Shown: positions 1 through 64,000 of the stretch, piece after piece | How positions within the stretch are numbered: position 1 is the first letter of the stretch | Layout: the number at the start of each line of letters is the position of its first letter | Origin: Ceraceosorus guamensis | Taxonomy: Eukaryota > Basidiomycota > Exobasidiomycetes > Ceraceosorales > Ceraceosoraceae | Assembly: GCF_003144195.1 (NCBI RefSeq) | Contig: NW_020290045.1 | Span: forward strand, 79,885 to 143,884 | DNA: 64,000 bases | Direction of reading: 5' to 3' | Notes under the pieces: generated by a model | Told to the model about the DNA's origin: nothing | Seen by the model: the letters and a program-made list of their open reading frames with translations, nothing else | Databases searched by the model: none | Position numbers and translations under genes: made by a program

Positions 1-1219
1 TGTTGGCGCTACGCCAGCCGAGACGGCGACGCAGGTAGGACAGTTCGTTCGCCCGCAATTGCTTGATGCGCTCCAAGTATGGTGACTCCCAAGCAAAGCA
101 TTTGATGATGCGGATACCAGACATGAGCTCGGTGATTGCACGAACGCGTGCATCGGTCCACTTCATGGAGCGTTTCCTGAGTGAGAACAAGTGCTTTGTG
201 ATCAAGCTTTGGCTTGGTGAAAGGAGCAGCACGAAGGCAAACCCGGGCAAAGCTGAATATCCTAAGGTGTAGATTTGCAGAGCTAGACAGATGGCGATCT
301 GAACAATGGAAGTCCACGCCATGTGGAAGAATTGACAGCAATAGTCGATGCGGCTGACGTCGGCGGATATAAGTGTAACGAGCTTCGAATTGCTGAGGCC
401 TCCAGATACCCGAGACCTATTTGATAGGCGCATGGCTCGACGGTAAATCGCATGAATGAGCGCTGTCCGCAGAAGGATTCCCGTGCCAAATCCGCGATAG
501 AAGGAATGGACGTTTAAGAAGACGATAATGAGCTGGACAAGGAAGAGTCCGATGCCAAGACCGATGCCTTGGCCGATGTGAGGAGCTGGTGGAGCACCTG
601 GCCGCTTGCTATTGTACGAAGCAGTCACAAAGTCTGTGATGGAACGAAGTAGCAGCGGCGAGGTGATGGTGCCTATATCAGACAGCAGTTTCAGGAAGCC
701 GCCGGTCCAGAAGAAGACGAGGACAGTCTCGTTCATTGCCATTGCCAGCGATGGCTTCTGAGGCTCTGGCGCCTTGTTTCGCCTCCAGAAGAGCAAGCGT
801 GGGGAGCGGTTTCCGGACGATGTCCCACCTCCGACGTCCATCACTTTTTCCGACTTGTCTGCCTCCGAACCAACCTCAGGTAGCCCCTTCGCAGCATTCG
901 CAGCTTGAGCTTTCAAGCACTGTCGTTGCCAAGCTCGTTCCAGACGATCTGCATACTCGGACGCTTGCGTGCTATCCTGCAACCGATACAGATCCTCAGG
1001 GGTCAGCGGCCGGGTATAGCCCACAGTGAGCAGTTTGTTGAGCCAAGAGAAGGTGACAATATTCCACCAACTCGCGTGCAGCTCCGGTGTCATGACTGGA
1101 TCGTCGAGAGACGAGAGCACTGGCCGGGGCTCCGTCGATAGGAATGGCACCCGACGATACCGTGGTCGCGGTGGATAGCGCGGCACGTCGCCCGCCTTCA
1201 TCAGCACCGTGTTCGACAT
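1..1219 (-). CDS. ABCC-type ABC transporter, N-terminal part (cut by window edge)
   Basis: One open frame of 406 codons runs from an ATG at 1219-1217 off the left edge, with no intron needed. The first 180 or so residues are a cytosolic N-terminus with the WWNIVTFSWLNKLL segment typical of full-length ABCC/MRP exporters just before the first membrane domain. Hydrophobic helices follow (for example around LGIGLFLVQLIIVFL), then the family signature of ABC membrane domain 1: KWTDARVRAITELMSGIRII followed by KCFAWESPY. The nucleotide-binding domains must lie outside the window. In Ustilago maydis a putative ABC transporter (fer6, from memory) belongs to the ferrichrome A cluster, so export of the siderophore or an intermediate is a reasonable inference. 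A general drug or conjugate pump remains possible. The gene points away from the rest of the cluster. Confidence 0.85.
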   Translation of the reverse strand, partial: MSNTVLMKAGDVPRYPPRPRYRRVPFLSTEPRPVLSSLDDPVMTPELHASWWNIVTFSWLNKLLTVGYTRPLTPEDLYRLQDSTQASEYADRLERAWQRQCLKAQAANAAKGLPEVGSEADKSEKVMDVGGGTSSGNRSPRLLFWRRNKAPEPQKPSLAMAMNETVLVFFWTGGFLKLLSDIGTITSPLLLRSITDFVTASYNSKRPGAPPAPHIGQGIGLGIGLFLVQLIIVFLNVHSFYRGFGTGILLRTALIHAIYRRAMRLSNRSRVSGGLSNSKLVTLISADVSRIDYCCQFFHMAWTSIVQIAICLALQIYTLGYSALPGFAFVLLLSPSQSLITKHLFSLRKRSMKWTDARVRAITELMSGIRIIKCFAWESPYLERIKQLRANELSYLRRRLGWRSAN

Positions 1220-3250
1220 GGTCCAGATGAGCAGGGCAGCGTGGGCAGGATGCCGATGGGAAAGAGAGAGAAATCACGGAGTCGTCTGTGCTGAGAGGTC
1301 ATGGTTGTGACCAAGTGTATCAGGCCTCTGAAGACTTCAACCCTTGCCTACCTAGCCGCGCTCCCCCATCAGAATCTCTCGATGGAGGTCCCTTCGAGCA
1401 TTGCATGTCATCCTCATCGGCAGACTGGCATGCCTGTCTGCGAACAGTGCCGGGTCCCCGCCTGCAGGCCTGCACACAGGACCGACTTAGCTCATGCAAG
1501 ACTAAAGGGAGGGACCTCGCTAAATTTCAAAACGATACATCCAAATCTGCGCGCAGCTTCACGCCGTCCCAAAATCTTGCGGTGATGGCCTTTTCGTTGA
1601 GCATGTGGAGCAGCGGAGCTGAAAGCTTGTTGGTGGTCAAACCACACGCTCACAGCCGCGGAGCCGGAAAGTCGTCTTTGCAGCACGTACGTACAGTAGA
1701 AGGAGCTAGATGACGCATGATTCACGACTGAGATCTTCGCTCAAAGCATCAGGCGATTTTGTTCGCGTGTACATCATCTGCACACTCACACTCATTTGAG
1801 TCATGACTGCTCCATGCACCTGTGCGGAATGCCCAACGGCAAGGGTTAGTTAGAGCGGGCGGAGATCGCTCAAGTCGCCGAGCTCCTCGCAAGGCGCGCG
1901 GCATCATCATCGTCATCAAGCGATCTGAAAGTCGCAGTTTCAAATAGCAAAAGCTGCTGCAGCTGCATAAGTCGAATTTCAAACTTTTCCATTCCTAATT
2001 TGATTCGAACACCGCCGGTGCTTCCGCCCTCGAGGCAGGGCTGCTGCTCCTGCAAGACGTCAGTCTTGTGCATACGCATTGGATCTGGCCACTGTAATCA
2101 GATCCGTCGGTCGGTGGCCTACAACAAGAAAGCTTTCGAGAACAAACTCGCATCTGATGCATCGCACGCTCTTGGACATTCGCGCTCACACCCGAAAACA
2201 GTCAACGTCACGGTTGTCTAATTCGATAGCGGTCTTGAGTAGCACTTTTGTTTGAGGTAGTGACGATCCCCAAAATTGTAGCAGAGCATTCAGTAACGTA
2301 TTTGCACCTGTTATGTACAATGGCATTGGGGGGCTACATTCTCCGAGTTTACGGTTGCGATTGAAATCGGTAGTGAGCCCTCCTGGGCTGGCAAGGCGAA
2401 GTTTGCAGACGTGCAGGCGACTCGCAGAGCGCTTTCGCTCTCCTCTCGGTCCAGGGCTCAAGTGTCGTTCGAGCTCAATGGTCCATTCGTCAATTGTGCA
2501 TGTCCAATTTCGCCCTAGCTCAAGTGCCAAGGACGGAATCTTTGTGCCGCTCATCGCTATCTTGTAGGTCTTTGGTACTCTGACTGGACCCAGCCAACGT
2601 TCTACGTGATGACCCTCAACGATCGCTGTCACGTGTATGTTTGACTGGCGTGTGCCTTCGTACGCGCGCGCGTTTGGCCCGGCCAGCATGCATGCTGCAG
2701 CGAGCGTATTTATGCTGTGCGCAACCCTTGACTAGCACCGCGGCGAAACCACTTGTTGTGAGTCCGAGTCCGAGTCCGAGTCCGATGCCGCGGGCGGCTT
2801 GGATCGTGCGAAGTATAAAGTCATGAGTTGTAGATGTCCACCTCACTCCGGACACATGTCGCCGAAGCACGGTGGCCTTGGTCATCGATGAGCACCAAGC
2901 CACACACGTCGTCCAACGTCCCCGACGACCTCGTGGTGATGACTGACAAGTGGCAAGGCATGCGCTACCATGGCGCATATCGTGTTAGTGCAGTACTGCT
3001 CTTGCAGCTATTCGCAAGAGGGAAAAGGTCGGGCCGCGCGAGCGCAATCTCTCAGGTAGGTGGAAAAGGCATATAGGGGTGGACAAAGGAAGCCCTGATC
3101 CAGATTCGTATTTCCGAAAGCCACGAGTGACTCAGAAGCAAATCTTGTCGAGTGCAGACGTATTTGTCTTTTGATCTGCAACCACGACTCTCGTCGACAC
3201 CGCCCCTCATTCTCGCGCTGAAAATTTTCATCGTGCCCTCCAAAGCCGAT
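1220..3250. other. Intergenic region between ABC transporter and hydrolase
   Basis: About 2 kb between two divergently transcribed genes, so it should hold both promoters. I find no coding frame with recognisable domain content; the open frames here are short and unlike known proteins. I see no GGATAA/TGATAA element. A hexanucleotide repeat lies at 2760-2785, and motif-family boxes (GATTCACGACT, GAGTCATGACT) lie near 1720-1806. Confidence 0.6.
2760..2785. repeat. Hexanucleotide tandem repeat (GAGTCC)n
   Basis: Four consecutive copies of GAGTCC plus a partial unit, about 480 bp upstream of the hydrolase start. It is a simple microsatellite with no visible function. Confidence 0.9.
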
Positions 3251-4571
3251 ATGTACGGTAATCCTGAGCCCGACTTTACCGTTCCTTTCAAGAGCGTGAC
3301 CATCGAAGGCGGCGCGACATTGGACATCGAGGTCGATGTCTACCTGCCAGCGTCAACAGGAGATAGCGCAAGCCTGAGCAATGCTGTACTGTACATTCAT
3401 GGTGGAGCCATGGTCGCCATGGTAAGTCCAAAGGAACCCTTCCATCCACATTTTGAAAGCATGAAATTGCGGAAATTCGCTCACGTACACATCGCTCGAT
3501 CAGGACAAGACCGACATACCCATCTTCTTGCCTCGATACGCCAAATCCAACCATCTAGTACTCATATCTACCAATTACAGATTAGCACCGCAAGGCAAAG
3601 TGCAAGAGGCGGCTAGCGACTGTATCGATGCTGCCAAGTGGTGCGAGAGCGATCTGCAAAAAGCCATGGATGAGCATGCTTCAACGTCGACGAGCAGCGC
3701 ATACAGACCGCAATGGAGCGGAAAGCTGGCCATTATGGGCGGATCTGCCGGTGGCTGGCTCACCTTGCTCGTCGCTGCCGCCGGCGTGCCGTCGATAAAA
3801 GCTGCGGCTGCAATTTATCGTGAGTGGTAGTCCTTCCCACTTCTCATGAAAGGTAGCGACGTCGCTGATCAAGTGCGACATGTGCTGTCCACAGCCATGA
3901 CCAATCTCAGCGATCCTCACTTTGAGAATGTGCGTGGTGATCAAAGCACTCTTTGCAATTCGAGCATTGTTGGTGGAGCAGCAATAGACTGACTGAGACT
4001 TTCCCAATGCACAGCCTATGGATGTACCAGCTTACGATCGCGAGACTGTAGCCGAGTATATTGACGGACCCATTGTTGCTGGAGCCGAGCCCGATTTGGA
4101 TTACGAGACGGGAGCTCTAAAGGGAAGGCATCGAGCTGCTTACTACATGGCCAGCCAAGGGCTCTGGCGCAATTGGCTGCTTGGCGAGGATCACTCTGCG
4201 GCTACGCTTGAAGCATACGATGCCAGACGACTGGTGCACAATCGTTGGCCGCCGACCTTTTTGCTGCACGGTGAGTCTGGTTCCGTAGTCGCAGTCGCAG
4301 TCTCCATCGCTCTGCTCGTCTACACGATCCCAGACTCACCTTTCTTCGCCTCGCTGGCTGAATGACGTGCTCAGGCGCCGGCGACACTACTATCCCACCT
4401 ACAAATAGCCAGGACATGGCCGAATCTCTTAAGAAATCCAAGGTCGAACACGTGCTTCGTCTCGTACCCGAGAAACCGCACTTCTTCGATATGCTTGCGC
4501 CTCAAGAGGCCGAGGAGGAACTGGGGATCACGGACATGTTGACCTTCTTGGTTGAGCAGATGGAGCAGTAG
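3251..4571 (+). CDS. Alpha/beta hydrolase (esterase/lipase fold-3 type), five exons
   Basis: Model: join(3251..3421, 3504..3819, 3895..3929, 4015..4270, 4375..4571), 324 residues; all introns are GT-AG and 75-104 nt. The full catalytic machinery is visible: the oxyanion-hole motif HGGA at about residue 50, the nucleophile elbow GGSAG with Ser about 138, the acid in GAGDTTIP (Asp about 263) and His about 295 in EKPHFF. This is the layout of small carboxylesterases of the BD-FAE/hormone-sensitive-lipase type. There is no signal peptide or membrane segment, so a cytosolic enzyme is likely. It sits 1 kb upstream of a hydroxyornithine acyltransferase on the same strand, so hydrolysis of a siderophore ester or acyl bond to release iron is attractive, as fungal siderophore esterases do for fusarinine-type compounds. 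That role is inference; a generic esterase is equally compatible with the sequence. Confidence 0.85.
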
Positions 4572-5060
4572 CAGGCACGCTGCAAGGGACGAGAAATCGA
4601 AGCGGCCAGATTGATCATTGCGGAGCGACAAGTCACGCGAGCATACACACACGATAGATGCGAATTCATTCAACCAACATTCTAGAAAGACTTCGCGCAT
4701 GCATTTCCCTGGGTTTCTTGGGTGCAGGTTGTGGTGGAAATGTGTGGTGGTGCCAGCCGCTCCTAGCACACCCGCCGCTGGGATGATGTCCTCGCCGCGC
4801 GCACCCAGACAGCAGACTCAGAACAGTCGCGAGTCTAGTCTGAAGTCACGTACAGTGCCAAGTCGCGAGTGTTCTCTGCTGCGCTCACGGCGACTACTGA
4901 GAGTGCCCATCCATACAAGAACAGTCCTCAAATGTGGGCTTGAAGCTGATGTAGAATCTCCAATGATCTTCTGTCAATTTTTGAGTCTGGAGTCGTGAGT
5001 GTCAATAGCCAAAAATTTGCGTCATCCCATACCCACCGAGGGCTCAAGTCGTGCTTCATG

Positions 5061-5069
5061 ATCGGATAA
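5061..5069 (+). promoter_or_regulatory. GATA-factor site ATCGGATAA
   Basis: The sequence ATCGGATAA contains GGATAA, which fits the (G/T)GATAA site reported for the U. maydis iron regulator Urbs1, and differs at one base from the ATCWGATAA consensus of ascomycete SreA. It lies about 540 bp upstream of the acyltransferase start. Iron repression through this site is inferred, not shown. Confidence 0.45.
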
Positions 5070-5571
5070 GGCTGCCGCCAAGCACAATCACCTGCAAGGG
5101 CGAATTTGAATCTGAATGTGCCGCCCCTTTTGAAGTCAAGAATTTAATTTGAATCGTGAAAATCGTTCGCACGTCTGCGGCGGGAAATAATGCGAAAAGA
5201 TCGTCATGATTTCTCGGAACCGCGCGCGTGGGTTGCCGTGCCGTGCCGTGCGCGCACGGACGGACGGGCAAGGTGGAGAAGCGCGCGATCGATGATGAGC
5301 TAGCTGCATTCGTGATTTGCATGCAATGCATGCGTGCTGGTCAGATCTTCTGGCGCGTCCATCCTTCACCGTGGTTGTTGTGCACTCGCTCACCAGTTCC
5401 TAGCTCGCTTATAAGATTGACCATCCTACGCTGGTCTGTCGCGCTCGGCTCATCGTCCTGCTGACCCGCTCATCGCTGTTCGTTGAAGCGGGACTTGGAA
5501 GACTTCTTTGCGAGTCGCTTTCGCGATTTCGACTCGCTCACTCACACCTTCCTACACCTCCGATCCTCGCG

Positions 5572-5573
<2 letters not shown>

Positions 5574-5603
<30 letters not shown>

Positions 5604-5605
5604 CA
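5574..5605 (+). repeat. AAGC repeat leader before the acyltransferase ATG
   Basis: A run of CAAG/AAGC tetranucleotides (about six units, then AGCAAGCAACA) ends directly at the ATG at 5606. It would form a structure-poor, purine-rich 5' leader. It is a simple repeat in the transcript leader. Confidence 0.8.
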
Positions 5606-7127
5606 ATGGCTACCGCACTACCTGGTCAAACCCAGCCTCCCTCGGCTGTCATCATCCCCTCTGAGCGCCCTCTGAGCGAGAGGTTCACCCTGCCAGATCT
5701 GACCGCCATCAGTTTCGACGCCAGCAATGCCGACGAAATTCAAGTATCGATCGGCGTGATGCCAAAACAGAAGGATGCGGAGCTCAAGCCGCTCGCACTG
5801 TTTCGAAGAGCAGGCGGAGAGGATGCAAGGAAGGCGAGGGTCAGCTTGCATGGTGCTGTGAATGACGATCGAGCCAAGCACGAGCAGGTTTGGCAACTCG
5901 ACGCTCCGCAAGATCAGAGCTCCTTTGAGCTCTCGCCTGCGGACACTTGGGCTGCCCTGTATGCCTGTGAGTATCGGCACGATCCTATCGCCCGCCTCGA
6001 TGTCGTTGGGATTCGGACATTGATCCACGCATGCCCCTTTGCCCGTAGTCTGGATCCGCAACGACTTCAACGAGCGTTTGCCTGTTGAGCTCGGCACGAA
6101 GTTGTCCAACCGAGACCACATTCTGGCGTATCTCACGCACACTGGTTTGGGATTTCGAGCCCCCGATGCAGTTGGGCGGTATGAGCTACTATGGGATCGC
6201 AGCGCCTTCTGGCAAGGTGAGGCTTGAGCCTGTACCAGATGGTCAAGCGTCGTTCGCCACTGACGATCAAGATTCTTGATGCTGCAGGTGCCGGTGCACC
6301 TCTCGGGCGATCGTGGCTTCAAGCGCCCCTTCCAGCAGCAGATGCATTCGGGCCACTCACCAGCACTTCATTTCCGCACACGCTCTCCTTTACAAAGTCG
6401 GACAACCCGCCAGTTCTGACTGCCCATCCTCTGCGTCCACCCAAACCAGCACCGGGAAGCATCGTCTACTCTCGCTACATTCACAGCGTCAAGCAGCACC
6501 TCACCTTGACCCACATCAACCCTGACGATCCCAAGCACTTCGAAGCTTATTGCAGGTGGCAGAATTCGGATCATGTCAACAAGGGCTGGAGGGAAAGAGG
6601 TTCGGAGGATTATCATAGACAGTATCATAAAGGACGTCTTGCTGATCCTCATATCATGGGCTACATTCTGTCTTGGGACGGCGAGCCTGCCGGATATGGC
6701 GAAGCCTCATTCAACAAGGAAGATGTGAGTAACGATCCGTAGCGTCTAAATCTCCCAAGGAAGCAGGCTTGCTAACGTTGTCTCGTCTGCAATATGCTTC
6801 ACGCAGGGCATGGCAGCATTTGTAGGCGGCATGGGCGATTACGATCAAGGTACCCACCTACTGATCGGCGAGTCCAAATTCCGAGGACGTCATCGATTCG
6901 CCTCTTCCATGGTCAGCATGAAGCATTTTTGTTTCCTGCGAGAATCCAGGACGCACATCGTGATTGGAGAACCGCGATTCGATCTGCCGATCATTCCTTT
7001 GCTGGCTCAGCATTTGCCGCAATCGTGGCGCAGAGAGGTGGAGTTGCCGCATAAAAGGGCTGTATTGTTCCTGCTACACCGCGACCGCTTCTTTGATGCC
7101 GGACCTTCTGGTGGCATCTTCTACTGA
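5606..7127 (+). CDS. N5-hydroxyornithine acyltransferase (SidF/Fer5/SidL type)
   Basis: Model: join(5606..5966, 6049..6216, 6288..6724, 6807..7127), 428 residues with GT-AG introns of 71-82 nt. The C-terminal half carries the siderophore-acyltransferase (GNAT/IucB-like) block: a TLTHINPDDPKHFEAYCRWQ stretch, DPHIMGYILSWDGEPAGYGE, then DYDQGTHLLIGESKFRG, FLRESRTHIVIGEPRFD and a terminal FLLHRDRFF followed by GPSGGIFY. The enzyme transfers an acyl group from CoA to N5-hydroxyornithine. Fer5 uses methylglutaconyl-CoA, SidF anhydromevalonyl-CoA and SidL acetyl-CoA; sequence alone does not tell which. The neighbouring enoyl-CoA hydratase favours a non-acetyl donor. The protein ends in IFY, so no peroxisomal PTS1 is present, unlike what is reported for A. 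fumigatus SidF. The start is the first ATG after the CAAG leader. Confidence 0.9.
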
Positions 7128-7355
7128 GCGAGCTCCTGATGCTCCAAAATATCGCGAAATGTCATGAGGCATGCGTTGCCTGCACCCTGTCCGAGGCCGC
7201 ACGAGACGAGCTGCTTGGCAGACAAGGAGGGTGCAAGCGTGACGAAAAGCGTCTGACCAGCTCGTACTTACGAGCATGAAATCGTTCCTTTCTGAGATTA
7301 CGAGAGCCACAGTCTAATTTACACAAAGCAGGCACACGACTACGATCGCACCATT

Positions 7356-8555
7356 TTACTTGCCCACAAAGTTGGGCTTGCGTTTTGCGGCAAAAGCGAG
7401 CAGAGCTTCTCGGCGATCCTGAGTGGGCAAGAGTTTCTCGTAGCACATGCGTTCCCACTGGAGCGCATCTTCCAACTCGAAGTCGAGTCCGTGCGAGATC
7501 GCCATTTTTGCAGAAGCGAGGGCCAAAGGGGCTGTCGGGAGGTGTGCCATTTTAGGTCGGACGGGTCCTGGTGTGAGCCCCGTGTCGCATAGAAGGCAGG
7601 GTGCCTGGGTGCAGGCGAGCGAAAGCACTCACCACTCTTGGCCATACGCTGGGCTAGTGCGAGTGCTCGCTGTGCTGCGGTTTGACCCTCGTCTGCTAGG
7701 TAGTCGATCAAACCCCATGATTTGGCCGTCTCGGCATCGATCAACCTTCCGGTGTAGATGAGCTCTTTTGCGCGCGCAAGACCGATCAGACGAGGTGCTC
7801 TTTGCGTCCCTCCAGCGCCTGGAATGATGCCTAGCTGAACCTGTCACATTGGCGTGCGCAGGAGAGGCAATCGTACGTCAGAACGCGTACACGGCTAGCA
7901 CGCATCACGCAGTGCTGTACGCGCTTTTGCTCACCTCTGGAAACCCAAGCTTGTCGACGCTAGGACTAGCGATTCTGAAATCGCAAGCCAAGCTGAGCTC
8001 CAAACCTCCTCCGAGAGCAGGTCCGTCGATGGCAGCGATTGTCGGTACGGGAAAAGCGGCCAACTTGTCGAAGATTCTTCTCAAGTCGGACAAGAAGCCC
8101 ACCACTTCTTGTTCAGACATGGATTTCCTCTCGATCAGATCTGCTCCTGCGCAGAAAGCATTGGTGCTGCTGCTCTCGATGATGACGCATCTGAGCGGTT
8201 CTTTGGCCTGCGATGATCGGATCGTGGATGCAGGGTCCTTCAAAGAGCCGATGGAGGTGTGGTGCGAGGAAGGGGACGTGGAGCGAGAAGCGCTTGACGA
8301 TGTCGGTGGGGAAACTTTGCTGGACCCGTTGGCATCCTGGTGAGCTTCGGAAGGGGTCAAGGAAGCTCTGCGAGGAGGTGTGGCCCAACCTGAAGGCATG
8401 ACGCTCGCCAGCGCCAAGATTTCATCCAAACGATCATCTAATTGTGCCAGAACCTCGCGCGAAATGGCATTGCGAGCTTCGGGTCGGTCTAGTACTATGC
8501 GGTGGATACCTCCTGCAAGAGGCTCCTCATGCCGTACCAGAATAGGCTTGGTCAT
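7356..8555 (-). CDS. Enoyl-CoA hydratase/isomerase, AUH-like (Fer4/SidH type)
   Basis: Model: complement(join(7356..7567, 7633..7834, 7935..8555)), 344 residues. The crotonase core is clear: RIVLDRPEARNAIS, the oxyanion motif NAFCAGADLIERKSMSEQEV, DGPALGGGLELSLACDFRIA, GFPEVSKS/LGIIPGAGGTQRAPRLIG spanning an intron, and the C-terminal helix ending AAKRKPNFVGK. The CAGADLIER and MSEQEV pattern is typical of AUH, the methylglutaconyl-CoA hydratase branch. In siderophore clusters this family makes methylglutaconyl-CoA from HMG-CoA (Fer4) or anhydromevalonyl-CoA (SidH), feeding the neighbouring acyltransferase. The start is the first in-frame ATG, just before the conserved strand. About 65 Ser/Pro-rich residues (genomic 8208-8402) interrupt the core between helix 1 and the next strand: either an in-frame insertion or an unrecognised intron with a weak donor. 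The two genes converge, with stop codons about 230 nt apart. Confidence 0.88.
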
Positions 8556-8799
8556 GTTAAGGTCTGGCGCGATTGCTTGTGGTTTTGAATCTTGACTGGA
8601 TGAAAGAGGACTTGAGGAGGGCCTGGGCTTCACAGAAACTCCACAATTCTGAATGCCTTTATGGTCTCGGCTTTGCCGTTCCCTGCTAGTGCAAAAGGCT
8701 TGTTGGTTGCATGCAGACTGCGGATGTGGACATTTGGACAGCCGTTCCTAGGACAGAGGAAGAGACCTGCTAAAATTCGAGATTTGTGACTTGATCTCT

Positions 8800-8808
8800 T
8801 TATCGGAT
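8800..8808 (-). promoter_or_regulatory. GATA-factor site ATCCGATAA
   Basis: Read on the minus strand, the sequence is ATCCGATAA, matching the ATCNGATAA shape of the 5061 site. It lies about 245 bp upstream of the hydratase start. It lacks the preceding G/T of the Urbs1 site, so it is a weaker candidate for that factor. Confidence 0.4.
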
Positions 8809-9301
8809 GAATCGTGGATCAAAATGTTGACGAGCAATCAATAATGCGAGGAACGTGTATGCGCCAAGATCGAGATCGAGAGAACAGGCGAGGGAACTCG
8901 ACGAGGTGCATGTAATCTACATGAACTGCTGGAGCCTTGTCAAAAGTCTCACTTTTTGACTGCATGAGCAAGGCGTGAAATCTTGCTGTTCTGCCCATGC
9001 AGCTTTCAATCAAGAATCCAAATCCGTCATCACGCTCGTCATTTGTACGTGGCTCGTGACTTTGAGATCGTAAAGCATATGCTGCGATGATGACCAGTCG
9101 CGCGCGTCGAAAGTCGAAGCTCGATCCCAGCAAGCAAATTCTTGATTCACTTGGGCGTCTCAAGCTTCAAGGATCAACTGAGCACGCAAATGGCGTCTGT
9201 TTCTGGTGCGTCATCACAGACATATTCACATTTACGATTCTCGAAAGGTCCGACTCGTGATCCAAACTCACGCCATTGACTGCTCCACATGATGCGAAAC
9301 A

Positions 9302-9322
9302 AGAGAGAGAGAGAGAGAGAGA
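9302..9322. repeat. (GA)n microsatellite
   Basis: About ten GA dinucleotides in the divergent promoter region. Purine tracts of this sort are common in promoters and may affect nucleosome placement. Nothing else is visible. Confidence 0.9.
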
Positions 9323-9659
9323 CGATTTTGACCGAGGAGGTCGACCAGCCGGCAGCGCTCCAACGCCGCGAGAAATTCAAATTGGCAGGTGAAGCCCTCA
9401 GGCTTTGCGACCCGCACTTGACTGCATGTAGTTGCATGCTCATGACATGCATGAACACCTGCTGACGCAGCTGGCCATATCTGATCTCCGCGGAAAAATA
9501 AAAAAATAAAAAATAAAGGCATTGCATGACGCGCATTTTCTCGTGCGATAGGGTCTAGCCCATATGTGTACAATCTTGAATACAATCTTAAATATATCGG
9601 CTGGGTGATCTATTCAAATTACTTAGTCGCAATGCGACTGAGGAGTGAAGTCAAATAAG

Positions 9660-9665
9660 TGATAA
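9660..9665 (+). promoter_or_regulatory. GATA-factor site TGATAA
   Basis: TGATAA fits the (G/T)GATAA core reported for Urbs1. It lies about 640 bp upstream of the synthetase ATG in the shared promoter region. A second core, GATAA at 9852-9856, lies 190 bp further on but is preceded by C. Confidence 0.4.
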
Positions 9666-10114
9666 CCGTAAAGCTTCCGGAGCCACTCAGACTGCATTTT
9701 CGGTCATCTTAATTCGATGTCGGCTGTCTGGTTTGTCAGCCTCGGCTGAAGTGAAATTGGGGCCGAGCCGCCGGCTCAATCGAATGACGTGAATAATTGT
9801 GTTTAGTCCACACCGTAAGGAACACTGAACAGCGCCTGCCGCACATCGACCGATAACCTGGACGGATTAGATGTACATCCTTCTCCACACCTACGCCCAC
9901 TCAATTCGCACTCACGATTGGTGTTGTTCTGTCTCACTCAGTTGGGCTGGGCAGACCTGCCTGACAGACGCCCATCCAAAAGGCGGAGTCGTTTAATTGC
10001 GAACACCCGCGCCGGCTTCATTCCTGATTTGAGCCGCACGCGCGCTCTTTGCTCTCTCAAAATCGACGCCATCTACAAGCCGCTTCTCGTCGTTGCTTCT
10101 GCGCTAGGTGCCTC

Positions 10115-10120
10115 TATAAA
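10115..10120 (+). promoter_or_regulatory. TATA box of the synthetase gene
   Basis: A perfect TATAAA in the context CCTCTATAAAGC lies 180 bp upstream of the synthetase start codon, a plausible distance for a fungal TATA element with a leader of roughly 100 nt or more. Confidence 0.45.
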
Positions 10121-10299
10121 GCTAAGCTGAAGCTGTCCGTGCCCGAATCTAGAGTATTCGGGTCATCTGCTACGCAGCTTCTTGCTCCCCGCGCTCGAAA
10201 AGGCATACCGTCGAAATAGGGCAGGTCACCTTACACGCTGCCCGCGTTTGGTCGTCCGAGCCGCCCAGCGCAACGGAAGAATCAGCGTGTCTACGTGGA

Positions 10300-13200
10300 A
10301 TGACGGCGTCGACGCCCATCGCAGAGACCAGCAAGGCGGGCGGCTCTTCCACAAGTCTGCGCGCAACACCGCCAGCAGCAGCAGGAACAGCAGCAGCGAA
10401 AGCACCAGTTGCTGACTCGCTTGAAGCGACGATTGCGCTCTTGAAGGAGATCTCACATCAGCGCTTCCCGAGTGTTGCAGACCAGACCGGACTCAAACAT
10501 TCACGCGTCTCTTTCAGCTGCAACCTCGACGCTTCCATCTTCAGCTCCTTGCAAAATGAAAATGTGGATGCAGTTGCGCTGCTTCGAGCAGGCGCGTATC
10601 GACTTGTCACGGCCTATGCGGACTCGGACGAAGTGCTCATGGGCGAGCTAGAGAGGGATGGCGGAACAAAGCTTGCTCGTCCGATCTGGCATGAACAATC
10701 TTCGATTGAAGAGGGAGGGCATCTCACATGGAGGGATGCAGCGCTGAAGCTGGCTGAGGAGATCAAGACCAAGAAGGTGCTGTCAGAAAGAGAGATGGAA
10801 CGAGGTCTGCGTGAGGCGCAACTTCGCCTCGACGTACGAGAGTCTCCGGCGCTCTTCAGCTTCGCTGCATTCGATCTTGCAACTCTCCGAGAACGTTGGT
10901 ATCCAGTGAATGGGCTGGCTGTAGGAGTCAGGCATTCCACACAAGGCTGCTCAGTCGATGTTGTCGCTGATGCGGTGATACTCTCAGAGCGCGCTGCTGA
11001 GCTGTTCGACAAGCAACTTTGTCACCTGGCGTGCCGCTACGCTCCAGCACTCGACAGCGCATTCTTTGAGGAGGGTCAAGGGAACTTTTCCCTTGCTGGT
11101 GCATTTTCCGGGTCCCGCGCCTCTGCGGAGGAGAAGCTTGATCTCCTATCAGCGTACGAGGCACCGTATGATGCGTCCAGAGCGCATTTGCCCATCGCGT
11201 GGTTGCAGAAGAATGCTCGTGAACGACCTGACAGCCTGGCTCACATACTGTGCGAAGAGCCGGATAGCGAGCGCCAAGAGCTCACTTTCAGGGAACTTGA
11301 CCAGCGAAGCACTCAGCTCGCAAATTGGCTATTAACGAGAGGGGACACGGAAATCGAGAGCCGCATTGGTGTTTGTCGGCCTCGAGATGCACACTTTTAC
11401 GTCGCCATGGCAGCCATCATGAAGGCCGGCTGCTGCTACGTGCCAGTAAGTCAGCGTCGAAGTTTACCGGATTCCTAGCGAGCTGACACAAAAGCCTGGT
11501 AATGGCTTCCAGATTGATCGTGACTTGCCAACCGAGCGCAAGGCTTTCATTGCCAAAGACTCTGAAGCAGTGATCGTCTTGACAGATCGAGACCACGCGA
11601 AAGCAGATGAGAAAGTCTTTGGCTCGAAAGGCATCGACATGTCGCTAGATACAAGCTTTGAGAGACAAGTCGCCTCGCATTCCTCTACCGAGCTCACAGA
11701 AGTGGATGTAGCTCTTGATGGCCTGGCTTACATTTTGTATACATCCGGCACGACGGGCAACCCAAAGGGTTGCTTGCAGCTGCATCGAGGTCTCTACTGG
11801 GCCATCGAAGCGATGTGCATCATGCCTCGCCCATTGACCAACGCGGACACGGACCGAAGACTGGCCATGGCAGCAGTGGCCTTTGACGTGCACATTTCCG
11901 AGATCGTCCAGTCTTGGGCGCTTGGCCTTTGTCTCGTCAGCGTGGCTTCCAGATTGTCGCTGCTTGCCGATCTGCAGGACAACATTGAACGCTTTGGGAT
12001 TACGCACATAGGCATGGTGCCGAGCATGATTGAGGCGACTCTAACCAAGACGCCCGAGGAGCTGCCAATCAAGTATATCGTGTCTGGCGGAGAAAAGATG
12101 ACGGATGCTGTGAGTGCGGCGCCTGGGTAGCGAATGCCGACGTGCACTTTTTTCGCATTGCGCTGATCGCGAGTGCTTCCGCACATTAGGTACTGTCTAA
12201 ATGGGCCGCTCACCCAGGCATCGTGTGCGCCAACTTCTACGGACCTACTGAAGCAACCATCGGCTGCACTGCGAGGCGCGTGCGTGGTGTGCAGGACCGG
12301 AGAGACAACATTGGTCTTCCTTTTGAAGGGTCCGGCGCCTACGTAGTGGATTCAAACCTTCGCCTCCTGCCGCGCGGAACACCAGGCGAGCTAATCATTG
12401 AAGGCCCTCTAGTTGGTCGGGGATATCTCAACTTACCAGAAGTCACAAAGAAGGCGTTCGTGGAGTGGCCTCGAGCAGGGTGCCGAGCTTATCGCACCGG
12501 CGACTTGGTGCGCATGAACCACGATGGCACTATTCTGATTGCTGGTAGAATAGACTCGCAGGTCAAGCTTCGCGGCGTGCGGATAGAAAGCGAGGGCGTC
12601 AGCGCAGTCATCAGAGACGCCTCTACCGATCCATCCATCGATGCCGTCACAGTCGTCACGAGCCACGAGGCAGTGGGCGAGGGATCCGAGCTGCTAGTGA
12701 CCTTCGTTGCCATCAATGACGGAACGGTCTCTGCAAACGAAAGGCGCTCGGCTCCGGCCTTAGCGAGCATCGACCTCGGTATCATGGCTACATTGAGGCA
12801 AGCTGCGACGCAAGGTCTTGCTTCTTATATGCGACCTTCTCACATCATTCCTTGCAAATTTCTGCCTTTGTCCCACAATGGCAAGGTAGATACCAAAGGA
12901 CTCATCGCCTTGTTCAAACAGACCGATATGAAGGAATTGATCGCCTTGCAGGAAGCAGACACAGAAGAAGACGCAGATGTCGATGCCGATCGCCCGCTCA
13001 CGAACCTTGAGCAGCAGGTGGCCGATACCATCACGAGTATCAACGGGGCCAAGCCAGATGGCATCCGCCCTTCGAAGCGTCTCTTGGAGTGTGGCCTGAA
13101 TTCCTTGCAATTGGCAGCACTCACCGGTCTCTTGAGGAAGCACGCAGGTAGCACTCTGTCAGTCGCTGAAGTCTTGTCGTCCCGGACCATTGCCGGATGT

Positions 13201-16200
13201 GCGCAGGCTATAGAGAACAAGTCGAAAGTCGACGGAGCGCAGGAACCTTCAGATCTCGACTTGAAAGCCTTTGACCGCCAACATCGCCAAACGGCCGAAG
13301 AGCACTTCAATCCCAAGGACATTGAGTCTGTGCTGCCGCCGTTTCCAGTGCAACCAGGCGTGCTCTTCCAGATCACGCAAGATCGGTCAGCGTATGTTCA
13401 ACACTTCCTCTATGAGATCCCAAGTCAATCAGCTCTGTGCAATGTAGAGCAGATCTCAAAGGCTTGGTCCGCTGCAGCCTCGCGACATGCGATATTGCGC
13501 ACATGCTTCGTTCAATCCGAAAGCGCATTACTGCAGGTGGTGTTAAAGGCGTCGGCAGATTCCGCACAAGCTCCCGTAATCTGCTCACCTCTCGCACACC
13601 GCCAAATAGAGTCTGCGACATCCTTTTCAGAAATTTTTCGGTCGATGCTCGCTGCAGGTGTTGCGCGCGACATCAACGAAGACATCGCTACGCCATCTTG
13701 GAGCGTGCACATCTTCTGCGATGCCAAAGCACCCGAGGCTGCGAGGTACTTTAGCTTGTCGCTGAATCATGCACTGTACGACGCATTCGCTGTGCAAGCC
13801 CTGATGAAAGACGTCGACAATCTGCTCTCACAAGCGCCAGCATTATGCGCAACTCCGCTGGCAATGGAACAGATACTGGCCCAGATCGGTGACAGCTCGT
13901 CTGACGTGCACCGGTCGTTTTGGATCGGCGAGCTGCAACACACGACCCAGCTTCAGTCGACCGCAAAGCGGCCCCGACGCGGCGCAAAGTCGACGCGCAC
14001 CCAACGCGTCCTCGACATTCCCCTCAGCGATGTGCAAAGCACTTGCGCTCGATTGGGCGTGACGCTGCAAGCCCTACTCTATGGCGCTTTCGCATTTGCA
14101 GCGAAATCGTTCTGCGACTGGTCAGATGAAGCTGTGTTCGGCGTGAGTCGCGTGATATTGCTGATCATTTCCTTGCTTATTGTTGACGCTCCATGCCCTC
14201 TCCGAGCCCCGCAGACTGTTCGGAGCGGACGCAATCTACCTCTTGACGGCATCGAGAGCGCAGTCTGCCCTCTGGTGACCCTTGTTCCAACACGTATTTC
14301 GCTACGCCACGGCGGCATAGCCAACTTTGTGGAGACCGCTCAGGAGGGACTTCTTGCGAGCTTGCCACACGAGCATGTACCTCTGGGATCAATTCAAGGA
14401 TGGCTTGGAGCGAGAAGCCTATTTGACGTGCTCTTCTCGTGCCGACACGTCGCTCAACCGCACTCCTACAAGCATTTCAAACATTTGGAGGGCAGCCCGC
14501 CAACTCCAGAGTTCATCTTGGCAATCGAGACCGTCTTCGACGACCCTTCGGATGCTGTCCAAGTGCGCGCTGCTTTCACGGATGATGTTGCAGAAAATGA
14601 GGTGGAAACCATTCTCAAGAGTCTCGAGGACTACCTCTCGGCTTTCTATAACGCAGATGAAGCTGCTTTGCCAGCTCAGGACACACGCACAAGTGCGCAC
14701 GCCCATGGATCATCTGGCTCGTCCAAGCGAAGAACGGAGGACGCCGAAGATCCTGATCCACCGCACGATGTGCTCCAGACAGTGAGACAAGTCACTGCGC
14801 AGTTCCTGCACCAAAATATTGATGGCGTGGCTCCGAGGACATCACTCGTGTCCCTAGGTCTTACATCTCTGCGTGCAGTTGCACTGGCACAGAAGTTGTC
14901 GGCCGCCGGCTTGTTCGTGGAGCCCCTCGACATCATTCAAGCAGGCTCGCCTCGTGGTATTGCTGTCAAGGCGCAGTCGACTGGCTTCAATGCTTCGGAT
15001 GAATCTCAGAATCGCTCTGACGTGAACGAGACCGAAGCCGCACTGATAGAGGAACTAGGAGGCACGGAGAGGCTGAAGCTTTCGCCAGCTGACGCGCCTC
15101 AGCTAGCTGAGTGCACTCCTCTGCAGTCGGGCATGCTATCGCAAACTGTTTCATCAGGTGGCGAGCTCTACGTCCACGCTTTTCCGCTTCGTCTGAACGA
15201 CGCGATCGACCTTGAGCGCCTGGAAAGCGCTTGGAACGTCGCTACCAGGACTTTTGAGGTCTTACGCCTGACCTTTCACTTTGCGGCCACACACGGTCGA
15301 TGGTGTCAGGTGCTGCACAGCGCTGATGCAGTGCAGTCTCCATGGCTGCGCATAAGCACCTCGGAACCTTCTACAGAGCTGTCCAAGCGAGCCATTGTGG
15401 CTCTGAACATGGGATCAGAACATGCATTCGAGACACCACCAGTGCGTCTTTTGCTTGCGAGCTGCGAATCAGGACCACATCATCTAGTCATTGCGCTTCA
15501 CCATTCGCTGTACGACGGCGTCAGCTTCAACAACCTGCTAGAGCATGTCGCGCGGCTGTATGCGAACGAGGAGCTTCCGCGCCACCCATCATTTTTGGAC
15601 GCCGCAAGACGGATTTCAGTCTCTCAAGTGCGCTCACTCCAGTACTGGACTGAGCGCATGCAAGGCTGCAACACTCAATTTTTGCCTTCGCGAAACACGG
15701 TATCTGGCCCAGATAGCACCGCTGCCTGGCGCGCTTCCATCGGCCTCGACGCAGAGCAAGGACTTGAGCTTCAGCGAATCGCTCGGCGTTACCAGGTGAC
15801 ACCTCAGAGCATAGGACAGCTGGCTCTTGCGCAAGTATTGAGCAAGCGCAGCGGACATGTTGATATCTCGCTTTGCCAGGTTGTTTCGGGACGGACGATG
15901 CGCGAAGCTGCCGATGTCATTGGTCCAGTCTTCAATACTATCCCCTGTCGAATCGCGCTCTCGCATTCCAAGAAGCAACGCAATGCACTCAAAGAAATCA
16001 ACGCTGCAAACGTCGACGCGCTGCGCGCGCAGCATGCGTCTCTCCGCGACATTCAGAGAGCCGTCCGAGTCAGAGCGGTGTCCGACGTCTTATTCGTCTT
16101 TCAACCTCACATTGACACGGGAAAGGAGCACAGGGAAATTCGGGACCCGTGGACGGTTGTGAAACGGTCGTCCGACACTGATGAGAGCAGCACGCAATTC

Positions 16201-18421
16201 AGTCTCAACATCGAAATGCACGAGCAAAAGGGTGCGGGCTTTGCTATTTTTTCGAGCTGCGCTGCGGATGTCTTTTCAAAGGCGGACCTTGAAGATCTGC
16301 TCCTTGATCTTCGCACTGCCATCACAACGATTCTCGCTAATCCTGGTGCTCCAAGCTGCACTCGGGAGAGGGAAGAGCATGCTCGCACAGTATCACACAA
16401 AGACGGGATGCATGATCTCACCAATGGGCCTGGTAACGCGGCGTCGGCGTCGGCGTCAGCGCCTGCTTCTGCTCTGTCTGCGTCACAGCAAAGGCTTGTG
16501 GAGATTGCTGCACAGGCGTTGCGTACCGAGTCTACTCAGCTGAAGCCTATGGCAAAGCTTGCACACCTCGGGCTCGACTCGATCGCCGCTATACAAATCT
16601 CCTCGAGAGCCAAGCGGGTCAACATCAAGCTTGCTGCGGCTCAGATTGTGCGCGCAGAGACGGTCAGGGCATTGCTAGACTTGGTGCAAGACACGGAAGA
16701 ACCGAGGCCGCCACCAAAATCCTTCGAGCTGCCCAAGCTACCTGATAGGATCGCCAGTGCTGCCGTCGCCCACTTGAGCAGAGAGCATCGAGAAGGAGCA
16801 CAGGCTCTGCCTGCTCCGGCTGGGATCGAGTACGTCTTCGCGGGCTGGCAGCGCTCGGGAGGGCGGTCGTTCCAGACTGCCATTGCGCGCAGGTTCCAAG
16901 GTCGCCTTGATCGAGATGCACTGATGAGAGCTTGGACGAATCTGCTGCAACATCACAGCATCCTGCGAAGCACAGTCGCGCCAACGAACGATACTGAGCA
17001 TCGCATTGCGCTCCTCGTCTTAGCCGAGGCTTTCTCGCCGCCGCTCGAAATTGTCAATCTTCACCAAGGTGAGGATGAAGAAGTTGCTGAAGTCGTTGCA
17101 CATGCACGTGCTGCGCTTTTGGCTCCTCGAAGCGTGCGCGAACCGGCGAGCCGGCTGTCACTCCTACAAGGCGCGCACGACGATTACATTGTGCTCGTCT
17201 TGCCCCACATCCATTACGGTGCGTTTTTCTCCCTAGAGCGCCTCGTGCCATTTCCGAAAGATCGCAGCTGACATTTGAATCGCGCAATCGACTAGATGGT
17301 TGGTCTTTGCCACTGCTCCTCAGGGATCTGATACGTCTCTACGATGGAGAAGAGCCCAGCTCGCCCGCCGATCTCAGGCCGCTGCTGGAGAGCTTCTACG
17401 CTAGCGCTCATCCTGAGGACCTCCGAGCTCGCTCGTGGCGTGAGCTTTTGGGTTCCTGCTTTGCGCCTTCATTACTGTCTTTGCAGGCTGAAGGAAACCC
17501 AGAGGCAGGATCTGTGGTGTCGCACGTGTCACTGGAAGACCGTTCCGCTCCACATCCAGATGAGCTGCGACGCGTCGCGATGAAGGAAGGCGTGTCCGCG
17601 TCCTCGCTGGTGCTCGCTGCGTGGGCCATCGTACAAGCGCGAGCTGTCACATCCTCCAGTGCTACATTCGGCATCGTTCAGACCGGCCGCAGCGGTGGCG
17701 ATTCTGATGCGCTTGCGCAGCTTGCAGCGCCATGCCTGAACCTGGCCCCTCTGCATGTTTCCGATCTTGCGAGCAAGGGAGACATCGCATTGCGAGTGGT
17801 CGGTGCGGCTCGAAGGATTCAACAGGACCTGCTTTCGAGACCAATCGAAATGGAACAAGCCCGCCTGATTGACGTCGCTAGCTGGGTCGGCTGCCCGGCA
17901 AACCCCCTGATGAACGTCAGCGTCAACCTTTTGTTTGCCACGCAAACGCGGGATCCTGAAGCAGTGGCCGACTCCACCTCCTCGCGCTGGAAGCCTATTT
18001 CGGTGCGTGCAAAATGGCTTTTGGAGTTCATTCTCGGCGCCGGGCCGCGTACTGATTACCGAGTTCTTCTATTTGCAGATTCCACATCAATTCACCGTTG
18101 AAGAGCAGGCAAAGGCTCACATTCCCGAATTGTATCTTCAAGGAGAGCATGGTGCTCTGCTCTTCCCAGAGATTCAGGTGAGCATGTGCCGTGCAAGCCC
18201 ACCTTGAACACCCGCGAATCTGTTTTCTCACATTACGGCGGGCCTTCACACAGCTTGATCTTCGCATCGTGGTCGCTGTCTCAAGAGAGGATGGCCGTCT
18301 AGTTTTGTACGCAGAGGTAGCACACCAGCGTTTAGAGGAGGAAAGGGTTGGCAAGCTGCTGTCAGAATGGTCAAGCTTGCTACATAGCCTGACACAACTC
18401 GGCAAGGAGCACGAAGAATGA
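10300..18421 (+). CDS. Siderophore NRPS with A-T-C-T-C-T-C architecture (basidioferrin-synthetase type)
   Basis: Model: join(10300..11445, 11513..12109, 12190..14142, 14215..17218, 17296..18002, 18079..18177, 18254..18421), 2557 residues, six short introns. Residues 1-280 are a degenerate condensation-like region, as at the N-terminus of ferrichrome synthetases. One adenylation domain follows (about 290-840): YTSGTTGNPKG, AFDVHISEI, FYGPTEAT, YRTGDLV, GRIDSQVKLRG and LSHNGKVD. Three carrier domains carry the phosphopantetheine serine: CGLNSL (about 880), LGLTSL (about 1445) and LGLDSI (about 2015). Three condensation domains have active-site motifs NHALYDA, HHSLYDG and PHIHYDG; the second, catalytic His is kept in all. 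There is no thioesterase; a C domain ends the protein, as in fungal siderophore synthetases. One A domain serving three T-C units fits iterative use of a single acyl-hydroxyornithine, as described for CsNPS2. It lacks the extra A domains needed for Gly/Ser in ferrichromes. Confidence 0.93.
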
Positions 18422-20247
18422 GCTTGCTGTGCTAATACTAGTTGACCTCGACATATTTATCAAAGTGCATCATGTATCGTCACACCTATAGAGACATGGA
18501 AATCGCGACCTCAACATTGATTAGACGTATTCGCATGGACGATCGCGAATTGGCATGGGGACGTTGTTGTCCCTTCGAAAGGCTGCCTAACGTTTGTGGT
18601 GCTTTAATTGCATACGAATCCTGCTCTACGTCGGCGGCAGGTCGCGTCGGCATGCCTTCGGTCTTGAGTGTGGTGAGAAGTGCTGTACCACTGCGGTGCC
18701 CAAGTGTTCCTGCCTGCTAGCGCAAGCATAAACGTACTACAGGCGCCGAGGTGTATTCTTACATAACCAAGCTATATCTGCAATCTTGTAAGCAAGAGTC
18801 AAGAGTCACAAGTAGCAATCTAAATCGAGAGCGAAAAAGAATTTCGCTATGTGCGCCTGAATGTCCAGCTCAAACAGCAGCATGCAACCCTTCTTGATCC
18901 CTCACTAATCACTTCCGAAAGCTCGCGACGCTCACACGGACTTCTCGCGCGACTAGATTTGAATGATCGCGAAGTCGTGACGAATCGGAATTGGTACGGT
19001 ATACATTGCTTGCGTCACCCGTGTCGCTGGTTGAAATTGAAGCGGCGAATTGTAGCTAGATGCCTTGCATTAGCGTCAAAATTCAAATTTCAATGGAGCT
19101 GCATATCCTGCTGGCCAGCTAGCTGCTGCTGGTCGCTCGTGCTGGTAGTCGTGAGTCGTCGCTGCAGATATGCACGTTCTCCTCGCGCATGAGGGCTCCT
19201 GCTGTCAGATCGGATAGCAAAGTGAATCGGAGATCGGATATGGGACGACAAATATTTTTTTTACCCTGCTAAGAGGCCTACAGCAGCATGCAGCATGGTG
19301 CGCCTTGCTCCACTTTTGCACGGCACACCGCTCGATCGTACGTACATGCGTCTGCGTTACCCCCTGCTTTCTGTGCCTGCCCGCGGGCAGCTGCCCCTCG
19401 CATAGCCCAGCATTTCCAGCAGCTTTGACTGCAGCGTGGCTATAGGCTGATCACAGCCGCACCTCTCTCTGTGAGGCATGGTTGCGGGTGAGCACATGCT
19501 GCAGCAAGCAGCAGCAGCAGCCTCTGTGATTTGGCCACGCCCATGGCATCGGCGCGTCGCGCAAGCGCACGCGAGCATTACGCGGGATACTCCACTCAGA
19601 AGACTCACAACATATGATCTGATCGATCCGGCACATGATGACTCGTGACTCACGACTGCTGGTGCGACTGCGCGCAAGCATCTTTCTTGCCTTGCTTCTG
19701 ACGATCGTTAGCTTCACTTCAGCCTGCAGTGAGACGAGCTGCCAAATGGGCTGACGAGCTTAATTGGTCTTCAGTGCATGACCGTCATCCTCATCTTTCC
19801 CTCCACCCACACGTCCACATATCTTCATGCAAATTTCGGCGCAGGTCGATAGATCCAAGGTCACAAGTCTCGCGGTTTATATTTCCGCGTCAGATCGATC
19901 AGCAAACACCGCCCGGCCGCTCGGTCGCCGACTATATTCACGTAAAGATCGTTAGCATTGCCAGCCGCTCAACACGTCAAAGACAACACACCACTAGCAC
20001 AGCCATCTCGCACACTCACATTCCGGTCTCAATTTACGCCCGCCACAGTCCGCCCGAGACACCCGTCCATAGCGGCGAGTCTGCTGTGTGCACCCTGCGT
20101 GCTGGTGTAGGATTCATCCTTGGCCCAGCTTTTGTAGCAAAAGCGCTTTCGGCCTTCAGCAAGACTCCTTTCATCTCCCAACGCCCTTTAAGTGGGAAGC
20201 ACCACTTCACCCATACACATCGCTTCTCACCTTGATTCGGCATCACG
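18422..20247. other. Intergenic region between synthetase and MFS transporter
   Basis: 1.8 kb with no credible coding frame. A TTATCA (TGATAA on the minus strand) lies at 18457-18462, just after the synthetase stop; this is an odd place for a promoter element of the transporter. GATAG/GATAT cores occur near 19210-19240. Motif-family boxes cluster at 18793-18812 and 19639-19658. A TTTATATTT sequence near 19877 may serve as TATA for the transporter. Confidence 0.5.
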
Positions 20248-22603
20248 ATGGCTCCGAGTTCCCGCGAGGGCCAGTCTTCTGGACGCGGGAGGTCTCAAGA
20301 TGGTCCTGTCGCCATCAGCAGAGACGAGCTCTCACAGAGAGAACACGCAGAAGCTTTACCTGCGGCTGTGCTCGTGGAGGAATTCTCAGCGGCAAACGCA
20401 GGCGGACGTAGCAGCAGGGATGGAGATCGATTCGAACCAATCAAGGCGGATCGCGATGTGGAATCTGGATCGCCATCGCTCAAGAGCCCCACTCTAGACG
20501 ACTCGCACGCAGCTTCGATGAGCGATTCCGAGCAGAACAATTGGAATCGGCATCAGAGACACCAGCAAGCAGGCGTGTCAAAAATGGAAGCGCTCTACAG
20601 AGTATTTGGCGGAAACAGGACGCTCGTATGGAGCTTGTACGTGGCCGTCGCTGGTGAGCATCTTGTCAGCAGTGGATCTTAGCATCGCGTACCGCAACTC
20701 ACCAGAGCATCATTCTCAACTCGCAGCCATTGTCATGTGCTTCTGCTTCGACGGCAGCACCACCAGCCAGTACCAGATCTACGGCGCTTCTTCTTTTGGC
20801 GAGCATGCCTTCCTGTTGAGTTTCATCGATACCGCAGAGTCAATCATTAGTGAGTCTTCGCTGCGCACGAACGAAACAGCGGCAGGCAGGACCATGACGA
20901 AGAATCTCACGCGTATCGTGCCGCCTCTCAGTTGCCGTCTCCAAGCCTTTCATCGCCAAGGTCTGCGACGTGTCTTCGCGACAAACGGCATATATGATGA
21001 TTTTGGTCTTCTACGTCGTTGGATACGCCATCGTCGCAGCTTCGCCAAGTGTAGGCGCTTTCGCAGCCGGAAGAATCATCAGCGCAACCGGTCAAGCAGG
21101 CTTGGATCTCGTTACAGACATCATCGTAGCCGACATCAGCCCACTGCAATGGCGTGCTCTTGTCACTGCTGCTACTTCTTCCCCCTACCTGTTCCTCTCC
21201 TGGATCGGGCCCAACGTCTCTGGCCCCTTGATCGCTCACGACCCACCTCTTTGGCGATGGGGATTCGGCATGTTCTGCATCATGTGAGTTGGATTGCGAT
21301 ACCCTTAGTGGCACACCTTGCCGACTTTGCTGCTCTCTTCTTCCCCCTTAGTGCGCCTGTATGCGTCATGCCTGCCGTCATCATCATGTACATCGCAGAG
21401 CGAAAGGCCAAGAAGAATGGCCAGCTGGCTTTTGGTGCCAGTCTATACGAGCGCCGCTTGATCGCAGCAGATGGAAGTCTGGTCAACAAGGAGAGCAAAC
21501 TATCCGTGCTACGTCGGTTCGCCGTCGAGATGGACCTGATTGGTCTCTTCCTCTTGACACTTTCATGGTGTCTCATCTTCTTGCCTTTCAGTCTCGCTTC
21601 GAGGGCAAAGGGAAAGTGGGCCAATCCCTCCATCATCGCCATGCTGGTTTGCGGCTTTGTAATTCTGGGCATGTTTGCAGCGTGGGAGATTTGGGGCGCA
21701 AGCCAGCCCATCATGAACAGGCGCATCCTCAAGAATCGCACATTCCAATTGGCAGTCACCATTGACATCTTCTACTTCTTGACCGGAACACTGCGCTCGA
21801 CTTACTACAGCTCATACGTATACGTCGTCAAGCAGTGGACGGAGATCAATTGGGGATACTATATCAACATCGGCACGTTTGGTCTAACCCTGTTCGGCCT
21901 TTGTGCAGGAGTTCTGCTGCGCATTACTCATCGGTACAAATACCTCCAGGTATTCGGTCTGACCATTCGACTGGTTGGCAACGGCGTTGCGTTGTGGGCA
22001 CGGGGAGCCAACGCCAACAATGCCGCCCTCATCTGGGTACAGATCCTCATCGCCCTCGGCGGGTCTTGCTCCGTCGTCGGTACACGAGTGGCCTCTCAAG
22101 CGTCCGTCCCTCATCAGGACCTTGCTTCAGTCATCGCGCTGCTGAGCCTCTGGAGCAAACTCGGTAGCAGTGTTGGCAGCGCCATTGCAGGAGCTGTCTG
22201 GGCCGGCACCATGAGAGACTACATGCGCGAGGAAGGCGTACCACCGAATCTTATCAACTCTCTGTACGGAAGCGTCAAGAACGCGCGCAAAAATTACCCA
22301 CTGGAAGATCCGATTCGACAATCCGTCATCCGCGCGTACAACCGCACGGTGTATCCTCTCTTCCTCGCCGCTACCATCGTGTCGGTCGTGCCGCTGCTCG
22401 CAGGTCTGTTCATGCCAAACTACTACCTCGGCAAATCGCACAACAAGATCGAGAACACCGATGTGGGCGGAAGACGTGTCGCCGGCGAGGGTCCAGGTAA
22501 TGATCCTACCACCGCACCAGGCGAAGCTCCGAGCGTTGTGGCTGAGCCCGAGAGGCCCAAGAGCAGGATTCGCCGCGTGTTTGAACTCGCTTTCAAACAG
22601 TGA
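20248..22603 (+). CDS. MFS siderophore-iron transporter (SIT/ARN family)
   Basis: Model: join(20248..20653, 20727..20849, 20932..21283, 21352..22603), 710 residues with 68-82 nt introns. A hydrophilic N-terminus of about 115 residues precedes the first membrane segment (RTLVWSLYVAVAAIVMCFCF). Further membrane helices run through MILVFYVVGYAIVAASPSVG, the loop GAFAAGRIISATGQAGLDL and SSPYLFLSWIGPNVSGPLI, to the last helix near residue 665, consistent with the 12-14 helix SIT family. Fungal SIT proteins import ferric siderophores by proton symport at the plasma membrane or endosome. Position in the cluster makes the cluster's own siderophore the likely substrate, as for the siderophore transporter in the U. 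maydis cluster. Many MFS proteins look alike, but the order and content of helices 4-6 match SIT better than drug exporters. An AATAAA lies about 100 nt past the stop (22702-22707). Confidence 0.88.
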
Positions 22604-23870
22604 AGACGTGATGCGCGGCGCTCCTCATCCAACTTCATCGCTTCTTTCTTGCCTCGCGCTGGTTGGTTCAAATGCAACGACAACGAGGTGCGCCTGCACC
22701 AAATAAAAACGTCTACATCACAGATATGAGGACCTCGCAGGAGCATGTACATCACGACGAGACATGAGCGCGTAACCTGTGCAGCGCTAGAGCAATCCCA
22801 ATTGCATTCTTACTAGTTGTTCTAGTGAGCCTGCCATTGACTGGACGCTATCGAGGGCCAACTTGATGGCCATGCGTGGGTTCTCCAGACGGTAGGTGTG
22901 TCTACTGTCGGCGGTTGCTGTGTCAGATTTAGGCAGAACGAGCGTCCTGGAGCGTGATGGATGATCTGACAATCGGGAGTGTGCACCTCTCGATACATGC
23001 CAGCACTCGAAAAGCAAGACGCGCCAGTCCAATGCGTGACTCGTATCGTCAGCGAGTATACAAAGTCTTGCTTTGCTCGCCTCGCCCTGAACAACAGCTA
23101 GGTTGCTCTCGCACACCCTCTAGCATGGCCAAGGCAGCGCGCATAACAATCGCTCCGAGTGAACAGTGAGGATTCTGCTCTCGTCGAGGTCACAAGATCG
23201 CATTTCGGAAAATGGAATGGAAGCCATCGAGCTATGTACGGTGACATGTTTGAGGGTTGGCAGATGGCGTGCAAGGAAGAGGGGGCTTCTTGAGTTCAGA
23301 AAGATCGGGATGGACAGCTGGGATACTGATTGTGGGCGATTGGCAACCATCATAGCGCGCGAGAAAGAGAGTGTGTGTATGGGTGTGTGAGTGCGTGGGG
23401 CACGGGAACGGATCGCGAGCAAAGAAAAGATCCATGGCAGGAACGACGGGTGCGCAAAGGACGATGAGGACTCGATTGGAAAGTTTGTGTGGCAGCCGGT
23501 GCTTTGGCAAACGGTGAGCGGGTTGTGTAAGATGTAGTCGCGGTTCGTTCAAAAGGCTCACGGACAAAATTGCCTGGATGGAATGAAGCGACAACCAGAG
23601 TCGTGAGAGGGAACTCGGCGCTGCCGAGTGTGAAAGAGAGAAAGAGCGGAGCGGTGAAAGGAGCGCGCGAGACGTGCGACCACGAGCCCAGTCGTGATCG
23701 CATGGCAGAGAACCGATACAGGAGAGGAGACGATGACGAAGAAGAAGAAGAGGTGACGAGGCATAAAGGTCGGAGGCGAAGTTTCGACGTGAGAGCATGC
23801 GACGGCCATCAAGGTCGACGGTGGTCCCGTCGTGGTATTCGTGATGTCCCGCCTCGAGGATCAGTCGACT
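22604..23870. other. Intergenic region between convergent genes
   Basis: 1.27 kb between the convergent transporter and membrane-protein genes. It should hold both 3' flanks; AATAAA at 22702-22707 is a poly(A)-signal candidate for the transporter. The open frames present (for example on the minus strand near 23232-23798) are Ser/Leu/Pro-biased and match nothing I know. I see no gene. Confidence 0.55.
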
Positions 23871-25781
23871 TCACTGGCCTGGGAATGAGAAGCGGAAATC
23901 GCCCTCGCCAAGGTGCACGGAGAGCTTGAATTGGTCCTGTTCGTTGAAGGCAGCTGGGGAGGAGCCACTGCGAGTCGCGGCTTCTTGAGGTGCCTCTAGC
24001 AAGGTGCGCATACCTGGTGGTGCAAAGGGCGGTCGGTTGTAGTCGTGCGCTGCTAATCGGTCCACCTCGATGTCAAGGCTTGGCGAATCGGATCCCTTGG
24101 CACTCTCGGGAAACCCGCTGCTTCTGCTGGAACGATCGTGTGTCACTCGCTCCGCAAACGGCAGCATAGGCGGGGTGAGAGCCTCGTGCTCATTGGTAAT
24201 GCTATGCTCGTTCATGCTGCTTTGTTGAGCCGGACTCAGCGCGCGGACCTCGTTCGCGTCGGAGAAGGGCGACTCAGTGCCACCTTCCGCAGTCAAGTAT
24301 CCGTGAGTGGGTCCTGAATCGTCATTCATCTCCTCTCTCGCATCGGCAATCTCAATGTTCCTGGAGACGTCCGAATCCGAATGAAAGGAAGGTACAGGTT
24401 TGCGACGCACTGTGCTGTCGGCACGTGTGACGGTGACAGCGGGTGCGACTGCTGTAGGTTGGCGATGAGCAGTGACAATGACAGCATTCTCGTTGGTGAA
24501 AGGGTCCACGTCGGCGCTTGCTGGCCGACCACTGAGCCACGGATCGGTTGCAGCCGTAGACTGGCTGAAGTGCGATTGTTGTGCCGGCGTGATCAGAGTA
24601 GAATCGCGTCCAAGATTGCGGTTCTCCTGCATGTACAGACCGGCACCTGCTCCAACGCCGGCATGCCCGAATGACGATTCCTGGTCCGCTTCGGAGTGCA
24701 CTTCGCTGTTACCTCTCTGCGCAAGATGAGCGAAGTGGCTGGGGCTGATTGGCTGAGCATCAGGAGAACCTGGCTGTGAAAAGTCAATGGCATGGTCCCT
24801 GTTGAGCATCGAGGCGTCGCCGAATGTAGGGTTGCGCATGGTCGCGCGGATGTCGGCTTCGTGCATGGCCAGACCAGCCGAGTGTACTGGATCCATGGGC
24901 TCGCTGATCGTGCGCTTGTGTTGAGAATTCCCTGATCCACTGCGTCCCATGCCGCCGAAGAATTTTTCGTTCCAGGTATTCTGGCCTCCTTGACGCCCAG
25001 CGGCAGCTGCGGCGCGACGGCGGAGGAATAGAATCACTAGCGCGGCCAAGGTGAGGAGCGATAAGACGACAGCAGCTGCGATGCCTCCGGTGGAGACACC
25101 TCCACCCCCGCTTGAGTTCTTTGGCGAGTGGTCATTGCCAGACAGCGTGGAAGGAGTGGCGGAGGGACCAGACGCAGGTGCTGACGAGGGTTGGACAGCT
25201 GCAGCAGTGGTTGCCGGTGCCGGATCGGTGCTCGGAGGCGCACTAGCAGACGTACCCGCCGGATCTCCTGTTGTTGTAACGCTGTCGTCGCTGCCGCCTC
25301 CTGGTATGCAGGAGGTGTCTGTCCCACGAGTGACGGTGAAAGGGCTCGATGTCGCTATGATGTCAGAGCCCACCACCGTGGCAACCCAGCGATACCTCCC
25401 CGCATCCACGCTGGTGTCCCAACTCCAACGATTAGAGGACAGGGCCACGCTACCAGCCACATTGATCGGAGCTCCAGCACGGGCTACGAGATTCGAGTGC
25501 CGTCTGGTCGACCGTCTGATATTCATCGATCGTCTCGAGTCGGTGCCGACAGAGTCGTTGTCTAGCCGTTGAATTGCTAAAGCAACGCTGGCCGTCGAGT
25601 CTTCCCTTCCTGACCAGGTCCAGAACACGGTCGACTGTTCGCACGTCGTCGCACCGCTGGCGATGAGATGCAAGACGCCATCATAGACGCCTGCGGTGGC
25701 ATCTGAGCTCTGCTGCGAGTCGGTCCCGTCATCGGATGCAGAGCTGAACGGCAAGTCGTAAGTGTCAGAGGTTTGCGACAT
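23871..25781 (-). CDS. Single-pass membrane protein with Ser/Thr-rich ectodomain
   Basis: Intronless, 636 residues, from ATG 25781-25779; there is no other ATG on this strand for over 250 nt upstream, where the leader is pyrimidine-rich. Residues 30-170 resemble the Kre9/KNH-like (Ser-Thr-rich, GPI-related) module common in basidiomycetes: ATTCEQSTVFWTWSG, then NRWSWDTSVDAGRYRWVATV and SSPFTVTRGTDTSC. A Ser/Thr/Pro/Ala-rich stalk, a Gly stretch and one membrane helix (GGIAAAVVLSLLTLAALVIL) follow, then basic RRR and a cytosolic tail of some 360 residues rich in Ser, Pro and acidic patches. The layout is that of a wall-stress-sensor-like or adhesion-type plasma-membrane protein. Unusually, no signal peptide is encoded at the N-terminus, so either it inserts N-out through its single helix or an upstream exon has escaped me. 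The function is unknown. Confidence 0.75.
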   Translation of the reverse strand: MSQTSDTYDLPFSSASDDGTDSQQSSDATAGVYDGVLHLIASGATTCEQSTVFWTWSGREDSTASVALAIQRLDNDSVGTDSRRSMNIRRSTRRHSNLVARAGAPINVAGSVALSSNRWSWDTSVDAGRYRWVATVVGSDIIATSSPFTVTRGTDTSCIPGGGSDDSVTTTGDPAGTSASAPPSTDPAPATTAAAVQPSSAPASGPSATPSTLSGNDHSPKNSSGGGGVSTGGIAAAVVLSLLTLAALVILFLRRRAAAAAGRQGGQNTWNEKFFGGMGRSGSGNSQHKRTISEPMDPVHSAGLAMHEADIRATMRNPTFGDASMLNRDHAIDFSQPGSPDAQPISPSHFAHLAQRGNSEVHSEADQESSFGHAGVGAGAGLYMQENRNLGRDSTLITPAQQSHFSQSTAATDPWLSGRPASADVDPFTNENAVIVTAHRQPTAVAPAVTVTRADSTVRRKPVPSFHSDSDVSRNIEIADAREEMNDDSGPTHGYLTAEGGTESPFSDANEVRALSPAQQSSMNEHSITNEHEALTPPMLPFAERVTHDRSSRSSGFPESAKGSDSPSLDIEVDRLAAHDYNRPPFAPPGMRTLLEAPQEAATRSGSSPAAFNEQDQFKLSVHLGEGDFRFSFPGQ

Positions 25782-28700
25782 GTTGAACAGCTCGGAGGGA
25801 GAGAGAAACTCGGACCAAGCAGAAGTGAAGATGAGCTGAAAAGGGAGATCAGGATGGTATCGGAGAGCGAAGACTGGTGCGAACAGAAGAGACAGATGAT
25901 CGGAAAGGTGATGGTGGCGTGGAGCTGTCGACGAAGGCGTAGCGTGTCGAGGAGCAACAGCGCTGCCAAGAGTTGCCAAGCAGAAGGATTCGAAGGCGCC
26001 AGCCTAGAGCGAGATGATGGAGGCACGAAAACGGAGGAAGATCAGCCGTGATGCTGATCGAGTCAAGAGCAAGTAAGGCCTTGTGAGAGCCGAGATCCCG
26101 AAATGACGTGTGCGACGGTCGCGCCTATTGTGCAACGGCGGCGGCGTCAAGCTGGCCGTCGAAGTATATGAGGCTGCAGGCTGGATGAGGTTCGCGCGAG
26201 GGGGCTGAGATGCTCGAGCGTGATTCGGACTCTGGCTGTTGAGGAACAGCGAAGTCGAGGGAAGCGGCTGACCAGTCACAGTGATTGCAGATCGAATTTG
26301 ATGGCGTTGATGGGTCGAATGTGACTTTTGGCTTGCAAAAGTTGAGAGCGAGGTATGAGGCCGGCAGGCTTGCGTGCAGCAGTTGGGCACAAGGTCAATG
26401 TGCACGCACCGCGCAACTTTCGAGAAGGAAGCGAAGGCGTCTAGCGTCCGCGTTATGAGGGCAGATTGGGTGTGTGGTCTAAGGTGGGCAGAGCAGCGCT
26501 TTGTCTGACTGCTCGCCAATGAAATGAGTCGAGTCGCGAGTACGTTGGAAGGGTCGTTTCCTCGAGCGTCTGACTTCGCCCAACTTGATTCCGTGCACGG
26601 CTGCACAAGTTGTTTGAAGGCGACGAATGACTTGGGGGGGTGCAAAACAGACGAGTGATCAGGGCAATCAAAGCAAGGCGGTGGCTGTAGTGATTCGTCT
26701 CTGCCCGGGCCGAAACAAGGAGCTGGTGGAATAGGCGCGAGGGCAAAAGCGCTGTGCTGTGTTTGCTATAGGTTCAGATGTGTTGGGCGTGCAAATTGAG
26801 ACAAGAGAGCACTTTCTGGAAGAGCAATCCTGAATGTGGATGACTGGCTGACCTTTCAGGCGGACGAATGAGTCGTTGGATGACCGGATCCAAAGCGATG
26901 ATTCAATTGAGGTCGAGTCGAGCCAATTTGCGGAAAATGATGGACAGAAGGCCTCCGGGGAAGGGTGGTGAGGTTGAGATGAGACTCATCCGTGTGCGTG
27001 CTGTCGCAGCAATCAAAGGACGGTGTAGCCCGATCGGGTGCTGTTCACTCCATCACGCGGCACGCTATGCCACCGCTGCCGTTCACTACTCCATCACGCA
27101 GCACGCTCATCATGCCACCGCCGCCAAATTGAGGGACACACGAAAAGCACGCGGGAGAACGAGCACGCAGCTCGAACTCTCAAAATCTGCGCAGACTCGC
27201 GCGGAGGGAAGGAGCTCCGCGGCAGGCAAAGGTAATGCGCCGCGGCGCCCGACGTTCTCTCTGAAACTTCATGCAGTCACCACACACTTTCAGCAGTAAC
27301 GCCCTTGACAGGACAGCATCATCGAGTGAATACAAAGGCGCTGCACGTTGCATGATGCGAAGCCTCACTGCAGAGACCAGAGCAAGGCGCGCGAGGTGCA
27401 AAGAATGCGCTTGGCCCGCGGGGGTCCTGAAACCAGGGTGCATACCACTTGCGCCGCGCCTGCATGAAAGCTCAGAGCCAAAGCCTGTGCTGATGTGCCT
27501 GCATTTCCAACCTCATGCAGGACCAACACCTTTTGGCCGGCGTCTCAGTGCAGCACGCGGCTTGCACGCGTGCTCATGCGCTCGATCTTGATTTCTGTGG
27601 CTCATCAGCCCGAGAAACAGGATCGAGAACGGCACGCTGCGATCGATCGATTGCTTGAGGTCCTTAAATGTATAGCTGTGTAACGTGAACGGAGCCAAAC
27701 TCGTGACTATACACGGTCAGAGTCATGAGCGAGCGCACAGTCGTACGCCTCTTTGCCAGCAAGACCCACGTACGGACGACTGATGTATATATAGAAAATT
27801 TGTTGACGGTCCACAAGGCTCAGCTTGAGGACACGCGCTGTGCTTAGCTCGAGACGAAGCACGCCAGCACGCACGCAGAGCGTGTGGCAGAACCAAATTC
27901 AAATCCTGAATAGTAGCAATATTCACGACTTACACAAAGTGGGATTAAGCGTGAATCAGGAATGGCACTCTTGACTCCGCTCAAAACGCCGAAGGGCTTG
28001 TCTGCAGTCTGGAGCATTGCGACGATCCCAGGAGCCAAGAGGCCGGGAGAGCTTATGACCATTCACGACGGGTGAAGCGAGCGACCAGAGGAACAAGAAG
28101 CCTACTCTGACTGTTGTATGCAGTGCGTGATCAGCCAAGACATCGAAGCCGGCCGAGCGGAGCGGAGATTGAACGAATTTGCTTGCCCATGTCCGCGTCT
28201 GCATCGATGCTGAATTCGTGCACACCTATGCAAATGAATGTGTACCTGCATCTCGAATCCGCTCTCATCGTGCTCCCTGATCGTGACCTTGTGTGCTTCT
28301 TCATTCACCATTGTTCACAATTCACAGATGAATATCTACTCATGACTCACGACTTGTGATGATTCAAGGTTGCAGACATTGTTGACTTGCTGATGAGCTT
28401 GCGGGCGCGTGTACCCACGTGTACTGCCGGTGCGCAACGACATCTCGCTTCCTTTGGTTCTGCGTGCATCACTTAGACCAGCATCGATGGGTAGGGAAGT
28501 CCTGAACCTGACCTACCGAATTCGTTTTGCGCAACATGCGCGGCAAGGCACAGTCGGCGAAAAGAGAACGTCGAATGTCGAATGTCTGGCGGCGTCAAGG
28601 AAGATGTCAAGCCAACAGGGTTTGCATGTCGCCAATCGATTTATTTTACCGCTGCAGTCCAATAGTGGCAACATTATGATGATCAATTGAGAGCCACGTA

Positions 28701-29425
28701 TGGTTGCATCGTGTGCAAGTGTCCCGCGTTCGAGCGGCAAGGATGGACTGGGAGAATGACTGCTGACCGTTGGAAAGAGCGTGCTGAAAATTTTGTAGTG
28801 TCGTACTCCGGCGGACACTTTGTCGAAAGGCGAGACTGAAAGGAAACATAGCAACAATCACAAGATGCGAGTAGTGTTGGTCGCTCGGGTCGCAGGAGGA
28901 GCAAGAAGAGCAAAGCATCGTTCAATGACCCGCAATCGAGCTTCTTTTCGGATCTTGATACACCGCAATCCAGAGAGGTGCGAGTGAAATGTCCTGTTTC
29001 CCACGGCTATATGAATTTGTCACTATGATCTCTGATCTCAAGTGAGAATGTCGGGGCATATGAAGCTCCGCGGGGCGACGAAGACGGGGGCGGCTTTCTG
29101 GTGTGTGCGCGGTGCACGCTGCACACGTCGAGCAAGTATTATCACGTGATCTCACCAATAGATGGCCGTGCGCACGCTGTTCGGAGGCTTTGGTGGCTCA
29201 TGCTGCTCTTCACATCAGCTGTAGCATTTGACGGCTGTTGCTTCCAACCGAGAGGCTTGACTCTTGACTGGTATGATGATGCGCTTCACCCAGACACTCA
29301 CGATCATTCCACAATCGTCAGGCCACCCACGACCAAGTGCATCTGGTGCGACTCCCATATCCGTACTCTTATCGTTCCAAGTTGCGCCCTCGATTCGCAT
29401 CCGTACGGACAAGTAGTGGACAGCA
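25782..29425. other. Gene-poor region, about 3.6 kb
   Basis: No credible gene. The 250 nt next to 25781 are a pyrimidine-rich leader on the minus strand. An imperfect tandem duplication lies at 27043-27125. Motif-family boxes occur near 27700, 27926-27958 and 28339-28357, and a TATATATA-like run near 27786. Open frames up to about 210 codons exist (minus strand 26004-26645) but are compositionally biased, lack domains and end in repeats. The promoter of the Yip1 gene must lie in the last part. Confidence 0.55.
27043..27125. repeat. Imperfect tandem duplication of about 40 bp
   Basis: Copy 1 (27043-27080) and copy 2 (27081-27125) share GTTCACT, CTCCATCACGC, GCACGCT, ATGCCACCGC and GCC in the same order, with small insertions in copy 2. 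It lies in the gene-poor region. Confidence 0.8.
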
Positions 29426-30608
29426 ATGTCAGCAATCTTTGACTCCTCCTCTCCCTACGGGGGAAGTAATCAGTCCGCAGGACCAAGCTACGGAAATCCC
29501 TCCAGCGGTCCAGGAGGACCTCCCTCTCTTCAGTTCTACTCTTCAACTGGAGCGTCGTCGCAGGGATTCGGAGCAGGAGGAGGCGATCCTTCTGCAGGGG
29601 CCGGAAGCTACGCGCAGGGAGGGCCCGGCAGGAGTAGTCTGGAGGGCAACATGATGAGCTCTGGATTTGGCAGCGCTGATAGAGCCATGATGAGCGCTCA
29701 GATGGGTTTTTGGAGCGCATTTGGTACGGGTGGATACCCTGACGAGCCGGGATTGATGGAGGGTGAGTGCGGGCTCATTAGATCTACTTGGCGTAGGCGG
29801 ACATCGTTCGGAGAAAGAGGACTGATTCAAAGCTGATTTGTCCATTGTTACCGTCGCTGCCGCTCGCGACGAATCTGTGCACCCCAGAGCTCGGCATCAA
29901 CTTCTCCCACATCATCGATAGGAGCTTGACGGTCTTGAACCCGCTCCACTCTTACAGCGCATCACATCAAAAGGATGCGCACATGATGGACGACGCGGAT
30001 CTGGCAGGCCCCCTGCTCTTTGCGTTTGCCTTCGCTATGCTGCTCTTGCTAGTAAGTCATACCTTGGATGTCCCCTAGGTCGATCAGCACAGGCATAGGC
30101 ACTCACGCTGCAAGTCCGCGCTTCCCTGCTGCCCATCTTGGATCGTTTTCATAGTCTGGCAAGTCGCAATTTGGCTACATCTATGGTGTCGCTCTGTTGG
30201 GTGACATCTCCATCTACATGCTGCTCAACATGATGTCTGAGGAAGGCATTGATGCTTATAGGGTAGCATCCGTGCTGGGCTACTGTCTCTTGCCATTGTG
30301 CATATTGAGCGCCATCAGCATCGTCATTCGTCTCGAGTGAGTGTGCAGCCACGACGTTCTTCATTTGACAGCCTTCCTTTTCCCCTCGCGGCCTTCTGAC
30401 TCTCCAATCAATTCACACACGCCACGCCAAAAGCTCCATCTTGGGCTACATTACAGCGCCGCTCTTCATCCTCTGGAGCAGCATCTCCGCCTCTGGCATT
30501 TTTGTCAGCATTCTCAGGCTGAGCGAGCAACGCTTCCTCATCGCATATCCCGTCGGATTGCTCTACTCCGTTTTCGCTCTCTTGAGCATCTTCAATTTTG
30601 GTCACTGA
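29426..30608 (+). CDS. YIP1: Yip1-family Golgi/ER membrane protein
   Basis: Model: join(29426..29762, 29888..30051, 30155..30336, 30434..30608), 285 residues. The N-terminal 110 residues are Gly/Ser/Gln-rich and cytosolic. The Yip1 domain follows: [20 protein letters not shown], the [18 protein letters not shown] motif, [16 protein letters not shown], then three further membrane segments ([52 protein letters not shown]). DLAGPLLF and GYIYG are family hallmarks. Yip1 proteins bind Rab/Ypt GTPases and Yif1 and work in ER-Golgi vesicle formation. Length and order match Yip1/YIPF5 rather than Yif1. Intron ends were set by GT-AG sites that keep the conserved motifs in frame. Confidence 0.92.
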
Positions 30609-30792
30609 TCTTACTCCGCGTCGCAAGCACACGCGTTCCATCGAGGGGTGTCATGAACCAGCAGGATACTGTGATTGAACCACTCGATTGCGCTTCGGCA
30701 TTGTATGCGATGCTATACAACAGGCAAACTGCATCCTTGTACGAGGCCTGCCCGAAGCGAAGCATGATATAAAGGATTGATCTTGCCCCGTG

Positions 30793-33541
30793 CTAGACAC
30801 GCGCCTCGCAATGCTTCTTGAGCCACTTGACGGCAAGGTCATTGCCGGACTTTTCGAGTAGGGGCAATACTTTCTGTAGCGTCTCGTCGTGGTAAGCATT
30901 GATCCAATCCCTCTCAGCCTGGGTGAGCAGAGCAGGGTCTAGGAGACTGGTCTGGATAGGACACAAGGTGAGGTGCTCGAATTGCAGGAAGCCCTGGCAA
31001 CGAGCGAGTTGAGAGTCGGTACAAGGACTGAAATGATCAGTGGCAGTCCCAACACGAGCTTCTGATGAGTTCCAAACCCACCTTGCCGCCGAAATTGTTC
31101 GGCGTCTCCGCCTTTCGCACCCTGTTCAGACGTCAAGAACGGGAAGTGCTGCGCAAGTCAGAAAGCCAGCGAGTCCCCCAGACATACCACGTGGAGAACC
31201 CACGTGAGCTCGATCACGATCTGGTCACTCACAAGACCAAATTCTCGATGCGAATGCCCCACTCGCCGTCCTGGTAGTATCCGGGCTCGTTGGAAACGAC
31301 CATGCCTTCCTTGAGCGCCGTCTCGTTGAAGACCGCTCTTGTGCCAATGCCATGTGGACCTTCGTGTACATTCAAAAAGTGACCTACGCCATGTCCAACT
31401 CCGTGACGGAAATCGAGTCTGCATCATTTCGGACGTTGGCCAATCGTAAGCGTTGCGGCCGCCAGCACTTAACATTGCTGGTATAAAGAGTGCGAAAAGG
31501 TCCTTTTCACTCACCCATCTTCCCAGAGTGGTCTGCGAGCAAGAGGGTCCAGCAGGTAGCCCGTGGTTCCCTTTGGAAATGTTGCTCGATCGATGGCGAT
31601 ATGGCCTTGAAGTACTCGAGTGAAAGCTCGCACTTCCTCCTTGCTCGGCTTGCCAAAGTGCCACGTCCTAGTCACGTCCGTCGTGCCGTCCGTAAACTGA
31701 GCTCCTGAATCGCTGCAAAGCAGCGAAACGGTACGCATGGTGAGTCTGAGCAATGTACGCGGTGACGCAGGCTGGCACGTACCAAAGATATAGCTTTGAG
31801 GGATCGATGTCCGGACAGTTCGCAGGGTCTGGCGAGTAATGGATAATCGCACCATTCGGACCAGTGCTAGAGATGGTTGTGAAGCTGAGACCTCTGAACA
31901 TGTCAAGTCTGCGCCTTGCATTCTCCAACTCGTCGGCACCTCTAGCTTCCGAGACCTTTTCTCCCGAGGTCACAGCTTGCTCCAACCATGCGAAATAGCT
32001 GGCCAGTGCAGCTCCATCCCGTACATGACAGGCTCTGAAGCCATCCAGCTCAACAGCGTTCTTAACGGATTTCAGATCGACAATAATGCTGCGGTCTACC
32101 TTGACTCTCTCAGCTCCTCCGAGAGCTACTTGCACAGCTTGCGATGCTCTTTTGCCAATGACGATCTAATTTGGCAGGTTTCAGCATGTGAGCATCGCAT
32201 GCCTTGTTTGGAGATCCTCCTTAAAATACGAGCGTCTCACTTTTTCCTCAGCTTGCAGCTTTTTGCCCACCTGAGCCAAGTCGCTGTAAAAGGCATCGTA
32301 AGGTCTGATGGCCGCCACCTTCTCTAGTTCTTGTCGTGCAGGCTTCTCCAGGGCAGCATCGTTGACGTAGATGTTGACAGCGTCTCGGGTGATGAGCGCA
32401 AAGGCAAAGAAGACGGGATTGTAAGGCACGTCTGAGCCTCGGAGGTTGAAGAGCCAGGCCACTTCGTCGAGCATGCTCGCTACGAAACCTTTGGCCCAGT
32501 CCCCCTTGCGCTGCAATTCTTCTCTCACTGCCTTGATCTTCTCGGCAGGCGTCGCTCCCGCGTATTTGACGTCCAGAGAAAAGATCGGCTCGGATGGGCG
32601 ATTGGGCCTCTCTTGCGCAGGCCAAATGGTATCCACGAGGTTCTCGGGCAATGCGACAATCTTTGACTTGAATTTGGCCAATTCTCCATCGATACTGGCG
32701 CAGTCTTCGGCAGATACGAGCGCAGGGTCTATGCCGACCTGGCTGCCGCTGGGCAGATTCTTTGACAAATACTCCTGCCAAGTAGGAACTCCTGTCTCGC
32801 CCTGCTTCATCAGCGTCCATGTTGGCTCGTGAAGCTGCTGGCCAGCTTGAAGAAAGTAGCGACCATCTGTGAACAGGCACGCCTCTTTCTCTGAAACGAC
32901 TGCTGTTCCGGCAGATCCAGTAAAGCCAGTGATATAGCCTCGGCGGAGATCAGATCTGAGAGACGAGGGAATCTTCAGCAATCGACTTTGTACGTATCAT
33001 CTTTGGCAGCAAGTTGTATCCTCCACTCAAATACTCCACTCACTCTGCAGGATATTCCGAGGCGTGCGAGTCTTCTGAGGGGATGACGCTAGAATGCAGC
33101 TCAGACCGTGTCAGCATCGCTCTCGGATGCTTATCGATGCACGATGACCTACTAAGCAGACACGCCTTTTTGCTTCATCAATTCCCTCAGAGCCTGAACC
33201 CTCTTGCTGGTATCAACGCGAGGTGTAGCTACGGCGCCCATTCTGTCAGAGTTGGGTGTTTGAGCGCGTGTGGTGTATTCTCTTCGAGGCAACCTTGGAA
33301 GGTCTGCGACTCTGGCAGGATGAAAGGATGGATCCGCAGCCGGATTCGTGTCGAATTCGTGGGCCTGAGAACGTCTCGCGATGTGTGACAGACCGTAGTA
33401 TCGATCTGATCCTGCTCCAATCGCGGACTGTTGACGATGTCGTTGAATGGTGAAGGAGGGAAATGGGCAGCGGAACGCTGCTGAACGGATTGATGTGAAG
33501 CACGCGACGTCTTGCTTGAACGCACGTAGAACAGGATGCAT
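30793..33541 (-). CDS. Xaa-Pro aminopeptidase (aminopeptidase P, M24B)
   Basis: Model: complement(join(30793..30993, 31082..31121, 31233..31418, 31515..31712, 31783..32165, 32241..32955, 33044..33088, 33153..33541)), 718 residues, eight exons including a 40-nt and a 45-nt exon. It removes the N-terminal residue from peptides with Pro in position 2. Visible parts are the first creatinase domain ([15 protein letters not shown], then [15 protein letters not shown] and [17 protein letters not shown]), the second domain, and the pita-bread catalytic domain with all five metal ligands: two Asp in [17 protein letters not shown] (about 512 and 523), His in [18 protein letters not shown], Glu in NEPGYY and Glu in RIENL. 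The first 100 residues before an internal Met ([10 protein letters not shown]) are Arg-rich and acid-poor, like a mitochondrial presequence. The remaining 618 residues match the usual cytosolic enzyme. Confidence 0.93.
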
Positions 33542-34953
33542 GAATGAGCTCGTGGACGTCTCGACAAGGCGCTCTGCTGACGACGGGGAGGAGATATGAG
33601 GATGGAAGGAGCAGCGAGAAGAGGCCGCTTGAAGCTGGACGATGAGCAGCGGCTTGATTGATGCCCGTTATCGCTTGTTGCCTTCGTCACGCGAGCGCTG
33701 CCGCTGATGATGCATACATGCAGCCAGAGAGCATGTCATCTTGCCCGCCCTCGAGAACCTCGTCCCCTCATCAGCAGCAGCAGCGGCGGCCGGGTGTGCG
33801 AGCTGCTACACATCACGGTACGGTATATAACAGTCAAAGTCACGAGTCGGCATGCATGCAGCACGCGCGCGATCCAGGATGGCTCGACCGCCCTGCGACC
33901 CCCGCGGCGAAAGTTCCGTTCGGAATTGACGTGGATATGAAAGATCACGTGACTTCTTTTCCACGCTCGGTGAGAGAGAGATTCTTGACAGCTCCAAGAA
34001 GATTTTGAAAGGTCAAGCAACTTTACTTTAATTCTTGATTCAAGATTCACGATTGATGACGAATCAATTGTAAAGTCAATCCTTGACACTCGTGACTGTT
34101 GACCTGTGCTCGACTTACCTGTCGCCGCTGCGAAGGCAGCCGAGTCGTCGGAGCTAGCTTTCAGCCTCGGAACATCTTTCACGATCGAGCAGCAGCTGAC
34201 CCGCACGAGGCAGCCCCGCCCCTTGCTGAGCGCAGCTATGAGCATGCCTGATCATTGACAGCACTCCGACCGCCATCTCGCATGTGTGTAGAGAAGCCAA
34301 GGTACTCACACTCTTTCGAAAAAGAATGCTCAAGATCACGAGCTCGCTACTACTGTACTCTCTCTTCTGAATCAGTATGCTGTGCTGTGGGTACTTACGC
34401 GTGCCTGCGAGCGAGCGTGCAGACCCAGCTGCTGTTCCGGCCCGGCTTTCTTTGGCCGCGCGCATCATGCACGCCAGTTGTGCGCGTGCGCCCGTGTGGA
34501 GCAAAACCAAAGTCGGGTCAGAATCACGTTGCCACGGCCACTCATGCTGCAGCAGGGGGCAGGCTTATTATACACATTTACATTTATGTGCTGATCTGCG
34601 TCGATTTCACGACTCACACGCACGACCGGTGGGACGATGCTGTGACTGTGACTGAAGAACAACGATAGAGTCGGTAGCTGCTGACTGTGCTTTCATACAA
34701 CACCATACCTACCATCCTGACCGCCACCTTGCTCAATCCTGGGCTGCGCCTACACTCCGCTCCACAGCTGGTGCGAACACGAAGCGATTCACCTGATACC
34801 GGCGTGCACCGCTCAACCACGGCGGTGCATACAGCATCTATAGAAAGCACATACTCGCGAGGACTCTGCACACCCTCCCGCCACACGTTGTGAAGGTCTA
34901 CCAACGCGACCATATCCTGGCGAGGTGCTTCTTCCTACCCACGCTCGGCCACG
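33542..34953. promoter_or_regulatory. Divergent promoter region, aminopeptidase P / lipin
   Basis: 1.4 kb between divergent start codons, with no credible gene. A dense run of motif-family boxes lies at 34034-34105 (TTGATTCAAGATTCACGATT and ACTCGTGACT forms), with others at 33836-33848 and 34608-34618. A CACGTG E-box-like sequence is not seen, but GATCACGTGAC occurs at 33951-33961. Start-proximal regulatory details cannot be resolved. Confidence 0.5.
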
Positions 34954-37900
34954 ATGCAGTACGTTGGACGTCTCGTTTCGAGTGTGTACAACTCTGTGCC
35001 CTCCATCAATCCCGCAACTCTCAGTGGGGCTATCGACATTATCGTAGTGGAGAGGCAAATCGAGGCAGAAGAGGAAGTGGACGATGATGGGAGCAGTGAT
35101 GGACCTCTTGGATCTGGCATTGCTGCTGCGGGTCCCTCGAGACCGGCGCAGAAGAAGAGGAGGAAAGTGATGACCACGGAATTGAGCAGGTGAGTCTGAC
35201 CTGTGTGGGCTTGGGCTTTTGTGCGCATCGAGTTGAGTTTCACCCGCAACACGTACCCTTGTACGCTACGCAGCACTCCTTTCCACGTGAGATTCGGAAA
35301 GATGTCGGTGTTGCGGCCTGCGGAGCGCAAAGTCACATTGCACCTCAACAACTCTGCCGATCCCCTCCCATTCGCAATGAAGGTAGGCGAAGCCGGCGAG
35401 GCTTTCTTCGTTTTGGAGCTGAACGATGAGGAAGCTCAAGGCGTCATACCAGACGATCTTGTCACATCGCCCATTCTCAGCGCAGCTTCGAGTCCCGATC
35501 TGGGCGGAAACGAACTTGATGACGGGGCTGAGAGCGGAGCCGTGGCGCAAAGTCCCATAGAGGCGTTGGATCTAGGTGCTAGTGTCACGATGGAGGCTGA
35601 GCCGGTCACCTTGAGTGCTGCCGAGGACGATGCTCAGTCTCAAACAACTACAATTCAGAGCAACGAAACCGCAGATACGGGTATCACCATCCCAAACTCG
35701 TCGGGAACATCTACCGCTAGCGCGGAGAACCGTGGTCAAAGTCCTGCGAGGGCTGACGCCTCTGGCGGTCACGGCGTCAACCCTGAAGCGGCAGATGCAA
35801 AGGGGACCAGCGACGAGTCGTTGGACTCTGGAAAGGGTGGAAGCGGCAGAGCTGGAGCGCACAGCACGCTAGGCCAGGTAACGAATGCGGCGGCCAAGGC
35901 GGGAGGAGCGTTGGGCGCAGCAGGCAAAGCTGTTGTCGCGCCACTCAGTGGCAGTAATGCCAAGTTGGAATCTGTGCGCAAACGTCAGGAGCGCCAGGAG
36001 CCCCACGATAGCGCTCCATTAAGCCAAGAGGAGAGCGGTAGCTCTGCAAGCCCGTGGCATACGACGGGCGAACGAAGCGATGGCAAGGAGAAGTTGCAGC
36101 AACAAGACGACGATGCGCCACCTGATCCTCCGAGCACTAACGACACCGAGACAGAGAAGCTCGAGCAAGGGCTCAAGAAGAGAGCCGAGGGCCTTGTGCA
36201 TCAGGTCAAAGCTGCAGCTGACGAGGAGAGCTTTCGAGCACCGTCAGAGACGCCAACTGCAGCAGACGAAAGGGAAGAGGCGTATCCAGCACCATTTGGT
36301 GCAATTACTGGAGGGGATGACGATGCGTCTGAGGGCAAAGGACTGAGGACCCGGCCCACGGCGCAACTTGATCATGCTGACTACCTTGGCGGGGAAAGGA
36401 TGCCCCGCATTAAGACAGGCACCGAAGACGTCGACCTGAGTGCGAGCGGCGTAGACCCTTCTACTCTTAGAACCCAGCTTGAGAAGCAAAAGCAAGGTGA
36501 TCAGCACGAGGATATCGTCAAAGAAGAAGCTGAAGCAGAGGCGGGCGAAGTCAGAGAAGAAGACATCGCTAACAAGCCACCAGGAAGTCCAAGGCGCAAA
36601 GAGGACTTGCAGTACATGCTGGACATGGATGGCTACCACATGACCTCTGACGGCGAGAGCCTCGCGTACTCTGAGGCTCAACGACTCGCGAAAGAGGTTC
36701 CTCTGAGCAAGAGACACGGTGGCGCCGGCCGACACAGCGCGGATCTTTTCCATCACGATAGATCACAGAGTACAGAGCTGTTGCGCAAGGCAGTCGCAGA
36801 GGGCTCAAGACCTCGCAGTGCCAGCCGTTCTTCGATACCAGATTCGGTCACGAACAGCGATGGTGACAGCACCAGCAATCCTTCCAAGTTGTTTCGACGC
36901 GGTTCACACTCTGGCGCTTCAGAGTCGAAAGTACCGGGAGACGCCCAAACCATTTTAGGCTTTCGGAACGAGAGCCCATCTCTTGGAGGTGACTTTGAGG
37001 AATCGCTCAACAGCGACCAACTGAGTCTGAGCCGAGACTTGGTGCGGCTAACCAGGATGATGAGATCCAAAGATGATCCTGCGGACGAGGCCCACTTTGA
37101 CGATCCTGTCCCAAGGTCGGACGCCCGGACGCCAAGGCCTGCCAGAAACAAAGGCCCGAGCAAGACTGTGCGTCGGCACTTCCAGGATACATCGTTGAGT
37201 GACACGGAAGCCGACCCGCCACATTGGTCTTCGAATCCAGACTACCGAGCGCACCAACGTGCTACAAGCGCGGACACAGAATTTGGTTCGAAGCCTGAGC
37301 GCAGTGCGCCCAATGATCAAGATCGCTTCCAGTCCTCGGAGTACGACTGGGAGTGGGGTCAGATACCAAAGGTGCACGACAGACCTCGGGCGCGCGTGAC
37401 AAGTCTGGATGCCGAGGATGTGTCGTCCACCTCGCGTGCCCGCGGAATCGATCTCGAAAGAGGGGACCTGGCAGACGACGGTTTTGCTCCCACGGTGGGC
37501 AGGCTGACAGCGACCGATGAAGCACCGTACGACTTTTGCTTGGTGCTCAACGATGCCTCACATCGATTTGAGCTGTCACTATGCTACCACGAAGGCTTCG
37601 ATATCGAGCGACCGACCCATATGGCTGCCACCACTCGCGATCAGCCCCATGTCGACGTAGACGCCGAGCTTTTCGACGAGAATAGGGTCAGCTTCCAGCG
37701 ATTCATGGACGATCCAGACATTGTCAACGACGAGCGCTTGGTCGTCAGGTACAATGAAAGGTTTATGACCTGGGAGAATGCTTCTGCTGTGCTGGCGACC
37801 CTTTCCCTTTGCCGCAAGACAATGTCTGCAGCCCTTCTTGCTGATCAAGCGGCCAGAACGACTGGCACCAGCACAGACGCGCAGGCGCCGCCTCAAGCTG

Positions 37901-40037
37901 GTGAACGAGCTAGTGTTTGGAGCCGGCTCTGGAATCGCAAGCGCACTACGGCCAGTGCAGCAGATCTGGAAGCAGTCCAAAATGCGAGTGCTGCAAGGGA
38001 AGACCAGGCCTCTCTTCAAGGTGGATCGTTACGATTCCCACCTGCTCCCCTCGACCGATCACACACAGACTCCGAACTTGCGAGTGGCCCTGCCGCCGCC
38101 AAGCCCTCGGTCGTGGGTAACGGTACAGCTGGTCCTGCCATACCAATGCCATCCCGTGCGCCAAAAGTGATGCACAAAACCTACGCCAAGACTCTGAGAC
38201 TGACCTCGGATCAGCTCAAATCCCTGAACCTGCGGAAAGGCGCAAACAAGATCACCTTCTCCGTCACCTCGAGCTATTCTGGTGTCGCGACCTGCACAGC
38301 ACGCATTTTCCTATGGGAGGCTAGCCATCGCATCGTCGTCTCTGACATCGACGGAACCATCACGAAATCTGACGCACTCGGGCACGTCTTCACGATGATT
38401 GGGCGCGATTGGACACATGTGGGCGTGGCAAAGCTTTACACGGATATTGCCCGCAATGGCTACCGCATCATGTACCTCACGAGTCGCGCTATTGGGCAAG
38501 CTGACGCGACTCGCGACTACCTCCGTGGCATTCGACAAACCAATTATCAGCTACCAGACGGACCAGTAATCATGAGCCCTGATCGGCTCATTGCTTCTCT
38601 ACACCGCGAAGTGATCCTGCGCAAACCAGAAGTTTTCAAAATGGCTTGCTTGAGAGATATAGCTCGCCTTTTTGGACACGATCCGCGCGCGACTTCGACG
38701 GCCGCAAAGGACCTCAAACCCGGGGCGGTCGAGAAGAGTTTTCCGGGTGTCTCGCAAGCGTCTATCGACCTCGCGACTGGAGAAGCGAATGCGGCTGCGA
38801 GTAGTCCTTCTGAAGGTGCAGCAACAGCCAGCGATACAACCGCGACCGGAACGTTACAGCAAACCTCGGTAACAGACCAGGGGCCCAACTCGCCTGTCTC
38901 GATGTCGCCTTTCTACGCGGGCTTTGGCAACAGGATCACCGATGCGTTGAGCTATCGGAGTGTCAACATTCCCAGCTCTCGCATCTTCACCATCGACTCC
39001 AATGGAGAGGTAAAGATGGAGCTGCTCGAGCTTGCAGGATACAAGTCTTCGTGAGTGATGAGAACCGAATTTATAAAGTGACGGAGCGCCCGCTGACCCC
39101 TCTTCGACCCCACGCGCCTAGCTACATTCACATGACTGATCTAGTGGACCAAATGTTCCCGCCCATTACAGTCAAGTCGGAGGCAGCTGCGACCAAGCCA
39201 GAGTACAATGACTTCAACTTTTGGCGCCCATCTCTGAGCACATTTGAGCTGCCTCCAGACGATGAGCTCATGCCCACGCCACCAGTCTCTCCCGCGCTTT
39301 CGGCAAGAAGCGGACGAAGTGTACGCAGCAATGCTAGCTTGAGGAGCGCGACCACAGATACAGTGACTGCGAAGCCTGACGAAGAGCCTCGACGCAGGAG
39401 TCGATTCGGTCTGGGCAGTCTGGGACTCAGCAGAAAAGGTAGCGCTCAGACTATTGATGTGCCCGACCAGACCAGCACTAGCTCCGCCAAATCGCAAGCT
39501 GCTTTGACGAGCCCTTCTGCGCCGGACCTTACAGCGGCGGCTGCGGACGGTGCACGAATTCCACAACGATCAGAATCGGACCCTGATGCGGCAGCAGCCG
39601 CTGCTTATGGCACGAGCCCCACAGGAAGCTCGTACGGATCAGGCGCCAATTCTTCTTGGATAGCCCCGTGGAGGAGACGCAGAGCAGCGTCGCCCGGCGA
39701 AACAACTGGAGGAGCGAGCGCCACTTCGCCGCTCGTAGGACCCGTCATCACTGCCGAACCGGATTCGGACGAGGAGAATGTGGCGAGCGATGATGATGAT
39801 GTCAGCGTCTTTGGCGATGGACAAGACTTGTCATCGAGCAAGCAGAGACGGGACGAGGAAGATGAAGGGGAGGATGATGAGGAAGAAGCAGAGGAGGATG
39901 CGGATAGCAACGACGACGAGCCGATCAGCGGTCGCGGTGGTGCCAGAAGACGCGATCGAGCAAGAGGTGGCAGGGATGAAGAGGTCATTGATGATGATCT
40001 GCTGGCTGGTGGCGAGATTCGCTTCGATTGGAAGTGA
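34954..40037 (+). CDS. PAH1: Lipin / phosphatidate phosphatase (Pah1/Ned1), unusually long
   Basis: Model: join(34954..35189, 35274..39050, 39122..40037), 1642 residues. It dephosphorylates phosphatidate to diacylglycerol at the ER/nuclear membrane. The N-lipin domain opens the protein (MQYVGRLVSSVYNSVPSINP, then HVRFGKMSVLRPAERKVTL across intron 1). About 900 residues of low-complexity, Ser/acidic linker follow. The C-terminal HAD domain has VVSDIDGTITKSDALGHVF, with the catalytic DIDGT at about residue 1103, then YRIMYLTSRAIGQADATRDY, PDGPVIMSPDRLIASLHREV and the ending GYKSSYIHMTDLVDQMFPP split by intron 2. A 300-residue tail with a long Asp/Glu run follows. Yeast Pah1 is 862 residues, so this copy is almost twice as long. 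Many Ser-Pro and basic-Ser sites in the linker suggest the kinase control known for Pah1. Confidence 0.95.
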
Positions 40038-40497
40038 GGCCTCATCCATGAACTCGCACTTCAATTCCATTCACATCTTTGGCCGCGTCAAGATTCTGTT
40101 CGTCTGGTTCCCCTTCCATCTGCTGCCCTCCTACCCTTTGTTCTCCTCTACGAGAGTGTTACTTTTGTCATCGCATACACGCCACGTTCAGACTACGTAC
40201 CCTTGCAGCACTTGAACATATTCGCAAATGAAGGATGGAGGAGGAGAACTTGTCGTGACGACAAGACACAAAAGGGTGCGCTCACCTTCTCGATCCCGCA
40301 AAATCAAAGTGACAATGTAGGTTCGAGTGCAGGACAGGTACTAATACATTCGCGCCAAACAAGTCTTGGGCCAAAGACGTGACGGTAGGAGGGGTGAATG
40401 AGGCCAAGGGATCTAGGCAAGAGACCAGTCAGCTAGAATAGGAGCAGTAGTGATCACGACCCGTGGATATTCTGACTCGAGATGACGAGCAAATTGT
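40038..40497. other. Short intergenic region between convergent genes
   Basis: 460 bp between the lipin stop and the kinase stop, holding both 3' flanks. No gene, repeat or clear AATAAA is visible. Confidence 0.5.
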
Positions 40498-42156
40498 TCA
40501 TCGGCCAAAAGCCAACCTCCTAGCTATCCTCCTCCTCGCCTCTTCCTTTTCCTTTTCCGTCATCCTTCTCTTTTTGCTCTTCTTTTGATCTCTCCCTTCC
40601 TCCTCCTCATCATCGGAAGGCAGCAATGCCAGTGCGCCATCGTCTTGCACGGCGCCAGCCTTTCGCCTGCCATCTTTGACTTTGCTATCGGAGAGGAGGG
40701 CGTGCGCGGTGCTGGATGACTTGTCGGCAGAGGAATCTTTGGGTATACGAGGAAGATCCGAAATGGGAGTGGGTGGAGGAGAAGCTTTGAAGTAGGCGTG
40801 TTGCATGCACTGATAGCGTGGGTCGATGAGAAGTGGAGAACGAAGGAGGAGGAGCGAGCATATCTTCTCGCGTAAGCTGAGCAATCCAACTGGCATGTGA
40901 TCTCGGATTCATCACAAATGGGCAGTGGACCTGCAATGAAAGGAGGGACGAAGCCTACGCATACTCACATCGGATGCGCTCAACCTCTCGGTGGGATCGA
41001 ATTGGAGCAAGCGGGAGAGCAGGTCCAGCGTTTCTGGAGAAGCTGCGCTGAACAGCATGGCGAGATCCTGTTTTGGATGTTGTTCAAAAGGCATAAAGTT
41101 TGGCAAGTGCTTTGCTCGCTATCGAAGTCGCAAGAGAGAGAGGGGATTTAGGAGCAGGGTTTACAGCGCGCATATGCCAAAAAAAGGATCTCAGCTCAAG
41201 CTAAGCTGCTTTTCTTGTAGCAGATGCCTGATGACTCACCGACCATTCTTTCTCAGTGGGCGTGCCGAGCGCTCGAAGGATGATGCTGAGCTGCTCCAGA
41301 TCGCTCTCGCCTGCCATATAAGGTACGCGCAAATGCAGCTCTGCAAAGATGCACCCCACGGACCACATGTCCACAGCGGTAGAGTAATGTCTAGCGCCCA
41401 ACAACAATTCCGGACATCTGTACCATCTGCCAGGGTGAACAAGACACAGGCGCATGGTTAGAGAGACGAATGGATGCGTGTAGCGAAGAATTACCAGAAG
41501 GATCGAGGGCAAGCGCTCACCGAGTCACCACTTGATTGCTCATCTTTTGACCCGGCTCGCCGAATCCTCGAGCCAGACCGAAATCTGCGATTTTGAGCTC
41601 GCCGCTGGGGGCGATGAGCAGATTGTTGGGCTTGAGATCCTGCATTGCGTTTGCGAAGAGCGATCAAGAGGCGCAAGCGAAGTGCGTAGAAGTCAAAACA
41701 AGCACACTGCGCGGCATGGCATGATCGTCTGAAGCCACGGTGCTGCTGGAGACTCACGCGATGCAGACAGCCCATGCGATGACAGTAGTCCAAACCTCTG
41801 CACATCATGCCCATCCAGCTCTTTATATCCGCTGGTCTAAACACAATGCCTTGATGCTTGACGATGCATTCCAAATCCGTTTCGAGAAATTCGAGCACCA
41901 AATTCAGACTTGGAGTGATGGTTGCGCTACCAGAACTGAACACATCCACCAATCGGATCACGTTCGGATGATGCAGTTCGCGCAGGAATTGAACCTCTCG
42001 CAAGGCAGTCATGTCCAACCCGTCGCTGGAATTGACGATTTTGATCTTTTTGATGGCCAATCTTTCTCCGGTGATGGTATCGCGAGCTAGAAAGACGGAG
42101 GCGTAGGTCCCTTCGCCTACTTTGGACAGCTTGGTGTAGCGCTGCTTGGCTTCCAT
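40498..42156 (-). CDS. KIN28: CDK7/Kin28-type cyclin-dependent kinase (TFIIH CTD kinase)
   Basis: Model: complement(join(40498..40809, 40969..41118, 41240..41426, 41521..41639, 41758..42156)), 388 residues. All kinase signatures are present: Gly loop [14 protein letters not shown] (14-26), Lys36 in [27 protein letters not shown] (the PSTAIRE-equivalent), HRDLKPNN at the exon 1/2 junction, DFG at about 152, [18 protein letters not shown], and [20 protein letters not shown], which is characteristic of CDK7/Kin28. It phosphorylates the RNA polymerase II CTD within TFIIH and, in many organisms, activates other CDKs. Two details deviate: the T-loop residue that is Thr in Kin28/CDK7 is Ser here (about 167), and the APE motif reads CPE. 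The C-terminal tail is Lys/Glu-rich. The last intron (159 nt) is the least certain. Confidence 0.92.
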
Positions 42157-43336
42157 CCTTGTCCAAGAGATGCAGACTGAGGCTGAGATATTGGATGCGC
42201 TCGAAGCTGCAAGCGAAGCGATGGCAGATTCGATCGGATAGCGCAAAGATGCGAGGGATTGCAAGCCTGGTACGCAGCAAGCGATGAAGAGTTGCAAAGG
42301 TGAATGCGAATGGACGACGTTGAAGGTGACGCCCAAAAGGGGCGGATTACGACTCGTTGCTGCTCTCGCAAAGACCACGAGGGAACGCCGTGCTTCGTAT
42401 TGCGTCAACTCCGTCCTTCGTGGAGTCACGAGCGTCGAGTCAATTCAAGATTGTTTGGCCCTTCGGTTGTGAGTGTCTGGCGCGTGTTGGTACTACTGGT
42501 GTGCCCAGTCACGAGTCACGAGTCACGAGTGACGTGGAGCTCAATCACGAATCTGGATAGTGAGAGTGAGATGAATCTTGAACGTAGCTGTCATGAGGAA
42601 TTTGAATAGATATTTGTCCCTCACGATCCACATTCGTGCTTCGATTCAATCGTGATTCTTGACTCAATCACGAACTCAAATCGTGAACCTGCTGCTGGTG
42701 ATTCGTGAACAACGTAACGGCGGGCCGCCGCGAGTCGATTTTCTCGTGAGTTCGACTTGAGTCAAGAGTGGAGGCGTGTGTGTGGTCACGTGTCACACCA
42801 AAATCGAGAAATTCTTGAATCAAGAATCTGATGAGTCTTGAATTAAGAATCCGTGATTTGAATCTTGAATCAAATCTTGAATGCTTGGTTGGGCGTTTCG
42901 TCGCGCTTACCATTCAGATTCGTGATTCTCCTTCACGTAACCCCTTCCCTGCCTTTTCCCTCAGCCTCAGACCCTGTCAAGCAAGCTCTCGATCGTCAAA
43001 CATCCGGCTCGAGATTTGCATTTAGCGAGACATTGGCCATCATCGTGGAATGTTCATCTGCATCTGGTGCAGCGCGTTGAGAATGACGATTCGAGACTTC
43101 TGCGGCACCGGTACAGCTAACGCACGAAGCAGCAGCAGCAGCTCAATTTGCCATGCGCCTCGCCTTCGTGATTTGATCGCTGTGAATGTATTTGACTTGC
43201 TGCGGCGTGTGATGGTGGTGCTGTTTTGCAATGCAGGAATGCAAATGGTAAGGGTGATTGTACATGGTGGGCGATATGACGAGACTCAATTTCACCTCTG
43301 TCCGGTGCGGGAGGGCGAGCGTTGGGGTGCCACAGT
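42157..43336. other. Intergenic region packed with short motif repeats
   Basis: 1.18 kb between the kinase start and the RRP45 stop (both on the minus strand). No gene. It contains the heptamer repeat at 42507-42534, then about 350 bp dense in TCACGA, ATTCGTGATT, TCTTGAATC and TTGAATCAAG boxes in both orientations (42540-42930). The promoter of the kinase is presumably within the first few hundred bases. Confidence 0.6.
42507..42534. repeat. Heptamer tandem repeat AGTCACG x4
   Basis: Three perfect AGTCACG units followed by AGTGACG. It marks the start of the densest cluster of the dispersed motif family in this window. Confidence 0.9.
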
Positions 43337-44449
43337 CTACCTGACCTCCAGAGCCTCGCTGGTCTCGTTCGCCTTCAAGACCGCGTCGCACCGCTTGGAC
43401 AGATCCTTGACCCTCTCCCTTGCCAGATTGATGGCTCGCCTAAGCAGCCTTGGCGAGATCGCTTTTCCACCTGCATGATCTATGGAGCAGATATCTCCTT
43501 GAGGCGTAGCGACGATCTGTATCACAGCATCTGCTAATTCTGCCTCCAAAGGATCCGGATCCACAAGCAGAATTTGTCCGTCATCTTCAAGCTGCGCATT
43601 TCTTCTTTCTTCATTCTTTCCAGTCGGACCGATCTTGTGGAGCGCTTGGTGAGAAGAGATATCAAAGTAGACCAATGTCACGCTTAGAGGTGCATGATGC
43701 AAGGCGAGCGGGATAGGGGCATGCGAAGCGGGATCGTGCAATGTTATCTTCGCCCTGTTTCGACGGATGCTGGCGGATGTGGAGGAGGAGAGTGGGCCTC
43801 TGCGACGAAGGATGGATGCTCCTCCTTCGACGCTAACATCTGGTCGACGAAATGAGCGCAAGGACAGAAGACTGCTCAGCACCGCTGCGTCTACAGAAGC
43901 GGACAGCCCTGCCCAGGAGAGAAGGTGCACAAAGAGCGTGATGGACCAGACCTGGTACGCCGATGCAGGCAGTGGGGATCGGTAAGTGTATGCGCTATTG
44001 GGAGCGGACAACGGCTTCGAGTGCAGGTCTTGAAGGGACTCTCGAATGCTCACCTTTTGACCAGCTACGACGCACAGAGCTTCTCGATCCACCACCTGAC
44101 ACCTCCTCACAGCTCTCTCCACAGCTCTCTCAAACTTCAACTCTTCATCTCCCGTTCTATTCCGCTCGAACTGAACACCGGCGATAGACCCCACTTCTAT
44201 CTTGCAATCCAATGTCCCTTCATAAGGTCTTTCTGATCTAGGTTCGGTCAGCTCTGCTACGATGTGCGTTATGACTTTGGATGTGCCGATAGAGACGCTG
44301 CATGTGCCTGGTGAGGAGCCGAGAGAGAGGGAGAGGGGTAGAGTGGAATGAAACGATCGCCGACCGTCTGGACGCAGATTGGAACGCAAGGCGCTGAAGA
44401 GGAAAGAAGTAGCCGTGCTGGACGCTTCCAGCGGTACGTTGGGCGCCAT
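43337..44449 (-). CDS. RRP45: Exosome complex subunit Rrp45 (EXOSC9, RNase PH fold)
   Basis: Model: complement(join(43337..43951, 44054..44449)), 336 residues. Rrp45 is one of the six RNase-PH-like ring subunits of the RNA exosome, which processes and degrades RNA in nucleus and cytoplasm; the ring is catalytically inactive in eukaryotes. Family signatures are FLFSALRSNLRPDGRR at the N-terminus, DCKIEVGSIAGVQFE, VDREALCVVAGQKVWSI spanning the intron, FRRPDVSVEGG, PLALHHAPLSVTLVYFD and a C-terminal QIVATPQGDICSIDHAGG. I chose the ATG at 44449 because homologues start a few residues before the LRPDGRR motif; an in-frame ATG at 44641 would add 64 residues without similarity. The 102-nt intron is in frame and stop-free, so unspliced RNA could also be read through. 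It stands head to head with RRP5. Confidence 0.9.
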   Translation of the reverse strand: MAPNVPLEASSTATSFLFSALRSNLRPDGRRSFHSTLPLSLSLGSSPGTCSVSIGTSKVITHIVAELTEPRSERPYEGTLDCKIEVGSIAGVQFERNRTGDEELKFERAVERAVRRCQVVDREALCVVAGQKVSIRESLQDLHSKPLSAPNSAYTYRSPLPASAYQVWSITLFVHLLSWAGLSASVDAAVLSSLLSLRSFRRPDVSVEGGASILRRRGPLSSSTSASIRRNRAKITLHDPASHAPIPLALHHAPLSVTLVYFDISSHQALHKIGPTGKNEERRNAQLEDDGQILLVDPDPLEAELADAVIQIVATPQGDICSIDHAGGKAISPRLLRRAINLARERVKDLSKRCDAVLKANETSEALEVR

Positions 44450-44953
44450 TCCTGCGGGATATGCTTTTGGAGGATGGAGTGCCTGACGGGCGGATCGATA
44501 GCTGGCTGCTGCAGGGGTGCGAGCGTGTGCGATTGGGCGCAGCGGATGTATGCTTCCTGTACTTGAGACTGTTCTTGAGTATGAGAGTCCTGAGTGCTGA
44601 GGGTGAGATACAAAAGCGCTGGCTCGAGGTGATCTCTCCATAATCGTGGAATTTGGATGTGATCTCTTTTTAGAATCACGAATTCATCTAGATTTTCTAT
44701 CAAGTACGCTAAGGCGTGAAACCTCAGTCACGTGCATACCGCTTCCCAAAATTTTGGAAGGAGCAACCCAGCAGCAGCAGCAGCACGAAGGAAGAAATTA
44801 TTTGACCGCGCGGCTGAACGACTCTCCTGAATTGAACTCACACGCAGCGTGCAGCGATCACTTCCAAGCTTCGATGTCGCCTCTCGCTTCCTCTCTCTTC
44901 TACATCGCTTCTATCAGTCGCCCTCTCGCCTAATACATTCGTTCGAGCCCATC
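44450..44953. promoter_or_regulatory. Shared promoter of RRP45 and RRP5
   Basis: Only 504 bp separate the two divergent start codons of two rRNA-processing genes, so transcription is probably driven from one bidirectional region. It contains AATCACGAATTC near 44673-44684, GTCACGTGC near 44729-44737 and a short CAG repeat near 44770-44784. I cannot name the factor. Confidence 0.55.
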
Positions 44954-47900
44954 ATGAGTCTCAAACGCCCTCACGATAGCGCAGAGTCGAGCAAGAAGAA
45001 GTCGCGCTCAAGCGCGCATGGACTCGCGAGCAGGGACAAGGGTCAGACCTCCTACCAACGACCAGCGGTTACACCCGCCCCCGCTCGAGCACCAGAGGCC
45101 GACTTTCCTCGCGGAGGAGGTAGCGGCTTGACTCCTTTGGAACATGCTCAGGCACTGCGAGAAGGTCGAGCTGAAAGAGCAGCAGCCGCGGATCTGTTCA
45201 CCGAGAACAGCAAGAAGAAGAAGAGCAGCAGCAGCAGCAGCAGCGCCTCGAGCGCTGCCAACGCTAATGGAGTGACTCGAGGAAAGAAGCAGGGAGAGTC
45301 GGATGAGGCTGCAAAGGCGAGAAGGCGGAAGGAGTGGAGAGAAATGCGAAATGCGAAAAAGAAAAAGAGTTTGGTGTTGGATCACACGAGGCCAGGCGTT
45401 GCTGCAGACGCTGATGAGGAGGACCGCACCAGGGTGGAGCATCTCAATTACAAGGTGAGCTGAGAGCGCAGACCAGTGCGCCTGAGGAGACGAGGACATG
45501 TCCAACCAAACTTCTGCCTCATCCTGTTCCCCGCCCTTGTAGCGACTCTCACCGGGCTCTAGAATGCTCTGCACTGTGCTTGCTGTTCACCCTCTTGCTC
45601 TAGTCGTCTCGCTGCCCAACCAGCTTCTTGGGCACATTCCTCTCACCAACATCTCTTCCATCCTTAACGAGCGTCTCAAGGCGGGAGCTGAGGAGAGCGA
45701 TGATGAGGAGAGCGACGAGGAAAAAGATAGCGAAGACGAAGACGCGCCACTTCAGCGCTTGCATTCGGATAGCGAGGACACATCAGACGATGGTAGCGCT
45801 GAAGGCGCGACGAGTGCAAGTAACGGGTTGCCCGAGCTTCGTGATCTCTACAAGGTTGGTGACTGGCTCAGGGTGTACGTGGTAGCTATCAAGAACGCAG
45901 GTGCAAAGTCATTAGGAAGAGAAGGACAAGAGTACCAACGCGATGCGGGGCGTGTAGAGCTCAGTCTAGATCCCGCTCTCCTCAATGATGGCATCACACC
46001 GCAAGAGGTGCTGCCGAGCGCAGTGCTCTCCATCGCTCTCAAGACCAAGGAAGACCACGGATGGACTCTGGACTCTGGTATTGCGAATCTAACCGGCTTT
46101 GCTGCGATTTCGGATGTGCCCGCTAGTGCCGAGGTGGGCCAGGTCTTCACCGCTAGCGTCAAAGAGTTTCAGAAGGGCTCAAGAGTCTTCACCGCTAGTT
46201 GCCATCTGAAAGAAGTCGGAAAGGCAATGCTAGGCGCCGAAACGGCCCCTTCGCTCTCCATGCTCAGCCCCGGCATGCTCGTCTCGGCTCTCGTTACCCA
46301 TGTGGATGATGATGGTCTGTCCGCCAAGCTGTGGGGATTGTTCAACGCTTCTATAGATGCTGCTCATCTACCGCTTCCACCCAACAAGACGATGGAGCAG
46401 GCATATAAGATCGGCTCCAAAATCAGGGCTAGGGTACTTTGGGATCTGGGACCCAACGCTGTGGGACAAGATCCGGCAGACGATCAAGACTCTGCCGAAA
46501 AGCAGGGCGGAAGAAAGTTGGCGCTCAGTCGCGCGCCGCACGTGCTTGAGCTCAATTCCCCACCCGGCTTGGAAGGATATCCGATCGGTACGAAACTTTC
46601 GGTAAAGGTCGCGCATGTGGACAAGGAGTGGGGATTGTCGTGCGAGATTGTCGATGGTGGCAAGAACGCACCCAAGACCTTTGTGCACATCAGTCGAGTT
46701 TCCGACGACCATGTCGTTGGTTTGTCTGCATCTTCTGGACGCTGGAAGGAGGGGAGCCTGCACGAAGCTAGAGTGATCGGCCACGCGCCCACAGACGGCA
46801 GATTGTTGCTCTCTTTGCAAGCGAGCGTGCTCAAATATACCTTTATGCGCGTATCCGAGCTCGCTGTTGGCTCAGTGCACAAGGCTGCGGTGGCTAGCAT
46901 AGGACCAGGAGGCAATGCCATCTTCTTGGATCTGGGAGGCACCACGCACGGAGTTGTCTTCCCTCTGCATTTCGCTGATGTGCCTCTTCGCAAACCGGAG
47001 AAAAAGTACAAGGCGGGCGCGGTCGTAAAGACTAGGATCATTGGCGTGGATCCTACTCGCAACCGCATCAGCTGCACGCTCAAGAAGAGCTTGGTCTCGT
47101 CGGACCTGCCTATGATCGCCGCGCTGCAAGATGCTAGGGTAGGTGTCGTCACTGTAGGAACGGTCTCGAGGTTCTTGGAACCAAGGGCCAGTACGAGCAG
47201 TGCTGCTGGCAATCCAACCGCTCTGCTAGTCGACCTCCTGGGCGGGCTTAGAGCGCTGGTGCCTGGTGCTGAAGCCAATGACGGAACGAGCTTGAACAGC
47301 TCGGGCACGTCGCTCAGATCTACCTACTTTGAAGGCAAAGTGGTCAGACTCAGATTGACGCAGGTTGACTACTCTACCGGACGAATCACTGCTTCTATCC
47401 GACAGGCGTCTCCCAGCTACTTGGCTAGACTCGATGTGGACGCCGTGTCGCTTGGCGACAAGGTCCAAGCGCGCACGGCAGCTGTTCATACGGACGTCGT
47501 CGTACTCGAATTGCTACCTTCGCGCACGAGAGCGCTCTTGAGCTTGCAAGCTCTTGCGCAAGAGCGCTCCAAGGACGTGGAACAAGTCAGATCAGAACTG
47601 CAAGAAGGTGAAATTATTTCTGATCTGGTCGTGGTGGACAAGAACAAGGACAAAGGTCTCGTTATCCTCGGCAACTCTTCCGCCAGACCCAAGTCGTCCT
47701 CTTCCGGTGTCCGGGAAGGCTCAATCGTCAGCGGGATGGTCGTCACCAGGGGAAGGGAGCCTAACGTCGCTTCAATACTTCTACCGAGCGATGTGATGGG
47801 CAGTCTGCACGCTACCGACTGCCAAGACGACTTTCAAGAGGATCCGCTCCCGAAACACAAAACAAAAGTGGATGTGGTGGTGCTGGGACTGAGAGGCAAG

Positions 47901-50393
47901 GACAAGAAGCGTGCCATCGTGTCCATGCGACCGTCAGAGCTGGCCAAAGCTCGTGCGTCAAATACCGCAGATGCCAGCTCTGCACGTGATCTTGCCTCGG
48001 AAAGCTTGGCGTCCATCAAGGAGGGAGATCAACGAAAAGCATACGTCAAGGCTATCGCTAATTCTGGCCTGTTCGTCGAGCTGGCCAGAAATGTTACGGC
48101 GAGAGTGTTGATCTCGGAACTCTTCGATGAATACGTGCAGGAGTGGAAGGCTAGATTCAAAGTAGGCCAACTGGTATCTGGCACGGTGACTAGGTGAGCG
48201 TTCAGCGGGGGAACTGCAACAGGTCGATTGGTCTGACTGCCCTTTCCCTCTTTTCCCCCTTTGCCTTGGAATGAACAGTATCGACCCCGAGACGCATAGA
48301 ATGGAATTCTCCCTCAAGTCGGAACCGGGCAGCAGTACAAAGAGCAGAAAGGATGCCGCGGCTCGCAAGGAAGCGCAGTCTGTCGAGAAGCTCAGCTTGC
48401 AGGACCTGGAGGTGGGACAGAAAGTGGACGGCTTTATTCGAGCGGTAGCCGAATTCGGCGTTTTTGTGCAGATTGAAGGGACGCGCATCAGTGGGCTTGC
48501 GCACAAGACCGAGGTGAGTTTTGACCCCTGGCTGGCAAGGAACTTGTTGCCTGTCGCGTCGCGTCGCGAGATGTGCAGGCTGATGCACCGTTTTCGACAA
48601 TGGCGATCGTTTCTTAGTTGTCCGATAACAAGGCGGCAGACGCTCTCAAGGCTTTTAGCGTCGGGGACAAGGTCCGCGCAGTCGTGCTCAAGATCGATTT
48701 GCCCAAGTCGCGCATCTCTTTTAGCCTCAAACCTAGCTACTTTGACCAGGCAGACTACGAAGAAGAAGAAGAAGAGCAGGAGGAGGGCGACTCTGAGGAT
48801 GAACAAGAGGCTGAGAGCGATTCGAGTGATGTCGAGATGGACGGGGAAGCGTTCTTGGCCAAGCTGCAAGCTGAGGACGACTCGGATGAGGATGAGCGCC
48901 TTGAGCTGCACGTGAATCAAGAGGACGACGAAGAGAGCAGCGGAGATGCGTCAGATGGCGACGAGAGCGACGATGATGAAAATGACGACAGCGAGGAGGA
49001 GGAGATTGGTCCGGGGGCCGTCGGCGGTCAGACGATGGTGGATGATGATGGAGAAGAATCCTTCTCCGCTTCCGACGTGGACTCTGCTGCCAAGTCCATG
49101 CAAGCAAAGCGCATCGTGCCAGCCCTAGAGCTTGCTGGAGGCTTCAGCTGGTCAGTGCCACAAGAAGGTGCCCAGCTGCCTGAGCAGCCCATTTCTGGTT
49201 CTGAAGACAGCGATCAGGATAGCGAGGACGACGAAGGCGAATCTGCCGAGGATGATGCGGCAGCAAACGGCACCAAGGAAAAAGGCCAGCCAAAGAAGAA
49301 GAAGAAGAAGGGCAAGAAGGCTGATGCTGGGCAAGAAGACTTGACTGCTGATCTTGCGACCAAGCAGCCAGAGTCGACTGCCGATTTTGAACGAATGCTT
49401 TTGGGCTCGCCGCACTCCTCTTATCTCTGGATACAGTTCATGTCTTTCCAACTGCAACTGTCCGACGTGGAGAAGGCGCGGGAGATAGCACGACGCGGCC
49501 TAAAGGTCATTTCTTTCAGAGAAGAGCACGAAAGGCTCAACGTATGGATCGCCCTTCTTAATCTGGAGAACGCGTATGGAACGAGCGAGACATTGGACAC
49601 GGTGTTCAAGCAGGCTGCTCAGGCGTGCGACGCCAAGACCATTCATCTGCGATTGGCCGCAATCTTGGAACATAGCGAGAAGCACGAGCAGGCGGAAGAG
49701 CTTTGGCGCAGGACTGCCAAAAAGTTTGGCTTTAGCTCTAAGGTCTGGGTAGGCTGGGTGCAATTCTACCTCAGAAGGGGACGCGTCGATGATGCTCGCG
49801 GCTTGATACCTCGAAGTATGCAAGCTCTGGAGAAGCGGAAACGTGAGTTGGGATGATGATGCAGCGCGAAGAACATCCCATGAGGAATCGCTGAAATGCT
49901 ATTGCCGTCTGCAGATGTAAAGACGATCCAGGCGATCGCGATGTCGTATTACAAGCTTGGCGAGCCTGAACAGGCTCGAACCATCTTCGAAGGTCTGGTC
50001 GATAGCTATCCTAAGCGTCTGGATCTGTGGCTGGTATACATTGATCAGGAGGCCAAGCTGGATCAGACATCTACCGTTCGGTAAGTGGGCGGTCCAGGCT
50101 GCATTGGCTCGCTCGAGCCAGATCGTGTCACTAAACGGACGTTCTACACCTTTGCGCTCAGGTCGCTCTTTGAGAGAGTGCTGGCTTTGAGACAAAGCTC
50201 AAAGAAGGCGAAATCTGTTCTGAAGAAATGGCTCGCCTGGGAACAATCGATCGGGAGCGCCAAGGGAGAACAGGCTGTTCTCAAGCGCGCTCGCGAATGG
50301 GCCCAGCAGCTGCAGAGCAAACGTCAAGTCGCAGGCGAAGCGGACGCAGATCAGATGAACGTCGATGATGATGCGGAGAGCATGGGACAGTGA
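44954..50393 (+). CDS. RRP5: rRNA biogenesis protein Rrp5 (S1 and HAT/TPR repeats)
   Basis: Model: join(44954..45454, 45543..48193, 48279..48513, 48618..49842, 49915..50080, 50162..50393), 1669 residues, close to yeast Rrp5 (1729). Rrp5 binds pre-rRNA in the nucleolus and is needed for cleavages leading to both 18S and 5.8S rRNA. The N-terminus is Lys/Ser-rich (nucleolar type). The middle holds many S1 RNA-binding repeats, for example MLCTVLAVHPLALVVSLPNQ, VDDDGLSAKLWGLFNASI, VGQKVDGFIRAVAEFGVFVQ and VGDKVRAVVLKIDLPKSRIS. A long Asp/Glu/Ser-rich linker with a KKKKKKGKK block follows at about 1170-1290. The C-terminal HAT/TPR half starts at DFERMLLGSPHSSYLWIQFM and ends with KKAKSVLKKWLAWEQSIGS and a short acidic tail. 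Exon joins follow GT-AG and keep the repeats in frame. Confidence 0.95.
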
Positions 50394-52279
50394 AAGAGCT
50401 TCTTCGGTCTGGATTATACTGGTCTGCATGACGTACACTATGCCCAGCGTTGCGTGCAATATGATTCGAGTCACCTTGCCCGCCTGCCTGATCTGAAGCG
50501 GGCCCCATCTTTGAGGCTGCCCATCGTGGGATGGTACGAAACGCCATCTTTCCTCTGAGCTGCTGTCTGGCTCAAGTCACTGTGGTGGATTGTGAGGCAA
50601 CGACAAGAGCATTGCTGTAGGCAGGCAGGCAGGTGACCATGACCGGATTGTGTTGGCGACAGCCCCTGAATAAGTTGACTTTGGATTAAGAAACAGGACA
50701 GGCTTCCTATACGTTCTGCGCCTCTTTGCTGACTGCGAGTCAGTCCACTTTTCTTTCATCAACACTGTGACTGTGCTCTTCGGCCCGCGATTCGACGTTT
50801 TTGTCGCCATGAATGCGCATGCTTGCGTGATTTGCGCTTTTTGGCCTGACTCGACTTTGGAAGGGGGAATGTGCGCTGAATGGACTCGTTTGCAGCCGTC
50901 TGGCTGATGTGCCCTGGGGGGGGGGCAGGCATTGATAACAATTCAGGCACCATTCGGATGGGGATGGCCCGCGAGGGTAAGAACTCTTAGGAGAAGGCTG
51001 CAGGAACAAGGGCTGGGCGATAGCGCCTTCATATGATGCCTTCATTGCACATTGGCCGCCGATGTGGGTCGTGTTGATGACAAACAGAGGGGACGTCGGC
51101 GATCAGCTCGCGATTCCACGATTCCACAATCACAATTTTGAATCTCCATGTTTTGATGGGCGCGCGCCGTGCGCCTCGCGCCGGACGGCGGGCGCTACGC
51201 CATCCCTTTACCTGTAGGTACACCCAAATTTGGTGGGAGCTTCTGCGCAAGTGAGCCAGCTGACTGCACCGCGTACTGCGCTATGTACTGTACCATATAC
51301 CTACCGTAGCGTTGGCGCGTGCGTGGCAGGAAGCATGCAATCTGCTGCCACACAGTGGTGAGGATAGGGTGCGGCCATCGGCACCTTCCACGCGACATTG
51401 CGCTGCTGACTCTTCAGAGGTGGTTAAAAGTCTGCTCCACGCAGGCACCGCGGCCCTCAATAAAGACATAGAAGCGTCAAGGCAGGATTCGTGATTGTGA
51501 CGCTACTTCCACATCCAACTCCTCTCGCGATGAGGTGCGATGATGTGCTTCGAACTTTGCAAGCGTGAATGGTGTCAAGTCGCATTTGACTTTTGTAATC
51601 CCGATTGGCGAATCGCTGCCTGGTGATATCCGCGTTGATGGGCAGATCAGCAGAGATGTTTTGCAAGTGCGAATACAAATCCGAGTAGAGGAGATTAAAA
51701 AAGCGATCCGTCCCGTGGCGCTTGCATGCATGCACCGATGGCCTGAAACGCGCACTTTGCATGCAGACAGTCACGAGTCGCGAGCCTCGGGTCGAAGTCA
51801 ACTTGTGTCTTGTGTGTAGATCCCGCGTTGCTGCTGCTCGATCAGTGCGTGTCGACTCTTCGAGTGAAAGCTCGCCTGAACAGCCTCGCGACGTGAATCT
51901 TGACCATCATCATGTCCTACTAGACGCTCTGTGCCCAAGGTGCATCTAGCTCGAAGACTCACAGCTCTTTAGATCCACAGCTCTTTCAAATCGGTTCGCA
52001 AGCGCTCAAGCACCCACGACGCGCAATTGGCCGATACCTTACCCAATCTTCGCCAAAACTCGCCTCGTCCATCAGACCACTTCGCCCCAGCGGTGATCGA
52101 CGTACGCACAAACGCCTCACCCCTCAACCCTGAGCATCAGCGCCAGCTCTACCCGAGATCACAGCCAGAGAATTCACCTCGCAATCACATACGCGCGTCC
52201 TCCGTGACCAAATCAAGGCGCGGCAAGGGGCCCTGAAGCGGCGCCTTTTACTCGCCGGGCAGCTTCTCCACAAGACAAT
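50394..52279. other. Intergenic region, 1.9 kb
   Basis: No credible gene. It holds an AGGCAGGCAGGCAGG run near 50621-50634, a poly-G tract near 50916-50926 and motif-family boxes at 51113-51143, 51486-51500 and 51769-51782. The last 300 bp form a pyrimidine- and CA-rich leader before the next start codon. Confidence 0.5.
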
Positions 52280-54445
52280 ATGTCCCATCAGCGAACAGCC
52301 TCCCAGAGCAGTGCTGTCTCGGTGGGCAGTACGACCTCTTCCGGATCTCTCGGCACGTCAATACCCGCTCTTCATTCCCAGATTCGTCAATTGCGCACCG
52401 AGCTCGAGACGCTTCGAGCAGCACACGATGCGCTTCTCGCACGCTCCGTTTCGGAAGAAGGCACCAATGGGCCTTTGAACGCCGCCCAGGCTCGCATCTC
52501 AGCTCTGGAGACTCAGGTGGAGACGGAAAGAAGCCTCAGAGAAGATGAGGAGGCGAAGGTTCAGGATCTGAGACTTCGTGCTGAAGAATCTAGAAGAGCC
52601 ATCATGCGCCTGCAAGGCGAGGCTGCTGGCACCAAAAAAGACAACAGGAGGAGCGTTGGTCCTTCCAGCTTGGCAAATTGGGTGCCACCTTCTTCGGCTG
52701 GGTATGATCGGGACAGCTTCAACGTTGCCCCTACCTCCGGCGCTGCCGGCACGGGCGGTGCTAATGGTAATACCGGTTCTAGCACGGTAGACGAGGAAGA
52801 AATGCTCGCTAGAAGACGCAGCAAGCGCGCATCGTTGGCATTTGGAGCTAGCGCCGCGGGCAGGTCTGGGTTTGGACCAGCTTCGAGCTCTCTGATCGGT
52901 ATTGGTCACCGTCGCACGGCGAGCGGAGGAACGGAGGATTCTGTGGGTGGAGGAGCTGGCGGCCTGCGAGAGCTTCGACTCGGCGGAACGGGTGGAAATG
53001 CTGCGCTCGCCCCCGAGAGTGCCGCGACGGGAGGAGGCAATAGCCGTCGGAGCAGTGCTCATAGCATGCTATCGCCTGCCGGGTCGCACGCCGAGCTGGC
53101 TGGCACCTCACCCTCTGATGGTCTTACGGTTCCCATTCGGCCTTCCCCTTCTCCAAGTCCCAGCAACATGACGAGCCCCATTTTGGAAGACGAAGCTGAG
53201 CACTCTATACTTCTCGCCGAGGAATCCCCAGGAGGTGCTGATATGGAGGGCGATGGTCCTACGCCCACTACGGCTCGCGCGCCTGGAGCAGGACCCCCCT
53301 CCGCAACAGGAGGTCTAGGCACAGGCACAGGTGTACGCGCACTTGCTGAGGCGCAGGGCAAACTTCGAGCTCGCGAGTCTGAACTGGATCACGCGCGAAA
53401 AGAAGTCAGAAAGCTCAAGGAGCTTCTGCAAGAAAGCACGGAAGCTAGAGATGCGTCCGAGTTGTGCCTCAAAGCTCTTCGGCAGTTCATTGCTGATGGT
53501 GCAGCTGCAGGGGGATCAGGGGCACCTAACAGCGACCCTGGAATCAGTCCCACGGATACAGCTATCAAGTTACCGCCCCTGCCTACCGACAAAGATATTG
53601 GTGACGAAGAGGGTACCAGTCCGAGCAAACGGCAGGCCGCCGCTGCTTCTACCTGGGGCGCTAGATTTGGAAGCGCATTTGCAAGGACCAAGAGCGATAC
53701 TCCAGCCGCCCTTCCATCTGTCCCTCCGACGCCAACCGGACCGGACGCGTACACCAAGATGCCGGATACGCCAGGCCGTACAATCAGTGCCAGTAGCGCT
53801 AATGGCCTGCGCTCCCCGCCAGCTGCAGCCTCTGGTGGTCTCTCGCTTGCTGGCATGTTCTCCAGAGGTGGTAGCACAGCTGCCAACGGACCCCTTTCAC
53901 CGGGCGTTTCAGACGCTGGTAGTAACAAGAACCGAGAAAGTGTGACCAGCATCGTCTCGGACGCCTCAACTGGTACGGGAGCTGCAAGCACCGCCGCTAC
54001 GGAGCCTGAAGCGAGCCTGACTGCGCCCCCACCTGCAGTCACTCGAGGTCTTAGCAGCTGGTTCTCCAAACGCGCATCCACAGCTACACCTCCAACGAGC
54101 AACTCGGCCTCTGCGGACTTGGCATCGAGCAAAGCAAGCGAGAACGGCGCTGCGAGCCTCGCCTCTCCCCCTTTCGCCTCATTGGATCACTCCCAGCTGC
54201 ACCGAGTGACGTCTAGCAATGCTTCTTCGCCACCCAACTCGGCAGGCGCTGCGGGAAACGCTCTGCTTCTAGCATCGGGTCTGCCTGCTTCTCCTCAGCC
54301 CAACGAGTCCGCCGCACAACAACAAGGAGCCACGCTGGGCGTCAAGCCTCCGCATGTCGAGCTGAGCGAGAGGGCTAAACGCACAGCTAGCAGAACCAGC
54401 TTCGTTGCCGAGGACGATGGCTTTGTCGGACCCTCGTTCACATGA
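52280..54445 (+). CDS. Ser/Gly-rich coiled-coil protein, function unknown
   Basis: Intronless, 721 residues from the ATG at 52280. Two coiled-coil segments are visible: residues about 29-115 (IPALHSQIRQLRTELETLRA, then ISALETQVETERSLREDEEA) and about 355-400 (LRARESELDHARKEVRKLKE, ending with SELCLKALRQFIADG). The rest is Ser/Ala/Gly/Pro-rich and probably disordered, with many basic-Ser and Ser-Pro sites (RRSKRAS, HRRTAS, RRSSAHS), so heavy phosphorylation is likely. It ends in SRTSFVAEDDGFVGPSF. Coiled-coil scaffold proteins of this type occur in basidiomycetes, often in polarity or trafficking, but I do not recognise a named family. No membrane segment or signal peptide. Confidence 0.8.
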   Translation: MSHQRTASQSSAVSVGSTTSSGSLGTSIPALHSQIRQLRTELETLRAAHDALLARSVSEEGTNGPLNAAQARISALETQVETERSLREDEEAKVQDLRLRAEESRRAIMRLQGEAAGTKKDNRRSVGPSSLANWVPPSSAGYDRDSFNVAPTSGAAGTGGANGNTGSSTVDEEEMLARRRSKRASLAFGASAAGRSGFGPASSSLIGIGHRRTASGGTEDSVGGGAGGLRELRLGGTGGNAALAPESAATGGGNSRRSSAHSMLSPAGSHAELAGTSPSDGLTVPIRPSPSPSPSNMTSPILEDEAEHSILLAEESPGGADMEGDGPTPTTARAPGAGPPSATGGLGTGTGVRALAEAQGKLRARESELDHARKEVRKLKELLQESTEARDASELCLKALRQFIADGAAAGGSGAPNSDPGISPTDTAIKLPPLPTDKDIGDEEGTSPSKRQAAAASTWGARFGSAFARTKSDTPAALPSVPPTPTGPDAYTKMPDTPGRTISASSANGLRSPPAAASGGLSLAGMFSRGGSTAANGPLSPGVSDAGSNKNRESVTSIVSDASTGTGAASTAATEPEASLTAPPPAVTRGLSSWFSKRASTATPPTSNSASADLASSKASENGAASLASPPFASLDHSQLHRVTSSNASSPPNSAGAAGNALLLASGLPASPQPNESAAQQQGATLGVKPPHVELSERAKRTASRTSFVAEDDGFVGPSFT

Positions 54446-54706
54446 ATTCTGAGAGTCTGAGGCACAAAGCAGCGTTATGCAGCTTCACAGCGGACGCTCG
54501 CTCAGCGTGCCGCACTTGTTGGGTACTGACTCGATACCGCGTCTGCCATCTCCGTCCCGCATAACTACACTTGTATCATGAAACCTTCGTATGACCATCA
54601 CGACGACTAATCACATTTCTTTGCGAGCGAGCGAGCGCAATGTCTGGAGCAGGTTTTCGTCATTCCATTTCCCCACTTTTATCAATATCTACAAGGCGCG
54701 TGCGCT

Positions 54707-58067
<3,361 letters not shown>

Positions 58068-58651
58068 CCTGTCTAACAATCGGTAGGAGAAAGATGAAGT
58101 TGAAGAGCACCTTGACAGAGCGTAGCGTTCACCCTCTGGGATGTGAGCGTGGGTGAGGGGGTGGGATGTATGCTACGTTGGCGAGGAAGGTGGAGCGCGG
58201 TGGCAGTAGCTGGATTTACGATTCAGATTGCTGAGGAAAGTCTGGAAGATATCGCAGAGGCGCGCGCGCGTATCTGTGCATCGTCCATGCAATTTGTAGC
58301 TGCTGCGATATCGCATGCATCATCATCAGCAGCCATCGATCAGCCACGATGTGCGCGTGCGAGCCGCGCGCAAAACTGCCGGTATGCTCTGCTCGCTCGA
58401 CTGATGGCGCGCGCTATGCAATGCACCGCACGGCTTTGTGCACGACAGATCGATCGCTGCATGATGCTGTCTGCTATATGTGAGTGATGTGACTCGTGAC
58501 TCTATAACACCGGGCCTCAGCAGCATGCATCAGCAGGACGACCTTCATTCACGTCAGACCGCGACTCTCTGGCGGACTGATCTGGCTGATGTGAGAGCAG
58601 ATTGAATCTTGAATGCATCGCAGCCGCGCGCTTGGCGATGACACCCTCACG

Positions 58652-58670
58652 TGCATGCATGCATGCATGT
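58652..58670. repeat. (GCAT)n microsatellite
   Basis: About four and a half GCAT units; self-complementary, so able to form a hairpin. Upstream of ARG5,6. Confidence 0.9.
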
Positions 58671-58760
58671 TGGGCACCCGAGGCCCACGAGCCACGAGTC
58701 TTGAGTCAAGTCAAGAGTCTTGAGTTGAGTGTCCCCCTTGCTTCCGCTCTTCTCTTCTCT

Positions 58761-58781
58761 GCTAGCTAACTAACTAACTAC
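58761..58781. repeat. (CTAA)n microsatellite
   Basis: GCTAGCTAACTAACTAACTA: short tetranucleotide repeat in the same intergenic region; no visible function. Confidence 0.85.
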
Positions 58782-60579
58782 CTGATAATAAGAATCACGA
58801 ATCCTACTACTCAAATTAATGCACCTTGTTGTGTCTGCCAGTCATCATGTCCAAACAAGCATTCGTGATTCAAGGTTGAGGTTCTCAATCAATGTTCAAT
58901 TCAAGAGTGACGTGATCATGCACAGCCATTCATCCGTGACAAGCTAGCTACCTATAGCTGCTTGTGCTAAGTAAAGCGTGATCAAGGATCAAAGCAGGCT
59001 TGCCGACATCTGCAGCAGCAAGTGGCAGACGTCTCGCGGACTCGGCACCGCAAACGCAAACGCAGAGACGACGATGCCGGCCGGCGCCGCAAAGGTGGAT
59101 CCCCAGCCATGCACAAATTTCTTGATTCAAGATTCGTGAAGCAACGTCACGTGGCATTCGGAGATTCGCAGATCACGTGCAAGCACGCGGTACGTACGCG
59201 TGCAGACTTCGAGGAGCGCGTCGACCCGCAAGGCAACACTCAAAAATATAATAACTACATAGCAGGCTCCTCGCTCGTCGTACCGGTGAAGTCTGATGAG
59301 TCTACACATGCTGACTGCCCACCGAATCGACATACACTCGAAAGCAGGTTCCATTTCTAGGATCATTAGCCTCGGGCAATCGTCAATCCGCGATTGTCAT
59401 CTGCGTCTTGTCTCCGACTGTATAGGCTACCGTTGCCTATCAGCGCAGGTAGAGATGTCAGATGATGGGGAGATTCGGGCCCGATCGCATCTCTCGCCCC
59501 ATCCCACTTTCATGGAGTGACATAGAGGGCGATTCCGGCTCACGACTGCATGATATCGAATGCCAGCACGCAAATCACGATTTGTGACTTGTGTGTGCTG
59601 TGATACGGATACCGATGGCTTTGCAGCTGTGATTCTTGATTCAAATTAGAGCCTATCTGCCGCTCATTCAAAATTGGCTCACACTCTTGGATGCTTGCTT
59701 CAACAAGATTCGTTGATGATTGTTAATTGAGATTGCACGCTGTGTCAAAGCTGCATACAACATTCGTGACCCAGATTGCTGCTGCGTGCCTCCATGCGCA
59801 GCTTCCGCCGCGAGCTAGCTAGGTAGCTGATGAGTACGTGCTGCATCTGCATCTGCAGTCGTGAGTCGTGAGGGAGGCTCGACTCGCACTTCACCACTAT
59901 AGGGCCGTCTGTTGAATTACGCTCAGACTACCGTACCGGTACTACCGGTACTGGATGCGCAGGCAAGGAACAACGAAACAGATGTGCCTCGCCAGCCGGG
60001 CCCGCTCGTCCCTTTCCCACGTTTGCCTGATTCACCGCACCCCATCCCCCCCTTTCCTCTCTTTGGACTCTGCCTCTCACGATACACTCCCTCTTTTGCT
60101 GCCGCCTAGCTCATGCACGCCTGCTTCGGCACATTTCACTCAAGCCCCCCCTAATATCCCGTCCTCGAGCTGCTTGACCGACCATCCACCTGCACGTCAA
60201 GCATGTCCGCGTATGATCAAGGGACACGTCGCTAATGTCAGTCCAACGATAGAGCTCGCCGGCCTGCATGCAAAGGCCCGCGTTTCACTCGTTGACTACC
60301 TCCGAACCATTCTGTAGGAGTCCCATCACCCATCTCCCTTCCCACACCTTCACCCTTTGATCCTCTCTCCGCGGACAAGCCATTGGTCCCGTCTCCGCAA
60401 GGCACAATGGTGTCGACGCTGGACTAGATGACTTTGGCCTCTGACGCTCTCTGCCAGCCAAGAGTGACAGCCCTCTGCCACTTCGTTTGCCTGCTTTCTT
60501 CCGAGACGTTGTCTCCCGGCTTTGAGTCCCAGAGCGATACAACACATTCTTACCGGTCGGGCACATCTTTGCTCCAAAG

Positions 60580-63353
60580 ATGACGACAAGCGGGATTCTC
60601 GGGGAGAGAGTGAGTGTAAGCGGTTCGCCGAGGAGATCTTTGGGTGCTGACGCGTACTCTTTGCGTCCTGCCAGTCCATCAATCAGATGGCGGACAGTGC
60701 GCAGCCAGGAGCAAGTGATGGGGCCAAGAGCGGCAAAGGGGCGCCTTTGGGCTTCCGCGCGCCATCAGCATTACCGGCAAAGCTGGGCAAAGATGCTTCT
60801 GAGCAGTCCGAAGTCATCTCGAGAACGCCTAGTCGCAAGACCAGCGCCCCGCCTATGGAGCGTTTCGACTCCTTGCAGGACCTTCTCAGTAAAGCCGGTT
60901 ACAAAGAGACTAGAATCTTCACTCCTCAGCATGATTCCGCTGCTGCAAGCGCTGCATCGCCAGCTCGCTCCATCGCTGTCGCATCGACGGCGTCTACGAG
61001 CAAGTCGGAGGATAGAGCTACCTCCGCTGCTGAAAGGAGACTAGCTGTTGCTGGCAATGAACAGTCAGGTAACAAAAGGCAGCCTCGGCCCTTGGTCAAG
61101 AAGACGAGCTCATTAGGTCAAATTGCGGGAGGATGGCTTGCCTCATTCTGGATAGGAGCTGAAAGTGACAAGCAGGAGGAGGACCCGCTGCCAACGGAAG
61201 ACGCTCCTACGGTTCAGCATCAGGCATTGCCTGAAAATGAAAGCCAATCCGAAAGCAGGTGCTGCGCTGCTCCCGAGAGCGAGAGGCATGCCGCCGCCGC
61301 TAACTCCAGCAACAGTACGGACGCTAGCTCCGCACCCTCGTCGACCAGTCGACCCTCGACTCCCAGCAAGACCCGAGCTCATTTGGTCTCCACACCTCGA
61401 ACACGTTCTCGCCAAGGCTCAGTGCACGCTAGTCCGAGGCGCACTGCAAGCGCTTTGCCTGCAAGTCCAAGAAGAACAAAGACGAGCTCGAGCAAGCTGA
61501 GCTCGCTTTGGAGTGCTTCGATGCGCTATAGAGGTCATACCGCCGGAGCACCTTCCACTTCTAGCAATTCTCGGTCTGTGCCATCTCGACTGAGAGCTGG
61601 TGCCGGTGCGGATGCAGCGGCTCGAGCACTCGGTGGAATTGGTGCATCTAGGAGCAAGCAGCGCAAAAGTCTCGTAGCCGCTTTTGGTCTCCAAGGTGAA
61701 GATGAAGTCGAGGATCCTGCTCAGACCGGAGCGAACGAGAAGGGCAAGACGAGTAGCGAGATCAGAAAGCTGCATCAACAAAGGCGAGCCAAAGAAGAAT
61801 GGCGCGAGAGCGTCAGCAGTCTTTCGGCGTTTGCAGAGGCTCGCTCGCGCTCCAACAGCCTTCAAGGCAGTCATGCGCCAAAAAGTCGCGGCTCTTCCAC
61901 ACCAGTGCCGCGACTTGAGGAGCACGAGACCAGAGATGATGCACTTTCGCAGGCCGAAGGAGGTGCACGCAAGAGCCTGGCTGAGCTGTTTGCTCTACCT
62001 GCAAATCCCGTTGTGAGCCGAGATGACGCAGTCGTGCTGCGCTCCGATGGCTGTTTGTGGCCAGCTGGTGTCGGTATGCGACGCATGCGTAGCGTCGAAG
62101 CTCTCAGGCAAGCCGCTGCTCGAATGCAGAGTGGATCCAAGTCAAGCTCTAACCTTCGTCAGACCGAACGCCCACTGGCTCCTACCACCGAGCAAGAGGA
62201 GGCCGAGCAGCAAGTCATCGCTACTGACTTTCGCATTGTCTTCTCGGACGGAGCTGCCATGCTGGAGCCTATCATACCCTCTGCCGCGCTTACTGCCCGC
62301 AAACAGTACACGACAACTACTAGCGGTCAAGACACCCTCGCCGTCTCCGAGGCGCCGCAGCAAAGCTTCTCAGAGGAGGAAGACGATGGGTCTTCTGCGG
62401 TGGGCTCTGACACCGACGGTCCACCGGTCCTTCTCGTGACCAGTCCTACAGGCGCTTCAGGTGCTCAGCCAATCGATCTTGGCGCAGCGGAGCTCCAGCC
62501 CACCGATTACAGTCCGCAAGCCACGGTCAGAGTCATGACGAAAAAGCAATATCTCGAGAGACGAGCCGTAGCGAACTCTATGCGAAGGAGCCGCGATAGC
62601 GACAGCGAGTCCTCCAAACCTACCTCTTCGGGCCAAGCGAGGCCACGATCGAAGACGCGAAGGGGCAGGAGGCGTTCCAAGAGCCCAGCAGCGAGCAGCG
62701 ATGCCCCGGAAACTGCGAGCGAGGACAATTTGACCACCCCGAAGCCTAGCTTCAAATCGGGACGTCGTCGTGTGGCTCCCTTCAAGCCGTCCACATCTAT
62801 CGACGCGAGCCCCAACGCCGCGCCGCTGCCCAGTCTTGCCGCTGTGGCCTCATCTGCGATCGGCCTTGGCCGTGACGTGACCTCGACTTCTTCTTCCAGC
62901 GTCATCTCCCCCTCGCGTCGTCGCAGCGCAGAGCGCGAGCAAATGTCGGGCAGATCAGCGCGCTCGCGTGCTTCCGGCCACGCAGACGACGACCCGTTCA
63001 CGACGACAGAAGGAGCATCCACTGTCTTGTCTCGACCGACCTCACAGCTGCCAAGGCTCGTCCAGCACAAGTCGCGCTCATCCCATAACCTCTCCAACAC
63101 AGCGAACAAGTCGAACGAGAAGTCAAAGAGCTTTGTCACGGTAGGAAGATCGGCAGGTCGAGCTACAGTTCTTGCTACAGCTGCTGCTGCTGCCGACCAT
63201 GACGAGGCTTTCACCTCCCGCAAAGAAGCGACGGCTTTGCAGATGTCTGCTGCTGAAGAGGCAGGACGCGCCGTCGTGGACTCTCCCAGCAATCGTTTGG
63301 CCCATCGTAAATCTCATCGCAACCTGCGCTCTGCCGCGCGTGGTGCACCTTGA
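60580..63353 (+). CDS. Ser-rich basic protein, function unknown
   Basis: Model: join(60580..60609, 60675..63353), 902 residues. A ten-codon first exon ends at a consensus GTGAGT donor, and a 65-nt intron ends in CAG, joining in frame upstream of a second ATG (60687) that could be an alternative start giving about 888 residues. The protein is rich in Ser, Ala, Arg and Thr, with few hydrophobic blocks: a short segment SSLGQIAGGWLASFWIG (about 160) and a more ordered patch ARKSLAELFALPANPVV through LRSDGCLWPAGVGMRRMRS (about 445-485). Many RRS/SPRR-type sites suggest phosphorylation. No catalytic motif, signal peptide or clear membrane helix is seen. I do not recognise the family; a disordered regulatory or cytoskeletal adaptor is only a guess. 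Confidence 0.75.
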
Positions 63354-63617
63354 GCGAACCCCTCTTTCAGCGCCATTTGACAAACGCACGCGACACTCTC
63401 TTCACCACTTTCTTTTGATACCTAGCATCACCTTTATTCGAGGCACCTTCGACGCCTTTACATTCCCTCTCTTCACACTTGTCCACACCCTCTTTCAACG
63501 GCACTCGCACAGGGTTCGCGCAATGACAGCTTCATTCATCGTGGTCCTGCCTCTAAGTGTCCTGCCGAGCAGCGGTATGGAGAGCGTGTTTGATGACTTT
63601 TGATTGGCTGCAGCCGC

Positions 63618-64000
63618 TTATGCCTCCAGTGGCAAATTTCGGCTCAAAAAGTCCAGCTGCTTGGCAGTGACGACGTCGAACTGTTCTCCCTGATAGATGC
63701 TGAAATGACCGAAATCCTCGTAATACTCGATCTCTCCCTTTGCAGCTTGCTTGGCGTACTTGAGCGTTGGAGCGGCAGGAGCGACCGAGTCCTTTCCGCA
63801 GATTGAAAAGTGGATGGGAATCTTGACCTTTTTGGCACTCGCGCCTGGGAAGAGCAGTGGGATTTGAAGAGCAATGCTTGCTGCCACTGCATTCTCGCCC
63901 TCCACCCCTGCGGGCAAGAGGCTTCGGTAACCAGAGTAAGCGTCGTGACTGTTCATCAGCGCAACTGCCGGGTGGCGCGAAAGATGAGAGAGGAAGGGGG
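63618..64000 (-). CDS. Alpha/beta hydrolase, C-terminal part (cut by window edge)
   Basis: An open frame of about 127 codons enters from the right edge and stops at 63620-63618. It carries the C-terminal third of an alpha/beta hydrolase: KVKIPIHFSICGKDSVAPAA, with the acid Asp in GKDSVAP, and YYEDFGHFSIYQGEQFD, with the catalytic His in GHFSIY, then a final helix QLDFLSRNLP. The spacing between acid and His matches hydrolases related to the dienelactone hydrolase/S9-like group common in fungi and bacteria. The nucleophile Ser would lie outside the window. The substrate is unknown. Confidence 0.8.
   Translation of the reverse strand, partial: PFLSHLSRHPAVALMNSHDAYSGYRSLLPAGVEGENAVAASIALQIPLLFPGASAKKVKIPIHFSICGKDSVAPAAPTLKYAKQAAKGEIEYYEDFGHFSIYQGEQFDVVTAKQLDFLSRNLPLEA

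Follow-up and report, generated by a model that had tools for sequence, protein, structure and literature searches.

A Type VI synthetase gene beside Fer4/Fer5-like acyl-tailoring genes in a probable cluster for a three-unit siderophore

The window analysed in this study, a stretch of 64 kb of DNA taken at its full length, contains a gene for a siderophore synthetase with a single adenylation (A) domain, located next to genes for an AUH-like enoyl-CoA hydratase and a SidF/Fer5-like acyltransferase (Table 1). Its product is probably a three-unit iron scavenger whose general type is known and whose side chain is less common; genes resembling these tailoring genes make an unusual acidic side chain in the corn smut Ustilago maydis. 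More specifically, we propose with moderate confidence that it is a dedicated siderophore cluster of a fungus, to judge from the genes present most likely a basidiomycete, whose product would be an amide-linked trimer of N5-methylglutaconyl-N5-hydroxyornithine. For the linear and unmodified form of this trimer the computed formula is C33H50N6O16. The masses calculated for such linear trimers ([M+H]+ and Fe complex) are 787.3356 and 840.2471 with methylglutaconyl, 745.3978 and 798.3093 with anhydromevalonyl, 703.4600 and 756.3715 with hexanoyl, and 535.2722 and 588.1837 with acetyl. Statements attributed to the literature are based on excerpts of the cited papers.

Table 1. Positions of the synthetase gene and its surroundings within the window.
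Feature	Position	Strand	Remarks
MRP-type ABC transporter, N-terminal part	1-1219	-	truncated by the left edge of the window
Alpha/beta hydrolase (Abhydrolase_3)	3251-4571	+	candidate cluster member
SidF/Fer5-type N5-hydroxyornithine acyltransferase (GNAT)	5606-7127	+	424 aa; first two introns uncertain
Acyltransferase exons	5606-6004, 6115-6216, 6272-6724, 6807-7127	+	5' exons uncertain
AUH/Fer4-type enoyl-CoA hydratase	8555-7356	-	334 aa; exons 8555-7935, 7840-7633, 7531-7356
Divergent intergenic region, hydratase/synthetase	8556-10299		1744 bp
Siderophore synthetase, Type VI, A-T-C-T-C-T-C	10300-18421	+	7 exons, 2557 aa
Synthetase exons	10300-11445, 11513-12109, 12190-14142, 14215-17218, 17296-18002, 18079-18177, 18254-18421	+
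Adenylation domain of the synthetase	11170-12966	+	two introns inside; hydroxyornithine-type pocket
MFS transporter	20248-22603	+	exons 20248-20653, 20727-20849, 20932-21283, 21352-22603; MFS_1 58.1 bits

The introns of the synthetase gene (GT..AG) were picked by hand from the DNA alone, and the spliced frame is open from the ATG at 10300 to the stop codon at 18419-18421. In the spliced parts, Pfam recognised AMP-binding over the whole profile (235 bits) as well as the condensation domains C1 (72.1 bits) and C3 (60.5 bits; cut-offs 29.9 and 30.6), while the long exon exhibited three PP-binding stretches and a Condensation match of 223.7 bits, the best stretch of which is C2. The characteristic motifs follow each other in the order FYGPTEAT (A, residue 597), GLNSL (T1), NHALYDA (C1), GLTSL (T2), HHSLYDG (C2), GLDSI (T3) and PHIHYDG (C3). 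The enzyme is therefore composed of a single A-T-C module and a T-C repeat, which is how a Type VI NRPS is defined (PMC2644324). No second A domain was found in the window by tblastn with each synthetase domain (E ≤ 0.01), the condensation-domain matches of this search were confined to C1-C3, and Pfam detected no AMP-binding domain outside the synthetase in any of the 77 window ORFs of at least 150 aa. A scan of bacterial and archaeal genomes with the A domain confirmed no relative. The idea that the N-terminus is what remains of a former C domain found no support: neither its first 300 residues nor a 215-residue part had a Pfam match, and hhalign to all three C domains gave no match either. 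A linear trimer requires two C domains, and the synthetase has three; C3 had 21 matches in the PDB at E ≤ 1 (best E 5.8e-09), which did not indicate a particular release chemistry.

Among PDB sequences, the top single-domain match of the A domain was SidN A3 (3ite, 273.6 bits; next one-stretch chain 202.3 bits). Higher scores than that of SidN were obtained by five chains of linear gramicidin synthase A (374-379 bits), each over two stretches; entry 8xjz reached 239.0 bits when its two stretches were summed. Searches restricted to the pocket region left SidN as the sole sequence at E ≤ 1e-12, with 59 of 133 aligned residues identical, and a slightly longer pocket query gave 95.6 bits for SidN and 46.1 for the runner-up. 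Ten of the 17 positions of the pocket code are identical to SidN A3, which we take to activate anhydromevalonyl-hydroxyornithine, and the other seven differ. The code was also compared with 21 published codes, eight from hydroxyornithine activators and 13 from others (Table 2 of PMC2644324), which according to the warning of their own source predict poorly. The eight published codes most similar to the pocket were the eight of the hydroxyornithine class, so that activation of Gly or Ser is disfavoured and was rejected by comparison of the codes. Val280 is found in four of the eight hydroxyornithine activators and Gly331 in seven of them, both being absent from all 13 others. Position 301 is Ser here, Gly in 8/8 hydroxyornithine codes and Val in SidN. 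To Fer3 A3, from a methylglutaconyl enzyme, the code is not nearer than to others (8/17 identical), and the Gly-activating Sib1 A1 also shares 8/17 positions, at lower similarity. Taken as a sequence comparison, this speaks for an A domain of the N5-acyl-hydroxyornithine class.

The two neighbouring genes point to the origin of the acyl group. The hydratase matched Pfam ECH_1 with 166.8 bits, and human AUH, a methylglutaconyl-CoA hydratase, ranked first in the PDB among the best 60 of 170 matches (1hzd, 207.4 bits, E 3.1e-60). Both glutamates of AUH that are presumably catalytic are aligned. The protein carries a Ser/Pro-rich insert of approximately 65 residues, unless a non-canonical in-frame intron (8402-8208) is removed. 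Starting from the first in-frame ATG, the 30 N-terminal residues include five basic and four acidic ones and an obvious presequence is absent; a further exon upstream of this ATG is possible. The gene is separated by 228 bp from that of the acyltransferase, and the pair adjoins the synthetase gene. The acyltransferase matched Acetyltransf_8 with 92 bits and no NCBIfam family, and its best PDB match was SidF (7qf6, E 8.2e-39). It has the GNAT catalytic His and a downstream Glu, as mapped by inference from the SidF alignment, the roles of which have been described (PMC11424930). Neither the hydratase nor the acyltransferase model contains a PTS1 or PTS2, which is in agreement with U. maydis Fer4 and Fer5, whereas ascomycete SidH and SidF have such a signal (PMC3709128). 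Judged by sequence, both proteins match Fer4 and Fer5 at family level. Similarity to AUH alone cannot, however, tell methylglutaconyl from anhydromevalonyl, because Fer4 is placed under the SidH column in Table 1 of PMC3709128.

A sequence-only reading of this DNA had previously proposed a synthetase with one A domain and T-C-T-C-T-C beside an AUH-like hydratase and a SidF/Fer5-like acyltransferase. All three proposals were borne out, the first by Pfam, motif order and tblastn, the others by the profile and PDB matches given above. The limits of the proposed cluster also coincide with the models, 5606 being the ATG of the acyltransferase and 22603 the end of the MFS transporter. A grouping of the A domain with Gly/Ser activators, which that reading had named as evidence against itself, was not seen by pocket codes.

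In the proposed pathway, HMG-CoA would be dehydrated by the hydratase to 3-methylglutaconyl-CoA, and the SidF/Fer5-type GNAT would move the methylglutaconyl group onto N5-hydroxyornithine supplied by a monooxygenase encoded elsewhere. Pfam found no ornithine N5-monooxygenase at E ≤ 0.001 in 77/77 ORFs of at least 150 aa and four other pieces. This counts against the proposal, as the coprinoferrin and basidioferrin clusters include one, but the left end of the cluster may lie beyond the window. Once acylated, the hydroxamate amino acid would be activated by the lone A domain, which would load all three T domains. That one A domain could serve three T domains is suggested by analogy with SidC, the A3 domain of which loads T domains downstream, and with Type VI enzymes, the products of which are trimers (PMC10192304). 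Two of the C domains would form the amide bonds between the three units, and the released, presumably linear trimer would be transported by the MFS transporter, perhaps also by the ABC transporter.

Fusarinine esters form via the hydroxyl of the anhydromevalonyl group. As methylglutaconyl lacks this hydroxyl, chemical reasoning makes a fusarinine-type ester unlikely with it; the sequence-only reading had left amide and ester bonds as alternatives, of which the amide is retained here. Its suggestion of an acyl-hydroxyornithine trimer fits the hydroxyornithine pocket beside Fer4/Fer5-like genes, yet it had compared the cluster with CsNPS2 and ferrichrome A only. A non-acetyl trimer is not new in kind, because the Type VI synthetase Cpf1, of the same architecture, makes coprinoferrin, an N5-hexanoyl-N5-hydroxyornithine trimer (PMC10192304, PMC7902601, PMC12617850). 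The published formula of coprinoferrin, C35H65N7O10, exceeds that of the bare trimer, so that end groups have to be reckoned with in such products. Somewhat more tentatively, a Type VI synthetase supplied by the ferrichrome A acyl branch, which starts from HMG-CoA, could give an amide-linked methylglutaconyl trimer with three extra free carboxylates, the third C domain of the enzyme acting in release or end-capping. The cluster would then be the first one assigned to such chemistry and might supply the genes so far missing for a compound resembling basidiochrome.

Several other explanations have to be considered. The acyl group might be anhydromevalonyl, with a SidH-like hydratase and a SidI-type ligase encoded elsewhere, resulting in a linear trimer or a fusarinine-type ester. 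We regard this as unlikely, even though it fits with the listing of SidH and Fer4 as counterparts, with the best solved relative of the acyltransferase being SidF, the anhydromevalonyl transferase, and with the presumed substrate of SidN A3; the SidF and SidN matches are rankings within the PDB. Des(diserylglycyl)ferrirhodin is presumably a linear tri-anhydromevalonyl compound. This compound and fusarinine C have been reported from Agaricus bisporus, and CsNPS2 has been thought SidD-like from its domain arrangement, so that an ester product is conceivable (PMC8152254). However, no SidI-like AMP-binding protein is present in the 77 ORFs (the ligase could be encoded elsewhere), and both tailoring enzymes lack the peroxisomal-type PTS1/PTS2 signals of that pathway. 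AUH is an enzyme of leucine catabolism, and the hydratase might be a chance neighbour from that route, with the synthetase making an acetyl or simple fatty-acyl trimer similar to basidioferrin or coprinoferrin. Type VI enzymes characterised to date use acetyl or hexanoyl (PMC10192304), and the pocket code does not single out methylglutaconyl. Nevertheless, this appears quite unlikely given the close spacing of the hydratase and acyltransferase genes adjoining the synthetase, the lack of an obvious presequence in the hydratase as modelled, and the equivalent U. maydis enzyme pair serving siderophore acylation (PMC10098057).

It is highly improbable that ordinary ferrichrome or ferrichrome A arises here through cooperation in trans of the synthetase with free-standing A domains or with a further synthetase that has several A domains. 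Nothing direct speaks for it, although the neighbouring genes fit the U. maydis ferrichrome A set; the lone A domain in the window has a hydroxyornithine code, and the architecture is known for trimers without Gly or Ser (PMC10192304). A very unlikely case is that the cluster is silent or forms no working unit in the source strain. The consensus of the iron-regulatory GATA site, ATCWGATAA, is absent from the entire 64 kb and hence from the divergent intergenic region, which contains a single TGATAA (at 9660). TGATAA itself occurs at ten sites across the 64 kb without clustering in the siderophore genes, and a shared iron-regulatory GATA site is thus unsupported. The missing site, by this one consensus, and the uncertain introns in two genes would be consistent with a silent cluster, but frames are open for thousands of bases, introns are mostly regular and catalytic motifs are retained.

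On the transport side, the MFS protein, which had no PDB match at E 0.01, is by its sequence pattern presumably of the Fer7/SIT siderophore-transporter type. The truncated ABC transporter (ABC_membrane 94.2 bits; MRP_assoc_pro 142.9 bits, below the whole-protein cut-off of 1470) is a possible counterpart of Fer6, judging by its family. Its gene and that of the alpha/beta hydrolase sit just left of the range 5606-22603, and the siderophore cluster may continue beyond the left end of the window.

If the methylglutaconyl trimer is the true product, siderophore acyl-supply genes and synthetases would recombine as separate blocks, here ferrichrome A tailoring and a trimer backbone, and the A-domain pocket would offer a sequence feature by which the selection of the acyl group by Type VI enzymes can be tested. 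Genes would also be linked to a class of carboxylated trishydroxamates for which the literature searched, in excerpts, gives no gene cluster. The same literature, which mostly excluded subscription papers, contained no Type VI synthetase with Fer4/Fer5-like genes. The view of how such synthetases operate stays unchanged.

With the ascomycete SidI/SidH/SidF/SidD fusarinine pathway, the cluster shares the hydratase and GNAT families and three acyl-hydroxyornithine units. It differs in the absence of PTS, which SidH and SidF carry, in the absence of a SidI-like ligase from the window (77 ORFs of at least 150 aa), and in that fusarinine esters require a hydroxylated acyl group. Unlike the present enzyme, SidN, the epichloenin A synthetase, is multimodular. 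Basidiochrome of Rhizoctonia/Ceratobasidium presumably contains methylglutaconyl residues and may be the very chemistry of this cluster. It is a basidiomycete tripodal trishydroxamate (Table 1 of PMC8470733), for which the excerpts searched mention no gene cluster. The fer3-fer8 cluster of U. maydis likewise has a hydratase and an acyltransferase, both without PTS (PMC3709128), and two transporters around its synthetase; ferrichrome A requires each of fer3, fer4 and fer5 (PMC10098057, PMC13208730), and the ABC and MFS genes may be counterparts of Fer6 and Fer7. However, three A domains or more are present in Fer3 (AMP1-AMP3, Table 2 of PMC2644324), which makes a cyclic hexapeptide, whereas the synthetase described here has one. 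CsNPS2 of Ceriporiopsis subvermispora, the basidioferrin synthetase, belongs to the same Type VI class (PMC10192304), but uses acetyl, and its cluster includes an N5-monooxygenase and, as far as the excerpts tell, no identified acyltransferase (PMC12617850). The coprinoferrin cluster of Coprinopsis cinerea differs in its hexanoyl group, in its own N5-monooxygenase and in an enoyl-CoA hydratase not being mentioned in the excerpts, and resembles the present one in that Cpf1 combines one A module with triplicated T-C and is accompanied by an acyltransferase in its cluster (PMC7902601, PMC12617850).

As its genes are interrupted, the window is eukaryotic; all gene models in the cluster were assembled by hand from GT..AG introns, and the evidence comprises the window sequence, PDB, Pfam/NCBIfam and open papers. 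After splicing at these hand-picked introns, the candidate siderophore synthetase has no internal stop in its reading frame. Its domain order is A-T-C-T-C-T-C (A, adenylation; T, PP-binding; C, condensation), in agreement with the sequence-only reading of one A domain plus T-C-T-C-T-C. In Pfam, the AMP-binding profile was matched over its full length (235 bits), C1 and C3 scored 72.1 and 60.5 bits with Condensation, and the long exon showed three PP-binding stretches and, at C2, Condensation. Each of the C domains, which share pairwise identities of 21–25% (tblastn), retains the HHxxxDG His and Asp (as NHALYDA, HHSLYDG and PHIHYDG), and each of the three T domains retains the serine. A tblastn search with each synthetase domain yielded no second A domain in the 64 kb. 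The approximately 275 residues preceding the A domain (10300-11124, +) contain no recognisable domain; a C-domain remnant was considered there, which was not borne out by Pfam or by comparison with C1–C3. The active-site motif PHIHYDG belongs to C3 (16804-18418), whose PDB matches are weak; a linear trimer needs one C domain fewer.

The top single-A-domain PDB match was SidN A3 (3ite; 273.6 bits, query residues 45-551), outranked by five linear gramicidin synthase A chains with two stretches each (domains of about 178 and 190 bits in two alignments listed). For the pocket-bearing stretch, SidN alone among PDB sequences reached E<=1e-12, with identity at 59 of 133 aligned residues, and with a slightly longer query it scored 95.6 bits versus 46.1 for the next sequence. 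Seventeen pocket positions after Bushley et al. (PMC2644324, Table 2) were read by eye in provisional GrsA numbering, anchored on GrsA motifs; the query aligned with 1amu 222-367, which places the FD aspartate at 235 if the alignment is ungapped. When compared with 21 codes of that table (GrsA row and degenerate Sib1 domain omitted), the eight most similar were all eight hydroxyornithine activators (8–10/17 identical), so that a grouping with Gly/Ser activators did not occur. The Gly domain Sib1 A1 also shares eight positions, but with a lower similarity score. Mean similarity was 33.8 to the hydroxyornithine class versus 13.5 to the remaining codes, and Val280 and Gly331 are absent from all 13 Gly/Ser/Ala codes. 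The query has Ser301 where all eight hydroxyornithine codes have Gly, its code is no nearer to A3 of Fer3, the enzyme taking methylglutaconyl, than to other codes, and the authors of the table state in their abstract that substrate preference was not successfully inferred from the 10-residue code (PMC2644324). The pocket as predicted thus says hydroxyornithine class, with the acyl group not specified by the code.

The AUH-like hydratase and SidF/Fer5-like acyltransferase proposed beside the synthetase were both recovered in PDB searches. They are convergent, 228 bp apart, on the left of the synthetase, which diverges from the hydratase across a shared 1744-bp intergenic region. Among the matches listed, the hydratase is nearest to human AUH (3.1e-60), a methylglutaconyl-CoA hydratase, followed by 3kqf and then 5jbw/5jbx, which we take to be LiuC, an HMG-CoA dehydratase. 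The best 25 of 72 matched NCBIfam families all remained under their cut-offs. Within the hydratase gene, a stop-free Ser/Pro-rich stretch of 195 nt (8208-8402, −) codes for an insert in the protein unless it is spliced out as an in-frame intron, for which the donor would be non-canonical; its removal gives the usual enoyl-CoA hydratase spacing. The acyltransferase matched SidF at 8.2e-39 and next 2qml at 5.8e-9, and by alignment it appears to retain the His shown to be catalytically essential in Sib3 (PMC11424930).

The Abhydrolase_3 protein is possibly a siderophore hydrolase, and the two ORFs adjoining the cluster had no Pfam match. Housekeeping genes past about 31 kb (Pfam) include an M24 peptidase with creatinase N-domains, lipin, a protein kinase, an RNase PH family protein, RRP5 and the ARG5,6-like protein, an ornithine-supply enzyme about 32 kb from the cluster, whose closeness is probably coincidence. 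In a Pfam scan that covered all 77 window ORFs of at least 150 aa and four other pieces, but few shorter exons, there was no monooxygenase family and no AMP-binding outside the synthetase. A single motif test over the window (consensus ATCWGATAA) gave no support for an iron-regulatory site.

Features of the siderophore cluster and its surroundings (window positions)
Feature	Position	Strand	Remarks
MRP-type ABC transporter, N-terminal part			cut by left edge of window
alpha/beta hydrolase, Abhydrolase_3	3251-4571	+	left of acyltransferase, beside cluster
SidF/Fer5-type GNAT acyltransferase	5606-7127	+	best solved relative SidF
enoyl-CoA hydratase	8555-7356	-	nearest solved relative human AUH
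synthetase	10300-18421	+	7 exons, 2557 residues, hand-built from GT..AG introns
MFS transporter	20248-22603		right of synthetase
ORFs	23874-26003, 26007-26765	-	710 and 253 aa, adjoining cluster
ARG5,6-like protein	54710-57102	-	amino-acid kinase, NAGS-like, semialdehyde dehydrogenase domains

The fusarinine ester is formed from the hydroxyl of anhydromevalonyl, and methylglutaconyl ends in a carboxylate. Of the amide or ester bonds left as alternatives by the sequence-only reading, the amide would thus be reasonable if the acyl group is that of ferrichrome A; the ester needs the anhydromevalonyl hydroxyl. As Fer4 is placed in the SidH column (PMC3709128), the hydratase family alone cannot tell the two acyl groups apart. 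A hydroxyornithine trimer with a branched acyl group, in line with the pocket and the Fer4/Fer5-like genes, is plausible and the best explanation, although we consider its chances evenly balanced. Its novelty was overstated by a comparison that took in only CsNPS2 and ferrichrome A, since Cpf1 with its hexanoyl product precedes it; the proposed product is a variation on known trimer siderophores. Des(diserylglycyl)ferrirhodin is a linear tri-anhydromevalonyl compound, and the acyl group of basidiochrome is probably methylglutaconyl. The former was reported from Agaricus bisporus (PMC8152254), the latter is described as a tripodal trishydroxamate, for which Rhizoctonia is given as the exemplary producer (PMC8470733).

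The synthetase shares the one-A-domain layout of Type VI of Bushley et al. (PMC2644324), for which two characterised members are described, CsNPS2 for basidioferrin (acetyl) and Cpf1 for coprinoferrin (hexanoyl), together with inter-module loading of several T domains by one A domain, shown for SidC (PMC10192304); in a dissenting view, CsNPS2 was thought SidD-like from its domain arrangement (PMC8152254). Both clusters are described with a monooxygenase, and an acyltransferase is described for coprinoferrin and as absent for basidioferrin (PMC12617850). In Ustilago maydis, fer3, fer4 and fer5 are each reported as required for ferrichrome A, Fer4 is assigned to HMG-CoA, and the fer cluster also holds two transporters and fer8 of unknown role (PMC10098057, PMC13208730). 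Neither PTS1 nor PTS2 was found in the hydratase or the acyltransferase, as described for Fer4 and Fer5, whereas PTS1 is reported in every SidF and SidH orthologue identified in ascomycetes (PMC3709128). With gene families similar to those of the fer cluster and these signals absent, the gene set looks like a fer-like cluster in which a synthetase of the one-A-domain type would stand in place of Fer3.
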